From the NCBI RefSeq assembly GCF_023973145.1, contig NZ_CP099546.1, positions 3,162,001 to 3,226,000 on the forward strand: a stretch of DNA of 64,000 bases, read 5' to 3'. The notes under the pieces were generated by a model that was not told the DNA's origin, searched no databases, and was given only the letters and a program-made list of their open reading frames with translations. The translations under genes were made by a program, and so were the position numbers. The DNA is from Natronosalvus vescus. Its GTDB lineage: Archaea > Halobacteriota > Halobacteria > Halobacteriales > Natrialbaceae. Every line of letters begins with the position of its first letter. The stretch's first letter is position 1. This document shows, one piece after another, positions 1-64,000 of this stretch.

Positions 1-63
1 CCCCATTCGCGTACCGACGTCGACTTCGATATACTCCGTGGTGGCGATATCAGCGATATTCAT
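1..63 (-). CDS. CBS domain-containing protein, N-terminal fragment
   Basis: Read leftward from an ATG at 63, the 21 visible codons begin MNIADIATTEYIEVDVGT, which fits the first strand and helix of haloarchaeal CBS-pair proteins. These usually bind adenosyl ligands and regulate an attached domain. The rest lies outside the window, so the partner domain is unknown. A TATA-like box sits about 30 nt upstream of the ATG, which supports this start and suggests a leaderless or near-leaderless transcript. Confidence 0.6.
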   Translation of the reverse strand, partial: MNIADIATTEYIEVDVGTRMG

Positions 64-91
64 CGTTCCGCGTGGACGTACTCCGGCCGGA

Positions 92-100
92 CTATTTAAC
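92..100 (-). promoter_or_regulatory. TATA-like box for the leftward CBS gene
   Basis: On the minus strand the sequence reads gttaaatag, centred about 33 nt before the ATG at 63. This is the expected archaeal spacing for transcription starting at or just before the start codon. Seen by eye only. Confidence 0.45.
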
Positions 101-217
101 GTACCGACCTGCGGGATATGCTGCCGGGAACGCGACAGACACGGCTACGAGTTCGTGAGGAAGTGGCGGCTGACGGAGCTCAAGAGCCGTACAGCGGTCG
201 CTCTCTCGAGTGACCAC

Positions 218-790
218 TCAGTTTGAGGGGACGAGATGGCCGGGGAGTAGTTTGAGGTAGAGTAACGGAAGGAACCATTCGAGGCCGTGTGGGAGGTTCA
301 CGACGTACAGTGCCAGGAGTAACCCAATTGCAAACAGACCCATTGCAATTGGTCGGCGGAGACGCTCTGGGACACCGAGCACGATGACCGCGCTGCCGAG
401 GAGAAAACCATACGCTATCGTGGTTTCCGTCCACGTCAGAAGGGGAAATACCGCTGCCAGGATGAACGGATGAACGTGGAGAGCGATAAACTGGAGATGT
501 GCCCGTCGACGGTGTGACGGCCTGTGCCACCACCGACTTCCCGCGACCGTCGTCGTAGCAATGATCCCACCTGCAATATCGAGGCTGATCACCAGAACGA
601 TCGCAATCTGTAACGTGTTCCAGCCGAGTGCGGCCACTTGCGAGTAGACGAAAACCGTGCCGGAAAAGACAACTGCGAACCCGAGAATGAGCCAATTCTC
701 TGCCCGCGTTGTATCCGGGCCAACGAGTCGATCCCAGCTTCCCCGTACGCCGGTTCGTGGTGCACTCGGAGACTCCGGATTCGAATTCAT
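218..790 (-). CDS. haloarchaeal integral membrane protein of unknown function
   Basis: The 190-residue product has a polar N-terminus of about 35 residues and then five or six hydrophobic segments, including stretches around WLILGFAVVFSGTVFVY, LQIAIVLVISLDIAGGII and FILAAVFPLLTW. A histidine-bearing LHVHPF motif lies at the start of the third segment. I recognise no family. The ATG at 790 is chosen over an upstream TTG (838) because it leaves a normal short hydrophilic leader. It stands alone between the CBS gene and an IS605-type element. Confidence 0.65.
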   Translation of the reverse strand: MNSNPESPSAPRTGVRGSWDRLVGPDTTRAENWLILGFAVVFSGTVFVYSQVAALGWNTLQIAIVLVISLDIAGGIIATTTVAGSRWWHRPSHRRRAHLQFIALHVHPFILAAVFPLLTWTETTIAYGFLLGSAVIVLGVPERLRRPIAMGLFAIGLLLALYVVNLPHGLEWFLPLLYLKLLPGHLVPSN

Positions 791-879
791 ACGTATTCTG
801 TCGAACGGTGTTGAAATGAAGTCTCGGTTCGTGAGCAAATACTATGCGTATGCATCAACGCTGAAAATCGGGTAAACGA

Positions 880-901
880 CCACGGGTCGGGTGACCCGTG
901 G
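880..901. repeat. 22-nt palindromic end hairpin of IS605-type element (tnpB side)
   Basis: CCACGGGTC and GACCCGTGG arms enclose a 4-nt loop (gggt). An almost identical hairpin (loop aggt) lies at 2748-2769, beyond tnpA. The pair brackets the divergent tnpB and tnpA genes and probably forms the subterminal structures recognised at the ends. On the tnpB side it lies directly downstream of the tnpB stop, where the guide (omega) RNA of TnpB elements normally ends. Confidence 0.6.
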
Positions 902-920
902 CTTTTCTTGTTCCCTCAGC

Positions 921-2237
921 CTATGCCGATAGCACTCCACGCGACACGATGTCGCGGGATGAGGATGGGCGGTTTACAGAGCGCCCCGACCCAGACAGGC
1001 TCACCTTCCGAACAAACGGTTGGGTTTTGCGAGTCCGGTAATTAACTGATTCAACATCTACACCAGCATGTTTCGCCCACGCTCGCCACGCCACATTCAC
1101 ACTCGCGTTCCGGTCAGCATGGTCTTGCTGAACCTCACACGAATCATTCGTACACCGGAACCGCCGACCTTGACGGTAGCCACGGTGTCCACAACACGAA
1201 CACGACTTCGAGTTGTACGGCGACTCAACCGTCTCACACGGAATCTGATTCCACGTCACCTTGTAGCGAACCTGCTTCTCGAACTTATGGAACGGGAGTT
1301 TGTGCAGACGCCGATTCATGTACGTACCGTACTTGATGGCGTCTCGAATCCCACTCAAGTCCTCGAACACGATAACTGGGTTCGAGAACTGTTGGGCGAA
1401 CTCCACCACAACCCGAGACAGCCGGTGAAGAACCCACTCAGTGTAGCGTTCTTCTTTCTCCCCGAGTTGGTGATGGATGGAGTGTTGGCCGTGTTCTTGA
1501 CAGCGTTTCGTGATGGTGTGGTAGCGTTGGCGTTCGGCTTTCACCGTACCGTAGTCAAGCACGAGTGTTCCGAGCGTGTCCATCGTCTCACGATTAAGAG
1601 CGGTGAGAGCGATGTTGCGCTCGTTAATATCGACGCCGACGAGAGTGTCAGCGTCTTCGGGTTCAGGCACCTCAACCTCTGTTTTAACCGTGACGTGTAG
1701 GTAGTACACGCCATCTCGGTACACAAGTTCAGCCTGTCCCAACGACCACTCATCCTCCGTCAAGGATTCCCCAATCAACGCAAGGTCTTCCGGTCGCCCT
1801 CGAAGGTGCCCTTTCACCTTCTTGTACGGCTTCGGACTCACACGGAACTGAACCCGGTCATCCTCGTCGTTGTAGGTGAGGCGGTAGCCTTCGGTGTGCG
1901 CCATGACAAGTGGGTAGGCTCCTTTCTTGTCCGTGGCGGGTGGCGACGGTTTTCCGACGTGAGTGTTGTCTTGGTCGTGCCACCAGTTGAGGAGTTCTTT
2001 GTAGGAATCCCACGCTTGCAGGGCTTTCCCGACGACCGCGCACTTGTTGTTCCGAAGGAAGTCATCGCGGTCAACTTCCTTCTGAATCTCAGTACGGTTG
2101 TATCCGTCTTGTTTGAGTCGGAGTGTGTCGTTGGCGATGTCTCGTGCGGTGAAGCGGGCATCTTTGAGCCACGACCGCTCACCAGACTCTATGCAGAGTC
2201 GAGTGCGTGCGGTCTTCGTGACTTCTTCGATACCCAT
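921..2237 (-). CDS. tnpB: TnpB, RNA-guided nuclease of an IS605-type element
   Basis: The 438-residue product is full length for the family. The RuvC-like nuclease residues look intact: Asp in LVGVDINERNIAL, Glu in VIVFEDLSGIRD and the last Asp in DHADRNASVNVA. A four-Cys zinc ribbon lies between them (SCSCCGHRG, then CTNDSC). TnpB proteins are not needed for transposition; they cut DNA using an RNA taken from the element end. It starts with ATG at 2237, 43 nt from the divergent tnpA start. The residues after HADRNAS form a basic Ser/Arg-rich tail of about 60 residues. Confidence 0.9.
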   Translation of the reverse strand: MGIEEVTKTARTRLCIESGERSWLKDARFTARDIANDTLRLKQDGYNRTEIQKEVDRDDFLRNNKCAVVGKALQAWDSYKELLNWWHDQDNTHVGKPSPPATDKKGAYPLVMAHTEGYRLTYNDEDDRVQFRVSPKPYKKVKGHLRGRPEDLALIGESLTEDEWSLGQAELVYRDGVYYLHVTVKTEVEVPEPEDADTLVGVDINERNIALTALNRETMDTLGTLVLDYGTVKAERQRYHTITKRCQEHGQHSIHHQLGEKEERYTEWVLHRLSRVVVEFAQQFSNPVIVFEDLSGIRDAIKYGTYMNRRLHKLPFHKFEKQVRYKVTWNQIPCETVESPYNSKSCSCCGHRGYRQGRRFRCTNDSCEVQQDHADRNASVNVAWRAWAKHAGVDVESVNYRTRKTQPFVRKVSLSGSGRSVNRPSSSRDIVSRGVLSA

Positions 2238-2280
2238 ACCTTGACTATCGAATCAAATGATAATAAAAGTGGGGATTAGG

Positions 2281-2728
2281 ATGGGAGAATACAGGAGTCA
2301 TGCACATTCGATTAGTCTGTGTAAGTATCATTTCGTGTGGTGCCCGAAGTCAAGCAAAGCAGAGCTTTGCGTACCACGCGGAGCTTCGCTCCGCTTAGTA
2401 CCGACACGAGATGTTGGAGTTCGTTCGAGACGAACTTGCGGAATTGTTCCAAGGAACTGCCGAGCGATTCGGTCACGAGATTGTGTCGATGGAGATTGCC
2501 CCCGACCACGTTCACTTGTTCGTGAAGACCGGCCCGAAATGGAGTCCTGCCGAGATAGCGAAACAATTCAAAGGTTACTCGGGACGAACGGTTCTCAAGC
2601 GTCATCCTGAACTCAAACAGCGGTATTTCTGGGGAAGTGACCTGTGGAAGGATGGCTACTACGTCGGAACAACGGGTGCAGTTTCCGAGGACGTGGTTCG
2701 TCGGTATATCGAGGATACTGAACATTAG
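2281..2728 (+). pseudogene. tnpA: TnpA (Y1 transposase) disrupted by a 49-bp insert
   Basis: The first 23 codons (MGEYRSHAHS..., ending HFVWCPK) match the start of IS200/IS605 TnpA. The match resumes in another frame at 2399 with YRHEMLEFVRDELAEL and runs to the stop at 2728. The rest keeps the HUH motif (DHVHLF) and the catalytic tyrosine region (DGYYVGT). Removing 2350-2398 restores one frame of about 132 codons, a normal TnpA size. The insert length is not a multiple of three, so the transposase is inactive unless the frame is shifted. Confidence 0.85.
2350..2398. repeat. 49-bp insert with two perfect mini-hairpins inside tnpA
   Basis: Two perfect stem-loops lie back to back: CAAAGC-AGA-GCTTTG, then CGGAGC-TTC-GCTCCG. 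Cutting out exactly 49 bp joins the codons for WCPK to YRHEM, rebuilding the conserved TnpA motif. The edges are uncertain by a few bases because similar short sequence (aagt / tagt) is present at both sides. Confidence 0.7.
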
Positions 2729-2747
2729 GCGAGCGTACGCGATTCAC

Positions 2748-2769
2748 CCACGGGTCAGGTGACCCGTGG
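2748..2769. repeat. 22-nt palindromic end hairpin of IS605-type element (tnpA side)
   Basis: CCACGGGTC, loop aggt, GACCCGTGG. It differs from the 880-901 copy only in the loop and lies 19 nt after the tnpA stop. It could also act as a shared terminator between tnpA and the convergent ATPase gene. Confidence 0.6.
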
Positions 2770-2817
2770 AACTCTCGCTGTTATCTTTAGATACTGTCCC
2801 CTATCTCGCTAACGGAG

Positions 2818-5628
2818 TCAGTACCGATCGAAGTGTCGATCCTGCACCTTCACGAAGACTGCCATCAACAGCGAAAACGCGAGCGTCGCGACGCCGATCT
2901 GTGCCCAGTGAACGACTCCGAGTGGCTCGACGCTGAACAGGAGTTGTCCGGTTGCGGTATAGAGGACGAGCAACTGGAGGGCGACCGCGATTGCGACGGC
3001 GAGTATGAGCCAACGGTTCGAAAATACGCCGAGCCCGTACCGGAAGCGGATCGCTTGGATACGCACGATTTCGAAGACGACGAACCCGGTGAACACCATG
3101 GTCTGGGCGAGTTCTCGACTGGGCTCGTAGCCCGGGTTCCAGCCCAAGAGCGCTCCACTCAGGTCGTATCCCGGAATTACGTTTCCGAAGTAGTTGAGGG
3201 TAAACAGCGGCAGCAGACAGATCGTCATGAACGACGCGATGCCGACGATCGACGTGACGATGCGTTTCGTGATGACCCCCTCACCCGGTGGGCGTGGATC
3301 GCGCTCCATGATGTCCTCGGCGGCCGGGTCGACCCCCATCGTAAGCGCCGGAATCCCATCGGTGACGACGTTGATCCAGAGGATCTGTATCGGCGTGATC
3401 ACGAGGCCGAGTCCGGCCAGCGTGCCCGTAAAGATCATCGTCACCTCCCCGCCGTTGCCTGACAGGAGGTAGTTGACGAACTTGCGGACGTTGTCGAAGA
3501 TCCGTCGTCCACCCCGGACGGCGTTCCGGATCGTCGCGAAGTTATCGTCCAGCAGGACGATGTCCGAGGCCTGCTCGGTGACGTCCGTTCCCCGAATCCC
3601 CATCGCCACGCCGACGTCGGCGTTTTTCACCGCCGGGGCGTCGTTGACGCCGTCGCCGGTCATAGCCACCGTGTGGCCCTTCTCTTGCAGCATTTTGAGA
3701 ATCCGCGTCTTGTGCTCCGGCGATGTTCGCGCGAAGATGTCGACGTCGTCGACGAGTTCGCTCAGTCGGTCGTCGTCGATCTCCTCGAGTTCCGGGCCAG
3801 TGACCACCGTCGTCGACCGGAGCCCGACCGCCTCGCCGACTGCTCGAGCCGTGATGGCGTTGTCGCCGGTGACCATGACGACGTTGATGCCGGCGGACAG
3901 ACAGCCCTCGATCGCCCCAGGCACTTCCGAGCGTGGCGGGTCGAGCATCCCCTGATAGCCCAGAAATACGAGTTCCTGTTCGATTGACTCGTCGGCTGCC
4001 TCGAGTTGGTCGTCGGGGACGTCGGGTCGATACGCGAACCCCATTACCCGAAGCGCGTCGTTCGCGAATTCGTCGCGCTCGTCCTCGAGTTCCGCCCGTC
4101 GTTCGTCGGTCAGTTCGACCGGGTCTCCGTCGACCTGAACCTGTTCGTGGGTACACCGCTCGAGTACCGTCTCCGGTGCGCCTTTCGTGTATGCGACCGT
4201 TTCACCGTCCGGCGTTCGGTGCACGGTCGTCATCCGCTTTCGTGTGGAGGTAAAGTCGACCTCACTGAGTCTCGGGTAGTCTTCCTCGAGTTCCCGATGG
4301 TCGAACCCGGCTTTCTGTGCGGCGACGAACAGCGCGATTTCGGTGGGGTCTCCGAGGTAAGTTCGATCCCGTTCTCTGTCGCCATCTGAATCGTCGCCGT
4401 CCCGCTCGCGCGTCCCCTGATCGACGTTGTTACAGAGCATCCCACACCGCAGAATGTCGGATACTTCGTCGGTATGGACAGGATCGCCATCTTGCTGGAA
4501 GGTTCCGTCGGTGGCGTAGCCGGTGCCGGTCACCTCGTAGCGCTGCCGGTTGGTGGAGAGGCGCGTGACGGTCATCTCCGCCTCGGTGAGCGTCCCCGTT
4601 TTGTCCGTACAGATGACGTCGACCGAGCCGAGCGCCTCGACGATCGGCAGGCGGCGAACCAGGGCGTTTTGCTCGGCCATCCGACGGGCACCCAGTGCTA
4701 GCGAGAGCGTGACGACCGCTGGTAACCCCTCGGGAACTGCGGAGACGGCGATGCCGACCGCCGTCAAAAACACCTGCAGCGGCGGCGTATCGCCGAGCAC
4801 CAGTTCCGTGATCGCTATGACCGAAACGATGCCGACGACGCCCAGTGCGATCAGTTTTCCGAGGCGATCCATCTCGGACTGAAACGGCGTGTCGCGATCC
4901 TCGGCTTGCTCGAGGGCCGTCGCGATCTGACCGATCTCCGACTCCGGGCCGGTTTCGACGACGACCGCCACCCCGGAGCCACGCTGGACGACGGTGTCCT
5001 TGTACAACATGTTCGTCCGCTCGGCGAGCGAGGTGGCCGAGTCGACCCATCCGACGGTTTTCGAGACGCCGGCACTCTCACCAGTCAGTGCCGCCTCGTC
5101 GACGCTGAGGTTCGATTCCTCGATAAGACGGGCATCCGCCGGGACGATGTCACCCGATCCAACGAACACGACGTCACCCGGGACGACCGTCGTGGCATCG
5201 ATTTCGGTCTTTTCGCCGTTGCGTCGCACCAGGGCGTACGTCGTCGAGAGTTCGGCCAGCGCCTGAATGCTCTGCTCTGCGCGATAGTCCTGGAAGAAGC
5301 CGAACACGGTGATGAAGACGACCACGCCCGCGATCACCGCGGCGTCAATCGTATGGCCGACGACCGCCATCACCGCCGCAGCGACGATGAGAACCCAGAT
5401 CAGTGCCGGCTTGTACTGCTCGAGGAAGATGGTCAGCGGCGAGATCCCCTCCTCGGCCTCGACCTCGTTTGGCCCCTCGCGCTCCAGGCGTTCTCGCACC
5501 TCGTTGCGATCGAGTCCAGACTCCGAAGTGGATAGGCGGTCGTAGACCGTCTCGAGCGGGATCGAATGCCAGTCCTCTCCTGGCGATTGCTCCGGGAGGT
5601 GCTGTTCGGAGTGGTCTTGCCGCGACAC
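2818..5628 (-). CDS. P-type Ca2+-transporting ATPase (SERCA-like)
   Basis: The 936-residue protein has the full P2 ATPase plan: N-terminal cation-ATPase domain, actuator TGES (182-185), M4 PEGLP (299-303), phosphorylated Asp342 in DKTGT, nucleotide-binding KGAPE, hinge GDGVNDAP (658-665) and ten predicted membrane spans. All seven side chains that bind two Ca2+ in SERCA have counterparts: E300, N725, E728, N753, T756, D757 and E853. It should pump Ca2+ out of the cytoplasm using ATP. The start is GTG at 5628; no nearby ATG gives a full actuator domain. An acidic insert (about 405-422) in the nucleotide domain fits salt adaptation. Confidence 0.9.
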
Positions 5629-5833
5629 GAACGTTTCACACCGGCTACCGTGTTAAACACCGGGTGAGTGGCGGTATTCGGGGCTCGAGTGCAATGCCGA
5701 TCGAGTAATGAGTCCGTCGCCTCACGTGTTTCCGACGGGTTTCGACACCACCTATTGCACCGTTTTCAGTCGATTATCCGGCGGCTTGCTCGAGTACCGT
5801 TCCCGTATCGATCACACTGCTATCCGGCGATGG

Positions 5834-6787
5834 TCAGCGAGCGATGACGGCGTGGTCACCCTCGACAACCCTGTCGACCTCCGCTCGAGTGACGACCGCC
5901 ACGTCGCCTGGAATCGTTCGCTTGAGCGCAGCAACAGCACCACCGTACTCGAGGGCGGTTCCGAGCGAGCGATCTTCGAGTCGGCTGGCGAGAAACCCAC
6001 CGACGAATGCGTCGCCGGTGCCGATCGGGTCGATCGTCTCAGTCTCGAACGCCGGCCGTTCGACGAGGGTGCCGTCCGCGTAGGCCGTCGCGCCGTCGGC
6101 TCCACAGGTGATCACGACCGTCTCGAAGTCCCACTCCTCAGCAAGATCTGTGGCGATCGTCCCGGCGTCCCCGGCACGTTCCAGCACGTTTCGCGCGTCA
6201 CGGGCTGGCGTGATGAGCACGTCGATTGCGGGGAAATACTGCTCGAGCGTGTCTCGAGCCTGGGCCGGTGTCCACAATGTGCTCCGGTAGTTGACGTCGA
6301 ATGCGGTTTGGACGCCGGCCACCTGTGCGATCTCGAGTACGTCACCGACCGTTTGCTCGAGCGTAGAGGAGAGGGCGGGCGTGATGCCGGAGGTCAGAAA
6401 TGTCTCCGCCTCTCGAATAGTCTCCGTGGCGAGTTCGTCCGCGGTCGCGCTCGTCACCGCCGCGTTTGCCCGGTCGTAGATGACGCTCGTCCCACGAGGC
6501 TGGCCGGCGCGCTCGAGGAAGTAGGTGCCCTGACGACCCGACTCTGTCCAGACGACCTCGACGGTCACGCCGTACCGGCGCAGTTCACTGACCACCCGAC
6601 GACCCAGCGGAGAACTCGGAAGTTTCGACAGCCAGGTGGCTGGTCTCCCGAGACATGCGGCGGCAACCGCGACGTTGCTTTCAGCACCGCCCGGTACGAC
6701 CTCGAGCGTGGTCGCCGACTCGAGTCGCTGCTGGTCGGGCGGTGAGAGTCGAAGCATCGTCTCGCCGAAAGTGACGATCGCTCCCAT
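5834..6787 (-). CDS. kdgK: PfkB-family sugar kinase, probable 2-keto-3-deoxygluconate kinase
   Basis: The 317-residue product has the ribokinase fold: N-terminal FGETMLRLSPP, the GGAESNVAVA substrate lid region and the C-terminal signature DPIGTGDAFVGGFL with the catalytic Asp. The FGExMxRL start and PGGAExNVA motif fit KDG kinases, which phosphorylate KDG in the semi-phosphorylative Entner-Doudoroff route of haloarchaea. A fructokinase or other PfkB sugar kinase is possible. ATG 6787 (MGAIVTFGE) is preferred to the upstream GTG at 6865, because the extra residues do not belong to the fold. Confidence 0.8.
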   Translation of the reverse strand: MGAIVTFGETMLRLSPPDQQRLESATTLEVVPGGAESNVAVAAACLGRPATWLSKLPSSPLGRRVVSELRRYGVTVEVVWTESGRQGTYFLERAGQPRGTSVIYDRANAAVTSATADELATETIREAETFLTSGITPALSSTLEQTVGDVLEIAQVAGVQTAFDVNYRSTLWTPAQARDTLEQYFPAIDVLITPARDARNVLERAGDAGTIATDLAEEWDFETVVITCGADGATAYADGTLVERPAFETETIDPIGTGDAFVGGFLASRLEDRSLGTALEYGGAVAALKRTIPGDVAVVTRAEVDRVVEGDHAVIAR

Positions 6788-6913
6788 GTCGAAGCCGACA
6801 CCAACTATGGCTATAATAGGACCACTCCCCTGGCGGTCGCGATGGTTCCATTGCCAGTTAACCACGACTGACGTCGTGGGCTTCCACCTTGCGTCTGTGT
6901 GGGTGCGCTCGCC

Positions 6914-7294
6914 TCAGGACGACGCGTGGCGTCGCTCGAGGACGAACAGGTACAGAAAGGTGCCGACGAGGGCGAGTTGGACGACGGCATCCACGACGCC
7001 CAGCGCAAAGAACTGCATCCCACTTAGCACCCAGACGACCAGGAGCGTCGTGACGTAGACAGCACCGACGAGATAGAGGATGGGTTGCCAGAAGACTGTG
7101 AAGAAGACGACGACGCCCGCGAACAGGGCGAGCCCGAGGAGTACGAACTGCGTCTCGCCGGTCGTCAACCCGATGTATCCGTGGATGGCGGCCGTCAACG
7201 TTGCAAGTACGATCACGAGGAGGTGTCCTGGCGTCCAGTCGATGGAACGGCGGATCGAATGATCGGTATCGTCTCCCGCTGAATGTTGACCCAT
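6914..7294 (-). CDS. small haloarchaeal membrane protein (DUF7475-like)
   Basis: The 126-residue product starts MGQHSAGDDTDHS and has four hydrophobic segments (LLVIVLATLTAAIHGYIG, QFVLLGLALFAGVVVFF, ILYLVGAVYVTTLLVVWV, VVDAVVQLALVGTFLYLFVL), ending in a short basic tail ERRHASS. The pattern resembles small conserved haloarchaeal four-helix membrane proteins of unknown role. The ATG at 7294 is chosen over an upstream start at 7396 whose extension looks non-coding. The family name is from memory and unverified. Confidence 0.6.
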   Translation of the reverse strand: MGQHSAGDDTDHSIRRSIDWTPGHLLVIVLATLTAAIHGYIGLTTGETQFVLLGLALFAGVVVFFTVFWQPILYLVGAVYVTTLLVVWVLSGMQFFALGVVDAVVQLALVGTFLYLFVLERRHASS

Positions 7295-7542
7295 CCCTAC
7301 CAGGTGGTTTGTGAAGACAGGACAAAAACGTCCGTACGAGCGACCCCCTCCTCTCGGCTCGAGTGGTAGTCTGGTTGGACCGAAACCTGTGCTCACACAT
7401 CCAATCCTATTCCGTCACCGGTCGAAACTCCAAATTCTGTACCTTTAAGCTATAGTGTATGTATTTAGGGAATTATGGGCGAACAGGCCAAACCTCGCCG
7501 TTTATGGCAGAGATGCTGTCAACGAGCGGCCTCACCGACCCC

Positions 7543-8178
7543 TCACCGCTCGAGTCGTGCGATACGGGTCTCTCCGCTCGAGCGGTCGATGTGGACGTTG
7601 AATCGGACGCCGTCGCCTTCGGTGCGGACGATCCAGTATCGGCCCTGTTCGTACGGGTCGTCGAGAACCGAGACGTCATCGTGGCCGTCGTCGGCTACCA
7701 CCTCTCGAGCGCGGTCGATCGCCTGTTCGGCTGTGGCGACGGTCACATCCGCCTCGCTCGACGGTCGGGTCACCAGGACGGATCCCGGGGCCTGACGGAG
7801 CACTCGTTCGGTGACGCTCCCGAGGATGACGCGGTCGAGGCCGCGGCGACCGTGGGTTCCCATCACGATCAGATCGATCTCGTGGTCGTCGGCGTACTCG
7901 AGGATGCGCTCGTGAGCCGCTCCGTCCTCGATAGCCGTCACGACGTCGATGCCGTCTGGCGCTCGGTCGGCCGTTTCGGTCGTGACGGTTTTGCCTTCCT
8001 CCTCGTAGGCTTCGATCAGTCGATCCGCCGAGAGTTCAAACGGGTTCGTCTGATCGACGTCGATGACGTAGAGGACGTGAACAGTCGCACCGAACCGCTC
8101 GGCGATTTCGTAGGCCTGGCCGACGGCGCTGTCCGCGGCGTGGCTGCCGTCCGTCGGAATCAGAATCGAACGGTACAT
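7543..8178 (-). CDS. UspA-family stress protein with PepSY-like C-terminal domain
   Basis: Residues 1-140 form a universal stress protein domain (YRSILIPTDGS start, IVMGTHGRRGL and GSVTERVLRQAPGSVLVTRP end) with the G-x2-G-x9-G-S ATP-binding pattern. About 70 further residues follow (AEQAIDRAREVVADDG, YWIVRTEGDGVRFNVHIDRSSGE), resembling a PepSY-type alpha-beta unit and unusual for Usp proteins. The role is probably nucleotide-dependent stress protection or sensing in the cytoplasm. The gene is single, with its own promoter region facing a hydrolase relic. Confidence 0.85.
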   Translation of the reverse strand: MYRSILIPTDGSHAADSAVGQAYEIAERFGATVHVLYVIDVDQTNPFELSADRLIEAYEEEGKTVTTETADRAPDGIDVVTAIEDGAAHERILEYADDHEIDLIVMGTHGRRGLDRVILGSVTERVLRQAPGSVLVTRPSSEADVTVATAEQAIDRAREVVADDGHDDVSVLDDPYEQGRYWIVRTEGDGVRFNVHIDRSSGETRIARLER

Positions 8179-8209
8179 ACCTCATAGTCACCCTCCACTC
8201 TCTTAGATT

Positions 8210-8419
8210 CTTCCGCGAACGTGCCGGAATCGATGCTATTTCGAGCGCCCAAGTTGCGGCGATCCCCTGCTCTTTCGACTCACCGAAGATGCGTCGCGAA
8301 CCATTTCCGGCGTGACCCGCGACCGACTCCAGCGCACCCGGCTCCTCGAAAAGGTGGGTGGTTCCCTCGAGGTCGACGCTATCCGCGGTGACCGTCACGG
8401 TGCGGTCGCTAGTTTCCAT
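8210..8419 (-). pseudogene. remnant of dienelactone hydrolase-like gene
   Basis: From an ATG at 8419 the reading METSDRTVTVTADSVDLEGT matches the usual start of haloarchaeal dienelactone-hydrolase-family proteins. A further stretch, RRIFGESKEQGIAAT, resembles the NRxVAExLxExGIAT segment after the nucleophile loop. The intervening part and the catalytic core are degenerate or absent, and the frame soon runs into the Usp promoter region. I read it as a decayed 5-prime fragment; chance similarity is possible. Confidence 0.4.
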
Positions 8420-8674
8420 CGAGTCGTATTCGATGTCCCCCAGCTAGAGTTTGGACGGGGCACTCGACGGCTCATACGGCACGGCCGTGAACTGACTGGT
8501 TTCACTCGAGTACCAATCCCGTTGCCTATCGAGCCTGCTCACGTTTCAAGCGGGATAGTTGTAAGTGATCGTCACGCGAACGAAGTGTATGATCGATCGG
8601 TTTCTCTCCTCTCGTACCCGGAAACGAGATACGAGACCCCGTATCCACCGTCAGCGCTTCGGAGGACGATAACG

Positions 8675-9247
8675 ATGAGCGAACCGATCGCTAGCCGATT
8701 AGCGTGGGGGGTCAGAGGCGCACTCGTCTTCGTGTTCGCGGTCGGCGTCCGTCATCGAAATCCGGGGGCCATCGTCAACGCCGCCGTCGCGTTCATCGGA
8801 TCATTTCTCCCCGACCTCATCGAGCGACGGTATCCCGTTACGTTCAGACCGTGGCAACGGGTCTATGCGCTCACCGCGTTGTTGACTCACGCCGTCGGTA
8901 TGCTGGGGCCGTACGACGAAGTGGGGTGGTGGGATACCCTGACGCACGTTCACTCCGCGAGTATCCTCGGCGGAATCGCTCACACCGTCGCTCGACGACG
9001 GGGAAACGATCCACAAACGGCCGTCGTGCTTACCGTTACGGTCGTCGGGTTGCTGTGGGAACTGCTCGAGTACCTGATTCACGTTCTCGCCCGTCGATTC
9101 GACCTCGAGCCGGTGTTGATACAATATGGGAAACGAGACACGGCACTCGACCTCGTGTCGAACTCCGCTGGCGCATTGATGGTGGTGCTCTTCGGTGATC
9201 GATTTCTCGGGAACTTTACCGACGACGGAGCCGCCAGCGCGCGGTGA
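8675..9247 (+). CDS. DUF2238/YjdF-like integral membrane protein
   Basis: The 190-residue product has about six hydrophobic segments with loop motifs GWWDTLTHVHSASILGG, LLWELLEYLIH and YGKRDTALDLVSNSAGAL. The WDTxTHxHSAxxxGG plus DTxxDLxSNxxGAL combination is typical of the DUF2238 (YjdF) family, whose function is not known to me. The ATG at 8675 follows GGAGG (8661-8665) by 9 nt, which supports it over the upstream start at 8312. The preceding 250 bp hold no recognisable gene. Confidence 0.75.
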   Translation: MSEPIASRLAWGVRGALVFVFAVGVRHRNPGAIVNAAVAFIGSFLPDLIERRYPVTFRPWQRVYALTALLTHAVGMLGPYDEVGWWDTLTHVHSASILGGIAHTVARRRGNDPQTAVVLTVTVVGLLWELLEYLIHVLARRFDLEPVLIQYGKRDTALDLVSNSAGALMVVLFGDRFLGNFTDDGAASAR

Positions 9248-9402
9248 ATCATCGAGGGAACGGGGGATAAATAGTGGCGGGACGAGTGTGGATAACGGGC
9301 GAGCGATTCGATGGATCAATTTCAGAAATGTGCAGGTATTGCTGTGATTGGTTACAATCAGCCGGATAATTATATCGTTGACGGTGGCGAATCGGAACTA
9401 GA

Positions 9403-9729
9403 ATGTCCCAAATGGTCACAAAATCTTCGGACGCACAGCCCAGGGAATACAGCGGCGTGAACTTCGAACTGCTGGCTGTTGGCGAGGAGTCGATGGTGAC
9501 GAAGATGCTCTTTGAGGTGGGGAACGAGGTGGAGATGCATAGCCACCCGAACGAGCAGAGCGGCTACGTGATCTCCGGCCGCTACCGGCTGATCGTGGCG
9601 GGCGAGGAGACGATCATCGAGGCCGGCGACAGCTATGCGATCCCCGAGGGCGTCGAGCATGGACTGGAGGTACTCGAATCGGGCGAGGTGATCGACGTGT
9701 TCGTGCCGCCCCGCGAGAAGTACCGCTGA
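9403..9729 (+). CDS. cupin-domain protein
   Basis: This 108-residue single-domain cupin has motif 1 EMHSHPNEQSGYVISG (HxH and Glu metal ligands) and motif 2 around IEAGDSYAIPEGVEHGLEV, with the fourth ligand His. Such small mononuclear metal proteins are often dioxygenase-like, sugar-binding or sensors; the sequence does not say which. All four usual metal ligands look present. It is a lone gene between the DUF2238 gene and a convergent Usp gene. Confidence 0.85.
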   Translation: MSQMVTKSSDAQPREYSGVNFELLAVGEESMVTKMLFEVGNEVEMHSHPNEQSGYVISGRYRLIVAGEETIIEAGDSYAIPEGVEHGLEVLESGEVIDVFVPPREKYR

Positions 9730-9900
9730 CTGCTCGAGGTACCGGATTTCGACCGTCCGACAGTCATCATTTCGAGCGTCCAGCCGCCGCCATCATTCGA
9801 CCGATCGTCGTCACCAACCACGACGGGCCGAGTTTCGGCAATACTGATGGCTGCGTGCCGCGGTCGACAGCGACTGGAACGGACAATCGACACCTCACTC

Positions 9901-10317
9901 TCAAGTGCTGCCCGTGAGGACCACGGGCCGATCTGTCTCGAGAATGACCGACTGGGTGACGCTGCCGAAGATCGCTTTGCCGACCGGCGAGCGTTTCCGG
10001 CCACCGAGAACGATTGCGTCGACGTCGAAGCGATCGGCTTCTGCGAGGATGTCCGCGACCGTATCTCCGCTTTCGTCGAGGATCGTGTACTCGACGTCGT
10101 GTTCCTCGAGATGTTCCCGTGCACGCCGGACGGATCCGATTCGGAGCGCCGATTTGAACGGCTGGAGTTCGTCGGGGAGGTCACCGCCTTCATCGTGAAA
10201 GACGAACAGAATAATTGCCTCGACGGCGTTCGACGCCTCCGGCAGCGACGCCACGTACGCGGCCTGTCTGCGTGCTCGTTCCTCGTCCGTATCGACCGCC
10301 ATCAGTACGCGGTACAT
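9901..10317 (-). CDS. UspA-family universal stress protein
   Basis: The 138-residue product is a single Usp domain: MYRVLMAVDTDEERA start, helix-rich middle, then VDAIVLGGRKRSPVGKAIFGSVTQSVILETDRPVVL, giving the G-x2-K/R-x9-G-S nucleotide motif (GGRKRSPVGKAIFGS). The ATG at 10317 is chosen because the upstream in-frame extension to 10692 overlaps the divergent HTH gene and lacks Usp character. It is divergent from the HTH_10 regulator, with about 190 bp of shared promoter space. Confidence 0.85.
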   Translation of the reverse strand: MYRVLMAVDTDEERARRQAAYVASLPEASNAVEAIILFVFHDEGGDLPDELQPFKSALRIGSVRRAREHLEEHDVEYTILDESGDTVADILAEADRFDVDAIVLGGRKRSPVGKAIFGSVTQSVILETDRPVVLTGST

Positions 10318-10507
10318 GGGTGCACACTCGATTCCAGCGGTCATAATACGGTGCTGTGGGTCGGCGTTGAGGTGAAGCGTCGATACAAACGGAACGAAAC
10401 TGCCACTCGATCGAGGTGAATGCGAAAGCGCGAACGGCAAACGTATCGCACTCGGGCACCCGATCCGTACGTTCAAGGCGGCGTGGCCCGAATGAACGAG
10501 CGAGTGT

Positions 10508-11158
10508 ATGTCGTCGGGTATTCGCGCGACGGTAACAGTAGGGGAGCCGAATAACTGCCCAATCGCACGGTTCGCTGCAACGACGGGAACGACGATCGAG
10601 AACGTCTCGACGAGCGTCGCCCGGCCGGGAGAAGCCGGCAGTACGGCCGAGTTTCTCGCCGCGACCGACGCCGAAGTCGAGGGTGAGATCACCGGGCCGG
10701 TGTTCTCCTACGGCTCGAGCAACCTCTACCGGCGAACGTACGAGGCGGACGCCACCTGTCCCTGTGCGTGTCTCGGATCGTTCGGGTGTCCAATCCATCG
10801 ATACGCCGCCGAAGACGGGGACGTCACGCTCGTCTTCCACGCCGACAGTTTCGAGCAGTTACAGGCGGTGATGGCCGAATTCCGGGAGCAGTTCCCCGGC
10901 GTCGACGTCCAGCGACTCCTCCAGCCACCGCTTCAGGGAACGCCGGAAGAACAGGTGTTCGTCAACCGGGGAAAGCTCACCGATCGCCAGTACGAGGTGT
11001 TACAGACGGCCTACGATATGGGCTATTTCGAACGACCGAAGGGCGCAAACGCCACCGAGATCGCTGATGCACTCGGTATTACCCAGTCGACCGTCACCGA
11101 ACACCTCGGCGCTGCACAGCGGAAACTCCTCGAGGACATCCTCGAGAGCGACACCTGA
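10508..11158 (+). CDS. HTH_10 (Bat-type) regulator with Cys-rich input domain
   Basis: Residues 157-210 (LTDRQYEVLQTAYDMGYFERP..., then ATEIADALGITQSTVTEHL) form the HTH_10 DNA-binding domain of bacterio-opsin-activator-type haloarchaeal regulators. The N-terminal part contains CPCACLGSFGCPIH (Cys84, 86, 88, 94, His97) plus an earlier CPIA (Cys17). These could bind a metal or iron-sulfur cluster or act as a thiol switch. It is divergent from a Usp gene and 186 bp upstream of a PNPOx-like flavoprotein, both plausible targets. Confidence 0.85.
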   Translation: MSSGIRATVTVGEPNNCPIARFAATTGTTIENVSTSVARPGEAGSTAEFLAATDAEVEGEITGPVFSYGSSNLYRRTYEADATCPCACLGSFGCPIHRYAAEDGDVTLVFHADSFEQLQAVMAEFREQFPGVDVQRLLQPPLQGTPEEQVFVNRGKLTDRQYEVLQTAYDMGYFERPKGANATEIADALGITQSTVTEHLGAAQRKLLEDILESDT

Positions 11159-11344
11159 TGGCGACTGTTGTACCATTGAACCAACGATCACCCGCAGGGG
11201 TCTGCAATCGGGGGGCCGTGACTACGACGATCCCTCTGAGGGCCGTCGCTCGAGCGAACGCCGACGTGATCGTACGAATCGTTGACATCCGGATCATAAC
11301 GGAAATAGTTTAATGCCCCATCGGCTTTCACTCAGCATACGACG

Positions 11345-11806
11345 ATGCCACTAGCCGAGGAAACCGAAATGACGAAGGCGGAGATCGACGCCTTTCTTAG
11401 TCGGCACGAAACAGGCGTCTTAGCGCTTGCTGATGGTGATATTCCCTACGCGATCCCGATCTCGTACGGCTACAACGCGGACGCGCGAAGGTTCTACGTT
11501 CGTCTGGTCTCGACGCCCGAAAGCGAGAAGCGCCAGTTTCTCGCCTCCTCCCCACAGTCCCGACTCGTGGTGTACGAAGAGCGCGAAGCCAGGACGAACT
11601 ACGGCAGTGTCGTCGCCGTGGGTGCGCTCGAGGAGATCGATCCCAGTGAACTGACCGTCGAACACATCGAGCAGTACGGCGAGGCGAGGCGCCCGCTGTT
11701 CGAAATCTGGGGCGAGTCTAAGCAGGATCTGAACATTCAGCTCTATCAGTTCGAGCCGACGGAGTTGAGCGGGCGGCGAACGGTTATCGAACGCGACGAC
11801 GAGTGA
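11345..11806 (+). CDS. pyridoxamine 5-phosphate oxidase-family flavin-binding protein
   Basis: The 153-residue product has the split-barrel PNPOx-like pattern: an N-terminal helix (TKAEIDAFLSRHETGVLALA), then DIPYAIPISYGYNADARRFYVRL and SRLVVYEE, ending in a strand near YQFEPTELSGRR. In haloarchaea such proteins bind FMN or F420 and act on unknown substrates. The ATG at 11345 is preceded by an AT-rich promoter-like stretch. It may be controlled by the Cys-rich regulator just upstream; that is inference. Confidence 0.8.
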   Translation: MPLAEETEMTKAEIDAFLSRHETGVLALADGDIPYAIPISYGYNADARRFYVRLVSTPESEKRQFLASSPQSRLVVYEEREARTNYGSVVAVGALEEIDPSELTVEHIEQYGEARRPLFEIWGESKQDLNIQLYQFEPTELSGRRTVIERDDE

Positions 11807-11934
11807 TTTCGGCTGCGGTGTCGTGCGTTTCACGTGCTGATTGTTCGTGCTGTTCTCCCGTCGCGATGCGTCCGTGCGTGCAGCCGTCGAGTGGTATCTC
11901 GACGGGAAGCCGCCAGGACGACCTGAAACAGGTG

Positions 11935-12078
11935 CTACTGTAAAGGGGAAAAATTGTCCGGCGTCACCGGTGCGCCACAGACCGGGCAGCCGTGGGCCAG
12001 TGTGGCCTCTCGAATCGGCGGGTTCACCGTGATCTGTTGGCCGCAGTCAGTGCAGCGGAACTCGTATTCGGTCTCCAT
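11935..12078 (-). CDS. 47-residue zinc-ribbon protein (DUF7560-like)
   Basis: The minus-strand frame from ATG 12078 to TAG 11935 encodes METEYEFRCTDCGQQITVN... with two CxxC knuckles (Cys9/Cys12 and Cys31/Cys34), i.e. a compact rubredoxin-like zinc ribbon, and ends TPDNFSPLQ. Haloarchaea have many such small zinc-finger proteins, probably nucleic-acid or protein interaction modules. It sits between the flavoprotein gene and an IS1341-type insertion. Confidence 0.8.
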   Translation of the reverse strand: METEYEFRCTDCGQQITVNPPIREATLAHGCPVCGAPVTPDNFSPLQ

Positions 12079-12169
12079 AGGCTGGTCTCTATATACAGAC
12101 ACGGCTACCATCCCGATAGATATTTGCCCCTTCTATACGGGTCCATTTATATGCGGAGCAGGCGCAATA

Positions 12170-12205
12170 CCACGTCGTTTACGGCGTGTATACGCGCCGT
12201 CGTGG
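12170..12205. repeat. hairpin upstream of the IS1341-type copy
   Basis: Inverted arms CCACG...CGTGG enclose a second pair ACGGCG...CGCCGT around an 8-nt centre (tgtatacg). It may belong to the left end of the transposon or be a leftover of an earlier one. No further assignment is possible. Confidence 0.35.
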
Positions 12206-12297
12206 GATGACGTGAACCACCGATAACAGCAGGGCAGGATATTCAACGCGCTCGCAAAATGGTTAGTGTTATGTAATCTTGTCAACATAAGTTATGT

Positions 12298-13579
12298 ATG
12301 GCGATAGAGGTCGTGGATAGAACCTTCGTTGCTTCCATTCGGAATCAGCGAGAGGTTCAACCCGACCTCGATGCGCTTGGCTTCGCCGCCAGTAAACTCT
12401 GGAACGTCGGCGCTGGACGTGTGACCGCGTATGGAGCGAAACTGGCCTCATCCCCGACGAAGGCGACCTGAAAACCTACCTGAAAACCCACGAACGCTAC
12501 GCCGACTTGCCTTCTCAATCGAGTCAGCGCGTTCTCGAAGAACTCGCTGAAGCGTTCGACGGTTGGTATGGGAAACGTCGAAACGGGGATTCGAAAGCGA
12601 ATCCACCCGGCTACCGCAAACACAACGACAACCACCCTCGTTCCACGGTCACGTTCAAAGCCGCAGGATTCAAAGTCGATACCAAGTTCGGTAGGGTACG
12701 CCTCTCGAAAGGCAAGAACCTGAAAGAACACTGATCCGACTTCATCCTCTGTGACATCGAGGCGCGACCGGACGTGGACTTGGAAGACGTGAAGAGCGTC
12801 CAGCAAGTCCGCACCGTCTGGAACGCGTCCAGCGGCACGTGGGAACTCCACCTCGTCTGCAAACTTGTAGTCGAGATTCCCGAGACGCCCGGCGAGAACA
12901 CCGTGGGGGTAGACCTCGGCGTCAACAACTTCGCCGCACTCGCGTACGAGGGCGGTCATGCGGAGTTGTATCCGTTGAACTGCCTGAAGCAGGATGACTA
13001 CTACCACAGCAAGCACATCGCCCGCTGTGACGATACATCATCCGAACGGGCCACGCGGTTGAACGCGAAGAAGGCCAATCGGCGCACCCACTACTTCCAC
13101 GCTCTCTCGAAGCACATCGTCGAACGCTGCGTCGAAGAAGACGTTGAACAATAGCCATCGGAGACCTCGGTGGCATCCGAGAGGACGAAGACGGCGACGT
13201 GAAGGACTGGGGCAAGCACGGCAACTTGGACCTGCACTCGTGGGCGTTCGACCGGTTCACGTCGATGCTTGAGTACAAGGCCAAAGATGAGGGAATCTCG
13301 GTTGAACGTGTTTCAGAGCGTGACACGTCGAAATCGTGTTCGTGTTGTGGGCGTACACGAAAGGCGAATCGCGTCGAACGTGGGTTGTACGCGTGCAATT
13401 CGTGTGGGATGGTGGCTAACGCGGACGTGAACGGGGCGGAGAATATTCGGCAGAAAGTAACTCCGAATCTCGCTATGGGTGGCGGTGATAGGAGTAACGG
13501 CTGGTTGGCACAGCCATCGACCCACCTGTTCGATTCCGAGAGCGGCTGCTTTGCACCGCGAGAACACGTAGGCTCGTAG
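12298..13579 (+). pseudogene. tnpB: IS1341-type tnpB with at least three lesions
   Basis: The translation is TnpB-like throughout but broken. There is a frameshift near 12408, after SKLWNV; an in-frame TGA at 12731-12733 where the family has Trp (KEH-stop-SDFILCDIEARP); and another frameshift near 13150, where VEQ-stop replaces the path into IAIGDLGGIRED. RuvC parts remain (VGVDLGVNNFAAL, GDLGGIRED, ANADVNGAENIRQ), as does the zinc ribbon (SCSCCGRTRKAN, YACNSCGM). No tnpA is present, as usual for IS1341-type elements. The copy cannot make TnpB. Confidence 0.9.
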
Positions 13580-13608
13580 ACCATAAATATCCCAAACGCG
13601 GTCGGGAT

Positions 13609-13630
13609 TCCCGCGTCTTCAGGCGCGGGA
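13609..13630. repeat. right-end hairpin of the IS1341-type copy
   Basis: TCCCGCG and CGCGGGA arms with an 8-nt loop (tcttcagg), followed by ggatgtcaa. This is the typical right end of haloarchaeal IS1341-type elements and the expected 3-prime stem of the TnpB guide RNA. Coding sequence of the interrupted gene starts within about 10 nt beyond it. Confidence 0.7.
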
Positions 13631-13635
13631 GGATG

Positions 13636-13709
13636 TCAAAACCGACGACCCAACCGGTAGAGGGCATTGGTTCGAGCCGATACACGCCGTCGTCGATCCA
13701 CCCGTTCAT
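13636..13709 (-). pseudogene. 5-prime remnant of a gene coupled to acd, cut by the IS
   Basis: An ATG at 13707-13709 overlaps the acd stop (ATGA), the usual sign of translational coupling. It opens a 24-codon reading MNGWIDDGVYRLEPMPSTG... that then enters the right end of the IS1341-type element. I do not recognise the protein, and no clear continuation was found on the far side of the element (12.08-12.30 kb). Confidence 0.5.
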
Positions 13710-16363
13710 CGCCCATCTTCGAGTTCGCCGACGAAATCGAGCGCGAACACCCCCTCCGGCGCGGCGACCAGGGGGTTGACCTCGAACGCCGATAGCTCCG
13801 GGTGGTCGGCGGCGATCGACGAGAGGCGAACGAGCGCGTCGACCACGGCTGTCGTATCCGCTGGTTCTTGCCCGCGAACGCCCTCGAGGAGCGGTGCGAC
13901 CGGACTCGAGTCGACGAGCGTGCGTGCGTCGGCTCGTGAGAGCGGTGCCAGCGCGTGGTCGACCGCTTGCTGCTGTTCGACGAGGATGCCACCGGTGCCA
14001 AAGGTGACCAGCGGGCCGAACCGCGGGTGTCGCGTCACGCCGACGAGACATTCGACGCCGTCGGGGGCCATTTCTTGTACCTGCACGCCGCGAATTCGGG
14101 CTTCGGGGACAGTTGCTCGAACGGTCTCGAGTAGTTCCGTACAGGTCGACTCGACGGCCGAAAGCGGGACGTCGATTGCGACCCCGCCCACGTCGGTTTT
14201 GTGTGGAATGTCTGGACTCACGATTTTGAGGGCGACCCGGTCGACGCCGCCCATGGCCACCGCTGCGGCTTGGGCTTCGGCGCCATCCTCGACGATGCAT
14301 CCCTGTGGCGTTGGGACACCGTACGCCTCGAGAATTGACATTCCTTCGACGCCAATGGTCGTCCAGTCGGTGAGCTGTGCACCGGCGAGCGTCGTCGTGG
14401 CCGTGCCCCGATCGGCATCGACCGGTTCCGGGGGCTCGTACGGCCGTCGACGAAACCGGTCGTAAGCGACCATCGACGCGATCGTCTCCGCCGCCCGTGT
14501 CGCGTCGGAATAGTTCGGAATCCCCGCCGCCAGCAAGGCGTCGTCGACGGACTGCTCGAGCGGCCCACCGGAAAAACACGACAGGACGGGTTTGCCGTGG
14601 CGGCGAGCGGTCTCCCCGATGGCCGTCGCGAGCGAAGACGGATCGACGAGCGGATGCGGGGTCGTTGTGACCAGAACCGCATCGACACAGCCGTCACCGA
14701 GGACGACGTCCAGGGCGGTCTGGAACCGGGCCACGTCGGCGTCGCCGAGGACGTCGACCGGATTCGACGCCGAAGCGGCCGACGGGAGTCCGTCGTGGAG
14801 CCGTTCCCGGGTGCTCGAGTCGAGCGACGCGAGCGTCAACCCGGCTGCAGAGAGGGCGTCGGCGGCGAGGACGCCCGGGCCGCCAGCGTTCGTCACGACG
14901 GCGACGCGATCGCCTCTGGGAATCGGTTGCTGGGCGAACGCTCGCGTCAGATCGAAGAGCGCCTGCTGGGAGGGGACACGTCGGATGCCTGCCGCGTCGA
15001 ACGCTGCCTCGAACCCGGAGTCGTCTCCCACGAGCGCACCTGTGTGAGACGCCGCAGCCCGTGATCCGGCGTCGGTGTGTCCCGATTTGAGCGCGACGAT
15101 CGGGGTCGATCGGCCGACTTCCCTGGCGGCCTCGACGAACGCCTGGCCGTCGGCGACGTCCTCGAGGTAGGCGACGATCACGTCCGTGTCGGGGTCGGCT
15201 CCCCAGTATCGCACCAGCGCTGCCTCGTCGATTCCGGCCGTGTTTCCGAGCGAGACCACGTCACGGGTGCCCAGCCCCTCAGACTGTGCCCAGTCGAGGA
15301 TCGACGTGATCATCGCCCCGGAGTGACTCAGCACGGAGACGGTGCCCGCGTCGGGGAAGGTCGGGGCAAAACTCGCGTTCAGCCCATTTCGGGTGCTGAG
15401 TACGCCAAGGGAGTTCGGCCCGATCAGCGTCAGGTTGTGGCGGTCGACGAGCGCACAAAGCGTTTCCTCACGTTCTGTGCCGCCGCCGTCAGTTTCTCCG
15501 AAGCCGGCCGAGAGGACGGCGACTGCCTCGATCCCAGCACGACCGGCCGCGTCGACCGCATCGAGTGCTGGCTCCGGCGGTAATACGACGACAGCTAAGG
15601 AGATGGCGTCACCGTCGAGTGCTTCGAGTGAGTCGACGGCTGGAACGCCACCGACGGTCTCGTGGGTCGGCGTGACGGGAACGAGCCTGCCGCCGTACGT
15701 CTCTCGGAGGTTCTCGAAGACGAGTCGGCCGATGGCATCCTCCCGGTCGGTCGCGCCGACGACCGCGACGCCGACGGGATCGACCAGCGATGAAAGATCC
15801 TGTGGCTCGGCGATATCCGCTCTATCGGTTGGAACGCGCGTCGCCCTGGTCGCCGCGTCGCACTCGAGGTCGATCGTCACCGACTGCGGTTCCCGCCGAA
15901 GCAGTGCATCACGATACTCGCGTCCGATCCGACGGAGCGACGGCGGCGGTGCCTCGAGTGTAACCGTTTTCTCACCGGAATCCACGCCGTTGGCGATGAC
16001 GTGTCGACAGAGTTCCGTCCCGGCGACTGTGTCAGCGTCGCCCGCGACCGTTACGCTGGTACTCGCTGCCGACCGGTCGTAGCTGGCGAGTCCGACCGGC
16101 ACGCCGTCGGTGATGGCGACGAAGTCGGTAGGGTCACCGCTCTGTGAGACTCCCGGAGAGTTGTCGGCCTCGAGTCCCACTGGAAGCGTCTCGAGCGACA
16201 GGTATTCACGAATCTCTGCGGGGGAGACCGGGGCGGTAGCGACCGGATAAATCGTGTACGACGTTCCGTCCTCGGCGACGTATCGGGGACACCGCGGCGG
16301 GCACTCGGGTGCCCCCTGACAGTCGGCTGGGCGGAACACCGGACAGGTGTATGAACGCGACAT
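13706..16363 (-). CDS. acd: ADP-forming acyl-CoA synthetase (acetate-CoA ligase, fused subunits)
   Basis: The 885-residue protein catalyses acyl-CoA + ADP + Pi to acid + CoA + ATP in this family, making acetate and ATP in haloarchaea. Residues about 1-190 are an extra N-terminal region (Cys-rich start, then GNAT-like). A CoA-binding Rossmann domain follows (VGVAVVGATDREDAIGRL), then ligase domains with the phospho-His motif ASHTGAL and a C-terminal ATP-grasp part (KIVSPDIPHKTDVGGV, FGTGG). Alpha and beta parts are fused, as usual in halophiles. Its ATGA overlap with the next gene shows it headed an operon, now cut by an IS. Confidence 0.88.
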   Translation of the reverse strand: MSRSYTCPVFRPADCQGAPECPPRCPRYVAEDGTSYTIYPVATAPVSPAEIREYLSLETLPVGLEADNSPGVSQSGDPTDFVAITDGVPVGLASYDRSAASTSVTVAGDADTVAGTELCRHVIANGVDSGEKTVTLEAPPPSLRRIGREYRDALLRREPQSVTIDLECDAATRATRVPTDRADIAEPQDLSSLVDPVGVAVVGATDREDAIGRLVFENLRETYGGRLVPVTPTHETVGGVPAVDSLEALDGDAISLAVVVLPPEPALDAVDAAGRAGIEAVAVLSAGFGETDGGGTEREETLCALVDRHNLTLIGPNSLGVLSTRNGLNASFAPTFPDAGTVSVLSHSGAMITSILDWAQSEGLGTRDVVSLGNTAGIDEAALVRYWGADPDTDVIVAYLEDVADGQAFVEAAREVGRSTPIVALKSGHTDAGSRAAASHTGALVGDDSGFEAAFDAAGIRRVPSQQALFDLTRAFAQQPIPRGDRVAVVTNAGGPGVLAADALSAAGLTLASLDSSTRERLHDGLPSAASASNPVDVLGDADVARFQTALDVVLGDGCVDAVLVTTTPHPLVDPSSLATAIGETARRHGKPVLSCFSGGPLEQSVDDALLAAGIPNYSDATRAAETIASMVAYDRFRRRPYEPPEPVDADRGTATTTLAGAQLTDWTTIGVEGMSILEAYGVPTPQGCIVEDGAEAQAAAVAMGGVDRVALKIVSPDIPHKTDVGGVAIDVPLSAVESTCTELLETVRATVPEARIRGVQVQEMAPDGVECLVGVTRHPRFGPLVTFGTGGILVEQQQAVDHALAPLSRADARTLVDSSPVAPLLEGVRGQEPADTTAVVDALVRLSSIAADHPELSAFEVNPLVAAPEGVFALDFVGELEDGR

Positions 16364-16482
16364 CGTGCTGGCTCGAGTGGTTGTACGCTGTGTTCGAGCA
16401 TGGCCCTACGTCCGAACATGTGCTCGTGGGCGGGTCACCGGTCGGTGGAAGGGGTGCTGACCGGATGAACGTACCCGACGAC

Positions 16483-16920
16483 TCAGGAGCGGCGCCGAAC
16501 CAGCGCCGTCACGAGGAGTCGCCAGGGAAGCACGAAGAGCAACCCGAAGCCAATGTTGACGAGGATAAAGTCGATCGGGGCACCCCCCGGGAAGTACGAC
16601 GTCGCGCGGATGAGGCCGCCGAGAACCGAGGCAGCGATCCATCCGAGCGTGATAAGCCCGAGCGTCCGGCGATAGCTCGAGAGTGTTCGGGGGCTGAACA
16701 GCCCGAGGATCGGACCGACGACGAGCCAGGCAAGCAGGAACGGCGTCGCCGTTCTGAGCAAGTGTTCCGGGTACACCCAGGGCTCGATCGAGTGAGAGAG
16801 CAAGCCAACGCCGATGAACGCGATGACGACGAGTGCGTCTCCGAAGAGGATCGCAACCGTCGACAGCAGGCGAAATCGGTCTGGCGGATCGGTTCGGAGG
16901 CTGGTGAGTGTCTCGGTCAT
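16483..16920 (-). CDS. DUF3054-family membrane protein
   Basis: The 145-residue product has four hydrophobic segments and the conserved pieces FGDALVVIAFIGVGLLSH, TATPFLLAWLVVGPILG and TLGLITLGWIAASVLGGLIRA, typical of DUF3054. Function is unknown. It starts 8 nt after the stop of the heme-synthesis fusion gene and so is probably co-transcribed with it; in many haloarchaea DUF3054 genes lie by heme A genes, which suggests a link. Confidence 0.8.
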   Translation of the reverse strand: MTETLTSLRTDPPDRFRLLSTVAILFGDALVVIAFIGVGLLSHSIEPWVYPEHLLRTATPFLLAWLVVGPILGLFSPRTLSSYRRTLGLITLGWIAASVLGGLIRATSYFPGGAPIDFILVNIGFGLLFVLPWRLLVTALVRRRS

Positions 16921-16928
16921 GGTCGTGA

Positions 16929-18422
16929 TCAGATGAGGAGTGCTTCGGCGACGATCGCGAGCAGGACAACTCCAAGGTAGGCGTTCGAGGTGTAAAACGT
17001 TCGCATCGTCGCCCGATCGGTTCGGACGCGACACTGGGTGACGGCACTCGCGAGGAACAGGCTTCCAGCGAGCACGATCGCGACGGTAAATAGCCACCCC
17101 AGCGGCGACACCAGCGTGAGCGTCGCGGCCGTCAACAGCGTTGCGCCGAGCGTCAAGAGAACCCGTCGCCGGGCAGCAGCGACGCCCGCGACGACGGGAA
17201 ACATGGGGTAGCCGCCTCGGGCGTAATCCTCCCGGTAGACGATGGCGAGGTTGTAAAAGTGCGCCGGCGTCCAGATGACGACCAGCAGTGCGAGCACGAG
17301 CGCGGGCAGGCCGATCGAGCCCGTCACCGCAACCCAGCCGATGACGGCCGGGAGCGCGCCGGCCCCGCCGCCGAGGGCGATGTTCCAGGACGTGTTCGGT
17401 TTGAGGACGACGGTGTAGAGGACGCTGTAGTAGGCGACGGCGATGAGCGTCAACGCCGCGGCGAGTGTGTTCACGAGCGTGAGGAGGACGACCATCGAGA
17501 GACACAGCAGCGCCACGCCAAATAGCAACGCTCGCCGGATCGGGATCTGTGCGGTTGCAACGGGTCGATCGGCCGTCCGGGCCATCCGCTGATCTCGATC
17601 TCGTTCGAAGGCGTGGTTGAACGTACCGCTCGCGCCGATCGCCAACACGCCGCCGGCCAGCGTGGCGACGATCGTGACGCCGCTGGGCCACGTACCCGTC
17701 GTCGCCGCGAGCGCAATGCCAGCCAGCGCGAGTAGACACAGCAACCACATGAGCCGCGGTTTCGTCAACTCGAGATACGCCTGCACTCGGCTTTGGATAG
17801 CCTCGAGAAGACTGTGTTCGGTCGAGGCTGGCTGTCGACGGATTTCGTTGGCCGGTGGTTGGCCAGGTTCGTTCGCCGGTGGTTGACCGGGTTCAGCAGC
17901 CTTCGACTGCCGAGTACTCGCCTGTTCCGAGACCCTCGGTGAGTTGGCTGGCTGCCCAGCGACACTACGTACCGTCCTCGAGTCCCGCGTCGTCCCCTCG
18001 AGTGCCCAGCCGAGCGAGAGCAACAGCGCCACGAAGATGAACGTGGCAATTCCGAGATGGAGCTGGGTCGCGTAGGGAACACTCGTTAGGACGACGAGGG
18101 CACCGACGCCGACCTGAATCGGGAAGGCGACGAAGCCGGCGGTGACGGCCGCGCGAATGTGCCAGGAGGTCTCCGTGCGCCACGCCATCGCGAGTGTCAG
18201 GAGAACCAGAACACCGGCAACCACCGAGAGCAGTCGATGGCCGACGATCAGGAAGAACTCCCCGGACAGCACCTCGAGACCGCCACAGAAGGGCCACGTC
18301 GAACAGGACGACGCGGCCCTGGTCGTCGTCATCGCCGCGCCGGTAGCGATCAGCGCGTAGGTCGTGAGAATAGTCGCAGTGAGGACGGTTACGAATCGTC
18401 GTGTCGTGAATAGGGGTGTCAT
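16929..18422 (-). CDS. ctaB: CtaA-like half fused to heme O synthase (CtaB)
   Basis: Residues 1-150 carry a four-helix CtaA (heme A synthase) half: a Cys pair in CSTWPFC (C40, C46), then His62 (VGHRLLS) and His122 (QLHLGIA) as probable heme ligands. A low-complexity linker with a tandem PGQPPANE follows. From about residue 215 lies the UbiA-type farnesyltransferase CtaB, with the Asp-rich motif NHAFERDRDQRMARTADRP and second motif DYARGGYPMFP. The protein should convert heme B to heme O, perhaps on to heme A, for terminal oxidases. The ATG at 18422 gives a proper first helix. Confidence 0.88.
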   Translation of the reverse strand: MTPLFTTRRFVTVLTATILTTYALIATGAAMTTTRAASSCSTWPFCGGLEVLSGEFFLIVGHRLLSVVAGVLVLLTLAMAWRTETSWHIRAAVTAGFVAFPIQVGVGALVVLTSVPYATQLHLGIATFIFVALLLSLGWALEGTTRDSRTVRSVAGQPANSPRVSEQASTRQSKAAEPGQPPANEPGQPPANEIRRQPASTEHSLLEAIQSRVQAYLELTKPRLMWLLCLLALAGIALAATTGTWPSGVTIVATLAGGVLAIGASGTFNHAFERDRDQRMARTADRPVATAQIPIRRALLFGVALLCLSMVVLLTLVNTLAAALTLIAVAYYSVLYTVVLKPNTSWNIALGGGAGALPAVIGWVAVTGSIGLPALVLALLVVIWTPAHFYNLAIVYREDYARGGYPMFPVVAGVAAARRRVLLTLGATLLTAATLTLVSPLGWLFTVAIVLAGSLFLASAVTQCRVRTDRATMRTFYTSNAYLGVVLLAIVAEALLI

Positions 18423-18545
18423 AGGGAACTCGAGAGATATCGGTGACGTTGAATCGGTAGTTCTCGACTGCGCGGGGTCATACTGCGGGCTTTGAAGCCA
18501 GCCCACCCGATGGTTCTCCCGAACATGTTTCGGAGGAGTCCCATC

Positions 18546-19205
18546 TCATGCACCTGCCAGATACAGCTGTCCGATCCCGGCGGCGATCAGGACGATCCCG
18601 GCGATCCTGACGATGCAGCCCGTGGCGTTTCGCGTCCACTGCGAGCCGACGTCGTATCCAACCGCCGTTGCCACGGTGACCGAGAGCATGAGAACGCCGA
18701 ATCCACCAGCATAGGAGCCGAGAACGAGCGCCGTCTCGAGGGGTGCCATCGTCACCGATCGAAGGGCGAGCGCGAGAAATACCGGTAGTACGCAGGCGGT
18801 CGCCGCCAGCGCATACATCCCGCCGAAGACGGCGAAGCCCCAGCGACTCGAGCGCCGCTCGGGCAAGAGGACGTGGATCGAACCCGTTCCGCCCCAGAGA
18901 ACCCACGCCCCCAGCAGGATCAGGGCGAGGCCGACCCCGTACTCGAGAAACGGGAGAACTCGTGCGAGCGCTTCGCCGAACACGAGCGCGACTGCCGAGA
19001 GGGCCACCAACACGGTGGTGGCGCCGGCTGCGGCGGCAAGGCCACGCACTACGGCCCCGCCGAGGGGCGGGCTGTTCTCGCCCGTCGAAGCGACATAGTA
19101 GCTAACGTATCCGGGCAACAGGGCGTACGAACAGGGCGCGAAGAACGTGGCGACACCGATGCCCAGCGCGAACAGTATCGTGCCGATGAGTTCTCCACCG
19201 AACAT
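18546..19205 (-). CDS. ccdA: CcdA/DsbD-type thiol-disulfide membrane transporter
   Basis: The 219-residue product has six hydrophobic segments and the two redox cysteines of CcdA proteins, in FFAPCSYALLPGYVSYY and LAATACVLPVFLAL. It would carry electrons from cytoplasmic thioredoxin across the membrane to extracytoplasmic partners, here most likely the TlpA and Sco proteins encoded directly upstream. An alternative GTG at 19211 overlaps the TlpA stop (GTGA); either start implies coupling. Confidence 0.85.
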   Translation of the reverse strand: MFGGELIGTILFALGIGVATFFAPCSYALLPGYVSYYVASTGENSPPLGGAVVRGLAAAAGATTVLVALSAVALVFGEALARVLPFLEYGVGLALILLGAWVLWGGTGSIHVLLPERRSSRWGFAVFGGMYALAATACVLPVFLALALRSVTMAPLETALVLGSYAGGFGVLMLSVTVATAVGYDVGSQWTRNATGCIVRIAGIVLIAAGIGQLYLAGA

Positions 19206-19207
19206 TG

Positions 19208-19759
19208 TCACACCCCGTCCACTGCGCGCTCGATCGGCTCCAGGAGTTCGTCGACGGACTTGTAGCCGCGGCCAGCGTATCGAATCGCATTCGAGTCGTC
19301 CAGCACGTACGTGTAGGGGACGCCCGAGGCGTCGAGCGCCTCGGTCAACGCGAGATCGTTATCGAGGGCGACCGACCACCGCCCGTCGTGGTCGATCCAC
19401 CAGGTTGCCACGTCCGATCTGGTGACGGTTCGACCGACCGGTTCGTTCGTCACTGAGAGAAACTGGACGTCGGGATGTTGGCCAATATCGTCGTACACCG
19501 CCCCCATCGGCTCCATCTGTTCGGCGCAGACGCCACACCAGGTCGCGAAGAACTCGAGAACCGTCACGTTGCCACGTTCGGGGACGGACAGTGTCCCAGC
19601 TTGGCTTCCGGGAGCGTCGATGGTCTCGAGTTCGATCGGTTCGACCGTCGCGGCCAAGCCGAGCGGGTCGATGTACCCCGTCGCGTACGCGGCCCCGACC
19701 CCGCTTGCACCGAGTGCGGCGGCTCCGGCGAGGAGGTCGCGTCGTCGCACCCTCACCAC
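19208..19759 (-). CDS. exported TlpA-like thioredoxin
   Basis: The 183-residue protein has a twin-arginine leader (VRRRDLLAGAAALGASG) and a thioredoxin fold with active site FFATWCGVC (C75, C78) and the cis-Pro loop ASGVPYTYVLDD. It probably keeps cysteines of cytochrome c or Cu-site proteins reduced outside the membrane. It overlaps the Sco gene upstream by a few bases (GTG start inside the Sco end) and CcdA downstream, so the three form an operon. Confidence 0.87.
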   Translation of the reverse strand: MVRVRRRDLLAGAAALGASGVGAAYATGYIDPLGLAATVEPIELETIDAPGSQAGTLSVPERGNVTVLEFFATWCGVCAEQMEPMGAVYDDIGQHPDVQFLSVTNEPVGRTVTRSDVATWWIDHDGRWSVALDNDLALTEALDASGVPYTYVLDDSNAIRYAGRGYKSVDELLEPIERAVDGV

Positions 19760-20478
19760 CCCTCGACCACTGTCCGGGCGTCCTCCACGACCGTCGACGG
19801 TGGCGGAACGTCGCCGGAGTATGCCCGCTCGACGTAGCCGTCCTTGTTGGCGAGGATGAGCAGCGTCGTGTGCATAAATTCCATGTCCATCATCTCCCCT
19901 TCCGAATCGGACTCGGCGTCCTCCGTTGATTCGAACATACAGCCGAACGTCTCCTCGACGACCTCTGTTGCTCGCTCCGGTGACTCGGGACGGAGCGTGT
20001 ACCAGTTATCGAGCTCCCGGTCGACGCCGTGGCGTTCCTCGTACTCACCGAGTATGTCCGGGGTATCGTATTCGGGATCGAAAGTGATCGGCATGAACGC
20101 CACCTCGTCGGCGTACTCGTTGCTAATCGAATCGTCCTGAACGTGTCTGAGCGAGGCCATCAGCCCCGGACACGCCCCCGGACAGCGGGTGAAGATGAAC
20201 GTAAAGAGGGTATGCCGTTCGCCAGTGAACGCCGTCGTCGTCACCGACCGCTCGAGCAGCGGCGCCGGCACCGTCGCTTCTGGAATTCGGTCGCCGTATA
20301 TTGGCCAGGGAACGTCGGCCTCGACCGTTCGCTCGTGAGCGTCCGGCTCGTCGAGGACGACGTTCTCGTTACTCGACCCCTGCCCGAGGCAACCGGCGGT
20401 TCCGGCCACGGCCGTTGCGGCGGTCACCCGGAGGAACGTCCGTCTATCCACCGTCGAGGGACTCGAGTGCGTGTTCAT
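19753..20478 (-). CDS. Sco1/SenC-family copper chaperone lipoprotein
   Basis: The 241-residue protein has a twin-arginine signal (DRRTFLRVTAA) with lipobox Cys30 (GTAGC). It shows the Sco copper site: Cys99-x3-Cys103 in FIFTRCPGACPG and a distal His203 (FMHTTLL). Sco proteins deliver or reduce copper for the Cu-A site of cytochrome oxidase; here it could also serve the nearby NirK. An acidic insert (about 186-200) precedes the His strand. The ATG at 20478 is chosen because it puts the RR motif near the N-terminus. Confidence 0.88.
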   Translation of the reverse strand: MNTHSSPSTVDRRTFLRVTAATAVAGTAGCLGQGSSNENVVLDEPDAHERTVEADVPWPIYGDRIPEATVPAPLLERSVTTTAFTGERHTLFTFIFTRCPGACPGLMASLRHVQDDSISNEYADEVAFMPITFDPEYDTPDILGEYEERHGVDRELDNWYTLRPESPERATEVVEETFGCMFESTEDAESDSEGEMMDMEFMHTTLLILANKDGYVERAYSGDVPPPSTVVEDARTVVEGW

Positions 20479-20712
20479 GGGTGAATAGAGGTTCATTCAC
20501 ACCTAATCCGTCTTCCTCGTTCCCGAGCAGCGGGAGACGGGACGAACATATTCGTGGCATCGTTCTCGAGTGGGTGATTGCTTGCCCGGTGCCGGGATGG
20601 CTTTCCCCGGTGGACGATTCCACGGTCGCCATCGCCGATTCCGGTCGTCGGCGGTCAGCCCATTGAATGTACAAGGGAGAGACCGAATTATCGAGTCGAC
20701 AAATCGTCCGTT

Positions 20713-21054
20713 ATGACGACGTACTACCTACACGAACCCGAGTTTTCGGGAACGACGACCGATGAGTGGGACGACCCGCAACTCGAGGATTTCCACACCG
20801 ACGATCTGAGCGACGTCTCGAGCCACTTCTTCCTCTCGGTATCGGGTTTTCCGCCAGAGATTTTTACCGACTGCAAACTCCCCGTGGTCGATCCGGATGG
20901 AAACCTGAACAAAAACGCACTCGCGACGGCGAAAAGCGGTGGGCGCGGCGTCGGTGTGGTGAACGACATCGACGAGGAGACGAAAACGGCGGTCGAGAAC
21001 CTGATCGAAGACCTGGCCAACGAACACTTCGAAGACGCCGACTTCGGCGACTGA
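20713..21054 (+). CDS. conserved-looking acidic haloarchaeal protein of unknown function
   Basis: The 113-residue product is strongly acidic, with pieces TDEWDDPQLEDFHTDDLS, SSHFFLSVSGFPPEIFTDCKLPV and KSGGRGVGVVNDIDEETK. It is predicted soluble and cytoplasmic, with no signal or Cys pair. It is the only plus-strand gene among the minus-strand copper-enzyme genes. I do not recognise the family; the coherent composition and codon use suggest a real gene. Confidence 0.65.
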   Translation: MTTYYLHEPEFSGTTTDEWDDPQLEDFHTDDLSDVSSHFFLSVSGFPPEIFTDCKLPVVDPDGNLNKNALATAKSGGRGVGVVNDIDEETKTAVENLIEDLANEHFEDADFGD

Positions 21055-21096
21055 GGCGGTCAGAGAACGCGCGTGAGTCGTGATCGGTGAAGAGAG

Positions 21097-21687
21097 CTAC
21101 GGCCCCGCCTCGAGGACGGGTTTCGTCTCCACGTTGAACCCATCGATACCCGTCTGCACTCGAGTGGGGAGCGCTGGCTGTGGGTCAGTCAGCCCCGGTT
21201 CCGTCTCGGGGTTGGGCCAGCCGACGACGACCCGGCCGATCCCCCCGGCCACTTCGTGGGACGTACAGACGTGGCGCGTGTCGGCGTAATCGTACACCCC
21301 CTCCACGTCGAACGTCCGCTCGAACGTGTGTCCCTCGAGTCTGAGCTGGGAGCTCGCCCAGGGCTCGGCCTCGTCGGGGATCCGCTGTGGGCCGTGTGTA
21401 TCCGGGTGATACGAAGTGACGTCGTGTCGCCCGTCTTCGTTGACCCACGTCACGGTGGCGCCGACGGTGACGTGCACGATCGTGGCCATGAACTGCGGGT
21501 ACGGGGTGGACGTGACGCGAACTTCGACCGCGTCGGCCGGCGATCCCAGCTCCCCGGTACCGTCAGCGGACTGGCTCGGTTCGGATTCGTTTCCGTTGCT
21601 CTCGAGAGTACCGAGACAGCCCGCGAGGGCGGATGCGAGGCCGGTTCCGGTCAGGGCGAGCGTCCTACGGCGGGAGAGCGGTGACAT
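21097..21687 (-). CDS. halocyanin-like blue-copper lipoprotein lacking the axial Met
   Basis: The 196-residue protein has a twin-arginine lipoprotein leader (SRRRTLALTGTGLASALAGC, Cys24) and a plastocyanin fold. Candidate ligands are His88 (EDGRHDV), Cys141 and His144 (HVCTSHEVAGGI). Where plastocyanin-type proteins have the axial Met, here there is Gly149 or Ile150. It probably shuttles electrons between the respiratory chain and the nitrite reductase encoded just upstream (37 bp gap), though a non-copper or altered-potential site is possible. Confidence 0.75.
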   Translation of the reverse strand: MSPLSRRRTLALTGTGLASALAGCLGTLESNGNESEPSQSADGTGELGSPADAVEVRVTSTPYPQFMATIVHVTVGATVTWVNEDGRHDVTSYHPDTHGPQRIPDEAEPWASSQLRLEGHTFERTFDVEGVYDYADTRHVCTSHEVAGGIGRVVVGWPNPETEPGLTDPQPALPTRVQTGIDGFNVETKPVLEAGP

Positions 21688-21724
21688 GGTGATGAAACGT
21701 GTCGGCCGTGGTCTGTGTGCGATT

Positions 21725-22855
21725 CTACTCGGGGTTGTCGTCGTAGATCTCGGTGTTGGGTTCACCCTGGACGTCGATGACGGCGAGGGCACCCTTGTGG
21801 ACGACCCGCGAGAGCGCGTGATCGACGATCTTGACAGGGCCGGGGACGTGCAGTTCCATCTCCCCGACGGCGACGGTACCGGGGGCGACCGGGGTCGTTT
21901 CGACGTATCGTGCGGGATCCGAGAGCAGATCGCCGTCGCGGTACAGGTTGCTCCAGACGTTCCCGATCGGATGCCAGGCGGTGGTGAGATTCGGGCCACC
22001 AACGGCCTGGTACACGCGAACGGTCTCGCCAACTTCGGCCGTGACGGGGCCGTGTGCGCCGTTCGGGGTGAAGCCGTAGGCCTCTCCGTTCAGCAGCACG
22101 TAGGTGGGGTCTTCGTCCCTCGAGGACTGGGTATCCCAGCTGTGGTGGCCTTCCTCACCAGGCTGGCCGTTCGTGTACAGCTCGTGTTGGCCGAAGTAGA
22201 ACTCCCGGTCGACCTCTGGGAGTCCGTCTTCGGGTTCGACGAGGATCGCACCAAACATCCCGGCGCTGATGTGGTGATCCATGTTCGGCACCGCACAGTG
22301 GTAGATGTGGACACCGGGGTACTTTGTCTGGAAGCGCAGTCGGGTGGGCTCGTCACCCGGGGCAATTGTCGTGGCTTCAGCACCCCCACCCGGCCCGTAC
22401 ACCGCGTGGAAGTCGATGTTGTGCATGTCGATGTTGTACTCGTCGGGCACCTCGAAGGTGAGGTCGATCGTGTCACCCTGGCGAACGCGGTACATCGGGC
22501 CGGGAATCTGGCCCTCGTAGGTCATGTAGTCGAAGGTGACACCCGGTTCGACTTCCGCAGTCGCTTCGATGCACTGAATCGTCAGGTCGTGCGTACGCGG
22601 CTCGTCCCAATCGACCGGCCCGGGCACGTCCGTTGGATCGGCCGCGATGTGATCGACGTCGACTGCCTTGGCGTCAGGTAACGACTCGACGGCGTCGGAG
22701 GTCGATCCACCCTCGTCACCGCCGTTGCCGGTTCCGTTCCCGTTGCCATTGCCATTGCCGTTCGTTTCTCCGCCTATGCACCCAGCAATTGCAACTGCAC
22801 CAGTGACACCGAGTCCCTGCAGGAACCGGCGTCTGTTTGTATTTCGGTGAGTCAT
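21725..22855 (-). CDS. nirK: copper-containing nitrite reductase
   Basis: The 376-residue exported protein (twin-arginine lipoprotein leader with AGC, then a Gly/Asn linker) has two cupredoxin domains. Type 1 copper ligands are H145, C187, H195 and M200. Type 2 ligands are H150, H186 and H346. The catalytic residues D148, H295 and I297 are all present at the spacing of well-studied NirK proteins. It reduces nitrite to nitric oxide on the outer face. The ATG at 22855 is used rather than a GTG 9 nt upstream. A palindrome lies near its predicted transcription start. Confidence 0.92.
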   Translation of the reverse strand: MTHRNTNRRRFLQGLGVTGAVAIAGCIGGETNGNGNGNGNGTGNGGDEGGSTSDAVESLPDAKAVDVDHIAADPTDVPGPVDWDEPRTHDLTIQCIEATAEVEPGVTFDYMTYEGQIPGPMYRVRQGDTIDLTFEVPDEYNIDMHNIDFHAVYGPGGGAEATTIAPGDEPTRLRFQTKYPGVHIYHCAVPNMDHHISAGMFGAILVEPEDGLPEVDREFYFGQHELYTNGQPGEEGHHSWDTQSSRDEDPTYVLLNGEAYGFTPNGAHGPVTAEVGETVRVYQAVGGPNLTTAWHPIGNVWSNLYRDGDLLSDPARYVETTPVAPGTVAVGEMELHVPGPVKIVDHALSRVVHKGALAVIDVQGEPNTEIYDDNPE

Positions 22856-22922
22856 TGTCCTCACTCTCGAGTAGGTTACGACGATCGTTCAATAGTGGAG
22901 ATGATTCCCGCCGAATGGAAAT

Positions 22923-22934
22923 ACCTCCGGAGGT
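22923..22934. promoter_or_regulatory. perfect 12-bp palindrome near the nirK transcription start
   Basis: ACCTCCGGAGGT is a perfect palindrome 68-79 nt upstream of the nirK ATG. A minus-strand TATA-like box (attattta) lies at about 22950-22957, so the palindrome falls where transcription should start, a position that suits a repressor operator. Seen by eye; no binding factor is known to me. Confidence 0.45.
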
Positions 22935-22948
22935 GTTCGGACAGGTGT

Positions 22949-22958
22949 TTAAATAATT
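22949..22958 (-). promoter_or_regulatory. TATA-like box for nirK
   Basis: The minus strand reads aaattattta in an AT-rich island. Initiation about 25 nt downstream would fall near 22925-22930, giving nirK a leader of roughly 70 nt. Confidence 0.45.
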
Positions 22959-23109
22959 TGTACCACCCCGTTATACGGGTGTCAACATTATACCGAAAAA
23001 CTCGATTTCAGCGAGTGGAGTGCGAATGCCCGTGAGTTTGCAACGAAAACAGATTGCGTCATTCGGTGAATAACTCCGACCTCTAGGCTCGGGGTTATCT
23101 CCCTGCGCT

Positions 23110-23213
23110 GCATATAGTGGATACCAAACACGACCGAACCGGCCACGCCGACGAGGAAGTGGATACCGAGGGCGAGCCGTGAGATGGCGACAAATGCGTA
23201 CGGAATCCGCAAA
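23110..23213 (-). pseudogene. PAP2 phosphatase fragment (third active-site motif region)
   Basis: Minus-strand translation gives AISRLALGIHFLVGVAGSVVFGI, closely matching the intact PAP2 protein encoded at 26772-27473 (SRLALGVHYLVDVVASVAFGI). The conserved Asp after the His is Gly here. No first or second PAP2 motif is found nearby, so this is a relic. Confidence 0.65.
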
Positions 23214-23382
23214 TAGCTCTGTGCAGTCGTGCTACGTTTGAACTAGGTGGGGTAGATCCGGAGTAACGAATTCGCTCGAGCGATGTGTTTTTCGTGGGTC
23301 TCGTCTGTGCTCAGTGGTTTTTCGAGTTTCTGGGTGACTCGAGTTCGTCTCATCGAGGGTGGCAAATCCCCTTCCTGAGGAG

Positions 23383-23410
23383 TTCATAATCGGTTTCCGT
23401 CTATCGATTT
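23383..23410 (+). repeat. 28-bp direct repeat, copy 1
   Basis: ttcataatcggtttccgtct and 8 more bases recur 179 bp downstream with three mismatches. It lies in non-coding sequence of the graveyard and could be the end of a lost element. Confidence 0.4.
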
Positions 23411-23561
23411 GGGGTGGGTAGTGGTGTCATTTGCATGAGGTGATGAAATCCTGCTTCAGGAGGGCACCTATAGCTGGAATTGGGTGTTGTGAGGCTTCTA
23501 TGGGGCGAATAGAGAGTGCAGATTAGTAACACGATTGAATAGTCAATGTGATGAAGTATAT

Positions 23562-23589
23562 TTCATAATCGGTTGCAGTCTATCGGTTT
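23562..23589 (+). repeat. 28-bp direct repeat, copy 2
   Basis: Second copy of the repeat at 23383-23410, same orientation, three substitutions. The intervening 150 bp show no coding signal. Confidence 0.4.
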
Positions 23590-24324
23590 CAGTGGTGAAA
23601 ATCAGGCGTTGTTACTCGAGATGGGGGCTGATTTCGTCGGTTTGAGCGCGTTCCTGTCGGGTTCCGTACCGTACTCGAGCGTGTCTCGAGGGGAATGTCG
23701 AGATTTAGAACCAGTGTCGGACTCGAGTGAGGTGGTCGAGACGGTCTTTCAGCGATGGTCTGAGGAGATGTGTATGTAGCCGAGATGGATGATTGACGGT
23801 TGTAAGCGCCCCCAGTGGAATAAATTGGGTAGAGGCGATTGCTTGAGTGTTTCAGTGATTCGTATTGGACTGTCGAATCGTGTGTGGATTGTCGTCGTTT
23901 CGCTTTGGCCCTCGATGCAACGAGTTCGGACACAGTTGATGAACTCACCAGAAGGGAGTTCCTACTCGAGTACCCTCGAGACCGCGCTCGTGACCCTGAA
24001 GCGGTTCCAGAACGGTGATCTTGCTCGAGTTTTTCGCCCCATGTTCCTAGTTCACCCTCAGACACCTCACAGCACACTAATTGCGGGCTTAATAGGCAAT
24101 TATGACTTCTAGGTACCTCATCAAATTCCTCGAAAACCGCTCTCGAGCGGTCTGCTGACCACATCCGGTGGACACCTCCACGAGATGCCGAACTCGAGTA
24201 TCACTACTGCTGTTTCTCCCATCCGGATTTTCGATCAATTTGGAACACGCAGCATCAACTCGAGGTGACGCCTCTCTTTTCACTCCCGATGATATCGTGA
24301 ACGTGGCAGAACCAGACGAGTAGT

Positions 24325-24372
24325 TCACTCCACATTTTTCAATTTCGTGATGATGACGTCCTCGTCGACCAT
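24325..24372 (-). pseudogene. HEPN (DUF86-like) gene start, decayed
   Basis: An ATG at 24370-24372 overlaps the ancestral MNT stop (TGATG). It encodes MVDEDVIITKLKNVE and then a TGA. This is the usual N-terminus of DUF86/HEPN toxins paired with MNT nucleotidyltransferases. The remainder further left is unrecognisable, so the toxin gene is dead. Confidence 0.55.
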
Positions 24373-24788
24373 CAAACGTCATCTTCAGCGAGGCGATCAA
24401 TGAACGATCGCCGTTCTTCGAGTCGGGATGCTTTCGAGTCCTCGACTCAATTTTTGAGGCGGCGCTGATCGGTGACTTTGACCGTCTCCTCTCCATAGAG
24501 AATCGTCCCCTCCTCGAGAGCGTTCAATGCAATTTCATCTGGCAACGCTTCGAGATAACTGACGTCGACGAACGCCTCTGCGTACCGCTGAAGTTTTGCA
24601 TCGATGCGGTTTCGCTGGCGAAATCGCTCGTGTCGAGTCCAGTCATCAGGGAAGCGAACACAAATATCGACATCAGAGGTGTCTGTTGGGTTCCCACTCG
24701 CATACGATCCGAACAAAATCGCATAGGTAACTTCCGTGGTTCGGATATAGTCACGAACTGCCTCGAGATCCACGGTGGTCTGTTCCAT
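24372..24788 (-). pseudogene. MNT-type nucleotidyltransferase (antitoxin-like), nonsense-truncated
   Basis: From ATG 24788 the frame encodes a minimal nucleotidyltransferase with AILFGSYASGNPTDTSDVDI (GSx10DxD active site) and stops at TGA 24447-24449 after 113 residues. The same frame continues for 24 more codons (..LEERRSFIDRLAEDDV) to a TGA overlapping the HEPN ATG, so the original protein was about 138 residues. The shortened form keeps the catalytic core and may still be active. MNT antitoxins AMPylate HEPN toxins in described systems; here the toxin is gone. Confidence 0.7.
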
Positions 24789-25497
24789 GAGTCCCCGTTT
24801 GTACGGGACTTGTTTATATATTCCTCGTGGAAAGGCACTGACTGCTCGAGGTTCTGGCCGTGTATCTGCCGTGGACAGTCGTCGTCTTCGGTGAAACGTG
24901 ACAGGCCGTCTTCTGTGATGACTGCCGAGGATTACTCGAGCGAACCACTTTCCAGCAACCACCCAACCAGTTCCAGTGCGTCGTTCAGTGATTCCAATGA
25001 GATGTCTGGCCCCCCTTGAGAGTGGTCACGCAGGGGTGTCCATGGTCACCCGATGACGTCAGCTGTCTCCAGTGGCTGTGTGTTCTCACTCGAGTGGCCT
25101 GCCTCACCGGGAATCTCCACATTCGTCGGAATAATCAGGCGGCGTTCGGTGTACTCGAGGCCGTTCTTTCGCTCACTGCATTTGCAGATGGCCAACCGAT
25201 TGTTCGAGAGCTCGAGGAGGGCGTCGATGGTTCTCTAAACGAGGTTCTTCGCTAGGAGTTACTGACGCCGCGCTCTTGATGGCGGCTCCCGTGATTGAGG
25301 TCGCTGGCTTTCCCGTCCTCCTTGATGCCCTTGCAGCCGTTCGTCCAGGGGTTGTCGCCCACATTCGTGTCTGTAGGCGCGTTCCACATTGAGCAAGCAA
25401 ATCTACGTTTCCGGAACGGCGTCACTGTCGCTTTCACCACTCTCCGTCACATGAGCGTACTACTAATATGTGGTTCTCGAATGTGGGTACCGGTAAC
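24789..25497. other. 0.7-kb stretch with fragments of unidentified genes
   Basis: No intact gene is seen. Two minus-strand fragments look protein-like. One ends near 24932 and contains PDISLESLNDALELVGWLLE. The other ends near 25252 and contains NPWTNGCKGIKEDGKASDLN. Both are cut short upstream. I could not assign either to a family; they are probably ends of decayed genes. Confidence 0.4.
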
Positions 25498-25896
25498 ATG
25501 ACCGCAGACACGTACTCTGTGATCGGTCTCGATGAAGCTGAAGAACGAACATCCCACGATTCGATTCCAGCCGTGAAGGCCCTCGGGTACGAACTGCGCG
25601 CTCGGAATAATCCACGTCCGCTCGAATCGCGCTTCAACTATTTCATCTACGACGAAGGACAGGCCATTCCACGACATAAACAGCGTGAACAGGAGGAGCT
25701 GTTTTTCGTCGTTAGCGGTCGTTGTCGATTTAAAGTTGATGGGGACGAGTTCGAGGTTGAAGCGAACGACTTCGTCGTTATCGACCCCGGCCCATGGCGA
25801 CAGATTACCGCGCTTGAGCCATCAGAAATTTTCGCTGTCGGCGCGCCGAACGTTCGTGATGATGCTGTCTTCGAGGGTGAGAATCCGTTCGACTGA
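25498..25896 (+). CDS. cupin-domain protein
   Basis: The 132-residue cupin has motif 1 PRHKQREQEELFFVVSG and motif 2 VEANDFVVIDPGPWRQI. Motif 1 has a single His (HKQ rather than HxH) and the second-motif His is replaced, so metal binding is doubtful, unlike the cupin at 9403. It may bind a ligand without metal. The ATG at 25498 is preferred over 25468 since it starts the conserved part. It is isolated among relics yet looks intact. Confidence 0.75.
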   Translation: MTADTYSVIGLDEAEERTSHDSIPAVKALGYELRARNNPRPLESRFNYFIYDEGQAIPRHKQREQEELFFVVSGRCRFKVDGDEFEVEANDFVVIDPGPWRQITALEPSEIFAVGAPNVRDDAVFEGENPFD

Positions 25897-25960
25897 ACCA
25901 ATCACCAGTGGACAATTAGAGGGGGTACAATGAGCTTCACAAGTGCGTTGGACTATGGGG

Positions 25961-26107
25961 TCGCTCGAGTCAGCGTCCGTCGAACGACCGGCAGTTCCAC
26001 TATTTGCCAGCCGATGACTGCCCCGACGGTGCCAATCAGGGCGAGAATGGGTCGAGCTTCGCCTCCGGTAGTAATCGTCCCGAGGAACGTGATTACGGAG
26101 TCTGCGT
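25961..26107 (-). pseudogene. PAP2 phosphatase C-terminal fragment
   Basis: Minus-strand translation contains GTVGAVIGWQIVELPVVRR, nearly identical to the C-terminus of the intact PAP2 gene at 26772 (GTVGAVIGWQLVELPVVRR), preceded by TTGGEARPILALI. Only about 48 codons are left and the active-site motifs are missing. It lies head-on to the SnoaL gene end, so the duplication was probably followed by deletion. Confidence 0.75.
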
Positions 26108-26124
26108 AAAATGGAAGAAGGATC

Positions 26125-26556
26125 TCAGTCGGTCGGCGGCTCCATCACACCGAGTTGCTGGAAGAAGTCAAGATTGTCCCAGTAGTTGAAGTCCTCGACG
26201 GCTTTCCCGTTCTCGAACCGATTGAGAGTCATCCCGGGGCTCTCGACGACGTTCCCGGTTGCCTCGATTCCCTCGATCTCCCCCTCGTGGGTGGCACGCC
26301 AGGTAAAGTGGGTGACGACGACGTCATCGTCGGAGAACATGTCGTGAACCTCGATCTCCGTGTCAGGAAACGCCTCCCTGTACGTCCGAATGTACTCTTT
26401 GTATCCATCGATCCCGCGAATCTCCGGTTGCCCAGGCAGGCGCAAGGCGACGTCCTCGGCCAGTACTTCGTCGAGTCCGTCGAGATCGTTGTCTTCGATG
26501 AGATCCCAGATCCGCTGCGTTACCTCTTTGTTGGTGACTTCGAATTCTGTTGCCAT
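26125..26556 (-). CDS. SnoaL-like ester cyclase / nuclear-transport-factor-2-fold protein
   Basis: The 143-residue product has the cone-shaped NTF2-like pattern: an N-terminal helix (NKEVTQRIWDLIEDNDLDGLDEVLAEDVALRLPG), GIDGYKEYIRTYREAFPD, THFTWRATHEGEIEGI and a C-terminal NRFENGKAVEDFNYWDNLDFFQQLGV. It is most like the SnoaL polyketide cyclase/ester cyclase group, which in haloarchaea has no proven substrate. The frame is intact and the gene is flanked by PAP2 copies. Confidence 0.85.
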   Translation of the reverse strand: MATEFEVTNKEVTQRIWDLIEDNDLDGLDEVLAEDVALRLPGQPEIRGIDGYKEYIRTYREAFPDTEIEVHDMFSDDDVVVTHFTWRATHEGEIEGIEATGNVVESPGMTLNRFENGKAVEDFNYWDNLDFFQQLGVMEPPTD

Positions 26557-26771
26557 TGTATCCCCCCGCTTATCGAGCTAGTGCGTCAATCGACGCTGAC
26601 GCCCATGACTGCACGCGTGTAATCACGCGCACTGCTCACATACGACGGCAAATTACTTAGTATGCAATTGTGGAACATATATGGATTCCAGGCAGAGTTT
26701 TCGACTGCGAATCCAGTTGTGTTCCAGCAAACAGGTACGAACGAGACGTGAACTGGACACGACCGAAGATG

Positions 26772-27473
26772 TTACGCTCGAGTGAGCGTCCGTCGAACGA
26801 CTGGTAGCTCCACGAGTTGCCAGCCAATGACGGCTCCAACAGTGCCGACCAGAGCGAGTATGGCCCGTGTTTCGCCGCCAGTAACGACCAGCGCAAGGGC
26901 GGCGATTGCGATTGCGACGAGGAAGACGCGTAGCGGGCGAATCCCGACCACGTACCCGATCACCGCAAGATAGAGGATACCGAATGCGACCGAGGCGACC
27001 ACGTCGACGAGGTAGTGGACGCCAAGGGCGAGCCTGGAGAGGGCCACGATGGCGACGACGAGGGTGGCGATCGTTACTCGAGTTAGGAGTTGGGCGCGCT
27101 CGAGCCACAGCGCGAGCGCCCCCCAGAAGATCGTGGCGGCCATTACGTGTCCGCTCGGGAAGCCGTGTTTGCTGGTCTCGACGGCGTGCAGGTCTGCGGG
27201 TGGCCGTGGAAGGGCAAAGGATCCTTTCACGAGGACGACGAACGCCAGGCCGCCGAAGACTGTGGCGATCAGGAACACCGTTCTCTCGGAGCACAGTGGC
27301 TCCTCTAGACGGTCGGATCTAAGGTTGGAACCGACCTCGAGGAGGTACAGCAGTCCCAGGAGGGGGACGATGACGATGAGATCCCCGAGCAATGCAAGGG
27401 CGGCGAAGGCCTCGACGGCCCACTCCGGGAGGTGTTCACGGAGGGCGACGGTGACACCGAGATCTCGAGTCAT
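26772..27473 (-). CDS. PAP2-superfamily membrane phosphatase
   Basis: The 233-residue protein has six or seven membrane spans and all three PAP2 motifs: KGSFALPRP, PSGH, and SRLALGVHYLVD with the catalytic His and Asp. These enzymes dephosphorylate lipid phosphates such as polyprenyl diphosphate or phosphatidate at the outer leaflet. Its position beside the glycan locus suggests recycling of lipid carrier, which is inference. Two partial copies lie within 4 kb. Confidence 0.88.
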   Translation of the reverse strand: MTRDLGVTVALREHLPEWAVEAFAALALLGDLIVIVPLLGLLYLLEVGSNLRSDRLEEPLCSERTVFLIATVFGGLAFVVLVKGSFALPRPPADLHAVETSKHGFPSGHVMAATIFWGALALWLERAQLLTRVTIATLVVAIVALSRLALGVHYLVDVVASVAFGILYLAVIGYVVGIRPLRVFLVAIAIAALALVVTGGETRAILALVGTVGAVIGWQLVELPVVRRTLTRA

Positions 27474-27539
27474 CTATGAGCCTCATCGGGGACGTGGGGT
27501 GATAGATGGACGCGTTCAGGTGGGAGCCACATTCGCATC

Positions 27540-28526
27540 TCAGGATCGTCGTACCAGCGGTTCGTACCAGTCACGGTTTGCCTCGTACCACTCGATGAAC
27601 GATCGGACGCCCTCTCGGATCGACGTCGACGGATCGTAGCCGAGGAGGCGGTTGGCCTTCGAGACGTCCGCATGGGTGTGTTCGGCGTCGCCGGCTCGAG
27701 CTTCGTCGTACACGATCTCGAGCGACGGGTCGATTTCGTTGCGGATGACCCGTGCCAGGTCGTCGATCGAGATGTTGTCGGTGCTGCCGACGTTGAGGGC
27801 TTCGCCGTCGGCGGCGTCGTCGGTCATAAGCTGGTGGTTCACCCTGACGACGTCGCCGACCTGCGTGAAGTCCCGCGTCTGGGTTCCGTCGCCGTAGATG
27901 ACGGGTGGCTCGCCGTTGATACATCGCGAGACGAAATTCGAGATGGCCATGTTGGGTCGCATGCGCGGCCCGTACACCGTGAAATAGCGCAATGAGACCG
28001 TGGGTAAGCCGTACACGTCGTGGAAGACGCGTGCGTACTCCTCGGCGGCGAGTTTCGACACGCCGTAGGGGCTCGTCGGTTGTTTTCGCTGGTCTTCGAC
28101 GTAGGGGAGGGATTCGGGCACGCCGTACACCGAGGAGGAACTCGCGAGGACGACGCGCTCAAGGTCGGTGTCGCGGGCGGCCTCGAGGACGTTCATCGTG
28201 CCATTGACGTTGATCGAGTTCGGTTTCGAGGGATCCTCAACGCTCGTGCGGACGCCCGCCTGTGCAGCCTGGTGATAGACGATGTCGGCTTCGGTGACGA
28301 GTTGGGTGACGAGGTCGGCGTCGCGGACGTCGCCCTCGACGAACTGGTAGGTTCCGTCGGTGTCGTTCGCGGCTGTACGGGTGGTCTCGATCGTGTGACG
28401 TTTGATCCCGACGTCGTAAAACGGCTCGAGGTTGTCGAGGACGGTTACCTGGTGGCCGTCGGTGACGAAAGACTCGGCGAGATGGCCGCCGATGAATCCT
28501 GCGCCGCCCGTGACGAGAATGTTCAT
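27540..28526 (-). CDS. GalE-like NAD-dependent nucleotide-sugar epimerase
   Basis: The 328-residue extended SDR protein has GGAGFIGGHL (NAD-binding GxxGxxG), SSSSVYG and YGVSK (catalytic Ser, Tyr, Lys), and C-terminal IYGDGTQTRDF and NVGSTDNISI substrate motifs. It likely epimerises a UDP-hexose or UDP-hexuronate for the adjacent glycan genes; the exact sugar cannot be read from sequence. It is transcribed away from the sugar transferase, with a VanZ gene between. Confidence 0.85.
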   Translation of the reverse strand: MNILVTGGAGFIGGHLAESFVTDGHQVTVLDNLEPFYDVGIKRHTIETTRTAANDTDGTYQFVEGDVRDADLVTQLVTEADIVYHQAAQAGVRTSVEDPSKPNSINVNGTMNVLEAARDTDLERVVLASSSSVYGVPESLPYVEDQRKQPTSPYGVSKLAAEEYARVFHDVYGLPTVSLRYFTVYGPRMRPNMAISNFVSRCINGEPPVIYGDGTQTRDFTQVGDVVRVNHQLMTDDAADGEALNVGSTDNISIDDLARVIRNEIDPSLEIVYDEARAGDAEHTHADVSKANRLLGYDPSTSIREGVRSFIEWYEANRDWYEPLVRRS

Positions 28527-28634
28527 TCTGTTATGCTTGAGAACACGACGGGGCTACTTTGACGTTTTGACATTCACCTGGGCTCGAGGGCGATACTAGA
28601 TGTCCTGATATCAGTGAAATGGTCGATTCAGACA

Positions 28635-29063
28635 TCAAGATCCGAGCGATTGCTCGAGCGTCCGCTTCGAAACACTCACGAACTGAACCCGCGGCTCGAT
28701 GAGATACCAGCCAAGACTGATCGCGACGGCGACGGCGTTGATCAGGATGTCGATGCCACTCATGTGTCGGGCAGGAACGAGTCCCTGGCCAAGTTCGATC
28801 AGGGCGCCGTATCCAGTTGCGATGACGAACACGAGGAGCATTTTCCGTGAGCGAGGGAGGTTCCGGTCGGTGATAGCGTAGGCAAGGGAGAGACCGAGTG
28901 TAACGTACGCGAGGACGTGATTCCAGGTTGGAAGCGGCAGGGTATCCGGCGATGGCGTCTCAGGCGGTATAGCGAGTATGGAGAAGTAGAAGATGATAGC
29001 CGCGACGGCGAAGACGCCACCCAGTCGCAGGGAACGCGGAAACAACGGAACGGGAATTGTCAT
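28635..29063 (-). CDS. VanZ-family membrane protein
   Basis: The 142-residue product has four predicted helices with VanZ-like motifs: LPLPTWNHVLAYVTLGLSLAYA, GYGALIELGQGLVPARHMSGIDILINAVAVAISLG. VanZ-like proteins lie widely in archaeal and bacterial surface-glycan clusters, but their activity is unproven. The ATG at 29063 starts just before the first helix; the upstream extension to 29186 is basic and unlike the family. Confidence 0.8.
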   Translation of the reverse strand: MTIPVPLFPRSLRLGGVFAVAAIIFYFSILAIPPETPSPDTLPLPTWNHVLAYVTLGLSLAYAITDRNLPRSRKMLLVFVIATGYGALIELGQGLVPARHMSGIDILINAVAVAISLGWYLIEPRVQFVSVSKRTLEQSLGS

Positions 29064-29419
29064 AGCATGTGATTTGACCAGTACTGGAAAAGAGTAGCGA
29101 AATAATGATGTAGTGTCGACAGTATCATTCAGCGGACTTCGTGTTCGACGTCGCGTTCTCGATTCGTTTCGACCTCGACGAGGCACTCGAGTTCGAGTTC
29201 AAACGTACAACTCAATGAATGGTCTATTGCTTCGAAGTAACATAGATGACTTAGAACCCGTTACAGCCAGTACCTGGATATATTATCAAAATATAAAATA
29301 CTGGTATCCACGAACGTCTCTATATTAGTTTGTAGGCAAAGGATCATATTTTACGTTGATTTCGTAGGCAATATATCTATCAAAGCGCTTATTAATCGAC
29401 CGTGTCATATAGGTGATGG
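29064..29419. other. AT-rich promoter region before the sugar transferase
   Basis: These 356 bp hold no gene. The right half (29220-29419) is much richer in A and T than its surroundings, with several TATA-like runs, for instance aatataaaatact near 29288 and cttattaatcg near 29388. It probably has the promoter of the rightward glycan genes and the divergent VanZ promoter. Confidence 0.45.
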
Positions 29420-30877
29420 ATGCTTACTGGGTGGCGCTATCGCATTGCTGGATTTACAGGAACCGTGGCCATAGTCGTTGGCGCGGTTCTCCTCGCGAAC
29501 CATCCAGCCGCTCAGGCCCTGTTCACCACCCACGTTCCGTTGTTTAATCGGCTCGAGCCAACCGTTCTCGAGGGCGAGTCACGTCGCTGGGCGATTTTGT
29601 TGAGCGTCGTGTTCGTCGGTGGGGCGTTGCTTCCGTTGTACAAACCCCAACCACGACGGTTGCTCGACACCGTGTTTCTGGCACAGAAACGCGTCGTCGT
29701 CGGCGGGCTGGCAATGGCGACGCTCGGATACTTCAAATGGAGTCATCGACTCCCGCGCCAGACACTCGCGATGACCGTGGCGATTCTCGTCGTGGTAATT
29801 CCGCTCTGGTTCGTCTGGATGCGCCGCCGACCGACTGGAGAGCCCGGTCGAACGCTTCTCGTCGGCGACGACCTCGAGCAGATCGAGCAAATTGCGCCGA
29901 CGATCAACGCACCAGTGATCGGCTACCTGTGCCCCACGCGTATCGTGCACCACCAGGGGAAGGCTTCTGCGCGCATCGACGACGTGCTGACTGACGGAGG
30001 CACCGTCAGCGATTCGAGACTTGCCGAAATCGAAGCCACCATCGATCAGTACGGGCGACTTGGCGCGATGACCAGACTCGGCGGGCTCTCGCGCCTCGAG
30101 GACGTCCTGCTCGAGCACGACGTCGACACTGTCGTGCTGGCGTTCGCCCAGCCCGATCGGGCGGAGTTCTTCGGTGCGCTCGATGCGTGTCACGAACACG
30201 GTGTCTCGGCGAAAGTGCACCGAGAGTACGCCGACAGCGTGCTGGTGTCAGAAGGTGACGTGGGTGAGCTCGTGGACGTGGATCTCGAGCCGTGGGATCC
30301 GTTCGATCACGTATTCAAGCGGGTGTTCGACGTGATGTTCGCGACCGTTGGATTGGTCGTGTTCGCACCGCTTTTCGTCCTTATCGCCGCAGCCATCAAG
30401 ATGGACAGTCGCGGGCCGGTGTTCTACAGCCAGGATCGAACCGCTGGCTTCGGGGAGACGTTTTCCGTGTACAAGTTCCGGTCGATGCTTCCCGAGAGCG
30501 AGGACGTCAACCCGGGCGAAGACGACAGTCGCGTGACGCGCGTTGGGTGCTTCCTCCGGAAGACCCACCTGGATGAGTTACCTCAGCTGTGGTCGATCTT
30601 CGTCGGGGACATGAGCGTCGTCGGGCCACGAGCCGCCTGGACTGAGGAAGAACGGTTACTCGAGCAAGACGTCTCGTCGTGGCGCAAACGCTGGTTCGTG
30701 AAACCCGGGTTGACGGGGCTGGCACAGATCAACGACGCCAAGAGTACGGATCCGGATCTGAAGCTTCGATACGACCTCGAGTACATTCGTAAGCAGTCGG
30801 TGTGGTTCGATTTACAGATCGTGATTCGGCAGATCTGGAATGTGGTCGAAGACATCGCTGAAACCGTTCGTGATTGA
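29420..30877 (+). CDS. polyprenyl-phosphate sugar-1-phosphate transferase (WbaP/EpsE type)
   Basis: The 485-residue protein has four N-terminal membrane helices, a Rossmann-like middle domain (RTLLVGDDLEQIEQ) and a C-terminal sugar-transferase domain (VFKRVFDVMFATVGLVVFAPLF, YKFRSMLPES, RKTHLDELPQLWSIFVGDMSVVGPR, KPGLTGLAQI). Such enzymes put the first sugar phosphate on a lipid carrier, starting glycan assembly at the inner face. All catalytic motifs are present, although VGPRP reads VGPRA. It probably starts the pathway of this locus. Confidence 0.9.
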   Translation: MLTGWRYRIAGFTGTVAIVVGAVLLANHPAAQALFTTHVPLFNRLEPTVLEGESRRWAILLSVVFVGGALLPLYKPQPRRLLDTVFLAQKRVVVGGLAMATLGYFKWSHRLPRQTLAMTVAILVVVIPLWFVWMRRRPTGEPGRTLLVGDDLEQIEQIAPTINAPVIGYLCPTRIVHHQGKASARIDDVLTDGGTVSDSRLAEIEATIDQYGRLGAMTRLGGLSRLEDVLLEHDVDTVVLAFAQPDRAEFFGALDACHEHGVSAKVHREYADSVLVSEGDVGELVDVDLEPWDPFDHVFKRVFDVMFATVGLVVFAPLFVLIAAAIKMDSRGPVFYSQDRTAGFGETFSVYKFRSMLPESEDVNPGEDDSRVTRVGCFLRKTHLDELPQLWSIFVGDMSVVGPRAAWTEEERLLEQDVSSWRKRWFVKPGLTGLAQINDAKSTDPDLKLRYDLEYIRKQSVWFDLQIVIRQIWNVVEDIAETVRD

Positions 30878-31073
30878 AGCGCGTTTGCTGATGTTGTGAT
30901 TTTTGTGCCGGTCTGATAGTGCGAGTCAAGCATGAGAAGTGAGATGGATCGCCCTCGAGTGGAAATGACAACCGATTAAACCCGGAAGTGAGAACATCTA
31001 TCTGAATGCGATTTCCCTGTGGCATACTGTAAGTCACTGGGTTCAACGCCAGGGGAGCCCGGTTGGTGTAGCA

Positions 31074-31946
31074 ATGAACCAAAACGAACAGAGTGACGCT
31101 AATTCAGAGCGTGAAATAAGGGCGTCCAGTGATACCTTTTCGGTACTAATCAGTGTCTACAAAAACGATGATCCCAAGCATTTTCAGATTGCTCTCGAGA
31201 GTATTTTTGGTCAAACACTCGTACCTACCGAGGTCGTCATCGTCGCTGATGGGCCACTGACGTCGGAATTGGACGAAGTGATCGAGGAATTCGTTTTTCG
31301 ACATTTAGAAACAATACAGGTAGTTCGCCTCGAGACGAATCAAGGACTCGGTGCAGCACTTCGAACTGGACTCGAGGCATGTTCGTACGATCGGGTAGCA
31401 CGAATGGACGCCGATGATGTCGCCGTTTCAGAGCGTTTCGAAGAGCAAGTAGCGTATCTCAAGTCGAACCCAGACGTCGATGTCGTAGGGAGTCACGTCG
31501 GAGAATTTCGCACCGATCCAGAGAACGTTGACACTGTTCGATCAGTACCGTCCTCTGCGTCAGCGGTTGAATCGATGGCCCGCTTTCGGTGTCCGACGAA
31601 CCATCCCAGCGTGATGTACCGTCGTCAGGCTGTTCTCGAGGCAGGGAATTATCGTCCACTTCGATCGATGCAGGATTACGAGTTATGGATGCGGATGCTG
31701 TCACAGGGATATACGATCGAGAACCTTCCACAAGTTCTGGTGAAATGCCGAGCCGGAGAAGACCTCTATCGCCGTCGGGGCGGGTTGTCGTATGCTCGTC
31801 TCGAATTCTCTTTACAGCGTGAGTTCCACCGGTCAGGGATGATTTCTGGTGTCGAATTTATTCGGAATATTGTATACCGAGTTCCGATTAGACTGATTCC
31901 ATCTCGCCTCCGTGGTGCTATTTACAAGGTTGCGCTACGCGATTAG
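31074..31946 (+). CDS. family 2 glycosyltransferase
   Basis: The 290-residue GT-A enzyme has FSVLISVYKNDDPKHF, NQGLGAALRTGLE and the metal-binding RMDADD motif, then the acceptor-side MQDYELWMRML. There is no membrane segment apart from an amphipathic C-terminus. It adds a sugar to the lipid-linked glycan on the cytoplasmic side. Its stop overlaps the stop of the convergent propeller gene by 4 nt. Confidence 0.88.
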   Translation: MNQNEQSDANSEREIRASSDTFSVLISVYKNDDPKHFQIALESIFGQTLVPTEVVIVADGPLTSELDEVIEEFVFRHLETIQVVRLETNQGLGAALRTGLEACSYDRVARMDADDVAVSERFEEQVAYLKSNPDVDVVGSHVGEFRTDPENVDTVRSVPSSASAVESMARFRCPTNHPSVMYRRQAVLEAGNYRPLRSMQDYELWMRMLSQGYTIENLPQVLVKCRAGEDLYRRRGGLSYARLEFSLQREFHRSGMISGVEFIRNIVYRVPIRLIPSRLRGAIYKVALRD

Positions 31947-33190
31947 TCGTTGACGATGTTCGACACATCGATGATGTAACTTCTTCGAACGCCTTCGTGA
32001 GTAGAATCGATTGATATTGCAGTTCCATCAGGTCTCCAGCGTGGGTGGAGGTCACATCTGTTCACACCCTCGTATTCGAACGGAGAAAGAAACCGACCGA
32101 TTTCGATCTCACGGCCTTTTTTCCTGTCATAGAGCAGGAGGTGACGTTGTCGAGCACGATCAGGATAGGTATCGGTGACGATCCACTGGCCATCGGGTGA
32201 AAGAGATGGATGGCCGTCACCGTACTCCTCAAAGGTACCGAGTAGTGCGACCTTCCCCGTTGTGGTATCGACAACGTGGTATTTGCTCCCATACGTTTCA
32301 GAAGTGCCCCAGACGAGCAATTGCTCATCGTCGAGCCAACAGTAATGGGAGATAGTCGACCAGTCTAACAGCGGTTCATCGATATCATCCGAGGCGTACA
32401 GTCGGGAATTTCGTCCGCGGCTATCGCGCCATCGATGGAGGAACACGAACCGGTCACCTGATGGATTATACAGGACATGGTTCAAGTAGTGGTTCGCCTG
32501 TTCCACGTCGTTATCTATGAGGTCGCCCAAGCAGACCAATAGGTCAGCAGATCCGTCGTCAAGGTATACACGCCAGAGCCCGTCATTGGAAGGATCTGGT
32601 ATTACTGTGGGATCATCAAGACCGTACCCGTAATCTGGTCTGTTTCGATCTAAGCGATGGTAGTTGAGTGATATGAATTCCTCACCAGTGGGGGCGATCG
32701 CCTGCAATGGCCAGTCGTAGCGATCAATTTCCTCACCGTTCACGTCTACGATACGGGTAACGAGGTTACCGTCCTGGACGTCATTGAAGAGGATCCTGTC
32801 GTCCTGTGTTGGGTGCCACTGTACCCGACTGCCCTGCTGATAGTTCCAGGCGTCCGTAGCTGCTATCGATTGGTTACCATCGTCATCATACAAATGGATC
32901 GAGACGGACGCGTCCGCGGATAGGTGTTGATAGACTGCATTGTTCATCGACCTGTTCCAGGGTGTCGTATCGAAATACCCGAAGAACGATTGCGTAGCAA
33001 TTCGAGTTTCGTCAAACCACTCCCCTGGTGTCAACAGAGAAGCTTTAGGGTGCGTCCACGCAGAAAAGTCTCGGTCACCATATATGACGTAGTTCCCACG
33101 TTGGTACAGCGTCTTGGCTCCTTGCTTTGCCCTGGGAAATCGATCTAACAGTCTAGCTATCGATCGCTCGACTGGATTGTACGTCCCCAT
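31943..33190 (-). CDS. beta-propeller-like protein of a surface-glycan locus
   Basis: The 415-residue protein has no signal peptide and begins with a basic helix (RSIARLLDRFPRAKQGAK). It then shows repeated WD40/TolB-like blade features such as VQWHPTQDDRILFNDV, HVLYNPSGDRFVFLHRW, HPSLSPDGQWIVTDTY and HPRWRPDGTAISIDST, giving roughly a six-blade propeller. Similar proteins occur in glycan clusters with unknown function; oligosaccharide lyase-like propellers are one possibility. It runs against the flanking glycosyltransferase genes. Confidence 0.65.
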   Translation of the reverse strand: MGTYNPVERSIARLLDRFPRAKQGAKTLYQRGNYVIYGDRDFSAWTHPKASLLTPGEWFDETRIATQSFFGYFDTTPWNRSMNNAVYQHLSADASVSIHLYDDDGNQSIAATDAWNYQQGSRVQWHPTQDDRILFNDVQDGNLVTRIVDVNGEEIDRYDWPLQAIAPTGEEFISLNYHRLDRNRPDYGYGLDDPTVIPDPSNDGLWRVYLDDGSADLLVCLGDLIDNDVEQANHYLNHVLYNPSGDRFVFLHRWRDSRGRNSRLYASDDIDEPLLDWSTISHYCWLDDEQLLVWGTSETYGSKYHVVDTTTGKVALLGTFEEYGDGHPSLSPDGQWIVTDTYPDRARQRHLLLYDRKKGREIEIGRFLSPFEYEGVNRCDLHPRWRPDGTAISIDSTHEGVRRSYIIDVSNIVND

Positions 33191-33294
33191 CTATCCGGAT
33201 CAGTTATCGAGCCCGTAAATTAGGTATTTCGGGTTTCGGGTCGAGATGGAAATCATTTACTAGCTTCACTCCAACATCAGTATACTCACAACAG

Positions 33295-34392
33295 ATGGGA
33301 ACGGATCTGCTTTACATTGTTTCGACACTCCGTCGCAGCGGCCCTACGAACCAGCTCTATTACATCCTCAAATACCTTGACGAGGAGTTCGACGCTACGG
33401 TGTTGACGCTCTCACCAGAACCCGAGGATACCGAGCTCCCTCGATTTCGGAATCTCGACATCACGTACGATACGCTCGGTCTCTCTCGAGTCGAAGGCGT
33501 GACCATTGGGCCCAAGCGACTCCGCTCGGTGGTTTCCAAACACGATCCAGATGTTATCCATACACAAGGAATTCGAGCAGACACGCTTTCTGCCGCGTTC
33601 CTCTCCAAGTATCCTCGAGTGACGACGATTCGGAATTACCCGTACGACGACTACCCAGCAAAGTTCGGGAAGCTCCAGGGAACGGCAATGGCGTGGGAAC
33701 ACCTTCGCGTCTTCAACCGCTTGGATCAGCCTGTTGCGTGCTCCAAAACGATCGCTGGCATGGTGGAACCACACGGTATTGATGCGGTTCCGATACAGAA
33801 CGGTGTCGATCATCACAAGTTTACGCCGCCAACCGACTCGAGGAAGAAAGAGCTTCGGCGAGAGCTAGAACTTCCAGAAGAGAAACGGATCTTCGTTTCC
33901 GTCGGATCATTAATTCCGAGGAAAGATCCTGAACTGCTCATCCGTGGGTTTGTACAGAGTGACCTCAGTGACTCGTTATTACTTTTCTTAGGAGACGGTC
34001 CACTTCGTGAGTCGTGCGAGGAATTAGCTAGAACAACATCATCGATCAAATTCAAGGGTTGGGTAGAGAACGTCAATGAGTATTTACAGGCAGCAGATTA
34101 TTTCGTCACTGCTTCTCACTCTGAAGGCTTACCCAATGCAGTAATGGAAGCCTTGTCAACGGGGCTACCGGTATGTCTTTCTGATATTGATCCGCATCGA
34201 GAGTTAGTCACGAGTCATACTGAAGGTGTTTTTTTTGAAATAGGTAAGCGGGATAATCTAGAAAAAGCGTTACACACTCTTGTGAACAGCGACTACGAAC
34301 GGAATTCTAATTTGGCGCGCGATACGGCAGTGAATCAACTCAGTGCCGAACATATGTCCCATGAATATCAACAGATCTACAATAGATATTAG
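33295..34392 (+). CDS. family 4 glycosyltransferase
   Basis: The 365-residue GT-B enzyme has an N-terminal LRRSGPTNQLYYILKYL, the C-terminal donor domain FVSVGSLIPRKDPELLIRGF and the EX7E-type motif HSEGLPNAVMEALSTGLPV. It transfers a sugar with retention from a nucleotide donor onto the growing glycan. Codon composition becomes AT-richer toward the 3-prime end, marking the edge of the AT-rich core. Confidence 0.9.
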   Translation: MGTDLLYIVSTLRRSGPTNQLYYILKYLDEEFDATVLTLSPEPEDTELPRFRNLDITYDTLGLSRVEGVTIGPKRLRSVVSKHDPDVIHTQGIRADTLSAAFLSKYPRVTTIRNYPYDDYPAKFGKLQGTAMAWEHLRVFNRLDQPVACSKTIAGMVEPHGIDAVPIQNGVDHHKFTPPTDSRKKELRRELELPEEKRIFVSVGSLIPRKDPELLIRGFVQSDLSDSLLLFLGDGPLRESCEELARTTSSIKFKGWVENVNEYLQAADYFVTASHSEGLPNAVMEALSTGLPVCLSDIDPHRELVTSHTEGVFFEIGKRDNLEKALHTLVNSDYERNSNLARDTAVNQLSAEHMSHEYQQIYNRY

Positions 34393-34502
34393 TCAAGTTC
34401 ATAATCCATCTAGTTTTAACCCGGTAAATTAATTCGTTCTCAAAATTTCGATCATCCTGAATAAATAAGAGATATGAACCCTCGCTTGATATGTGACCCT
34501 AT

Positions 34503-35186
34503 ATGCTGAAGGGATTATTCCTAAGGGCGGTAAGAATATACAACGAAGATGGAGCGATCGAGCTAATATCAAAATCCAAAAAATTTGCCTTTAGATTCAT
34601 CAAAAACGGGTTTAAAGTACATCGGTATCAGACTGATGAACGAGTTGATACACAAAAACGGTTGGAAATAATACAAAAACAGATCGATGAAAATGATTCA
34701 AGTCTATTAGATATTGGATGTGCTGATGGATATCTCACTTCAAAATTTCACGAGAAGGGCTTGTTTTGCATTGGGGTAGATCAGGCCGAACAAATGCTTG
34801 CAATAGCCCGCTCAGGACGCCAGTATAAAGATGGTCTCGGTTTCATTAGGAAGGAAATTACCCCTGATTCATTATCTAAACTACCAGATTTCGACGTAAT
34901 TTTATTATTGACCGTATATCATCATTGGGTGAATTCATACGGTCTTAAAACGGCAGAAGATATGCTAGTCGAGCTTACTGAAAAGGGAAACAAATTATTT
35001 TTCCAACCTCCGGGAAAAGAGATCCACAATAACGTTCAAAAGTCTTCAGACCAGTCAATTGAGGAGTATTATATGAACTATTTGAAAGAAACACTTCCAG
35101 AGAGCACTGATATTAAATTACTTGATACTACGGATTACACTGATGGCGAAAGGCGCGACCCTCTTTATCTAATCATGAGAAATTAG
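34503..35186 (+). CDS. SAM-dependent methyltransferase with glycan-locus N-terminal helix
   Basis: The 227-residue class I methyltransferase has motif I LLDIGCADGYLTSKFHEKG, the acidic end of strand 2 (GVDQAEQM) and the DVILLLTVYHHW motif. It could methylate a sugar or the lipid-linked glycan. Its first 30 residues (IYNEDGAIELISKSKKFAF) match the N-termini of the next gene product, the nitroreductase and the 46301 protein. The DNA is AT-rich compared with most of the window. The next gene starts 2 nt after its stop. Confidence 0.85.
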   Translation: MLKGLFLRAVRIYNEDGAIELISKSKKFAFRFIKNGFKVHRYQTDERVDTQKRLEIIQKQIDENDSSLLDIGCADGYLTSKFHEKGLFCIGVDQAEQMLAIARSGRQYKDGLGFIRKEITPDSLSKLPDFDVILLLTVYHHWVNSYGLKTAEDMLVELTEKGNKLFFQPPGKEIHNNVQKSSDQSIEEYYMNYLKETLPESTDIKLLDTTDYTDGERRDPLYLIMRN

Positions 35187-35188
35187 CC

Positions 35189-35995
35189 ATGGCTAATTTA
35201 AAATATCTCTATAACCGATCGATTGATATTTATCGTAATCAAGGCATTAAAAGGTTAGTTAAGTCCAGTGGAAGGTTTTTGATTGGAAATATTATTGGCT
35301 CAGACAGATATTATCGTGTGAAGTATGACATTAGACAATTTCGTCAGCAGCGTAAACATGGGCCAGTTCCCCATGCATTGGACATAAGATCCGCATCACC
35401 GAAAACGATCAAAAGAATGTCTAGTACAGACCCTTCGTTAAAATGGCAAAAGGCCGGTTTAATTGAAGATGGTGACTGGGATCGGTCAGATTGTTTATTC
35501 AAGAACTACGATCTTTATATCGCATTTCAAAACAGATTTGAAAGTGGATGTTCATGGAGAGATACTGGGTTTTATCAACGTGCATCTAATCAAATCAAAG
35601 AAGGGCGAATTAAATGGGGATGCCAGACAGTCGACGAGTTAGATGCTAGATGTGAAGCGTTAGATGATTTATACACATCTATTAAGAAAAACGGTTATAT
35701 TGATCGAAAAGACATGACCAAAAATAAAGGAGAGCTACCTGCTACTGATAGCTTTGCTGCTATAAGCAGCTCACCCTTACACCAATACGACGAAATAGCA
35801 GTTGATGTAGGTCGATCTGGTGAGCTATTATTTGTTGATGGTCGAAACAGGCTCGCCATATGTAAAATACTGGATATCGACAAAATCCCTGTTCGTATTG
35901 TTCGACGGCATGAGATCTGGCAAAACCACCGTCAAGATATTATTGAAAAGGATGAAAAAGCATATAATCACCCCGACCTGGTTGATCTCATATGA
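35189..35995 (+). CDS. ParB/sulfiredoxin-fold-like protein of glycan locus
   Basis: In this 268-residue protein, the C-terminal LLFVDGRNRLAICKILDI with IPVRIVRRHEIWQ resembles the ParB/Srx nucleotide-binding fold (DGRHRLA-type motif). Such proteins occur in archaeal glycan clusters with unknown role. The N-terminal IYRNQGIKRLVKSSGRF belongs to the short helix shared by several proteins here. It lies 2 nt after the methyltransferase, so the two are translated together. The AT-rich codon use is like its neighbours. Confidence 0.65.
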   Translation: MANLKYLYNRSIDIYRNQGIKRLVKSSGRFLIGNIIGSDRYYRVKYDIRQFRQQRKHGPVPHALDIRSASPKTIKRMSSTDPSLKWQKAGLIEDGDWDRSDCLFKNYDLYIAFQNRFESGCSWRDTGFYQRASNQIKEGRIKWGCQTVDELDARCEALDDLYTSIKKNGYIDRKDMTKNKGELPATDSFAAISSSPLHQYDEIAVDVGRSGELLFVDGRNRLAICKILDIDKIPVRIVRRHEIWQNHRQDIIEKDEKAYNHPDLVDLI

Positions 35996-36054
35996 GCAAA
36001 TGAAGAAGTTTCCATACTATAGACATGACTAGTAAATAAAAAAGATGGTGAACT

Positions 36055-37329
36055 ATGTCCACAAATTCTATTAAACAACACAAACTCAACTTCACAAGAC
36101 CATCTCAATATGTTCAATACATTTTGTATTTTAGCACATTTCTTGCACCCTGGTTTGCAATTTTTCCGACCAGTGCCGGTCTATATGAGTTCGTTATCAT
36201 AGGCCTATTCATATACATTATTGTATCTGATAATAAATTAGTAATGCCGGACAGACATGTTACTGCGGCTCTCTTTCTAGTATTTTTTGGATATTCTATA
36301 TCAGTATTCACAGCTCATCAACCACTTAATGCGGTTAGCTTTTCAATACAATTTGGATTCATATTATTGGTACAAGGATCTGTACTATACACACTTACTA
36401 GAAGTAGAATTGATCTGCACTATCACGCCGTAGCTCTAACGATTTCGTTAATGGTAATGATTCTATACTTCATTATTTCCGAGCCGTTTTTTGACAACTA
36501 CATGAATAATAGACTCGTTTTATTTTTTAGTAATCCAAACATATTTGCTCTCCATATTGCCCCAGCCACAGTATTAACGATATATATGTCTTACTCGAAA
36601 TGGAAACAGAGTCGGATACCACAGACTGCCATTTTTTCTGCCATAGCGATTATCGGGATTATTTTAATATTTCTTTCACAATCTAGGCGTGTGTTTATTT
36701 ATCTATTCATCTGTATTTTTCTCATTCTCGGTACCAATTTTGGACAGCGTACTCGATTGATTGAGTTAGTTATGAAAGGAACGGTGGCAGTAATATCCCT
36801 TGGATTAGTTGGGTTTTTAATGTATGTGTCTGGAATATTACCGCCAATATTCGCAGAGAGATTAGATGTTTTTGAGGGGCGCGGTTCATTAGAGAATAGA
36901 TATGTGCCGATACTATTAGCTGCCAGATACTTCAGTGAAACTATGATACTCGGGTCAGGATATAATAACTTTGAGTTACATTTGAATGACTTAGCAGTAA
37001 CAGCAGCAGAAGAACATTATGCTCACAAACCACATAATATGCTTATCATCCCATTTGTGGAGGGTGGCATTTTCGCCGGTTTTGGGATTTTAGCTTTAGT
37101 GGGCATTATTTGTTGGAGGTCGATCATCAGCTGGAGAGCAGGGAGGTTTAATAATTCAGAAGTCGAATTTGTGTTTGTAGCCTGTACAATTGCTTTCTTC
37201 GCGGCACAAATGTTTGGAGTTCTATCAATTTTACGAGTTAATTGGCTAATTATATTTTTAGGACTAGTATCACTCCATATTATAACAGACAAAACAAGGA
37301 TGTCCGAATTGAGGAACGGGCGAAAATAA
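36055..37329 (+). CDS. O-antigen ligase/polymerase (Wzy/WaaL-like) membrane protein
   Basis: The 424-residue protein has about eleven hydrophobic spans and a large extracytoplasmic loop. That loop has an HKPHNMLIIPFVEGGIFAG motif, the His/Asn signature of Wzy_C/O-antigen ligase proteins. It would join or polymerise lipid-linked repeat units outside the membrane. Very low GC; it ends 6 nt before the convergent glycosyltransferase stop. Confidence 0.82.
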   Translation: MSTNSIKQHKLNFTRPSQYVQYILYFSTFLAPWFAIFPTSAGLYEFVIIGLFIYIIVSDNKLVMPDRHVTAALFLVFFGYSISVFTAHQPLNAVSFSIQFGFILLVQGSVLYTLTRSRIDLHYHAVALTISLMVMILYFIISEPFFDNYMNNRLVLFFSNPNIFALHIAPATVLTIYMSYSKWKQSRIPQTAIFSAIAIIGIILIFLSQSRRVFIYLFICIFLILGTNFGQRTRLIELVMKGTVAVISLGLVGFLMYVSGILPPIFAERLDVFEGRGSLENRYVPILLAARYFSETMILGSGYNNFELHLNDLAVTAAEEHYAHKPHNMLIIPFVEGGIFAGFGILALVGIICWRSIISWRAGRFNNSEVEFVFVACTIAFFAAQMFGVLSILRVNWLIIFLGLVSLHIITDKTRMSELRNGRK

Positions 37330-37334
37330 ATAAG

Positions 37335-38276
37335 TTAACGTCTTTGTCTAAATTTGTGCGATAAATAAGTAGCTATCTTGAACGTTTGTCTTCCGAAAAT
37401 TGACAATAATAAGAACACATATGCTTTGATGTTTTTCGGATCATATTTGAGAGATGTCCAGAAAAGTTGGCGAGAGGCGTGAATATTACCTTGATTAGCA
37501 TTTATGAAACCCCGGTTAAGTAACGAATTTGAAATCCATCTTTGATTAAGGACATCTGAATGCTTCTCAAATAGCATGGCTGAACCAAGCTCTTTAGCTT
37601 TTGTATTCGTTGAGATTCGATCATCATGGACATAGTGATTCACCTTCGGTTCATTCAATCCGTGAAAATAATATCCATTTTTTAATACTCGCAAATAAAA
37701 ATCGTAATCTTGTTTTGAAGGTAGCTCTTCATCTAACAGCCCAACTTCAGTTAGGATATCATGCTTAATTGTAACACAGGAAAATGATCCAATTTCGTTC
37801 CTTACTTTTAAATCACCTAACTGTGTTTTCCCATCAATTACTTCACTAACCTCCTTGGAACCATCATGGAAAACTTTTTCATATGATGTATAGACTCCAG
37901 CACAATCTGAACAAGATTTTTCAAAAGCATTGATTACAGACTCAATATAGTCTTTTTGGAATTCGTCATCTGAATCAAGGAATGATATGTAATCACCACA
38001 TGCTAATTTCACACCCGTGTTTCTGGCCGCGTTTGCACCCAGATTTTCCTCATGCCGAACTACACAATACCGAGTAAAGACTTCTTCAGGCACTGTGAGT
38101 GTTTCCTCAATTGGTTGGTCTGATCCATCATCCACAACAATCAATTCGAGATTTGTATACGATTGCTGGGTAACTGAGTTCACTGAACGTTGCGTTTGTT
38201 GGTGACGATTATATGTGGGTATGACTACTGACACAATCGGATCCGTACTTTTTTCAGTGATTGAATTGACCTTCAT
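37335..38276 (-). CDS. family 2 glycosyltransferase
   Basis: The 313-residue GT-A enzyme has VSVVIPTYNRHQQTQRSVNS, IVVDDGSDQP, the DxD motif FLDSDDEFQKDY and the C-terminal LPSKQDYDFYLRVLKNGYYF. A basic C-terminal helix may touch the membrane. The start overlaps the end of the upstream nitroreductase gene by 4 nt (ATGA), so the pair forms an operon opposite to the flanking genes. Confidence 0.88.
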   Translation of the reverse strand: MKVNSITEKSTDPIVSVVIPTYNRHQQTQRSVNSVTQQSYTNLELIVVDDGSDQPIEETLTVPEEVFTRYCVVRHEENLGANAARNTGVKLACGDYISFLDSDDEFQKDYIESVINAFEKSCSDCAGVYTSYEKVFHDGSKEVSEVIDGKTQLGDLKVRNEIGSFSCVTIKHDILTEVGLLDEELPSKQDYDFYLRVLKNGYYFHGLNEPKVNHYVHDDRISTNTKAKELGSAMLFEKHSDVLNQRWISNSLLNRGFINANQGNIHASRQLFWTSLKYDPKNIKAYVFLLLSIFGRQTFKIATYLSHKFRQRR

Positions 38277-39397
38277 TTACTAACTTTATTATATGAGATG
38301 ATGGATTCTACGTTTTTCTTTTCAGAATACGGAACCATCCCATCTTTATCTGGAAAGCCAATTGCCATAAACATTACCACCGTTTCATCATCATCTAATT
38401 CAAGTATATTGTTTAACTGGCGTTCATTGTGCGGGATCGCGGGCCAATTGATGCAACAAGATGCAAGTCCTTGAGTTTCTAACGAAAACTGAAACGCCAT
38501 TGCGGCGAGACTAGCGTCAATATAGATGACATGCTTGTCTCGAGCATCAAAATACGCTCGTTGTTTACCGACGATGGCCGCTAAACATGGGATATTGTGT
38601 TTGTATCCTCTGGCGCCAATAGCCAACGAAGAAAGTTCTTCGATCAACTCCGGCTCGTCGTATAATCTGAATTCGAATGATTGTCTATTGCATGCACTTG
38701 GCGATTGCATCGCAATTTCGAGCGACTTGTCAACGAGCTCTCGTGGAACCTCTTTATCCTGAAACCATCGAGTACTGGTTCGCTGGGTCGCGAGTTGCTT
38801 GAGATCAGCGTAAGAAACTGGTGAGTCACTTAGCTCACGACGAGGATATGGTACACGGTTTCCAGGTGTATAGTCTATCTGTGCTAAGAATTCTGAAAAC
38901 TCCTCATGAGCTTCAGCTATGGCATCGGTATGTTCGACTGTTTTGAAGTAATTGGCAAGCACATCGATAGCCCAATAGAGTTGTTCATCGTCTTCTTCGG
39001 GATTCCACGCAGTTTTTAAATCTCCGACCACATTTCCAACATAACTTTCTGCAAACACAGGTCGCCGGTTCCTCATTGAAAGCCCCTTTTCTATCCGATG
39101 AATACTTCGAATGATCCTGTGGCGCGGGGCATCTCGTTGTTCTTCGGCCTCGTGATATTTAGCAACACCACAGAGTACTGCCCGCTGTTCTTGATAAAAT
39201 GTTCCTTTGAGGGTAAAATAAATGCTGGTTAAAACTCGTGAGCGAGCGATAGTTCTGAGTGTTTTATTTTTTGGGAAGATTTTCCAGACAACGTTTTCAT
39301 AAAACTTGTTCAACGAGTACCGCGTGCTTTTTCGGAACAGTTGTCTGGCGCCTTCCTCGTTGTATATTGATTTTCCTCGAGAAAGCAACGATGGCAT
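38273..39397 (-). CDS. nitroreductase-family FMN protein with glycan-locus N-terminal helix
   Basis: The 374-residue protein has about 180 N-terminal residues unlike the family, starting with the locus-typical helix IYNEEGARQLFRKSTRY. A nitroreductase domain follows (TQRTSTRWFQDKEVP, AMQSPSACNRQSFEFRLYD, GLASCCINWP). Nitroreductases often sit beside pyruvyltransferases in polysaccharide clusters; the reaction is not known to me. ATG 39397 is chosen over an upstream TTG. It is divergent from the pyruvyltransferase. Confidence 0.8.
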   Translation of the reverse strand: MPSLLSRGKSIYNEEGARQLFRKSTRYSLNKFYENVVWKIFPKNKTLRTIARSRVLTSIYFTLKGTFYQEQRAVLCGVAKYHEAEEQRDAPRHRIIRSIHRIEKGLSMRNRRPVFAESYVGNVVGDLKTAWNPEEDDEQLYWAIDVLANYFKTVEHTDAIAEAHEEFSEFLAQIDYTPGNRVPYPRRELSDSPVSYADLKQLATQRTSTRWFQDKEVPRELVDKSLEIAMQSPSACNRQSFEFRLYDEPELIEELSSLAIGARGYKHNIPCLAAIVGKQRAYFDARDKHVIYIDASLAAMAFQFSLETQGLASCCINWPAIPHNERQLNNILELDDDETVVMFMAIGFPDKDGMVPYSEKKNVESIISYNKVSK

Positions 39398-39499
39398 TCC
39401 TGATGACGTCAAACCACTGGCGATACTTCAACGTGTCTTTTCGACTATCGCGGCGATATCTTCGAGGCGTTTATACTGGTTGCGAAACAGTTTTGTGAT

Positions 39500-40801
39500 A
39501 TGAACGGGAATCACCGAAAGGTCACTCGAAATCTTTCTTTAGTTGCATCCGTCGAGCGGGAATTCCTATCGAATTTAGTGTTTCCCGAGAATAGCCGCCC
39601 AAAATCCTTCGATGGACGAAAAAATATTGCTATAGTCGGTGGTGAGCTGTTCAACAAGGGGGCTCAAGCGATGACGTTTACCGTCGTCGATCATCTATCA
39701 AAAACATATCCCGAAAAGGATATTATCCTCCTTTCTGCGCAGGACTATCACCGACCACCCCACGAGAAATCACAGTACACTTTCGAAATACTGCCGTGGG
39801 ATCCTGAGGTTCACCTCTCTTTGCTTTCTCCCTCGATTACTACAGTAAACACTACTGAATATCCAAGCAGGGTGATGAAACAGGTTAGAGAATTATTTTC
39901 AAGCTGTGCTTGCCTAATCGATATAAGTGGCTATGCGTTCTCTTCCCAATTTAGCTTCAAACGTTCGTTCACGTACCTCACCAATCTCGTAATCGCTAAA
40001 AAATTCGGTATCCCACTATACATTTTTCCGCAATCAATCGGACCCTTTGACTACTCTACCCCGAAAAAACTCGTCTTTAACCCACTCATGCAAACGTATC
40101 TCCACTATCCTGAGGTAATTTGTCCACGAGAAAATGCAGGCGTCGAATCTCTCGCTCCGTACACACAAAGTAATGTACAACGGGAAAACGATATTGTCCT
40201 TCAGAACAAGGATTACGATCTAAAAAATATCTATTCAAGCCAGCCAGATATCGAACGCAGAGCAATTGACCCAAATGGAGTCGGAATTGTTCCCAATTCA
40301 AAGGTATTCGAACGTGCAGATCCTGAAGAGTTGTATTCGCTCTATGATGCAGCTATTGAAGAATTGCTTTCGAAAGATCGATCAGTTTACATCCTTAGAC
40401 ACTCAGTTGAAGACCTAGATCTTTGTAGGAATATAAAACGACGGTTCAGAGACGATGATCGAGTTGTTCTGATAAAGGAAGAGTTGAACGCGATAGAACT
40501 CGAATACATTATCGATCAGTTTGAGTTTTTGATAGGCTCTCGGTACCACTCGCTCATTCATGCATACAAGAACCATGTTCCTGTAATTGCTATAGGATGG
40601 GCCGTAAAATATGAAGAACTTTTGAAAAACTTTGATCAAGAAGAGTTCTTTTTCGAAGGACGTAAGCAGATTAGTGTGGATGAGTTCATTGATGCAATAA
40701 ACAGAATGAGTAAACAGTGTAGCCACGAATCTGGGGTCATTGAAACGAAAGTCAAGAGTATACAACAAGACGATTTGTTTAGTAGACTGTTTGGTGAGTG
40801 A
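39500..40801 (+). CDS. polysaccharide pyruvyl transferase-family protein
   Basis: The 433-residue protein has the two-domain PS_pyruv_trans pattern: NIAIVGGELFNKGAQAMT near the start, PLYIFPQSIGPFDYSTPK in the middle and the hallmark IGSRYHSLIHAYKNHVPVIAIGW near the end. These enzymes add a ketal-linked pyruvate to a sugar, giving an acidic surface polymer, or in some cases act as sugar transferases. The end overlaps the flippase start (GTGA). Confidence 0.88.
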   Translation: MNGNHRKVTRNLSLVASVEREFLSNLVFPENSRPKSFDGRKNIAIVGGELFNKGAQAMTFTVVDHLSKTYPEKDIILLSAQDYHRPPHEKSQYTFEILPWDPEVHLSLLSPSITTVNTTEYPSRVMKQVRELFSSCACLIDISGYAFSSQFSFKRSFTYLTNLVIAKKFGIPLYIFPQSIGPFDYSTPKKLVFNPLMQTYLHYPEVICPRENAGVESLAPYTQSNVQRENDIVLQNKDYDLKNIYSSQPDIERRAIDPNGVGIVPNSKVFERADPEELYSLYDAAIEELLSKDRSVYILRHSVEDLDLCRNIKRRFRDDDRVVLIKEELNAIELEYIIDQFEFLIGSRYHSLIHAYKNHVPVIAIGWAVKYEELLKNFDQEEFFFEGRKQISVDEFIDAINRMSKQCSHESGVIETKVKSIQQDDLFSRLFGE

Positions 40802-42312
40802 TCAAGGTGCCCCGGAATCTCGTTCGAGCTTTCCTCTCAATTTTGGGGACGAAAATAGGTGTTCTTTTTCTGGCTATACTTACTACACCGATTATTGTCC
40901 GTCTTCTTGGTAGTGATGGATATGGCGATTATGCTTTAGTGATGTCCGTATTCGGTGTACTATCTGTCTTTACCACATCGGGGATTTTCAATGGTATAAG
41001 GAAGTATATTGCTGAGGATCGATCCTTCAACTGCTGGAGCGATCACGTTTTCGCATTTTACTTTAAGGTGTCAGTGTTGGTTACGGGAGGGTTTGCGCTC
41101 TTCTTGATACTCCTCTCACAGACGAGACTCGTTGAAGAATCACTCTCAAGTGAGTTCCAGCTATATTTTTTAATCCTGGCGGCTTATCTCTTCCTTGATC
41201 AATTCTATTCAGTAGGAAGAGGCGCATTAATGGGATTCGGGTTAGAACACCACTCCGAACCTCTCAAAATTGTAAAAAAGCTCATATATGCAATAACAGC
41301 GATTGCATTACTATATTTTGGACTAGGTGTAGAGGGAGTACTCCTTGGCCAAGTTACTGCAGCACTGATTGTTGGTGTTACAACCCTTTGGTTGATCCGA
41401 GAACGGATATCTTTCGCACAGGTTTTTAGAAGATCTCACTCTATTCCTAAATATGAACTCTTGAGCTTCAATGTGTACAGCATATTACTTGCATTCTTAA
41501 CAATATCACTATATCACGTAGACATTCTAATTTTACGGCCAGTAGCTGGAAACGTCGAGACTGGCTATTACAAGGCTGCACTTGTTATTGCTGAGTTCCT
41601 CTGGATGGCTCCTATGGCAATCCAGTATACCCTTGTTCATTCAACTTCCGAAATGTGGTCAAAAGGGCAACACGAAACGATTACCGAAATTGCCTCCCGA
41701 TCAACGAGGCTTAACCTTTCTCTAATGGTTATTATGATGATAGGGTTAGCTGCTCTTGCAAACACTTTCGTTCCAATTTATTTTGGGTCTGAATTTTATC
41801 CAGCAGTTGTCCCTCTATTAATTCTTCTTCCAGGCGTACTTGGATTCGCATTAGCGCGGCCGATCTTTGCCATTGGTCAAGGTAAGGGCGAACTTCGAAG
41901 CCTAGTTCTTGCTACCGGTGCTGCTGCGGTGCTTAACCTGTGTCTGAATCTCTTGTTGATCCCATCATATGGGATGATTGGTGCTGCACTTGCGACATCT
42001 ATCGGATACGCCTCTATGTTTCTCTTCCACACTTTGATTGCACGGCGTATCGGTTTCGATCCGATCGCCGACCTTCGCGCGATTAGAATATTTGCTGCCG
42101 GTCTTCTCACTGCACCAGTAGTATTTGGTTTAGCAGAAGTTCTGACCCCCCTCTTTTCGCTTGTCGTCGTCCCAATTGTCGGTTTTATGCTGTATTTTGC
42201 ACTCTCCGTACAGTTAGGGGTTATCAGTACCGATGAATTAAAAATGGTTCATCAGAAAGCACCGAGCAAGTTCGATCCAATTTTCAAATGGATATTTGCT
42301 TTCAAGGGATAA
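40798..42312 (+). CDS. oligosaccharide flippase (Wzx/MATE-like)
   Basis: The 504-residue protein has about 14 membrane spans with the polysaccharide-biosynthesis flippase pattern: ILGTKIGVLFLAILTTPIIVRLLGSDGYGDYALV at the start, AALVIAEFLWM in the middle, ARPIFAIGQGKGELR near 350. It should move the lipid-linked glycan to the outer face. The GTG start at 40798 overlaps the pyruvyltransferase stop, so it is translationally coupled. Confidence 0.9.
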   Translation: MIKVPRNLVRAFLSILGTKIGVLFLAILTTPIIVRLLGSDGYGDYALVMSVFGVLSVFTTSGIFNGIRKYIAEDRSFNCWSDHVFAFYFKVSVLVTGGFALFLILLSQTRLVEESLSSEFQLYFLILAAYLFLDQFYSVGRGALMGFGLEHHSEPLKIVKKLIYAITAIALLYFGLGVEGVLLGQVTAALIVGVTTLWLIRERISFAQVFRRSHSIPKYELLSFNVYSILLAFLTISLYHVDILILRPVAGNVETGYYKAALVIAEFLWMAPMAIQYTLVHSTSEMWSKGQHETITEIASRSTRLNLSLMVIMMIGLAALANTFVPIYFGSEFYPAVVPLLILLPGVLGFALARPIFAIGQGKGELRSLVLATGAAAVLNLCLNLLLIPSYGMIGAALATSIGYASMFLFHTLIARRIGFDPIADLRAIRIFAAGLLTAPVVFGLAEVLTPLFSLVVVPIVGFMLYFALSVQLGVISTDELKMVHQKAPSKFDPIFKWIFAFKG

Positions 42313-42333
42313 TTTAGAGAATGTCGATTAATT

Positions 42334-42450
42334 CTATCGGCGTGTGAGTATAGTAAGACTCAGTTGGTTGGCGATAACGTCGGTCAAGTCTCGTTCAACA
42401 TTTCGCCAGCCACCTCGGGTAATGTGGATGCGAAGATTATGAATCGACAT
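42334..42450 (-). CDS. possible 38-residue peptide or gene fragment
   Basis: A minus-strand frame from ATG 42450 to TAG 42334 reads MSIHNLRIHITRGGWRNVE and onward to LTILTRR, a coherent basic/hydrophobic sequence unlike random haloarchaeal DNA. It could be the end of a decayed gene or a small protein; I recognise no family. The rest of the gap 42313-42524 is empty. Confidence 0.25.
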   Translation of the reverse strand: MSIHNLRIHITRGGWRNVERDLTDVIANQLSLTILTRR

Positions 42451-42524
42451 CCAATTTAATTGAACGACCTTGCAGTTATATCCTCACAGCTGGATACTCT
42501 AGGATCAACGGCGAATCTTCCACC

Positions 42525-44951
42525 TCACTCCACCTCAAGCGTCGCGGCACCTGCCACATCTTCCTCGGAAACGACTACCTCTTCACCATCAATCAAATAA
42601 GTACCAGGATTCGAAACTGTCACCTCGAGTTTCCCGTCTTCCCCAACCGTCACTGTTCGCTCGTATTCTAACGACTCACCCGACACGAAAATGTCGCCGC
42701 TGACGATCACGTTCTCGCCCGATTCACTGCCGACCTCTAGCGTCGCACCAGGAACCAGTGCGAATGCTGCCACGGATCGATCGTCGTCGACGTACAACAG
42801 TTGGTAGTGCTCGAGTGGCTCGCCATCTCCCTCTCCGACACCCAAGCCTTCGAGTAGGTGTGTCTGAACAGTCCCCGAATGCGCTTCCCTATCAGTCACG
42901 AGGACGTACCCAACTCTGTCACCAAACGCCTCGTGATAGCGGTCTGGATCGTCGTCGAGCCGGAAGTCGTCGAAGTTCGATCTGGCATAGCCGTACCCGC
43001 GAGATTCCCCGTTCACGAAGTAGTTATGCATCCGGTTGTCCCCCCAGTGGCTCAACACGTAGTTGCCAGGGAATTCACGCTCGGTTTCGTTTGCGTGTTC
43101 CTCGATCGCCATGACGGCCTCGTACTCGGGATCATCGTAACTTACCTGGCCTGCAAGACCCGGCGCGTAAATGAGGCTCATCCCGCAAATGAGCAACCCG
43201 ATTCCGACGATATACGCTGTCGTCTGTACATCCGGAGCCGTAATGACTGGATCGTCACCACCGCCATCAGCTCGTGCTGGCGTGACAGGCTCTGGCGACC
43301 GAAACGGCATCGGACGTCGAACCAGATCGAGCGTCGAAAGGACGTAGACGAGTCCAACCCCGCCGAGGACGGACAGCGGGATCGCGAGCTGTGCGGCAAA
43401 CCGGATCTGAATACCGGCGAGCACCGTGAGGATGATCGTGTAGACGCCGAGAAGCAGCCACGCTGGTTCGTAGTCACGGTAGAGGGCCCAGCATACCCAG
43501 CCGAGAATAGCCATGGCCAGATAGAAGCTGACCCCGAGCTGGATGACCGGGCCGAATATCACGCCGTAGTCGAACGTGAACAACGACGCGGATTCCGTAT
43601 ATCCTTCTCGAAGAAAGAGGTCGTCAGCCCGTGCTCGTGCCTGCGCCCAGTCGTCGGGTCGATACGTCCGAAGCAGGTACACCCCGAGGCCAGCAACGAC
43701 CGCCTCGAGCGCCGCCAGTCCACCGACGTGGATCTCGAGGTGACGCCACAGGTCTCCCAGTGCCATCACGGCGATCGCCCCACCGAGAACCATCGCGGGC
43801 GTGTACGCCACGAACGCCAGTCTCCAGTCCCAGCTGGTGTGCATCCAGACCGAAATCACTGTCCCAATCACGAGGCCCCCGAGCACCGGCAGGTTCGCTA
43901 ACGTCGGTGAGATCCCCTCTCGAACGTCGAGGAGCGTTCGAAGGCCAATGTACGCCGCAAACGGGATGAACAACAACGGCGAGCCGCCCCAGAGGTGTAC
44001 CGAAAATCCGAGGGCCACGCCGAGGACGACCGCCCACAACCACGTCACTGGAGACTCGAGATGGCCGCGAATCGCCTCCTGAGTCTCGCTATCCTCTCGT
44101 CGTCGAGTGAAGTCCACAGCGAGCCAGGCCAGCGCCAACAACGTCACGCCAAGCCAGAAGTACTGGTGGAGTCGGTGCTCGAGAAATCCAATCTGTGTGT
44201 ACACAACGTGAACGGGAGCGATAGCGAACAGAACGACTGAAGCGATACCCATCCGTGGGTCTCTTGTCACAACAACAGCCAGCGCGTAAATCACGACGCC
44301 GAGGGCGATCGACGCAACAACCGGAAGCCAAGCGGCAACCATATCGGCAGCCCACTGGTCTCCGCCGAGCAACGTTGCGAACCACCAGTTGAGTGCATGA
44401 GTCAGTGGCCGGCGAGACATGGCACCCGCAGGCATCTCAGCAAGCAACCCGATGTCGGTCGGACTCGTCGACTCCGCCAGCAACTCCTCCATCCAGTAGC
44501 GATAGTGGTACGGGTCGTTCCCCGGGGAGACGACGTCGTCGCCACGCATCACCGACCCGTACTGGGTAATCCGCATTACGAACACCAGCAGTAGCGCGCC
44601 AGCCAACCCAAGGAGTGCTCGCACGTCGCCCCAGATCCCCAGATCGATCGACGGGAGGGTTATCGACGGCCCACTGTCGCTCGAGTAAGCCCCTATATCC
44701 TCGCCAGCAACCACCGCAGCAACAATTTCCCGATTTACCAGTTGATATTCTCCGTCGACTTTCTCAACGATCCCTCGAGAGACCAGCTCGCCAAACGTTC
44801 CCGAATCGAGTTCGACGTCGTCGAACGTCCACGTCTCGTGTTCCGCATCGACCTCGAGGACGGCCTCGAGTGCCCGTTCCCCGTCGGGTTTCTCCTCGAG
44901 GAACGTGGCCGTCGCGTCCACAAGTGCACTCGAGTCGCCGTCATCGCTCAT
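42525..44951 (-). CDS. STT3/AglB-like glycosyltransferase homologue with N-terminal winged-helix domain
   Basis: The 808-residue protein starts with about 85 soluble residues resembling a winged helix (TWTFDDVELDSGTFGELVSRGIVEKVDGEYQLV). About 12 membrane spans and an outer C-terminal domain follow. The first acidic motif is kept (GNDPYHYRYW, 144-153). The usual DHHxxE-like loop reads EHRLHQ (258-263), and the WWDYG signature is replaced by HWGDNR (635-640). It is therefore an STT3-fold protein, but not a standard oligosaccharyltransferase. The ATG at 44951 is used because the extension to 45110 is unlike the family. Confidence 0.8.
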   Translation of the reverse strand: MSDDGDSSALVDATATFLEEKPDGERALEAVLEVDAEHETWTFDDVELDSGTFGELVSRGIVEKVDGEYQLVNREIVAAVVAGEDIGAYSSDSGPSITLPSIDLGIWGDVRALLGLAGALLLVFVMRITQYGSVMRGDDVVSPGNDPYHYRYWMEELLAESTSPTDIGLLAEMPAGAMSRRPLTHALNWWFATLLGGDQWAADMVAAWLPVVASIALGVVIYALAVVVTRDPRMGIASVVLFAIAPVHVVYTQIGFLEHRLHQYFWLGVTLLALAWLAVDFTRRREDSETQEAIRGHLESPVTWLWAVVLGVALGFSVHLWGGSPLLFIPFAAYIGLRTLLDVREGISPTLANLPVLGGLVIGTVISVWMHTSWDWRLAFVAYTPAMVLGGAIAVMALGDLWRHLEIHVGGLAALEAVVAGLGVYLLRTYRPDDWAQARARADDLFLREGYTESASLFTFDYGVIFGPVIQLGVSFYLAMAILGWVCWALYRDYEPAWLLLGVYTIILTVLAGIQIRFAAQLAIPLSVLGGVGLVYVLSTLDLVRRPMPFRSPEPVTPARADGGGDDPVITAPDVQTTAYIVGIGLLICGMSLIYAPGLAGQVSYDDPEYEAVMAIEEHANETEREFPGNYVLSHWGDNRMHNYFVNGESRGYGYARSNFDDFRLDDDPDRYHEAFGDRVGYVLVTDREAHSGTVQTHLLEGLGVGEGDGEPLEHYQLLYVDDDRSVAAFALVPGATLEVGSESGENVIVSGDIFVSGESLEYERTVTVGEDGKLEVTVSNPGTYLIDGEEVVVSEEDVAGAATLEVE

Positions 44952-45160
44952 TGGAAAGCAGGTGAGTGTATAGGGCCATGATAGTTTCGTTCTGCAGAGC
45001 AACGGGTGTAGTGGTGGAAAGCCCTGTACTATGTCCACGACAGTTATACCCCGAACGCGACCAGCTTGAGGAGAACTCGAGATGACTACATACAACCAGG
45101 ATGAGAACACCTATATCGGGCCACTCACATCCACGATACAATGTTCGAGCGTGGTATGCG

Positions 45161-46294
45161 ATGTCGATAATAGACGACGAAGGCAATCTCTTTGGCGTCG
45201 TCAACGTGATCGACGCACTCGCTGTCTTGTTGATTCTAGCCGTCCTCGTCGTGGGAGTCGCTGTTGTCGGCGTCATGTGGAGCGACGGCGAACCGGAAAC
45301 GCGATATGCGACGATCGATCTCGGCGAACAGCCCGACTACGTGGCCGACCGAATCGAACCGGGTGACCGAATGGCCGTCGAGGGATACGACCAGAACGTG
45401 ACGATTACGGACGTCTACGTCACATCCACACCCGATGACGACAACGCCGACGCCGGCCCGTCCATCGTCGTCCGCGCCGCAGTCGACGGCGAACTCATCG
45501 AGAACGACCACGGCCGCCTCGAGTTCACCCACGCGGGCGATCGTTTCCGCGCAGGCAACGAACTCACCCTCGACATGCTCGAGTACACGGCCACCGGCGT
45601 CGTCACGACCATTGACCAGGAGGGAGACACCCTCGACACGCAGACGACGACCGTCCTGCTCGAGTCGACCCTCCCCGCGAGCACGGCCGACGCGATCCAG
45701 GTCGACGACGAGTTCGGCGTGGCGGGCCACACCTTCGCGACGGTCACCGAGGTTCGAACGTACGCCGTCGGCAGCGACCAACGACGGGTGCAAGTCGGCC
45801 TCGAACTCGAGACCATCACACGCGGATCGACGCCCCACTTCGCGGGCAACTCGGTCGCGATCGGCTCCGACCTGTCGATAACAGCCGGCGAGTACGCCTT
45901 CACCGGCGACGTCATCCGTATCGGCTCACTCCAGGAGGCAGGCGACATCGACGAGACGACGGTCGAACTCAAACTCGAGAACGTCAACCCCGATCTCGCG
46001 GATAGCCTCGAGGCCGGGATGACCGAGACCGAGCGCGGCGAAACGGTTGCCACCGTCCAAAGCGTCGAGAGCCAGCCCGCGGAGGTCGTCCTCGAGAGCG
46101 AGGACGGAAACATCTACCTTCGCGAGCACCCGAAGAACATGGACGTCCGACTCGTGGTCGACGTACAGACCGTGGAGACCGAATCCGGTCTCCGATTCAA
46201 GGGTGACTCCCTCAGAGAAGGAAACACGATCCACCTCGACTTCGGCTCGATTTCGGTCGACGGAATGGTGACCACGATCGACCACGACGACTAA
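45161..46294 (+). CDS. DUF4330-family membrane-anchored protein
   Basis: The 377-residue protein begins MSIIDDEGNLFGVVNVIDA with one membrane helix (LAVLLILAVLVVGVAVVGVMW), and about 320 outer residues follow with repeated beta-strand blocks ending in GxVTTID. The leader plus helix is the DUF4330 signature. Function is unknown. It is divergent from the STT3-like gene and 6 nt upstream of the next gene, so it forms an operon with it and is likely part of glycan export or attachment. Confidence 0.8.
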   Translation: MSIIDDEGNLFGVVNVIDALAVLLILAVLVVGVAVVGVMWSDGEPETRYATIDLGEQPDYVADRIEPGDRMAVEGYDQNVTITDVYVTSTPDDDNADAGPSIVVRAAVDGELIENDHGRLEFTHAGDRFRAGNELTLDMLEYTATGVVTTIDQEGDTLDTQTTTVLLESTLPASTADAIQVDDEFGVAGHTFATVTEVRTYAVGSDQRRVQVGLELETITRGSTPHFAGNSVAIGSDLSITAGEYAFTGDVIRIGSLQEAGDIDETTVELKLENVNPDLADSLEAGMTETERGETVATVQSVESQPAEVVLESEDGNIYLREHPKNMDVRLVVDVQTVETESGLRFKGDSLREGNTIHLDFGSISVDGMVTTIDHDD

Positions 46295-46300
46295 TCAGTC

Positions 46301-47059
46301 ATGCTCGAGTCATACCGAGAAGGATCGGTACTCGCCAGTGCCGCCCGCCGCTGTCGAGCACGCGTCACATCGGTGAGCAACGGATCGCGGCTCCTTGAGC
46401 GGGCTGGATCCCTCTACAGCTCACTTCGACGCCGAGCCACCGGCATCGGTTCCCGACTCCAGCACACCTTCGAACACTCCACGATCAGCAAACGGACTGC
46501 TGGCACCCGTACACGAATCGCAACGGCAGCCGCCGAAGCGAGCGTCCGATCGCTCGGAACGACCCTCCAGCGGTACGTTACTAGCTCGTTTGGCTACCAG
46601 TGGCTGACCGCAGAGCCAAACCCCGACGTCATCGTGATCGACCTTCGTGAGACCGTCGTCGGCACGCTCGTAATTCGACCGCTCGAGTGGACGATCGAGA
46701 CGATCACGGACGCCTCGAGCGACTCGCGACTCGTCGAACCCCTGCACTACGTTCATCACGAATTCCGGAGCAATCCAATTCGGCTACTCGGATTTGCTGG
46801 CCTCGCGAGCATCCCACCCCTCTTCGGTGTCCTCGCACTTACCGGGAACCTGTCCGTTGTGACGACCGCCGGAGTCGTGGTGCTGGCCGCAGCAGCTGGG
46901 CTCGCGACTCGAGCTCGATGGTCGTTGGACGAGTTGCTGGAAACCCGGGTCGCAAAAGCACTCGCTGCAACGTTCGAGCCACCGGCCCCACCAGAGAGAG
47001 CGTCCACTGATGGGAACGATGAATCGACGTCGGAAGACGATACTGACCGAGAATCTTAG
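46301..47059 (+). CDS. membrane protein of unknown function in the glycan locus
   Basis: The 252-residue protein starts with a basic amphipathic region (SYREGSVLASAARRCRAR, then about 80 more Arg-rich residues), related to the short helix shared with other proteins of the locus. Two hydrophobic helices follow (LLGFAGLASIPPLFGVLAL and VVTTAGVVVLAAAAGLAT), then a Ser/Asp/Glu-rich tail. No known family. It is co-transcribed with the DUF4330 gene, and its stop overlaps that of the convergent pyrophosphorylase. Confidence 0.65.
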   Translation: MLESYREGSVLASAARRCRARVTSVSNGSRLLERAGSLYSSLRRRATGIGSRLQHTFEHSTISKRTAGTRTRIATAAAEASVRSLGTTLQRYVTSSFGYQWLTAEPNPDVIVIDLRETVVGTLVIRPLEWTIETITDASSDSRLVEPLHYVHHEFRSNPIRLLGFAGLASIPPLFGVLALTGNLSVVTTAGVVVLAAAAGLATRARWSLDELLETRVAKALAATFEPPAPPERASTDGNDESTSEDDTDRES

Positions 47060-47799
47060 TCGTCGCTCGCAACCGCCATCGCATCCTCACGCTGTTCCAG
47101 CCGCCGTTCGGCCTCGTCGCGATCCTCGGGATAGCCGACGTCGATCCGCCAGCCGTCGATGCCGATCGCGTCGATCGTCCGACCCGACTGAATCAACAGG
47201 TCGATCGCCTCGCTGATCTCGTACTCCCCACGATTACTGGGCTGCACGAGATGGCAGGCGTGGAAGATCGCTGGCGAAAAGGTATAGAAACCAGTCATCA
47301 CGAGGTTCGACGGCGGCTCCTCGGGCTTTTCGACCACGTCGGTGATCTCGCCGTACTTGTTCGTATCACAGACCCCATAGCGAGAGGCATCCTCCCAGGA
47401 CACTTCCTCGACCAGGAACGCGGCATCCGCGCGCTCCTCGCGCTGTCGGCGTACCACGTCCTGTAGATTCGCCTCGAAGATATTGTCGCCCAGGATCAAC
47501 ATGAAGTCGTCGTCGATGTGCTCCTCGACGGTCAACAGCGCGTGAGCCAGCCCCTTCTGCTCACGCTGGTGGCAGTACCTGATCGGGACGCCCTGATAGG
47601 AATCGCCGTAATGATCGATGATCTTCTCTTTCAGATAGCCGACCACGACGACGAACTCGTCAGCGCCCAGCTCGAGCAACTGATCGAAACAATGCGTCAA
47701 GATCGGTTTCCCTGCAACCTCGACCATCCCCTTGGGTTTGTCGTCGGTGAGTGGCCGAAGCCGGGTTCCTTTCCCCCCGGCGAGAACGACTGCTTTCAT
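47056..47799 (-). CDS. sugar-nucleotide pyrophosphorylase (glucose-1-phosphate uridylyl/thymidylyltransferase type)
   Basis: The 247-residue nucleotidyltransferase has LAGGKGTRLRPLTDDKPKGM (nucleotide loop), ILGDNIF, GVCDTNKYGEITDVVEKPEEP and GWRIDVGYPED. It makes UDP- or dTDP-sugar from sugar-1-phosphate and NTP, supplying the glycan pathway; AglF of N-glycosylation is the closest type. The ATG at 47799 starts the canonical MKAVVLAGG. A relic of a UDP-sugar dehydrogenase lies just beyond its promoter. Confidence 0.88.
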   Translation of the reverse strand: MKAVVLAGGKGTRLRPLTDDKPKGMVEVAGKPILTHCFDQLLELGADEFVVVVGYLKEKIIDHYGDSYQGVPIRYCHQREQKGLAHALLTVEEHIDDDFMLILGDNIFEANLQDVVRRQREERADAAFLVEEVSWEDASRYGVCDTNKYGEITDVVEKPEEPPSNLVMTGFYTFSPAIFHACHLVQPSNRGEYEISEAIDLLIQSGRTIDAIGIDGWRIDVGYPEDRDEAERRLEQREDAMAVASDD

Positions 47800-47919
47800 C
47801 AACTCTAGGTGTAAATTCGTCGTACAATAACTTTCTGGCTTGCCAGTGAACCAACACCTCGCCGGTGACAACAACGTTCATCGCACCACAGCAACACGCC
47901 GCACTCAATCCACGTCAAC

Positions 47920-48047
47920 CTCGAGGGTGTCGACGGTGCGCTCGTTATTACTGGTTGGGATGAATTCGCAACCCTCGACGAGGAACTCGACTCGATGGCC
48001 CAGCAGTCATCGGTGCTGGATCACGATTCATCGAGCCTTCGGACGGA
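47920..48047 (+). pseudogene. C-terminal fragment of UDP-sugar 6-dehydrogenase
   Basis: Plus-strand translation gives LEGVDGALVITGWDEFATLDEELDSMA, the C-terminal NAD/UDP-sugar domain of UGD-type dehydrogenases. A shift of frame near 48010 follows, then GSRFIEPSDG, matching their DGRRxIEP ending. The rest of the gene is missing. The relic suggests the locus once made a UDP-uronic acid. Confidence 0.6.
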
Positions 48048-48184
48048 AAATCACGACGGCTTGAGCTGGTAACATCCGCTGGGCGGAGTGTGAACGATTC
48101 GTTGACGAAGAGAACAACCTGCTTGCAGCCACGACCTCCAAGCAGTGTTGCTCGTGTTCTATGGATGGGTGGGGAAGACACCTA

Positions 48185-51100
48185 TCATGGGTCGTTCTCC
48201 TGATTAGCATCCGTACTGACCCGTTCTCGAAGCCAGTAGCCAGCGCCAGCGAGTCCTGCGAGAGCGCCTGCAATTCCAAATCCGGGTGATTGGTCGTCCA
48301 CCTCGTGATCATCCCCAGTCACGGCGCCCCCATCCTCGGTCGTGCTGTCGTCATCTCCGATCTCGTTGTCGTCATCCCCGGTCGTGCTGTCGTCGGACGA
48401 GCTATCCGAATTGGAGTCCGTAGCGGCTTGAACCTGGAATGAGCGTGTATGGCTATCGTCGTCCGTCTCGACGGTGAGTTCGTACTCCCCAATCGAAAGT
48501 CCCGCCGTGTCGAGGGTGACTGTCCGCTCGAGGCGCTCGCCGTTTTCGAGTGACGACTCAACCAGCTGGTCGGTGAGCACGGTGTCACCTGCTTCGTCGG
48601 TGATCGTTGCGACAACGTCTTGCTCTCCCGCAACTCCCCGATTACGAATGGTCACCGACACCGGTGCTTCAGTGTTCTCTTCGACGGACTCGGGGAAGGC
48701 GACCTCGTTGAGTTCGAACACCGGCGTGTCCTCGTCGACGAGGGTCACGCTGGCAGTGTGATCGATCGCGTCTGTGACGATCCTATAGTCGTACACGCCA
48801 GTCTCGAGGCCATCGGTGTCGGTCTCGAACTCGAGTGTTGTCGACTCGTCCGCAGCCAACGCGACTGGTCGGCGCTCGACGGCCTCGCCAGCGAACTGAA
48901 ACTCGATGACTTCCTCAATCGGCGTTGGCCCCGTGTTAATCACGGTAGCGGTAACCTGGGCTGTATCGCCAGCGACGAGCGTATCTAACTCGGATAGCTG
49001 CTGAATCGAGAAGGCATGCTCCCATGCAAGTACCGGATACTCGTCGGTCACCGCCCACGTTTCCTCGAAGTCGAACCCATCCAGGGTAGAGATAGCATCT
49101 TCACCGGTCATCTCATCGGTGTTCAGCGCTGTGCTACCGCCGTCCGAAGTCCCCACCCCTGTCGTGTCGACGTCCCAGTAGGAGTCGGTGACGCTACCGT
49201 CCGAGTTATTCGCGACGACCCCGCCCCCATCACCCTCGAGCGTGGCACTGGCGTAGGACGTGCTTACAATCCCGCCGAAGACGTTGAGTCCGAGCACGCC
49301 GGCAACGTCGCCACGTCCGCTCACCACACCGCTCGCATAGGAGTTCGTAATGCGGTCGCCGGAGGATTGGCCCATGATTCCCCCGACCTTCCGTTCTCCC
49401 TGTACGTTCGCGTGTGAGGCGGCCTCAGAGATGACGACGTCTTCGCCGTCCTCGCCGGTTGTCGTGCCGCCAATGATCCCCCCGACGTTGTCCTCGCCGA
49501 CGACGGTTCCCGAGACGGTAACGCGAGAAATCTCTGTGGGGCTTTCAGCCATCCCCACTAGCGCACCGACGAAATCGTCACCGGTCACGTGCACGTCCAC
49601 GAGGTGAAGGTTCCTGATCGTTCCCCACATGACGTTGCCGAACAGGCCGATCCCTTCGAACTGATCGACGGACTCCTCGAGGTGCAGACCCGTGACCTCG
49701 TGATTGTGACCATCGAATGTTCCCGAAAACGGCTCTCGAAGACTTCCGATTCGAACGAACCGCTCGAACCCGGAGAGGTCGATATCCTCGGCGAGATCGA
49801 AGTGGGCTGATGGCTCGAAGTCGACGTACGCGAGTTCCGTTCCGGTGGTGATTCGATACGGATCGGCGTCCGTGCCATCCCCCTCGGTGGGGGGTGTGGC
49901 CAGGATCACCGTCTCTTCATCGGTTGTTTCTCCCCACGTGGCGCTGACCGTCAGTTCGTCTCGGTCGTATCCGTCGGTGGGGACGTTGAGAGAGACCGTT
50001 TCCGTCTCGCCGACCGATGGTGAGACCGTCACCGTGTCGACGACATCGCCGTCGACTGCACAGTCGATCGGAAGATTGGTCAAGTCATCCGCATCACCCC
50101 CGATCACCCGCACAGCGATCTCAACGGTGACTGCGTCACCGGCTACGACCGCCCGCTCGGCGTCAACGTCGATCGACAGCGCCGGCTCGTTTGGCGTGCC
50201 GATCGTTATCGTATCGGTTGCCACTGGGTCGAGGCCCTGTGGATCGTCGTCAACGATTGTCGCCGTCACCTCCTGTCCCTGCTCGAGTGGGATCCCATTT
50301 TCATCTGCCTCGAGTGGGAGGGTGACCGTCTCGCTGGTGCCTGGATCGACCTCTGCCAGCACGACCGCTCCGCCCTGTTCGGTCTCGAGGCGGAGCATTG
50401 CCTGATCGCGAACCGAATACCCTGACGAGAGATCGTACGTTATCCTCACCGTCTCATCGCCGGCAGCCGGCGTCTCGACGAACTCCACTCGCCCATGGAC
50501 GGCGGCCGATTCTGATGTGAGCGCCGCATTGCGATTGGTACGCCCGGCTTCGAACAACTCGACTATCACCATTTCGTCATCAGCGAGCGGCGTTGCCAGT
50601 TCGACGTGCACACGGTCGTCCACAGCGGGATCAAATCCGTGTGTCGAGTCGGTGAGTTCACCGCGTTCGTCGCTGAAGACACGCAGTTCGTACTCCTGGT
50701 CGTCCTGGGCTCGTGCGAGAACGGTCACCGTCTCCTTCCCGATTGCCGGCGGCTCGGCAAACGAGACGAAGTGGGGGACGACATGTTTCCGGTGAAATGC
50801 GATGAGTTCCTCGGTGACGGGACGGTGGCCGATATTGGGGTACACCTCGACTCGACCGGTTGCCCCGGAGTCCTCGTAGACCGATTTGCAGTAGGGCATC
50901 CGGTCATTTTGCATGTGCTCACCATAGACCTCGAGAGCGATATCGCGCTGGGTCGGGTTCCAGGCATCGTCGTAGGGGATCGTATCGTTCTCGTCGTCCC
51001 CACCCATATAGACCAGTTGGTCGACCGCTTGCCACTGGTCACGGTCGAATGCTTCCCCGGTGAGTGACTCGAGGTCGGCGATGCCGATGTGGTAGTTCAG

Positions 51101-51778
51101 AGTTTGGCCCTCTGCCTCCTCGAGAGGCAAGATGGCGGTGCCGTTGATGCCTCCGGCGGTAACCGACCGCACGCGGTCGGGATGGAGGGCGGTGAACCGA
51201 TTGACGAAGGTTCCCGACGCCGAAAATCCGTTCATGATGATGTCCTCGGCGACAGGATAGGACTGTACCGACAGGAGTTCCTTCGCGTGTTGAACCATCC
51301 GCAGGAGCTGTTCGTCCACACGCTCGAGATCGCCGGAGTCGATCTGCATCGTCTCGGTATCGAGGGCGTGGACGTAGTGTCGCCAACTGACCGGATCCGA
51401 GGACGGTCGCGGAAACACCGGAACGAGAACCGGAACCCGAAGCTCGTCACCGATCCGTCTGGGTGTCCCGTACTCGATCAATCGCTCGGCAGACTCACGG
51501 TGGACATCGAAGTCGTCCGTGGCCGTTCCCGTGTTGTTCGGCTCTACGAGGAGGGGTCGGTTGAACGCATCGTCGACCGCTGGCGCGTACAGGTAGTACG
51601 GATAGTTGAACCCGAAATCGCCATCAGCCGGAATCAAGGTGACGTCCATTCCCGCACCACCAACCGATTCGTTGCCGGTGGCACCGGCGGCCGTTCCAAT
51701 CAGCCCGCTGGCCGCGGCGACGGTTCCAAAAAGTCCCGACCGTAACACGTCTCGGCGGCCGAGCCCAAACTCAATCAT
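48185..51778 (-). CDS. giant secreted alpha/beta-hydrolase with GLUG, CARDB and PGF-CTERM parts
   Basis: The 1197-residue protein has a twin-arginine leader (GRRDVLRSGLFG). Residues about 40-345 are an esterase-like domain with nucleophile motif NGFSASGTF and His in PNIGHRP. Ig-like CARDB-type segments (about 345-635) follow, then a beta-helix of GLUG-like repeats (DFVGALVG, DNVGGIIGG, RKVGGIMGQ, GDVAGVLG; about 660-870). Two more CARDB-type domains, an Asp/Ser-rich stalk and a PGF-CTERM anchor (SPGFGIAGALAGLAGAG) end it. It is an exported, surface-anchored hydrolase with binding modules; substrate unknown. Confidence 0.8.
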   Translation of the reverse strand: MIEFGLGRRDVLRSGLFGTVAAASGLIGTAAGATGNESVGGAGMDVTLIPADGDFGFNYPYYLYAPAVDDAFNRPLLVEPNNTGTATDDFDVHRESAERLIEYGTPRRIGDELRVPVLVPVFPRPSSDPVSWRHYVHALDTETMQIDSGDLERVDEQLLRMVQHAKELLSVQSYPVAEDIIMNGFSASGTFVNRFTALHPDRVRSVTAGGINGTAILPLEEAEGQTLNYHIGIADLESLTGEAFDRDQWQAVDQLVYMGGDDENDTIPYDDAWNPTQRDIALEVYGEHMQNDRMPYCKSVYEDSGATGRVEVYPNIGHRPVTEELIAFHRKHVVPHFVSFAEPPAIGKETVTVLARAQDDQEYELRVFSDERGELTDSTHGFDPAVDDRVHVELATPLADDEMVIVELFEAGRTNRNAALTSESAAVHGRVEFVETPAAGDETVRITYDLSSGYSVRDQAMLRLETEQGGAVVLAEVDPGTSETVTLPLEADENGIPLEQGQEVTATIVDDDPQGLDPVATDTITIGTPNEPALSIDVDAERAVVAGDAVTVEIAVRVIGGDADDLTNLPIDCAVDGDVVDTVTVSPSVGETETVSLNVPTDGYDRDELTVSATWGETTDEETVILATPPTEGDGTDADPYRITTGTELAYVDFEPSAHFDLAEDIDLSGFERFVRIGSLREPFSGTFDGHNHEVTGLHLEESVDQFEGIGLFGNVMWGTIRNLHLVDVHVTGDDFVGALVGMAESPTEISRVTVSGTVVGEDNVGGIIGGTTTGEDGEDVVISEAASHANVQGERKVGGIMGQSSGDRITNSYASGVVSGRGDVAGVLGLNVFGGIVSTSYASATLEGDGGGVVANNSDGSVTDSYWDVDTTGVGTSDGGSTALNTDEMTGEDAISTLDGFDFEETWAVTDEYPVLAWEHAFSIQQLSELDTLVAGDTAQVTATVINTGPTPIEEVIEFQFAGEAVERRPVALAADESTTLEFETDTDGLETGVYDYRIVTDAIDHTASVTLVDEDTPVFELNEVAFPESVEENTEAPVSVTIRNRGVAGEQDVVATITDEAGDTVLTDQLVESSLENGERLERTVTLDTAGLSIGEYELTVETDDDSHTRSFQVQAATDSNSDSSSDDSTTGDDDNEIGDDDSTTEDGGAVTGDDHEVDDQSPGFGIAGALAGLAGAGYWLRERVSTDANQENDP

Positions 51779-52229
51779 CTCTTCCCCTCCGCGTCTTGCT
51801 CGAGGGCGTGGTGGTCGTTAGGTCGTAACCCACAGTATGAGTCTCCACAGTAGACTGTCCAAAAAGAGACAATTTATCAACCATTGGACGATTGTTCGCT
51901 CCACGTCACTTAGTTGTGATGATCCGTTGTTAGACTGGTGAATCAATAGAAATAGAAGGTGACATAACGAACTCGAGACAGAATCACCGACGACGGGGTG
52001 ACTTGACTGCCCGGTTGAACGCACCGAAGATGAGATTTGTGAGCCTTCGTGCTAGATGCTGAGCGTGAATGCTGCAAACCGACTTCGGTTGTTCTGAGTA
52101 TTTTCGACGAACCAACCGATCAGTAGATCTGTCTCGAGGAGTCGCCTGACTGATGAGTCACTTAGAAAAATCGTCCTCACTCGGTACTGACGAGGGAACC
52201 ACACCGAACCGTACAAACCGAGCAGCAAG
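51779..52229. other. 450-bp intergenic region with a structured repeat
   Basis: No gene is seen. The left part should hold the promoter of the leftward giant hydrolase gene. 52071-52182 is one copy of a 112-bp dispersed repeat. A short palindrome-free AT-rich stretch (51860-51880) may include a TATA box. Confidence 0.5.
52071..52182 (-). repeat. 112-bp dispersed repeat, copy A
   Basis: About three quarters identical to 61689-61801, with 17 exact bases (caaccgatcagtagatc) in common. On the minus strand both copies can form a CGGTTG...CAACCG stem around a roughly 22-nt loop. It lies 48 bp past the stop of the minus-strand receiver-ATPase gene. Confidence 0.65.
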
Positions 52230-53348
52230 TCATGCCGGGTTCGAGCGATCGAACGCCACCGTGACGATCGTTCCACGAGGATCGTTATCCTCGATCTCGA
52301 GGTCAGCGCCGAACTCCTCGAGGAGGGTAGTCACGATGTAGAGACCCATACCCATGCCGGAAAGGTCATCGAATCTAGCCGTCGGATCGACGAGCCGTTC
52401 TTTTTGACCGTCCGGAATGCCGACCCCGTCGTCAGCAATGGCCACTCGGACACGATCGTCGTCTACCGCAGTGGTCACGGAGATTCGTGGCGTCTCGCGA
52501 TCGGTGTGGATCACCGCGTTCTCGAAGAGGTGTTTGAACGCGATCTCGAGCATCGAGGTGGCTTTGACGAAGACCGGTTCGTCTTCTGGGTTCTGGCCTG
52601 ATAGCCTGAAGGTGATTTCGGCGTCGGTCTCGTGTCGCACGCGCTCTATCTTTCGCTCCAACGCCAACGATAGATCGGTCGGTTCGAGGTCGTGCTCGCG
52701 CGTCTCGAGTACGTCCAGGAACTCTGCCGCGGCGTCAGTTCGATCGAGCAGATGCCGGCTCGCTTCGAGCAGGCGTTCGATGACAGGTTTGTCGGCGCGG
52801 TCGACCCGATCCTCCAGGTGATCGCTCCAGCCCATAATCATACTCGCGTCGGTTCGAACATCCGTTCTGACGAAGTGGTGCAAGAGTGCGAGATGATGGT
52901 TCTGCTCCCTGAGTTCGTACTGGGTGTGGGCACGTTCGATCGCGTACCTGAGGGTTCGAACGAGCAACTCCGCGCTGAGCGTCCCTTTGACGAGATAATC
53001 CTGTGCACCTCGTCGGATCGCCTCGACGCCGACGTCGACTTCGCTCTGTCCGGTCAGGACGACGATCGGAACCGTCGGCGCGTGCTCGACCACGGCCTCG
53101 ACGGTGTCGAGTCCGGCGCTATCCGGAAGCATGAGATCAAGCAGCACGACGTCCGGTGATCTCTCTTCGAGCGCCTCGAGCGCGCTCGCCAGCCGATCCA
53201 CGTGTTCGACCGTCACGTCACCGTCAAGCCTGCCACCGTAGGCTCCACGATTCGTCCCCTGGTACTGCGCGAACAACCGTTCGACGGTGAGGGCGTCTTC
53301 GAGATCGTCCTCGACCAGGAGGAGGTCGACAGGAGCCGCCACGTTCAT
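52230..53348 (-). CDS. response-regulator / histidine-kinase-like ATPase fusion lacking the acceptor His
   Basis: The 372-residue protein begins with a receiver domain with acceptor Asp71 (VVLLDLMLP) and Lys121 (YLVKG). A dimerisation helix follows in which the usual R-H-x-x-R-N-D box reads VRTDVRTDAS, so Thr replaces the acceptor His. The HATPase domain is well kept (FENAVIHT, IADDGVGIP, GMGMGLYIV). It may bind ATP but not autophosphorylate, perhaps acting as an output or decoy partner for the neighbouring kinase. The ATG at 53348 is chosen over an upstream TTG. Confidence 0.82.
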   Translation of the reverse strand: MNVAAPVDLLLVEDDLEDALTVERLFAQYQGTNRGAYGGRLDGDVTVEHVDRLASALEALEERSPDVVLLDLMLPDSAGLDTVEAVVEHAPTVPIVVLTGQSEVDVGVEAIRRGAQDYLVKGTLSAELLVRTLRYAIERAHTQYELREQNHHLALLHHFVRTDVRTDASMIMGWSDHLEDRVDRADKPVIERLLEASRHLLDRTDAAAEFLDVLETREHDLEPTDLSLALERKIERVRHETDAEITFRLSGQNPEDEPVFVKATSMLEIAFKHLFENAVIHTDRETPRISVTTAVDDDRVRVAIADDGVGIPDGQKERLVDPTARFDDLSGMGMGLYIVTTLLEEFGADLEIEDNDPRGTIVTVAFDRSNPA

Positions 53349-53434
53349 GTCTGTGGTCTCTCTCAACCACTACTATCTATTTCGGTACCCGGCGAAACAC
53401 GTCTGCTTGCATACAATTTGCAGCGACAAATTCG

Positions 53435-54295
53435 ATGAGTTTTCCGAAGGTCTTTGTCATTTCGAACATACCGACCCGCATGGATCATTCTGAGGTCGGT
53501 GTATCACGGGAGCACGCCACGACCCTCACGGTTCTCTCGCTGCTCTCGAAGAAGTGGCACCCGGTTGTCGTTCTTACGCTTATGGACGACGATTCCCTCG
53601 GATTCAACGAACTCCTCGAAGCGATACCGAACATTTCGGGTAACATGCTCTCGAAAACGCTCGATGAACTCTGTGAGGTTGATCTCATCGAACGACGGGT
53701 CGTAAACGAGTCCCCTCTTCGGGTCGAGTACGAGCTCACTACCGCGGGGGCCGACATGGAGATGATCTTCGATGCGAGCGTTGCGTGGGCACAAACCCAC
53801 CTCGAACCGTCGACGCCGACGATCCTCTTTGTCGACGGAGACCGACGAGTGACGGAGATGTATCAGGAGTGGCTAAACGACCGTTACATCACGTTGCGAG
53901 CGCACAACATCGACGAACTCGAGTCGCTTGTCGACCCTGCCGTCGACGTCGTGCTGGTAGACGAAGGAGTTCCCGGCGTCGACCCGACCGATCTCACGAG
54001 TATTGTAGGGAGTACCTGCCGAACGATCGTCTTCGTGGACGATCGGCCCGGGGTCGATGTATACGAGGTGGACGCCGACGACATTCGACGGAAACCGATC
54101 GTGCAATCGACCGCCGTCGACGCCATTGAATCTCAACTCCATAGACGGGAGGAGGACGCGGCCGAGCGTGAACGATCGGCTCTGTCAGCAAAACGGTCGA
54201 TCCTTGAATCGTGCTTCTCGCCCGTTCAACTCGACGCCGACGAGCGATACGCCGAGTTGTGCGAGCGTCTCGACGGGCTCGAGGAATCCCACTGA
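53435..54295 (+). CDS. HxlR winged-helix / receiver / HalX fusion regulator
   Basis: The 286-residue protein has residues about 25-115 as an HxlR-type winged helix (LLSKKWHPVVVLTLMDDD, NMLSKTLDELCEVDLIERRVV). About 127-230 is a receiver-like domain (TILFVDGDRRVTEMYQEWL, VVLVDEGVPG, RRKPIV) with the acceptor Asp present. A HalX-like coil (AKRSILESCFSPVQLDADER) ends it. DNA-binding before the receiver is unusual. It is divergent from the pseudokinase and faces the 7TM kinase, so all three probably form one signalling unit. An internal ATG at 53480 is an alternative start. Confidence 0.8.
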   Translation: MSFPKVFVISNIPTRMDHSEVGVSREHATTLTVLSLLSKKWHPVVVLTLMDDDSLGFNELLEAIPNISGNMLSKTLDELCEVDLIERRVVNESPLRVEYELTTAGADMEMIFDASVAWAQTHLEPSTPTILFVDGDRRVTEMYQEWLNDRYITLRAHNIDELESLVDPAVDVVLVDEGVPGVDPTDLTSIVGSTCRTIVFVDDRPGVDVYEVDADDIRRKPIVQSTAVDAIESQLHRREEDAAERERSALSAKRSILESCFSPVQLDADERYAELCERLDGLEESH

Positions 54296-54359
54296 TCTGA
54301 ACCGGGTCTCGCGTCCTTCGTCGGCCTCGAGTCGACTACACGCGTCCCGATGGGACGAA

Positions 54360-56189
54360 TCAATTTCGGTTGGTTGGCGTTGCTCTCTCTACGGTGTCGA
54401 CGCCAGTTATCTCGAAGCGAGCGCCGCCATGCGCACCCTCCGTGGCACAGACCGCCCATCCATGTGCGCCGGCGATGTGACTGACAATGCTGAGGCCCAG
54501 CCCTGTTCCGTCTTCGGAGGTTGAGTACCCGCGGTCGAAGATGCGTAAACGTAGTTCCGGCTGGATCCCTGTCCCATCGTCCTCGACGAAAAACCCGTCA
54601 GCGAGCGATCCGATGCGGACACACATCCCGTCAGCCGTGGGGTCACCGTCGTCCGAACCGGCCATGCCATCCTCCTTCATATCCACCCCCATTCCCGTCG
54701 CGAATCGGTCGCCTGCGCTGGGCTGATCCATCGCCAGTGACCGATCCCCTACTTGCGGCCGATCGTCCACAGAGCCGTGTTCGACGCTGTTTCGAAAGAT
54801 GTTCTCAAGTAACTGTTGTAACCGATCGGGATCCGCGAGTACGGTGTCGTCAGTCTCGACGACAAGCTCGGCATCCGGAGTCCACACGCGACTCCAGGCG
54901 TTAGTGGCCAGATCCGCGAGGTCGACCGGCTCGAGGTCGTCGATTTGGTGACCCGTCCGTGCGAGGTCGAGCAAGTCTTCGAGGAGGTGACGCATCCGGT
55001 CAGTCGCTTCGAACACGAGGTCGAGCCTCGAGACGTCCTCTGTTTTCCGAGCGAGATCCGTGTTCACGCGAATCTGCATCAACGGCCCCTGCATATCGTG
55101 TGAGACGATGCCGGCGAACTCGTCGAGATATTCGTTTTGCTTGATGAGCTGTTGTTCGCGTCGCTTGATCCCCGTGACATCACGAGCGACGATCACTCGG
55201 CCGAGCGGTTCGAACGTATCGCCCTCGACGGGATCGATCGACACCGAAGCGTGCCGTCGTCGTCCGTTCCGTTCGAAGGCAATCTCAGCTTCGGCTCGCT
55301 TCGTTTCTACGACCACCTCGAGGGTTTCAGACGACACGGCGTGGAAGAACGTCTCGGGTGCCATCCCGGCAACCGGGTCATCGACGTCGAAGAGCTCGAG
55401 TGCAGCCCGGTTCCAGTCCACGACTCGGTTCCGATCGTCGATAATAACGACGGCATCGGCCATCCGCTCAACGACCGTTTGCCTTGCAACTGGGGTGACG
55501 TCAAGGAACTCCGTCCGGTACAGCGCCCACCCCATGAGTACAACGCCGACGATAACGCCGATCGGCGTTGGGTCGAACCCGAGGAGGCCGACGTCGAGCA
55601 GTAACAGCAGATTTGCGCCTACTCCAACGGCTGGGGTCATCGCCAGAATGGCTGCCTGTCGGCGACGAAGGCCGCTGGAACTCGCCCATTGCGAGACATA
55701 GAGCGTCGTCGAGATGAACACGAGCACGTACATGGAAACGATATGAACCCAGTACAGCGGCCCGCCGGCAATTCGGATGCCCCCAGTGTTATCGACCCAC
55801 GCGTTAGACCGGTACGCCAGGTCGTGTACCCAGAAGAAGTTGGTCCAGAGCACGACGAAGTGGATGACCGCGAGTGCAGCGAGAAAGAGGATGAGTGACC
55901 TGGCCGGGCGTCGACCCGTCGCGAACTCGACGGCGACGAGAAACCAGCTGATGAAACAAATTGTAATCACAAACTGGACGGTAGTGTACAGGATCAACGA
56001 GCCAGTCAAGCTGTGAACAAAGTAGTAGAGACCTACGCAGCAGAGCCAGAGCGAGGTCGCGACGATCGTTACCGCGAACCACTTGCTTCCGGGTCGATTG
56101 GGGTAGCGCAACGGCCGTCGGAGCAAGAACAAGACACCCGCCGCAGCGATAAGGTATGCGACTCGGAAATGGAACTCCTCGAGAACCAT
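54360..56189 (-). CDS. 7TM-sensor PAS histidine kinase
   Basis: The 609-residue protein has seven N-terminal membrane helices (about 5-225, N-7TM histidine-kinase sensor type), a PAS domain (about 235-345), a HisKA box with His364 (GIVSHDMQGPL) and a HATPase domain (LLENIFRNSVEHG, FFVEDDGTGI, GTGLGLSIV). A roughly 50-residue acidic insert lies between the N box and the next strand. It autophosphorylates on His in response to a membrane or redox signal and likely passes phosphate to the receiver proteins next door. Confidence 0.9.
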   Translation of the reverse strand: MVLEEFHFRVAYLIAAAGVLFLLRRPLRYPNRPGSKWFAVTIVATSLWLCCVGLYYFVHSLTGSLILYTTVQFVITICFISWFLVAVEFATGRRPARSLILFLAALAVIHFVVLWTNFFWVHDLAYRSNAWVDNTGGIRIAGGPLYWVHIVSMYVLVFISTTLYVSQWASSSGLRRRQAAILAMTPAVGVGANLLLLLDVGLLGFDPTPIGVIVGVVLMGWALYRTEFLDVTPVARQTVVERMADAVVIIDDRNRVVDWNRAALELFDVDDPVAGMAPETFFHAVSSETLEVVVETKRAEAEIAFERNGRRRHASVSIDPVEGDTFEPLGRVIVARDVTGIKRREQQLIKQNEYLDEFAGIVSHDMQGPLMQIRVNTDLARKTEDVSRLDLVFEATDRMRHLLEDLLDLARTGHQIDDLEPVDLADLATNAWSRVWTPDAELVVETDDTVLADPDRLQQLLENIFRNSVEHGSVDDRPQVGDRSLAMDQPSAGDRFATGMGVDMKEDGMAGSDDGDPTADGMCVRIGSLADGFFVEDDGTGIQPELRLRIFDRGYSTSEDGTGLGLSIVSHIAGAHGWAVCATEGAHGGARFEITGVDTVERATPTNRN

Positions 56190-56590
56190 GTTCGGATTGC
56201 TAAGCGATGAAAATCACACATTCTGATATAATTACCGATATTGCCCCGTTCAGGGACGACCGACGTTGGGCACTGTGACGATAGTTGAGATCTTCCACAC
56301 GACTGAAATCGGGGAGTTCCTCGCGCTCGGGGTCAATCATCGGCGGTGGTGCCAGTTCGCCGTATCCTCCTCCCATCGTGTTATGATCCGATTTCAAACG
56401 AACCGGTTCCAGACCGACATCATTGTAAGTTAGATCAACCTAACCTATGAGACAATCTCGAGGTCAGATAACGCTCATAGTCGGGAAAAATCGTTTCCAC
56501 GTATGGAGGTTCGAGCAGTGACAAGAGGTAGGCTCGCGAGGCAAGCCGACGGCGGAAGATCGTCGTTAGGGTGCCGTCGGGAGACGTGGG
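56190..56590. other. 400-bp intergenic region before the giant propeller gene
   Basis: The stretch may hold a minus-strand small frame from ATG 56376 (MGGGYGELAPPPMIDPEREE...) to 56200, 58 codons, not recognised and doubtful. The right part (56440-56590) should be the promoter of the propeller gene; a GTTAG...CTAAC pair lies near 56430. Nothing else is evident. Confidence 0.4.
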
Positions 56591-59500
56591 ATGAATGTAG
56601 TAGTAACGCGATTCAATCGATCACATCGGTCGGACAGAACGCGGGAGAGGTGGCGTGTGACGGGTGAACACCTCGACATCGAGTCGTCTGGACGGTATCT
56701 ACTCGTGGCAGGACTTGTACTCATTATCCTCGTCATGTCAGCCGGTGTTGCGCACGCTGCGACCGGGGAAATTGATGATCCAGCTGTTGCAAGTTTTTCG
56801 GAGTCACCCGCAATCAGCAGCGAACACGCGACGAACCTCCAGTCGTTGGTGACAAATGATACCCAAGACGAAGAATCGACCCCAGCAGTTCGTATCAACA
56901 ATACTGTCCGAGGGGAAAACGATAATTTCGGAAGTAATGGGGTCGCGACATCGGGAGACACCGCATACGTCATGGAGGGGTCGGATCGGCTCGTAGCGGT
57001 CGATCCCTCCGGTGAGACGCAGTGGGTCGCGGATCTCCCGGGATCGTCCACGTCCCCTCCAACAGTCGCTGACGGGCGTGTCTACGTGACGGTAAGTGAA
57101 TTCGCCGCGGGTGAACTCGTCGCCTACGATGCGGTGGACGGAACCGAACTGTGGAACACATCGGACGCGGGCGTCAGTCTCAGCAGCGGGACTCCAGCCG
57201 TCGTTGGGGAGCACGTGTACGTCTATGAGTTCACGTCACCGCGGACGATCCACGCATTCGATCCCGAGGACGGATCGCTCATCTGGAGTGAGGGTGTCTC
57301 AGATGACCTGTTCACGTTTGACGCGGACGACGAGACAGTTTACTACGCCACCGACGACGTCGTCGGTGCGTTGAACGGTTCCACGGGCGACCTCGAGTGG
57401 GAGTTCGATGATGTCCTCACCGGAGACGTGGTCGAGGGGCCGACCGTTCACGACGGCCTCCTGTATGTGTCGGTCGAGAGCGGGTCGGTCGACGACATCA
57501 ATAATCCCCCGTCACTCCTCGCTATCGATATCGAAGATGGAACCCTGCTCTGGCGCGTGCAGTTCGAGGGCAATAGCGCCCTCGAGCCAGTCTTCGCCGA
57601 TGGGACTGCCTTCGTCGCGAACGATCAATCTCTCTACGCAATCGATACTGATACCGGCGTAGTGATCGATCAGTACCTCGCCAGCGGGGAGATCAAAGAT
57701 ATCGCCGTTGACGGCGACGATCTCATCATTCCGACCGCCGACGGATTGCTCCGCTCGCTCGACACTGACCTCTCAGTGAACTGGTCACTCGACGTTCCGC
57801 CCGACACGGGCGACATGTCGGATGTGGGCTGGGTAGACGCGGTCGAATCCGTGAGTGAGACCACGTTTGTAGTGGCGCGAACGCACTGGGAGCTCGATCA
57901 TTCGAACGCCGACTACGCGGTGTACACGATCGAACCGACGTCGATCGGTGTCACCGGAGTCGAGGTTTCGACGACAGAGGCCGAACCCGGTGACGTTGTC
58001 ACGGCCGAAGCGACCGTGACGAACGTCGGAGATGTGACGGCTACGTCCTCAATCATCTTCGAGGTGTACGGGCCGCTATCTCCGATCCAGCCAGACGAAC
58101 ACGCGATCGACGTGGCACTCGATCCTGGTGAGGATCAGACGGTCGATGTCACATTCGAGGTAACATCGACGGGTGAGTACGAGATCACTATGCTCGAAGC
58201 CGGAACGGGCGGACTCCTGCCCGATCCCCGCCTCGAGTCTGCGGTCGTCTCAGTGAGCCACCCTAATCCGAACCATGACTGGGGTCACGAGCAATTCGAC
58301 GCGGCGGGAGCGAACAACAACCCGTACACGAACGCACCCGGCGGGCCGCTCCAGGAGGTCTGGACGCACGAATTCGACGGCGGGGCGAATCCAGCGCTGG
58401 TCGGCGACGGATTCGTCATCGTTCACAACGGAACGGCGATTCAGTCAATTGACCTCGAGACGGGTGAGGTCGAGTGGGAGTACATGCCGGAGGTCGCCGA
58501 CGAAGATGGCCAGGAACAGATGAGTATCGAGCGACACGTCGTCGCCGACGGGGTTGTCTACTTCACGACCGAGCACTATACGGGTGACTTATCGTGGGGG
58601 GACGAGACGTACCACGTGCGACTATACGCACTCGACGTCGAGACAGGAACTGCCGTCTGGGAGCACGATTATAGTACGTTCCCCGAAAACCACCGACTCA
58701 ATGGGAATTTCCTTCTCGTCGATGAGGAAGGAGTGCTCCTGGAGCTCCGCGAGTACCACAGGGAGAGTCCCGACGTCCCCATGATCGACGGTGACACGCT
58801 GCTTTCGGTCGACCGCGATACCGGCGACCTTACCGCCTTCGCCCCAACGCTAGACGTATCGATCCAGCGAGGTATCTCCACTGGCGATCACGTCGTCTTC
58901 GAGGCGAATCGAACGCTGTACTCGGTGGAGCGTGATTCGCTGAACGACGTGAGCAGTCGGTCGCTGAACACGTACACAGCCGAACTCGCCTCGAACGGCG
59001 AGGACGTCTTCGTTGCCACTCGCTACTACCACGGCGGAGACAACCCCACGCCGAGTGAGCTTCGAGATGTGGGCGACATCTACGCGCTGAACCCAGAGAA
59101 CCTGTCGGATGAGCGCTGGCACGCAGCGCCGGACACCATCTACACCGAGATCGGTGAGTACGATCGTCACTACGATCTCGTCATGACGGACGAGACGCTC
59201 GTCAGTGCGGCGTACCAAACGGATCCGTTGACAGTCCACTATGCATTCGATCTGGAAACAGGCGAACTCGTGTGGGAGGAACGCTACGACTCTCCGGGGA
59301 GAGAGAAGCGCGATCTCACCGCAGGCGACGGAGTGCTCTATGCCCCACACACTGGTTTGTCGCCGTACACCAGCACGCTTGACCCTGCGACCGGCGAACC
59401 AGTAGTCGAATCGAGTTTGGCGGGACTGTACCACACCACCGTTTCGAACGGAACCGTTCTCGTTACGGATACCGGAGGTGTCTCCGCGCTTCGGGAGTCT

Positions 59501-61615
59501 CGCGCCCCCGAAGTCGTGGATCTATCGCTCTCGGCAACTGAGGTGCAGTATGGCGACACGATCGATGTCGACGTCACTGTTCACAACCCAGCCGACGTCG
59601 TCGTCGACGTGGCGCTCGAACTGGACTGGGGCGCGCCCCTCGACGACGTGACCGACGACTTCGAACTCCAGCCCAGTGAGACGCGGACGCTAAGCTATGA
59701 GTTCGATGCATGGTTCGGTGACAACTCCGCACATGTTGTCGTTGAGAACTCTGGTCTTCGAGATCACGTTCAAACCACGTCGATGCACGTTCCCTACACC
59801 GGCCATCGCAACCCGCTGGCGACATTCGAGTTCGAGTCAGCAGAGCCCGTCGCCGGGCAGTCGATCACCTTCGACGCTGGCGAGTCATACCCGCGAGGTG
59901 GTGACGTTGAGGAGTACCGCTGGGACTTCACTGGAGACGGGGCGATCGACACAACGACTGAGAATGTAGAGACCACCTGGACATTCGAGGAACCCGGTGT
60001 GAACCTCGTGACCTTGGTGATCGTAGATGGAGCTGGTTACCATGGATTCCAGACAGCCGTCGTCGACGTCGAGGGCGAGGGCGATGACGTCCCGATCGAG
60101 CGGACTGCGCTCGAGGACGCGCGCGATGCGTTCGACGCGCTGGCCGACGCCTACGAGAGCGACGCCGCCGAGGCGCTTGTCGCCGAGGTGGACGCTGGCC
60201 TCGACGAGGGTGCGTACGAGGACGAATCCGAATACGCCACGCTCATCGGGAGCGTCCATGCCCACGCCGATGCTGTTGCGGACGACCTAGAGCGGAACGT
60301 TTCGACAGCGAGCCTCAACGCTTACAGTGGCGCCATCACGTCGCTGCAAACAGCCCTCGATGAGGACGCCGACACCGAGACACTCGCTGCAGAACTGGAT
60401 GCGCTGAACGACGCGGCAGCGGAACTCGAGGGCTGGTACTTCTCGGTCGAACTCCAGGCAGTCGATACGGAGGTAGTCGCGGGAGAGACACTGACGCTAC
60501 CCTACGAAGTGACGAACGAAGGAACCGAATCGGGAACGCAGGAAGTTGCGCTCCTCGTAAACGGATCGACCGTCGTCACGGAGACCCACACGGTAGACGC
60601 CTCGACATCAATCGAAGGCGAGTTAACGTACGAAACAACGCAAGTAGACGCGCCATCGATCGAGATTGTCATTCAGAGTCCGGACGACACTGATGTGACA
60701 ACCGTCGCCATCAATGAGCCGGAAACACCCGATCCAGTGGCCAAGATAGCCCTTGAGAACGCGAATACCACCTTCGAAGCGGTAGGTGACGAGTTCGACA
60801 GTCCAACTGCACAGTTGTTGGTAACCGAATTTGACCAGGCCGTCGACGACGGGGTGTACGACAACGAAGTCGAGTTCGATCTATTCCTCGAAGACGCCAT
60901 GCCGCTCTTAGAAGCAGTATCCGACGAGCTCGACGGCCAGGTGACGGACTCGAGTCTAGCCGATTACGACGAGTCAGTGACCGAACTGGATTCGCTCGTG
61001 GGATCAAAGTCGTCAACCAAAGCGCTGGCTACGGGACTGGATGCGGTGAGCGAGGCGGCGGGCGCCTTCGAGAAACCGTCGCCTGATCCGGACGACGACG
61101 AGTCTGAGGATGACAGTGACGAGGACGATGCCGATGAAGACGAATCGGACGAGGACGAATCGGACGAGGACGACAGCGACGAGGATGATGCTGATGAAGA
61201 CGAATCGGACGAAGACGACAGCGACGAGGACGACAGCGACGAGGACGACAGCGACGAGGACGATGCTGATGAAGACGAATCGGACGAAGACGACAGTGAC
61301 GAGGACGATGCTGATGAAGACGAATCGGACGAGGACGACAGTGACGAGGACGATGCTGATGAAGACGAATCGGACGAGGACGACAGTGACGAGGACGATG
61401 CTGATGAAGACGAATCTAACGGGGATGCTGACCAAGACACAGGCGGAGTAGACGATGAAGTGGCGGACGATGAAGATGATTCGGATGACGAAACCGACAC
61501 CAGTGATGAGGAGGCCGATGATGAAACCTCAGACGGGTTGCCCGGATTCGGTGTTACCGTCGCCTTTATCGCACTCCTCGCGACTGCCCTGTTGGCGCTC
61601 CGTTCAGAGCGGTAG
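56591..61615 (+). CDS. giant surface protein: duplicated PQQ-like propellers, CARDB, PKD, acidic tail, PGF-CTERM
   Basis: The 1674-residue protein has a signal or membrane segment at about 36-56. Two PQQ-like propellers (about 60-450, 590-985) follow, each with a CARDB-type domain (about 455-560 and 995-1070). A PKD domain (about 1085-1165; AGQSITFDAGESYP, YRWDFTGDG) comes next, then two copies of a roughly 105-residue helical unit separated by a CARDB-like domain. An Asp/Glu/Ser stalk of 15-residue repeats (about 1490-1615) and a PGF-CTERM anchor (GLPGFGVTVAFIALLATALL) end it. No catalytic site is evident; it is probably an adhesive or binding surface protein. Confidence 0.82.
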   Translation: MNVVVTRFNRSHRSDRTRERWRVTGEHLDIESSGRYLLVAGLVLIILVMSAGVAHAATGEIDDPAVASFSESPAISSEHATNLQSLVTNDTQDEESTPAVRINNTVRGENDNFGSNGVATSGDTAYVMEGSDRLVAVDPSGETQWVADLPGSSTSPPTVADGRVYVTVSEFAAGELVAYDAVDGTELWNTSDAGVSLSSGTPAVVGEHVYVYEFTSPRTIHAFDPEDGSLIWSEGVSDDLFTFDADDETVYYATDDVVGALNGSTGDLEWEFDDVLTGDVVEGPTVHDGLLYVSVESGSVDDINNPPSLLAIDIEDGTLLWRVQFEGNSALEPVFADGTAFVANDQSLYAIDTDTGVVIDQYLASGEIKDIAVDGDDLIIPTADGLLRSLDTDLSVNWSLDVPPDTGDMSDVGWVDAVESVSETTFVVARTHWELDHSNADYAVYTIEPTSIGVTGVEVSTTEAEPGDVVTAEATVTNVGDVTATSSIIFEVYGPLSPIQPDEHAIDVALDPGEDQTVDVTFEVTSTGEYEITMLEAGTGGLLPDPRLESAVVSVSHPNPNHDWGHEQFDAAGANNNPYTNAPGGPLQEVWTHEFDGGANPALVGDGFVIVHNGTAIQSIDLETGEVEWEYMPEVADEDGQEQMSIERHVVADGVVYFTTEHYTGDLSWGDETYHVRLYALDVETGTAVWEHDYSTFPENHRLNGNFLLVDEEGVLLELREYHRESPDVPMIDGDTLLSVDRDTGDLTAFAPTLDVSIQRGISTGDHVVFEANRTLYSVERDSLNDVSSRSLNTYTAELASNGEDVFVATRYYHGGDNPTPSELRDVGDIYALNPENLSDERWHAAPDTIYTEIGEYDRHYDLVMTDETLVSAAYQTDPLTVHYAFDLETGELVWEERYDSPGREKRDLTAGDGVLYAPHTGLSPYTSTLDPATGEPVVESSLAGLYHTTVSNGTVLVTDTGGVSALRESRAPEVVDLSLSATEVQYGDTIDVDVTVHNPADVVVDVALELDWGAPLDDVTDDFELQPSETRTLSYEFDAWFGDNSAHVVVENSGLRDHVQTTSMHVPYTGHRNPLATFEFESAEPVAGQSITFDAGESYPRGGDVEEYRWDFTGDGAIDTTTENVETTWTFEEPGVNLVTLVIVDGAGYHGFQTAVVDVEGEGDDVPIERTALEDARDAFDALADAYESDAAEALVAEVDAGLDEGAYEDESEYATLIGSVHAHADAVADDLERNVSTASLNAYSGAITSLQTALDEDADTETLAAELDALNDAAAELEGWYFSVELQAVDTEVVAGETLTLPYEVTNEGTESGTQEVALLVNGSTVVTETHTVDASTSIEGELTYETTQVDAPSIEIVIQSPDDTDVTTVAINEPETPDPVAKIALENANTTFEAVGDEFDSPTAQLLVTEFDQAVDDGVYDNEVEFDLFLEDAMPLLEAVSDELDGQVTDSSLADYDESVTELDSLVGSKSSTKALATGLDAVSEAAGAFEKPSPDPDDDESEDDSDEDDADEDESDEDESDEDDSDEDDADEDESDEDDSDEDDSDEDDSDEDDADEDESDEDDSDEDDADEDESDEDDSDEDDADEDESDEDDSDEDDADEDESNGDADQDTGGVDDEVADDEDDSDDETDTSDEEADDETSDGLPGFGVTVAFIALLATALLALRSER
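61116..61425 (+). repeat. 45-bp coding minisatellite
   Basis: This is tandem DNA encoding DEDDSDEDDADEDES units, six or so in register with some shorter partial units. Near-identity of copies, including silent sites, points to recent expansion or gene conversion. It is part of the stalk of the propeller protein. Confidence 0.75.
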
Positions 61616-61688
61616 GCAACGACGACCAATCGATTAATCCTCTCTTTGCGGATCGGCTCTTGAGTACAAGAAATCCGTATACGAATAT

Positions 61689-61801
61689 GCAGCAAGCCGA
61701 TCTCGGTTGTTTCCAGTGTTTCTCGACGAATCAACCGATCAGTAGATCCGTATCACGGAATCGGCCGACTGCTGAATACCGGTGGAAATACGTCCTCACT
61801 C
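61689..61801 (-). repeat. 112-bp dispersed repeat, copy B
   Basis: Same orientation as 52071-52182, with the same CGGTTG...CAACCG stem on the minus strand. Its right end runs into the stop codon of the minus-strand gene at 61796, so like copy A it sits at the 3-prime end of a leftward gene. Confidence 0.65.
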
Positions 61802-62236
61802 ACCACCGAACGACGCGTCGGCGAGCAGTTGTCGAACGGCGGTGGCGGCGTCTTCGAACGCGTTCAGATCCATACTATCCGTCGTCATGATCGTACCGAC
61901 CTCGCCCTCCAGCACTCTGACCACGAATCCGTCCTCGTGGAACCTGATAGTGAACTCGTACGGGCCGATACCCGTTCCGTCTGTCTGGGGAGCAATCGAC
62001 GTTCTGACTGGTACCTCCGCGAATCCGACCCGCTCGAGTTCGACCAGTGGTTCCTTGGCCGTTCGGGCGGCTTCCACCGAGTCGTAGAGCCCCTGACGAA
62101 GATAGAGCACGTCGAACGCGGATGGCGTAAAATACACCACACCCCGGAGTGTGTCGCCGAGGCTGGTGCGTGCGGCGCTCACAAGGCCGGTCGCCACGTC
62201 GTCACTGATGGACGTTCTGAAATCTTCAGCAATCAT
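61796..62236 (-). CDS. conserved haloarchaeal protein (DUF7522-like)
   Basis: The 146-residue soluble protein starts MIAEDFRTSISDDVATGLV and includes VVYFTPSAFDVLYLRQGLYD, EFTIRFHEDGFVVRVLEGEVG and a C-terminal helix FEDAATAVRQLLAD. The layout recalls a small haloarchaeal family of unknown function that may relate to roadblock-like folds; this is a weak guess. ATG 62236 is picked from three nearby starts. Its stop overlaps the end of repeat B. Confidence 0.6.
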   Translation of the reverse strand: MIAEDFRTSISDDVATGLVSAARTSLGDTLRGVVYFTPSAFDVLYLRQGLYDSVEAARTAKEPLVELERVGFAEVPVRTSIAPQTDGTGIGPYEFTIRFHEDGFVVRVLEGEVGTIMTTDSMDLNAFEDAATAVRQLLADASFGGE

Positions 62237-62378
62237 CGAACACATAGAGGTGCTACACCATATCAAGGATTTCGCCTACAGTTACACGAATCCATCAGAA
62301 CCTCGGTAAGCCAATTTGTCAAACCATCAGGCCCATCGTGAATGTGTTATTAGTACGTCATCTGTGGTACCCTCGAGT

Positions 62379-64000
62379 ATGCGGCGCAGAGAACTCATGG
62401 AAGTGGGGGCCAGCATGTTGGCTGTGTCCATGACGGCACGACAGCGCCGATCGCCCGCTTCACAGTCCCAGACCGGCACCGCTATCGAACAGCTCGTCTC
62501 TGACACGTACGACCAACTTGGACTCACGACCGGGCTCTCGCCGTCGGGGGACGTCGTGGTGTACGGGTTCGACGACGGAAACGTGATGATCCACGATGAC
62601 GACCACGACGGCGAGGTGATCCCTCTCTCCGTCGATCGATACGTCAGCCACCTCCTCGTGCGTGAACCCCAGACCGCAATCGTCGCCTGGATGGACGCCG
62701 ATCTGTTCGGCCCACTGGATCTCGAGGTCGGTGACGGCCCGCTCGTCGAACACCGAGGGCTGTGGGCTATCGACGCGACGACCGATGGTGAGCGAATCGC
62801 ATCCGTCTCCCATCCCGCCGACACCGTCGGCAGCGTTGGCGTCGCGGACGGCCAGGGGTCAGTGATGTGGTCGTCGCCGCTCGAGGAGGCAACCGGGTAC
62901 GCGGTCGCGATCACCGAAAACGGCGAGTACGTCGCAGTCGGGGCCGCCCACTACTGGGAAGACGGGGTCGACCCTGCCGGTCGTCCGGGGATCCGACTGT
63001 ACGACGACACCGGTACTGAACTGTGGCATCACGACCACGATGAAGACGTCCTCTCGATTGGCATCTCCACCGCACACGAGGTGGTGGCCGCGGGAACGGA
63101 CGACGGCCAAACGATCGTCCTCAACCTCGAAGGAGACCTGCTCTGGGAGAGCGATGAGTATGGTGGGTGGATCGCCCTCTCTGGCAATGGCGAGACGATT
63201 CTTTTGTCGGAAACGGACGGAACGCTCGTTGCACTCGAGTCGACCACCGGAGACGAACGCTGGATCGCCGACGTCGACATGTGGGTCGGGGAGGATCTCA
63301 GCGTCTCCGACGACGGGGCACGATGTTTGCTTGCCGACCGCGGCGAAGGTGAGTTCACTCTCGTCGACGAGGGAGAGACGGTCTGGACGGAATCACACGA
63401 CGTCGGCCCCGGCCGTGGCACACTCGCCGGCGATGGCAGTATGTGGAGTACGATCGTGACCGATCTCGAGGACGAGACGAGTCTGCTGGAAGCCTATCGC
63501 GATCCGGAGGCGGTCTCGGAGTCTGAACCTACGTCTGGGAACGCATCGACCGACGAGGATGACGACGAATCGTCGGGAACTGATGGGCCCGTCTCACTCG
63601 AGCTCGTCGACTACTACATCCTCGGCAACGATCCCGACGAGGAATACATCACGCTACGGAACACCGGTGATGAGACGCTCGAGATGGCGGGATGGATCCT
63701 CCGCGACCGCGAAGACGGTGGTCGTGTTAACGTGAATCTCTCACCGTTCGTGTTTCCGAGTGGGTTCACGCTCGAGCCAGGCGTAGAGGTGACCATTGTG
63801 AGCGGACAGGGGGAACCGACGGGCGACTCGCTCTACTGGGGACAAGACAACCAACACATCTGGAACGAGGATGGTGATGTCGTCATCGTCCAGAAAGCGT
63901 CTGAAGAGGAAGTTTTCAGAGCGGATATCACCGCCAACCCCGAGAATAACGAAAACGGAAATGATTCGCCAGTCTCGCTCGCACTCGTCGATTACTACAT
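62379..64000 (+). CDS. exported propeller and lamin-tail-domain protein, 3-prime end beyond window
   Basis: The open frame runs from ATG 62379 to the window end (540 codons) without a stop. It starts MRRRELMEVGASMLAVSMTA, a probable twin-arginine leader. Propeller-like repeats follow (ISTAHEVVAAGTDDGQTI, EGDLLWESDEYGGWIALS), then an acidic linker. A lamin-tail domain comes next (SLELVDYYILGNDPDEEYI, AGWILRDREDGG, LEPGVEVTIVSG), and a second copy begins at the edge (SLALVDYY). It is secreted and probably surface-bound; function unknown. Confidence 0.75.
   Translation, partial: MRRRELMEVGASMLAVSMTARQRRSPASQSQTGTAIEQLVSDTYDQLGLTTGLSPSGDVVVYGFDDGNVMIHDDDHDGEVIPLSVDRYVSHLLVREPQTAIVAWMDADLFGPLDLEVGDGPLVEHRGLWAIDATTDGERIASVSHPADTVGSVGVADGQGSVMWSSPLEEATGYAVAITENGEYVAVGAAHYWEDGVDPAGRPGIRLYDDTGTELWHHDHDEDVLSIGISTAHEVVAAGTDDGQTIVLNLEGDLLWESDEYGGWIALSGNGETILLSETDGTLVALESTTGDERWIADVDMWVGEDLSVSDDGARCLLADRGEGEFTLVDEGETVWTESHDVGPGRGTLAGDGSMWSTIVTDLEDETSLLEAYRDPEAVSESEPTSGNASTDEDDDESSGTDGPVSLELVDYYILGNDPDEEYITLRNTGDETLEMAGWILRDREDGGRVNVNLSPFVFPSGFTLEPGVEVTIVSGQGEPTGDSLYWGQDNQHIWNEDGDVVIVQKASEEEVFRADITANPENNENGNDSPVSLALVDYY

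Follow-up and report, generated by a model that had tools for sequence, protein, structure and literature searches.

Does the STT3-like gene in this window (the whole stretch of DNA analysed here, 64 000 nucleotides from Natronosalvus vescus) encode a second oligosaccharyltransferase (OST) beside AglB and, if so, from which donor and to which acceptor would it transfer a glycan? The first-pass annotation had described an STT3-fold protein with altered catalytic motifs, possibly acting on a different acceptor and carrying a cytoplasmic sensor domain. The open reading frame proved genuine and lies on the minus strand, which had not been given. The longest frame spans 45110-42525; the start backed by homologues is the ATG at 44951, which gives a protein of 808 aa. 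The chromosome that carries it is haloarchaeal (3.84 Mb), and the named homologues of the protein come from Natrialbaceae (Halobiforma, Halopiger and Natrialba). The name STT3L was coined here for the haloarchaea-wide clade to which it belongs. Coordinates are collected in Table 1.

Table 1. Features of the STT3L gene and of its surroundings (window coordinates)
Feature	Coordinates	Strand	Basis or remark
STT3L gene, divergent STT3/AglB-fold protein, 808 aa	42525..44951	-	AlphaFold2 model; Foldseek match to AfAglB 7e9s
N-terminal winged-helix domain, residues 1-86, predicted cytoplasmic, EMC3/DUF106 N-domain homologue	44694..44951	-	AlphaFold2; hhalign
First acidic motif NDPY (NDPYH 145-149), D146 = AfAglB D47	44508..44519	-	N-D-x-Y in 60/60
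Second motif E258-H259-R260 = AfAglB D161-H162-H163, within GFLEHRLHQ 255-263	44172..44180	-	profile alignment
TIXE-equivalent GYTE, E453 = AfAglB E360	43593..43604	-	kept in 59/60
R517 = AfAglB R426, near phosphate site	43401..43403	-	60/60
HWGDNR (635-640) where WWDYG(H) expected	43032..43049	-	W636 59/60, R640 60/60, N643 60/60
C-terminal barrel resembling AglB_L1 (PF18079), residues 735-780	42612..42749	-	Pfam; 55/60 members match
PAP2 phosphatase, possible lipid-diphosphate recycling	26772..27473	-	
PF02397 polyprenyl-phosphate sugar-1-phosphate transferase, genome's only copy	29420..30877	+	~12 kb from STT3L
GT2 glycosyltransferase	31074..31946	+	
GT1 glycosyltransferase	33295..34392	+	
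Wzy_C, O-antigen polymerase/ligase-like	36055..37329	+	
GT2 glycosyltransferase	37335..38276	-	
Nitroreductase-family protein inside glycan cassette	38273-39412	-	C-terminal half matches PF00881
Polysaccharide pyruvyl transferase	39500..40801	+	
Wzx-type flippase, convergent neighbour of STT3L	40798..42312	+	
DUF4330 protein, recurrent STT3L neighbour	45101..46294	+	
252-aa protein, recurrent DUF4330 partner	46301..47059	+	no Pfam match at E 0.01
AglF UTP-glucose-1-phosphate uridylyltransferase	47056..47874	-	NF041313, 440 bits
Large secreted CARDB protein	48185..51778	-	PGFG + hydrophobic tail by eye; TIGR04126 unmatched at 1e-5

The structure of STT3L was predicted by AlphaFold2 with 60 homologues (pLDDT 89.5, pTM 0.83). 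Helix count and loop order of the model agreed with the 13-TM OST plan of the GT66 fold, which has the loops EL1, EL2 and EL5 and a globular C-terminal domain. The top PDB match found by Foldseek was Archaeoglobus AglB (7e9s, E 1.2e-20, TM 0.62), and OSTs made up 18 of the 19 matches at E<=0.001, which bears out the STT3 fold claimed from the letters alone. A phmmer search of the PDB with the single protein gave no useful match; the family profile did align to AfAglB, and the C-terminal region aligned with the AglB C-terminus (hhalign E 5e-15). The bacterial OST PglB, which uses an undecaprenyl-PP donor, resembled STT3L in fold (5ogl and 6gxc, E ~1e-8) and would also resemble it in having a PP-linked donor if the reading given below is right. 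PglB has no close sequence relation to STT3L and, unlike it, retains the WWDYG pocket. The GT-C enzymes ArnT and PMT were distantly similar in fold (5f15, E 1.3e-6), far more weakly than AglB, and their donors differ.

STT3L was then set against AglB. Under the AglB model TIGR04154 (curated cut-off 450 bits) the window protein scored 91-100 bits and STT3L members 74-182, so that they fall outside AglB as this model defines it. A canonical AglB, the absence of which would have counted against the first-pass annotation, is encoded separately in the same genome. Replacement of AglB by STT3L was ruled out, an AglB above the cut-off being present in 37/37 STT3L genomes checked. The phylogenetic comparison with AglB gave a separate clade: when 76 membrane domains (32 of them STT3L) were placed in a maximum-likelihood tree, which does not fix the root, a branch of length 2.07 and support 100/100 split the STT3L rows off from all others, outside the AglB clade. 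An STT3L match was obtained in 268 of 391 haloarchaeal genomes and a strong one (E<=1e-50, our own threshold) in 215, leaving ~45% of the sampled haloarchaea without STT3L. The rest of the phylum, outside the haloarchaeal class, gave only weak partial matches, to ordinary AglBs; within the phylum as sampled, STT3L appears to be restricted to haloarchaea. The genes are already known, since NCBI names members ‘STT3 domain-containing protein’, and a literature search found no paper treating them as a group.

In order to compare active sites, STT3L residues were matched to those of AfAglB (O29867) residue by residue through a family profile alignment, and motif conservation was counted across 60 STT3L members. 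In AfAglB the metal is bound by D47 of the Gly-Asn-Asp motif and by D161 and H163 of Asp-His-His, and the TIXE residue E360 lies in the second shell (PMC8342417). D146, E258/R260 and E453 of STT3L correspond to D47, D161/H163 and E360, and R517 to R426, which is close to the phosphate. Residues N145, D146, H259, R517, R640 and N643 were invariant across the 60 members. Position 258 was E in 36/60, D in 23/60 and H in 1/60, and position 260 (the H163 equivalent) was R, H or Q. One STT3L sub-group has D-H-H as in AfAglB; that of the window protein has mostly E-H-R or D-H-Q. The motifs NDPYH, EHRLHQ and HWGDNR were all present as first annotated (within residues 145-149, 255-263 and 635-640). The oddness ascribed to EHRLHQ was not upheld: 59/60 members have E or D at position 258, H259 is invariant, and the change is unremarkable because the canonical AglB of the same genome has Q-H-H there. 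(This AglB, L002, reads QLQHHVAE, and canonical AglBs of Natrialbaceae often have Q for the first metal Asp, QHH vs DHH in AfAglB.) A fourth motif, EGYTES, had been overlooked; it aligns with TIXE. STT3L thus has the motifs that characterize the STT3/AglB/PglB superfamily, namely both acidic metal motifs and the Glu of TIXE (D146 in 60/60, E/D258 in 59/60, E453 in 59/60). Because the motifs are conserved in 60 members across many genera, chance was ruled out. On this alignment STT3L appears to keep the metal and catalytic residues D146, E/D258-H259, E453 and R517, and the phrase ‘altered catalytic motifs’ fits mainly the Ser/Thr pocket, the metal site being essentially conserved.

The likeness to AglB (GT66; TIGR04154, PF02516, O29867) extends to the 13-TM STT3 fold, the GND first motif, the D/E-H-x second motif, the TIXE Glu, the Arg at the phosphate site and the AglB_L1-like C-terminal barrel. 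STT3L differs from AglB in its own clade, its extra N-terminal winged helix, its linkage to PF02397 and its lack of WWDYG and PF22627. The WWDYG motif occurred in 0/60 STT3L members and is present in the genome's own AglB. Its place is taken by a conserved motif of the W-x-x-N-R-x-x-N type (xWGxNRMYNYFVNGES or variants). The match of HWGDN to WWDYG is positional (strand VLS/VMS, loop, helix; VLSHW/VMSWW), and hhalign of the stretch alone was not significant. The AglB core domain PF22627 was found in none of the 60 members at E 0.01; the own-genome AglB matched it with 58.7 bits. The +2 Ser/Thr pocket thus appears to have been lost throughout the clade, as judged from the 60 members examined, so that acceptors would not be limited to N-X-S/T sequons. 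To our knowledge, this sequon is regarded as universal for OSTs. The altered acceptor site noticed earlier is consequently a property of the whole clade. A different acceptor is plausible given the lost pocket and the separate AglB, but the acceptor may still be asparagine with the +2 rule relaxed. STT3L could also be ordinary in its acceptor, as a second N-X-S/T OST that differs from AglB only in its lipid-PP donor and in which W636, R640 and N643 make up a cryptic Ser/Thr site. These residues are nearly or fully invariant, and one and the same site accommodates a PP-linked donor in PglB and a P-linked one in AfAglB (PMC8342417). We consider this improbable, however, since PF22627 is missing and WWDYG is otherwise found in nearly every AglB of the phylum (18/20 of the non-haloarchaeal relatives sampled).

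Evidence on the donor came from gene neighbourhoods. The main recurrent partner in 43 STT3L neighbourhoods was a gene for a PF02397 polyprenyl-phosphate sugar-1-phosphate transferase, often directly adjacent and in the same orientation. PF02397 enzymes make polyprenyl-PP-sugar. In whole-genome coordinates PF02397 lay within 25 kb of STT3L in 33/38 cases vs 1/35 for AglB of the same genomes, and 20-kb windows contained it at 22/38 STT3L loci vs 0/40 control loci. Over the 391 genomes, 202 had both genes, 13 STT3L alone, 39 PF02397 alone and 137 neither (odds ratio 55). Because this co-occurrence could reflect shared ancestry, a comparison was made within genera: in the 15 varying ones, PF02397 was present in 78/82 STT3L-positive vs 9/70 STT3L-negative genomes (CMH p 7e-23). 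BacA/UppP and PAP2 lipid-diphosphate phosphatases recur near STT3L, UppP/BacA adjoining it in several loci and UppP on named plasmids. DUF4330 was found in 11/38 STT3L loci vs 0/40 controls, and PGF-CTERM proteins were not significantly enriched among STT3L neighbours. The tie of STT3L to a dolichyl pyrophosphate (Dol-PP) pathway, through PF02397 and the PP phosphatases, is one of genetic linkage only and suggests a Dol-PP donor. AglB of Hbt. salinarum uses dolichyl monophosphate donors (PMC11980604; PMC6591318).

The N-terminal domain was modelled with the topology H-H-H-strand-strand-H (pLDDT ~92 over residues 11-80), that is, as the winged helix first proposed. It had been called odd for an outer-face enzyme. 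OSTs have N-in topology, which places the domain in the cytoplasm, and topologically nothing is odd about it. A Foldseek search of the PDB with the domain gave generic winged helices, none with E<0.1, and no specific relative; a Pfam search with it alone gave weak, scattered matches. Kinship to SAKe designs, raised by PDB profile matches, was rejected as composition artefacts, no stretch passing by itself. The domain profile matched haloarchaeal proteins of the EMC3/TMCO1 type (PF01956) at their N-terminus (hhalign probability 98%, E 2e-13). The combined profile had matches in 59/59 genomes, and those matches that were read, which were not all, were EMC3-type or STT3L. The own-genome EMC3 bears the same domain. 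Homology with these EMC3/TMCO1/DUF106 insertases is confined to the ~80-residue winged helix; beyond it EMC3, an Oxa1/YidC-type insertase as described for DUF106 (PMC8887752), is unrelated to STT3L.

The net charge of the domain is -19 over 86 residues and the mean charge of helix 3 (DSGTFGELVSRG) is -1.4, haloarchaeal proteins being acidic generally. Neither a basic recognition helix nor a basic wing was found in the domain, which is suggestive only in view of haloarchaeal acidity. A DNA-binding role is unlikely on these sequence grounds, and DNA binding and sensing were both ranked low, as the domain is acidic and helix 3 has no net positive charge. The supposed cytoplasmic sensor is thus probably cytoplasmic and probably not a sensor. 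Because of the EMC3/DUF106 homology and the strong acidity, we prefer to guess that the domain may be a docking module in membrane-protein biogenesis. Its presence in EMC3 as well hints that glycosylation and membrane-protein insertion are connected in archaea. The common domain would also suit an inactive pseudo-enzyme with a regulatory or scaffold function, e.g. an EMC3-associated chaperone. This is very hard to credit with metal and catalytic residues conserved in 59-60/60 members and only one ligand position variable.

A known case of glycosylation resembles what would be expected of STT3L. Asn-2 of the Hbt. salinarum S-layer carries a GalNAc-linked repeating-unit glycan assembled on Dol-PP; bacitracin blocks its transfer, which still takes place when Ser-4 is replaced by Val, Leu or Asn (PMC2952790, review). 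A second OST was suspected, and the exception stayed unexplained because genome sequencing gave one OST gene (PMC2952790). The role of AglB at Asn-2 is still undecided (PMC6591318), and an AglB-independent N-glycan of Hfx. volcanii is likewise without an OST (PMC8241124). One genome of our set (G018) encodes a bacteriorhodopsin identical to the solved protein and so comes from Hbt. salinarum or from a very near relative. The distance from its STT3L (C1:932302-934620) to csg, the S-layer gene (TIGR04216, 1181 bits), is 3.3 kb, and GlmS, two GlmU-like genes and PF02397 come after STT3L. The csg-STT3L-GlmS-GlmU-PF02397 block recurs in G353; in G319 csg is 20 kb away, all within 30 kb. Adjacency to an S-layer gene is not general (1/38 STT3L loci). 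With the cleavage site placed by analogy, the mature G018 S-layer protein (L248:13947-16487) is predicted to begin Ala-Asn-Ala-Asp, so that Asn-2 would be present without Ser/Thr at +2. Three other S-layers from STT3L-positive Halobacterium genomes (L252, L253, L258), a small sample also cleaved by analogy, gave two Ala-Asn-Ala-Ser and one Ala-Asn-Glu-Val. A Dol-PP donor and indifference to the +2 Ser are what is predicted for STT3L together with PF02397. Glycosylation of Asn-2 had never been tied to a gene, and the link to STT3L is proposed here. A +2-independent OST would explain the Ser-4 result, which makes STT3L a candidate for the enzyme behind this glycosylation.

Some STT3L copies adjoin surface glycoproteins and the +2 pocket is lost, so an enzyme of haloarchaeal O-glycosylation, acting on the Thr-rich stem of surface glycoproteins, was also considered; the assembly genes of these O-glycans are unidentified (PMC10384203). 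The known haloarchaeal O-glycan is however a small Glc-Gal disaccharide (PMC2952790) that would have no need for PF02397 and Wzx, and ~45% of the sampled haloarchaea do without STT3L. We hold this reading to be quite improbable.

In the window, STT3L borders a low-GC cassette at ~34-42 kb (36-44% GC vs ~60% elsewhere). The cassette (34000-42000) was apparently imported and holds Wzy_C, GT2, a nitroreductase-like protein, pyruvyl transferase and Wzx. AglF and DUF4330 lie on the opposite side of STT3L, where DUF4330 and the 252-aa protein form a recurrent pair (45101-47059, plus strand) divergent from it. These surroundings resemble an EPS locus (Wzx, Wzy_C, pyruvyl transferase), so a polysaccharide or a lipid is also conceivable as acceptor. 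STT3L would then be a polysaccharide ligase or polymerase moving a Wzx/Wzy-type Dol-PP glycan to a glycan, lipid or chain for EPS or capsule, with no protein acceptor. The family nearest to the window PF02397 protein is EPS_sugtrans, 4/60 members of STT3L have a lectin-like LamG C-terminus, and the pocket that was lost is the peptide +2 pocket. Set against this, the OST architecture is kept, including the AglB_L1 barrel and the TIXE loop, which binds the peptide backbone in AfAglB; a Wzy_C protein is already present in the window; and in Halobacterium the gene is syntenic with csg. On balance a ligase seems possible but doubtful.

We favour, with a probability of roughly 0.5, a second, haloarchaea-specific OST-type enzyme that would act beside AglB on Dol-PP-linked glycans with a relaxed sequon. 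At the cytoplasmic face the PF02397 transferase would load a sugar-1-phosphate onto dolichyl phosphate, glycosyltransferases would lengthen the product into a Dol-PP-linked glycan and the Wzx-type flippase would turn it outward. STT3L would then take the glycan off Dol-PP en bloc and attach it to a cell-surface acceptor through D146, E/D258 and E453, with R517 near the phosphate. The most likely acceptor would be an asparagine of a surface glycoprotein of the S-layer type, in a relaxed context, and UppP or PAP2 phosphatases would recycle Dol-PP. The cytoplasmic winged helix would probably dock STT3L to a partner also used by EMC3 in membrane-protein biogenesis. The 13 STT3L genomes without PF02397 and the 39 PF02397 genomes without STT3L speak against this mechanism. 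More tentatively, STT3L may be the missing second haloarchaeal OST itself, transferring Dol-PP repeating-unit glycans to Asn without +2 Ser/Thr and coupled to membrane-protein biogenesis by its EMC3 domain. It would then represent a widespread, overlooked OST clade, and the Asn-2 question is now testable by one deletion.

Several minor observations were made on the two families. The C-terminal ~150 aa of the longer STT3L proteins of 980-1014 aa (L065-L068) form a lectin domain of the LamG/concanavalin type (PF13385, E 4e-19 to 3e-26), and two STT3L homologues on Haladaptatus plasmids have the same LamG-type lectin domain according to their annotation. A second STT3L copy at G084:C1:2937861-2940290 contains three in-frame stops and is an apparent pseudogene. 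The winged helix is an extra N-terminal domain on haloarchaeal EMC3/DUF106 proteins (e.g. L139, and L182 in the own genome at C1:2644126-2645055), and some genomes have a divergent second EMC3 copy with an N-terminal winged helix (L176-L180).
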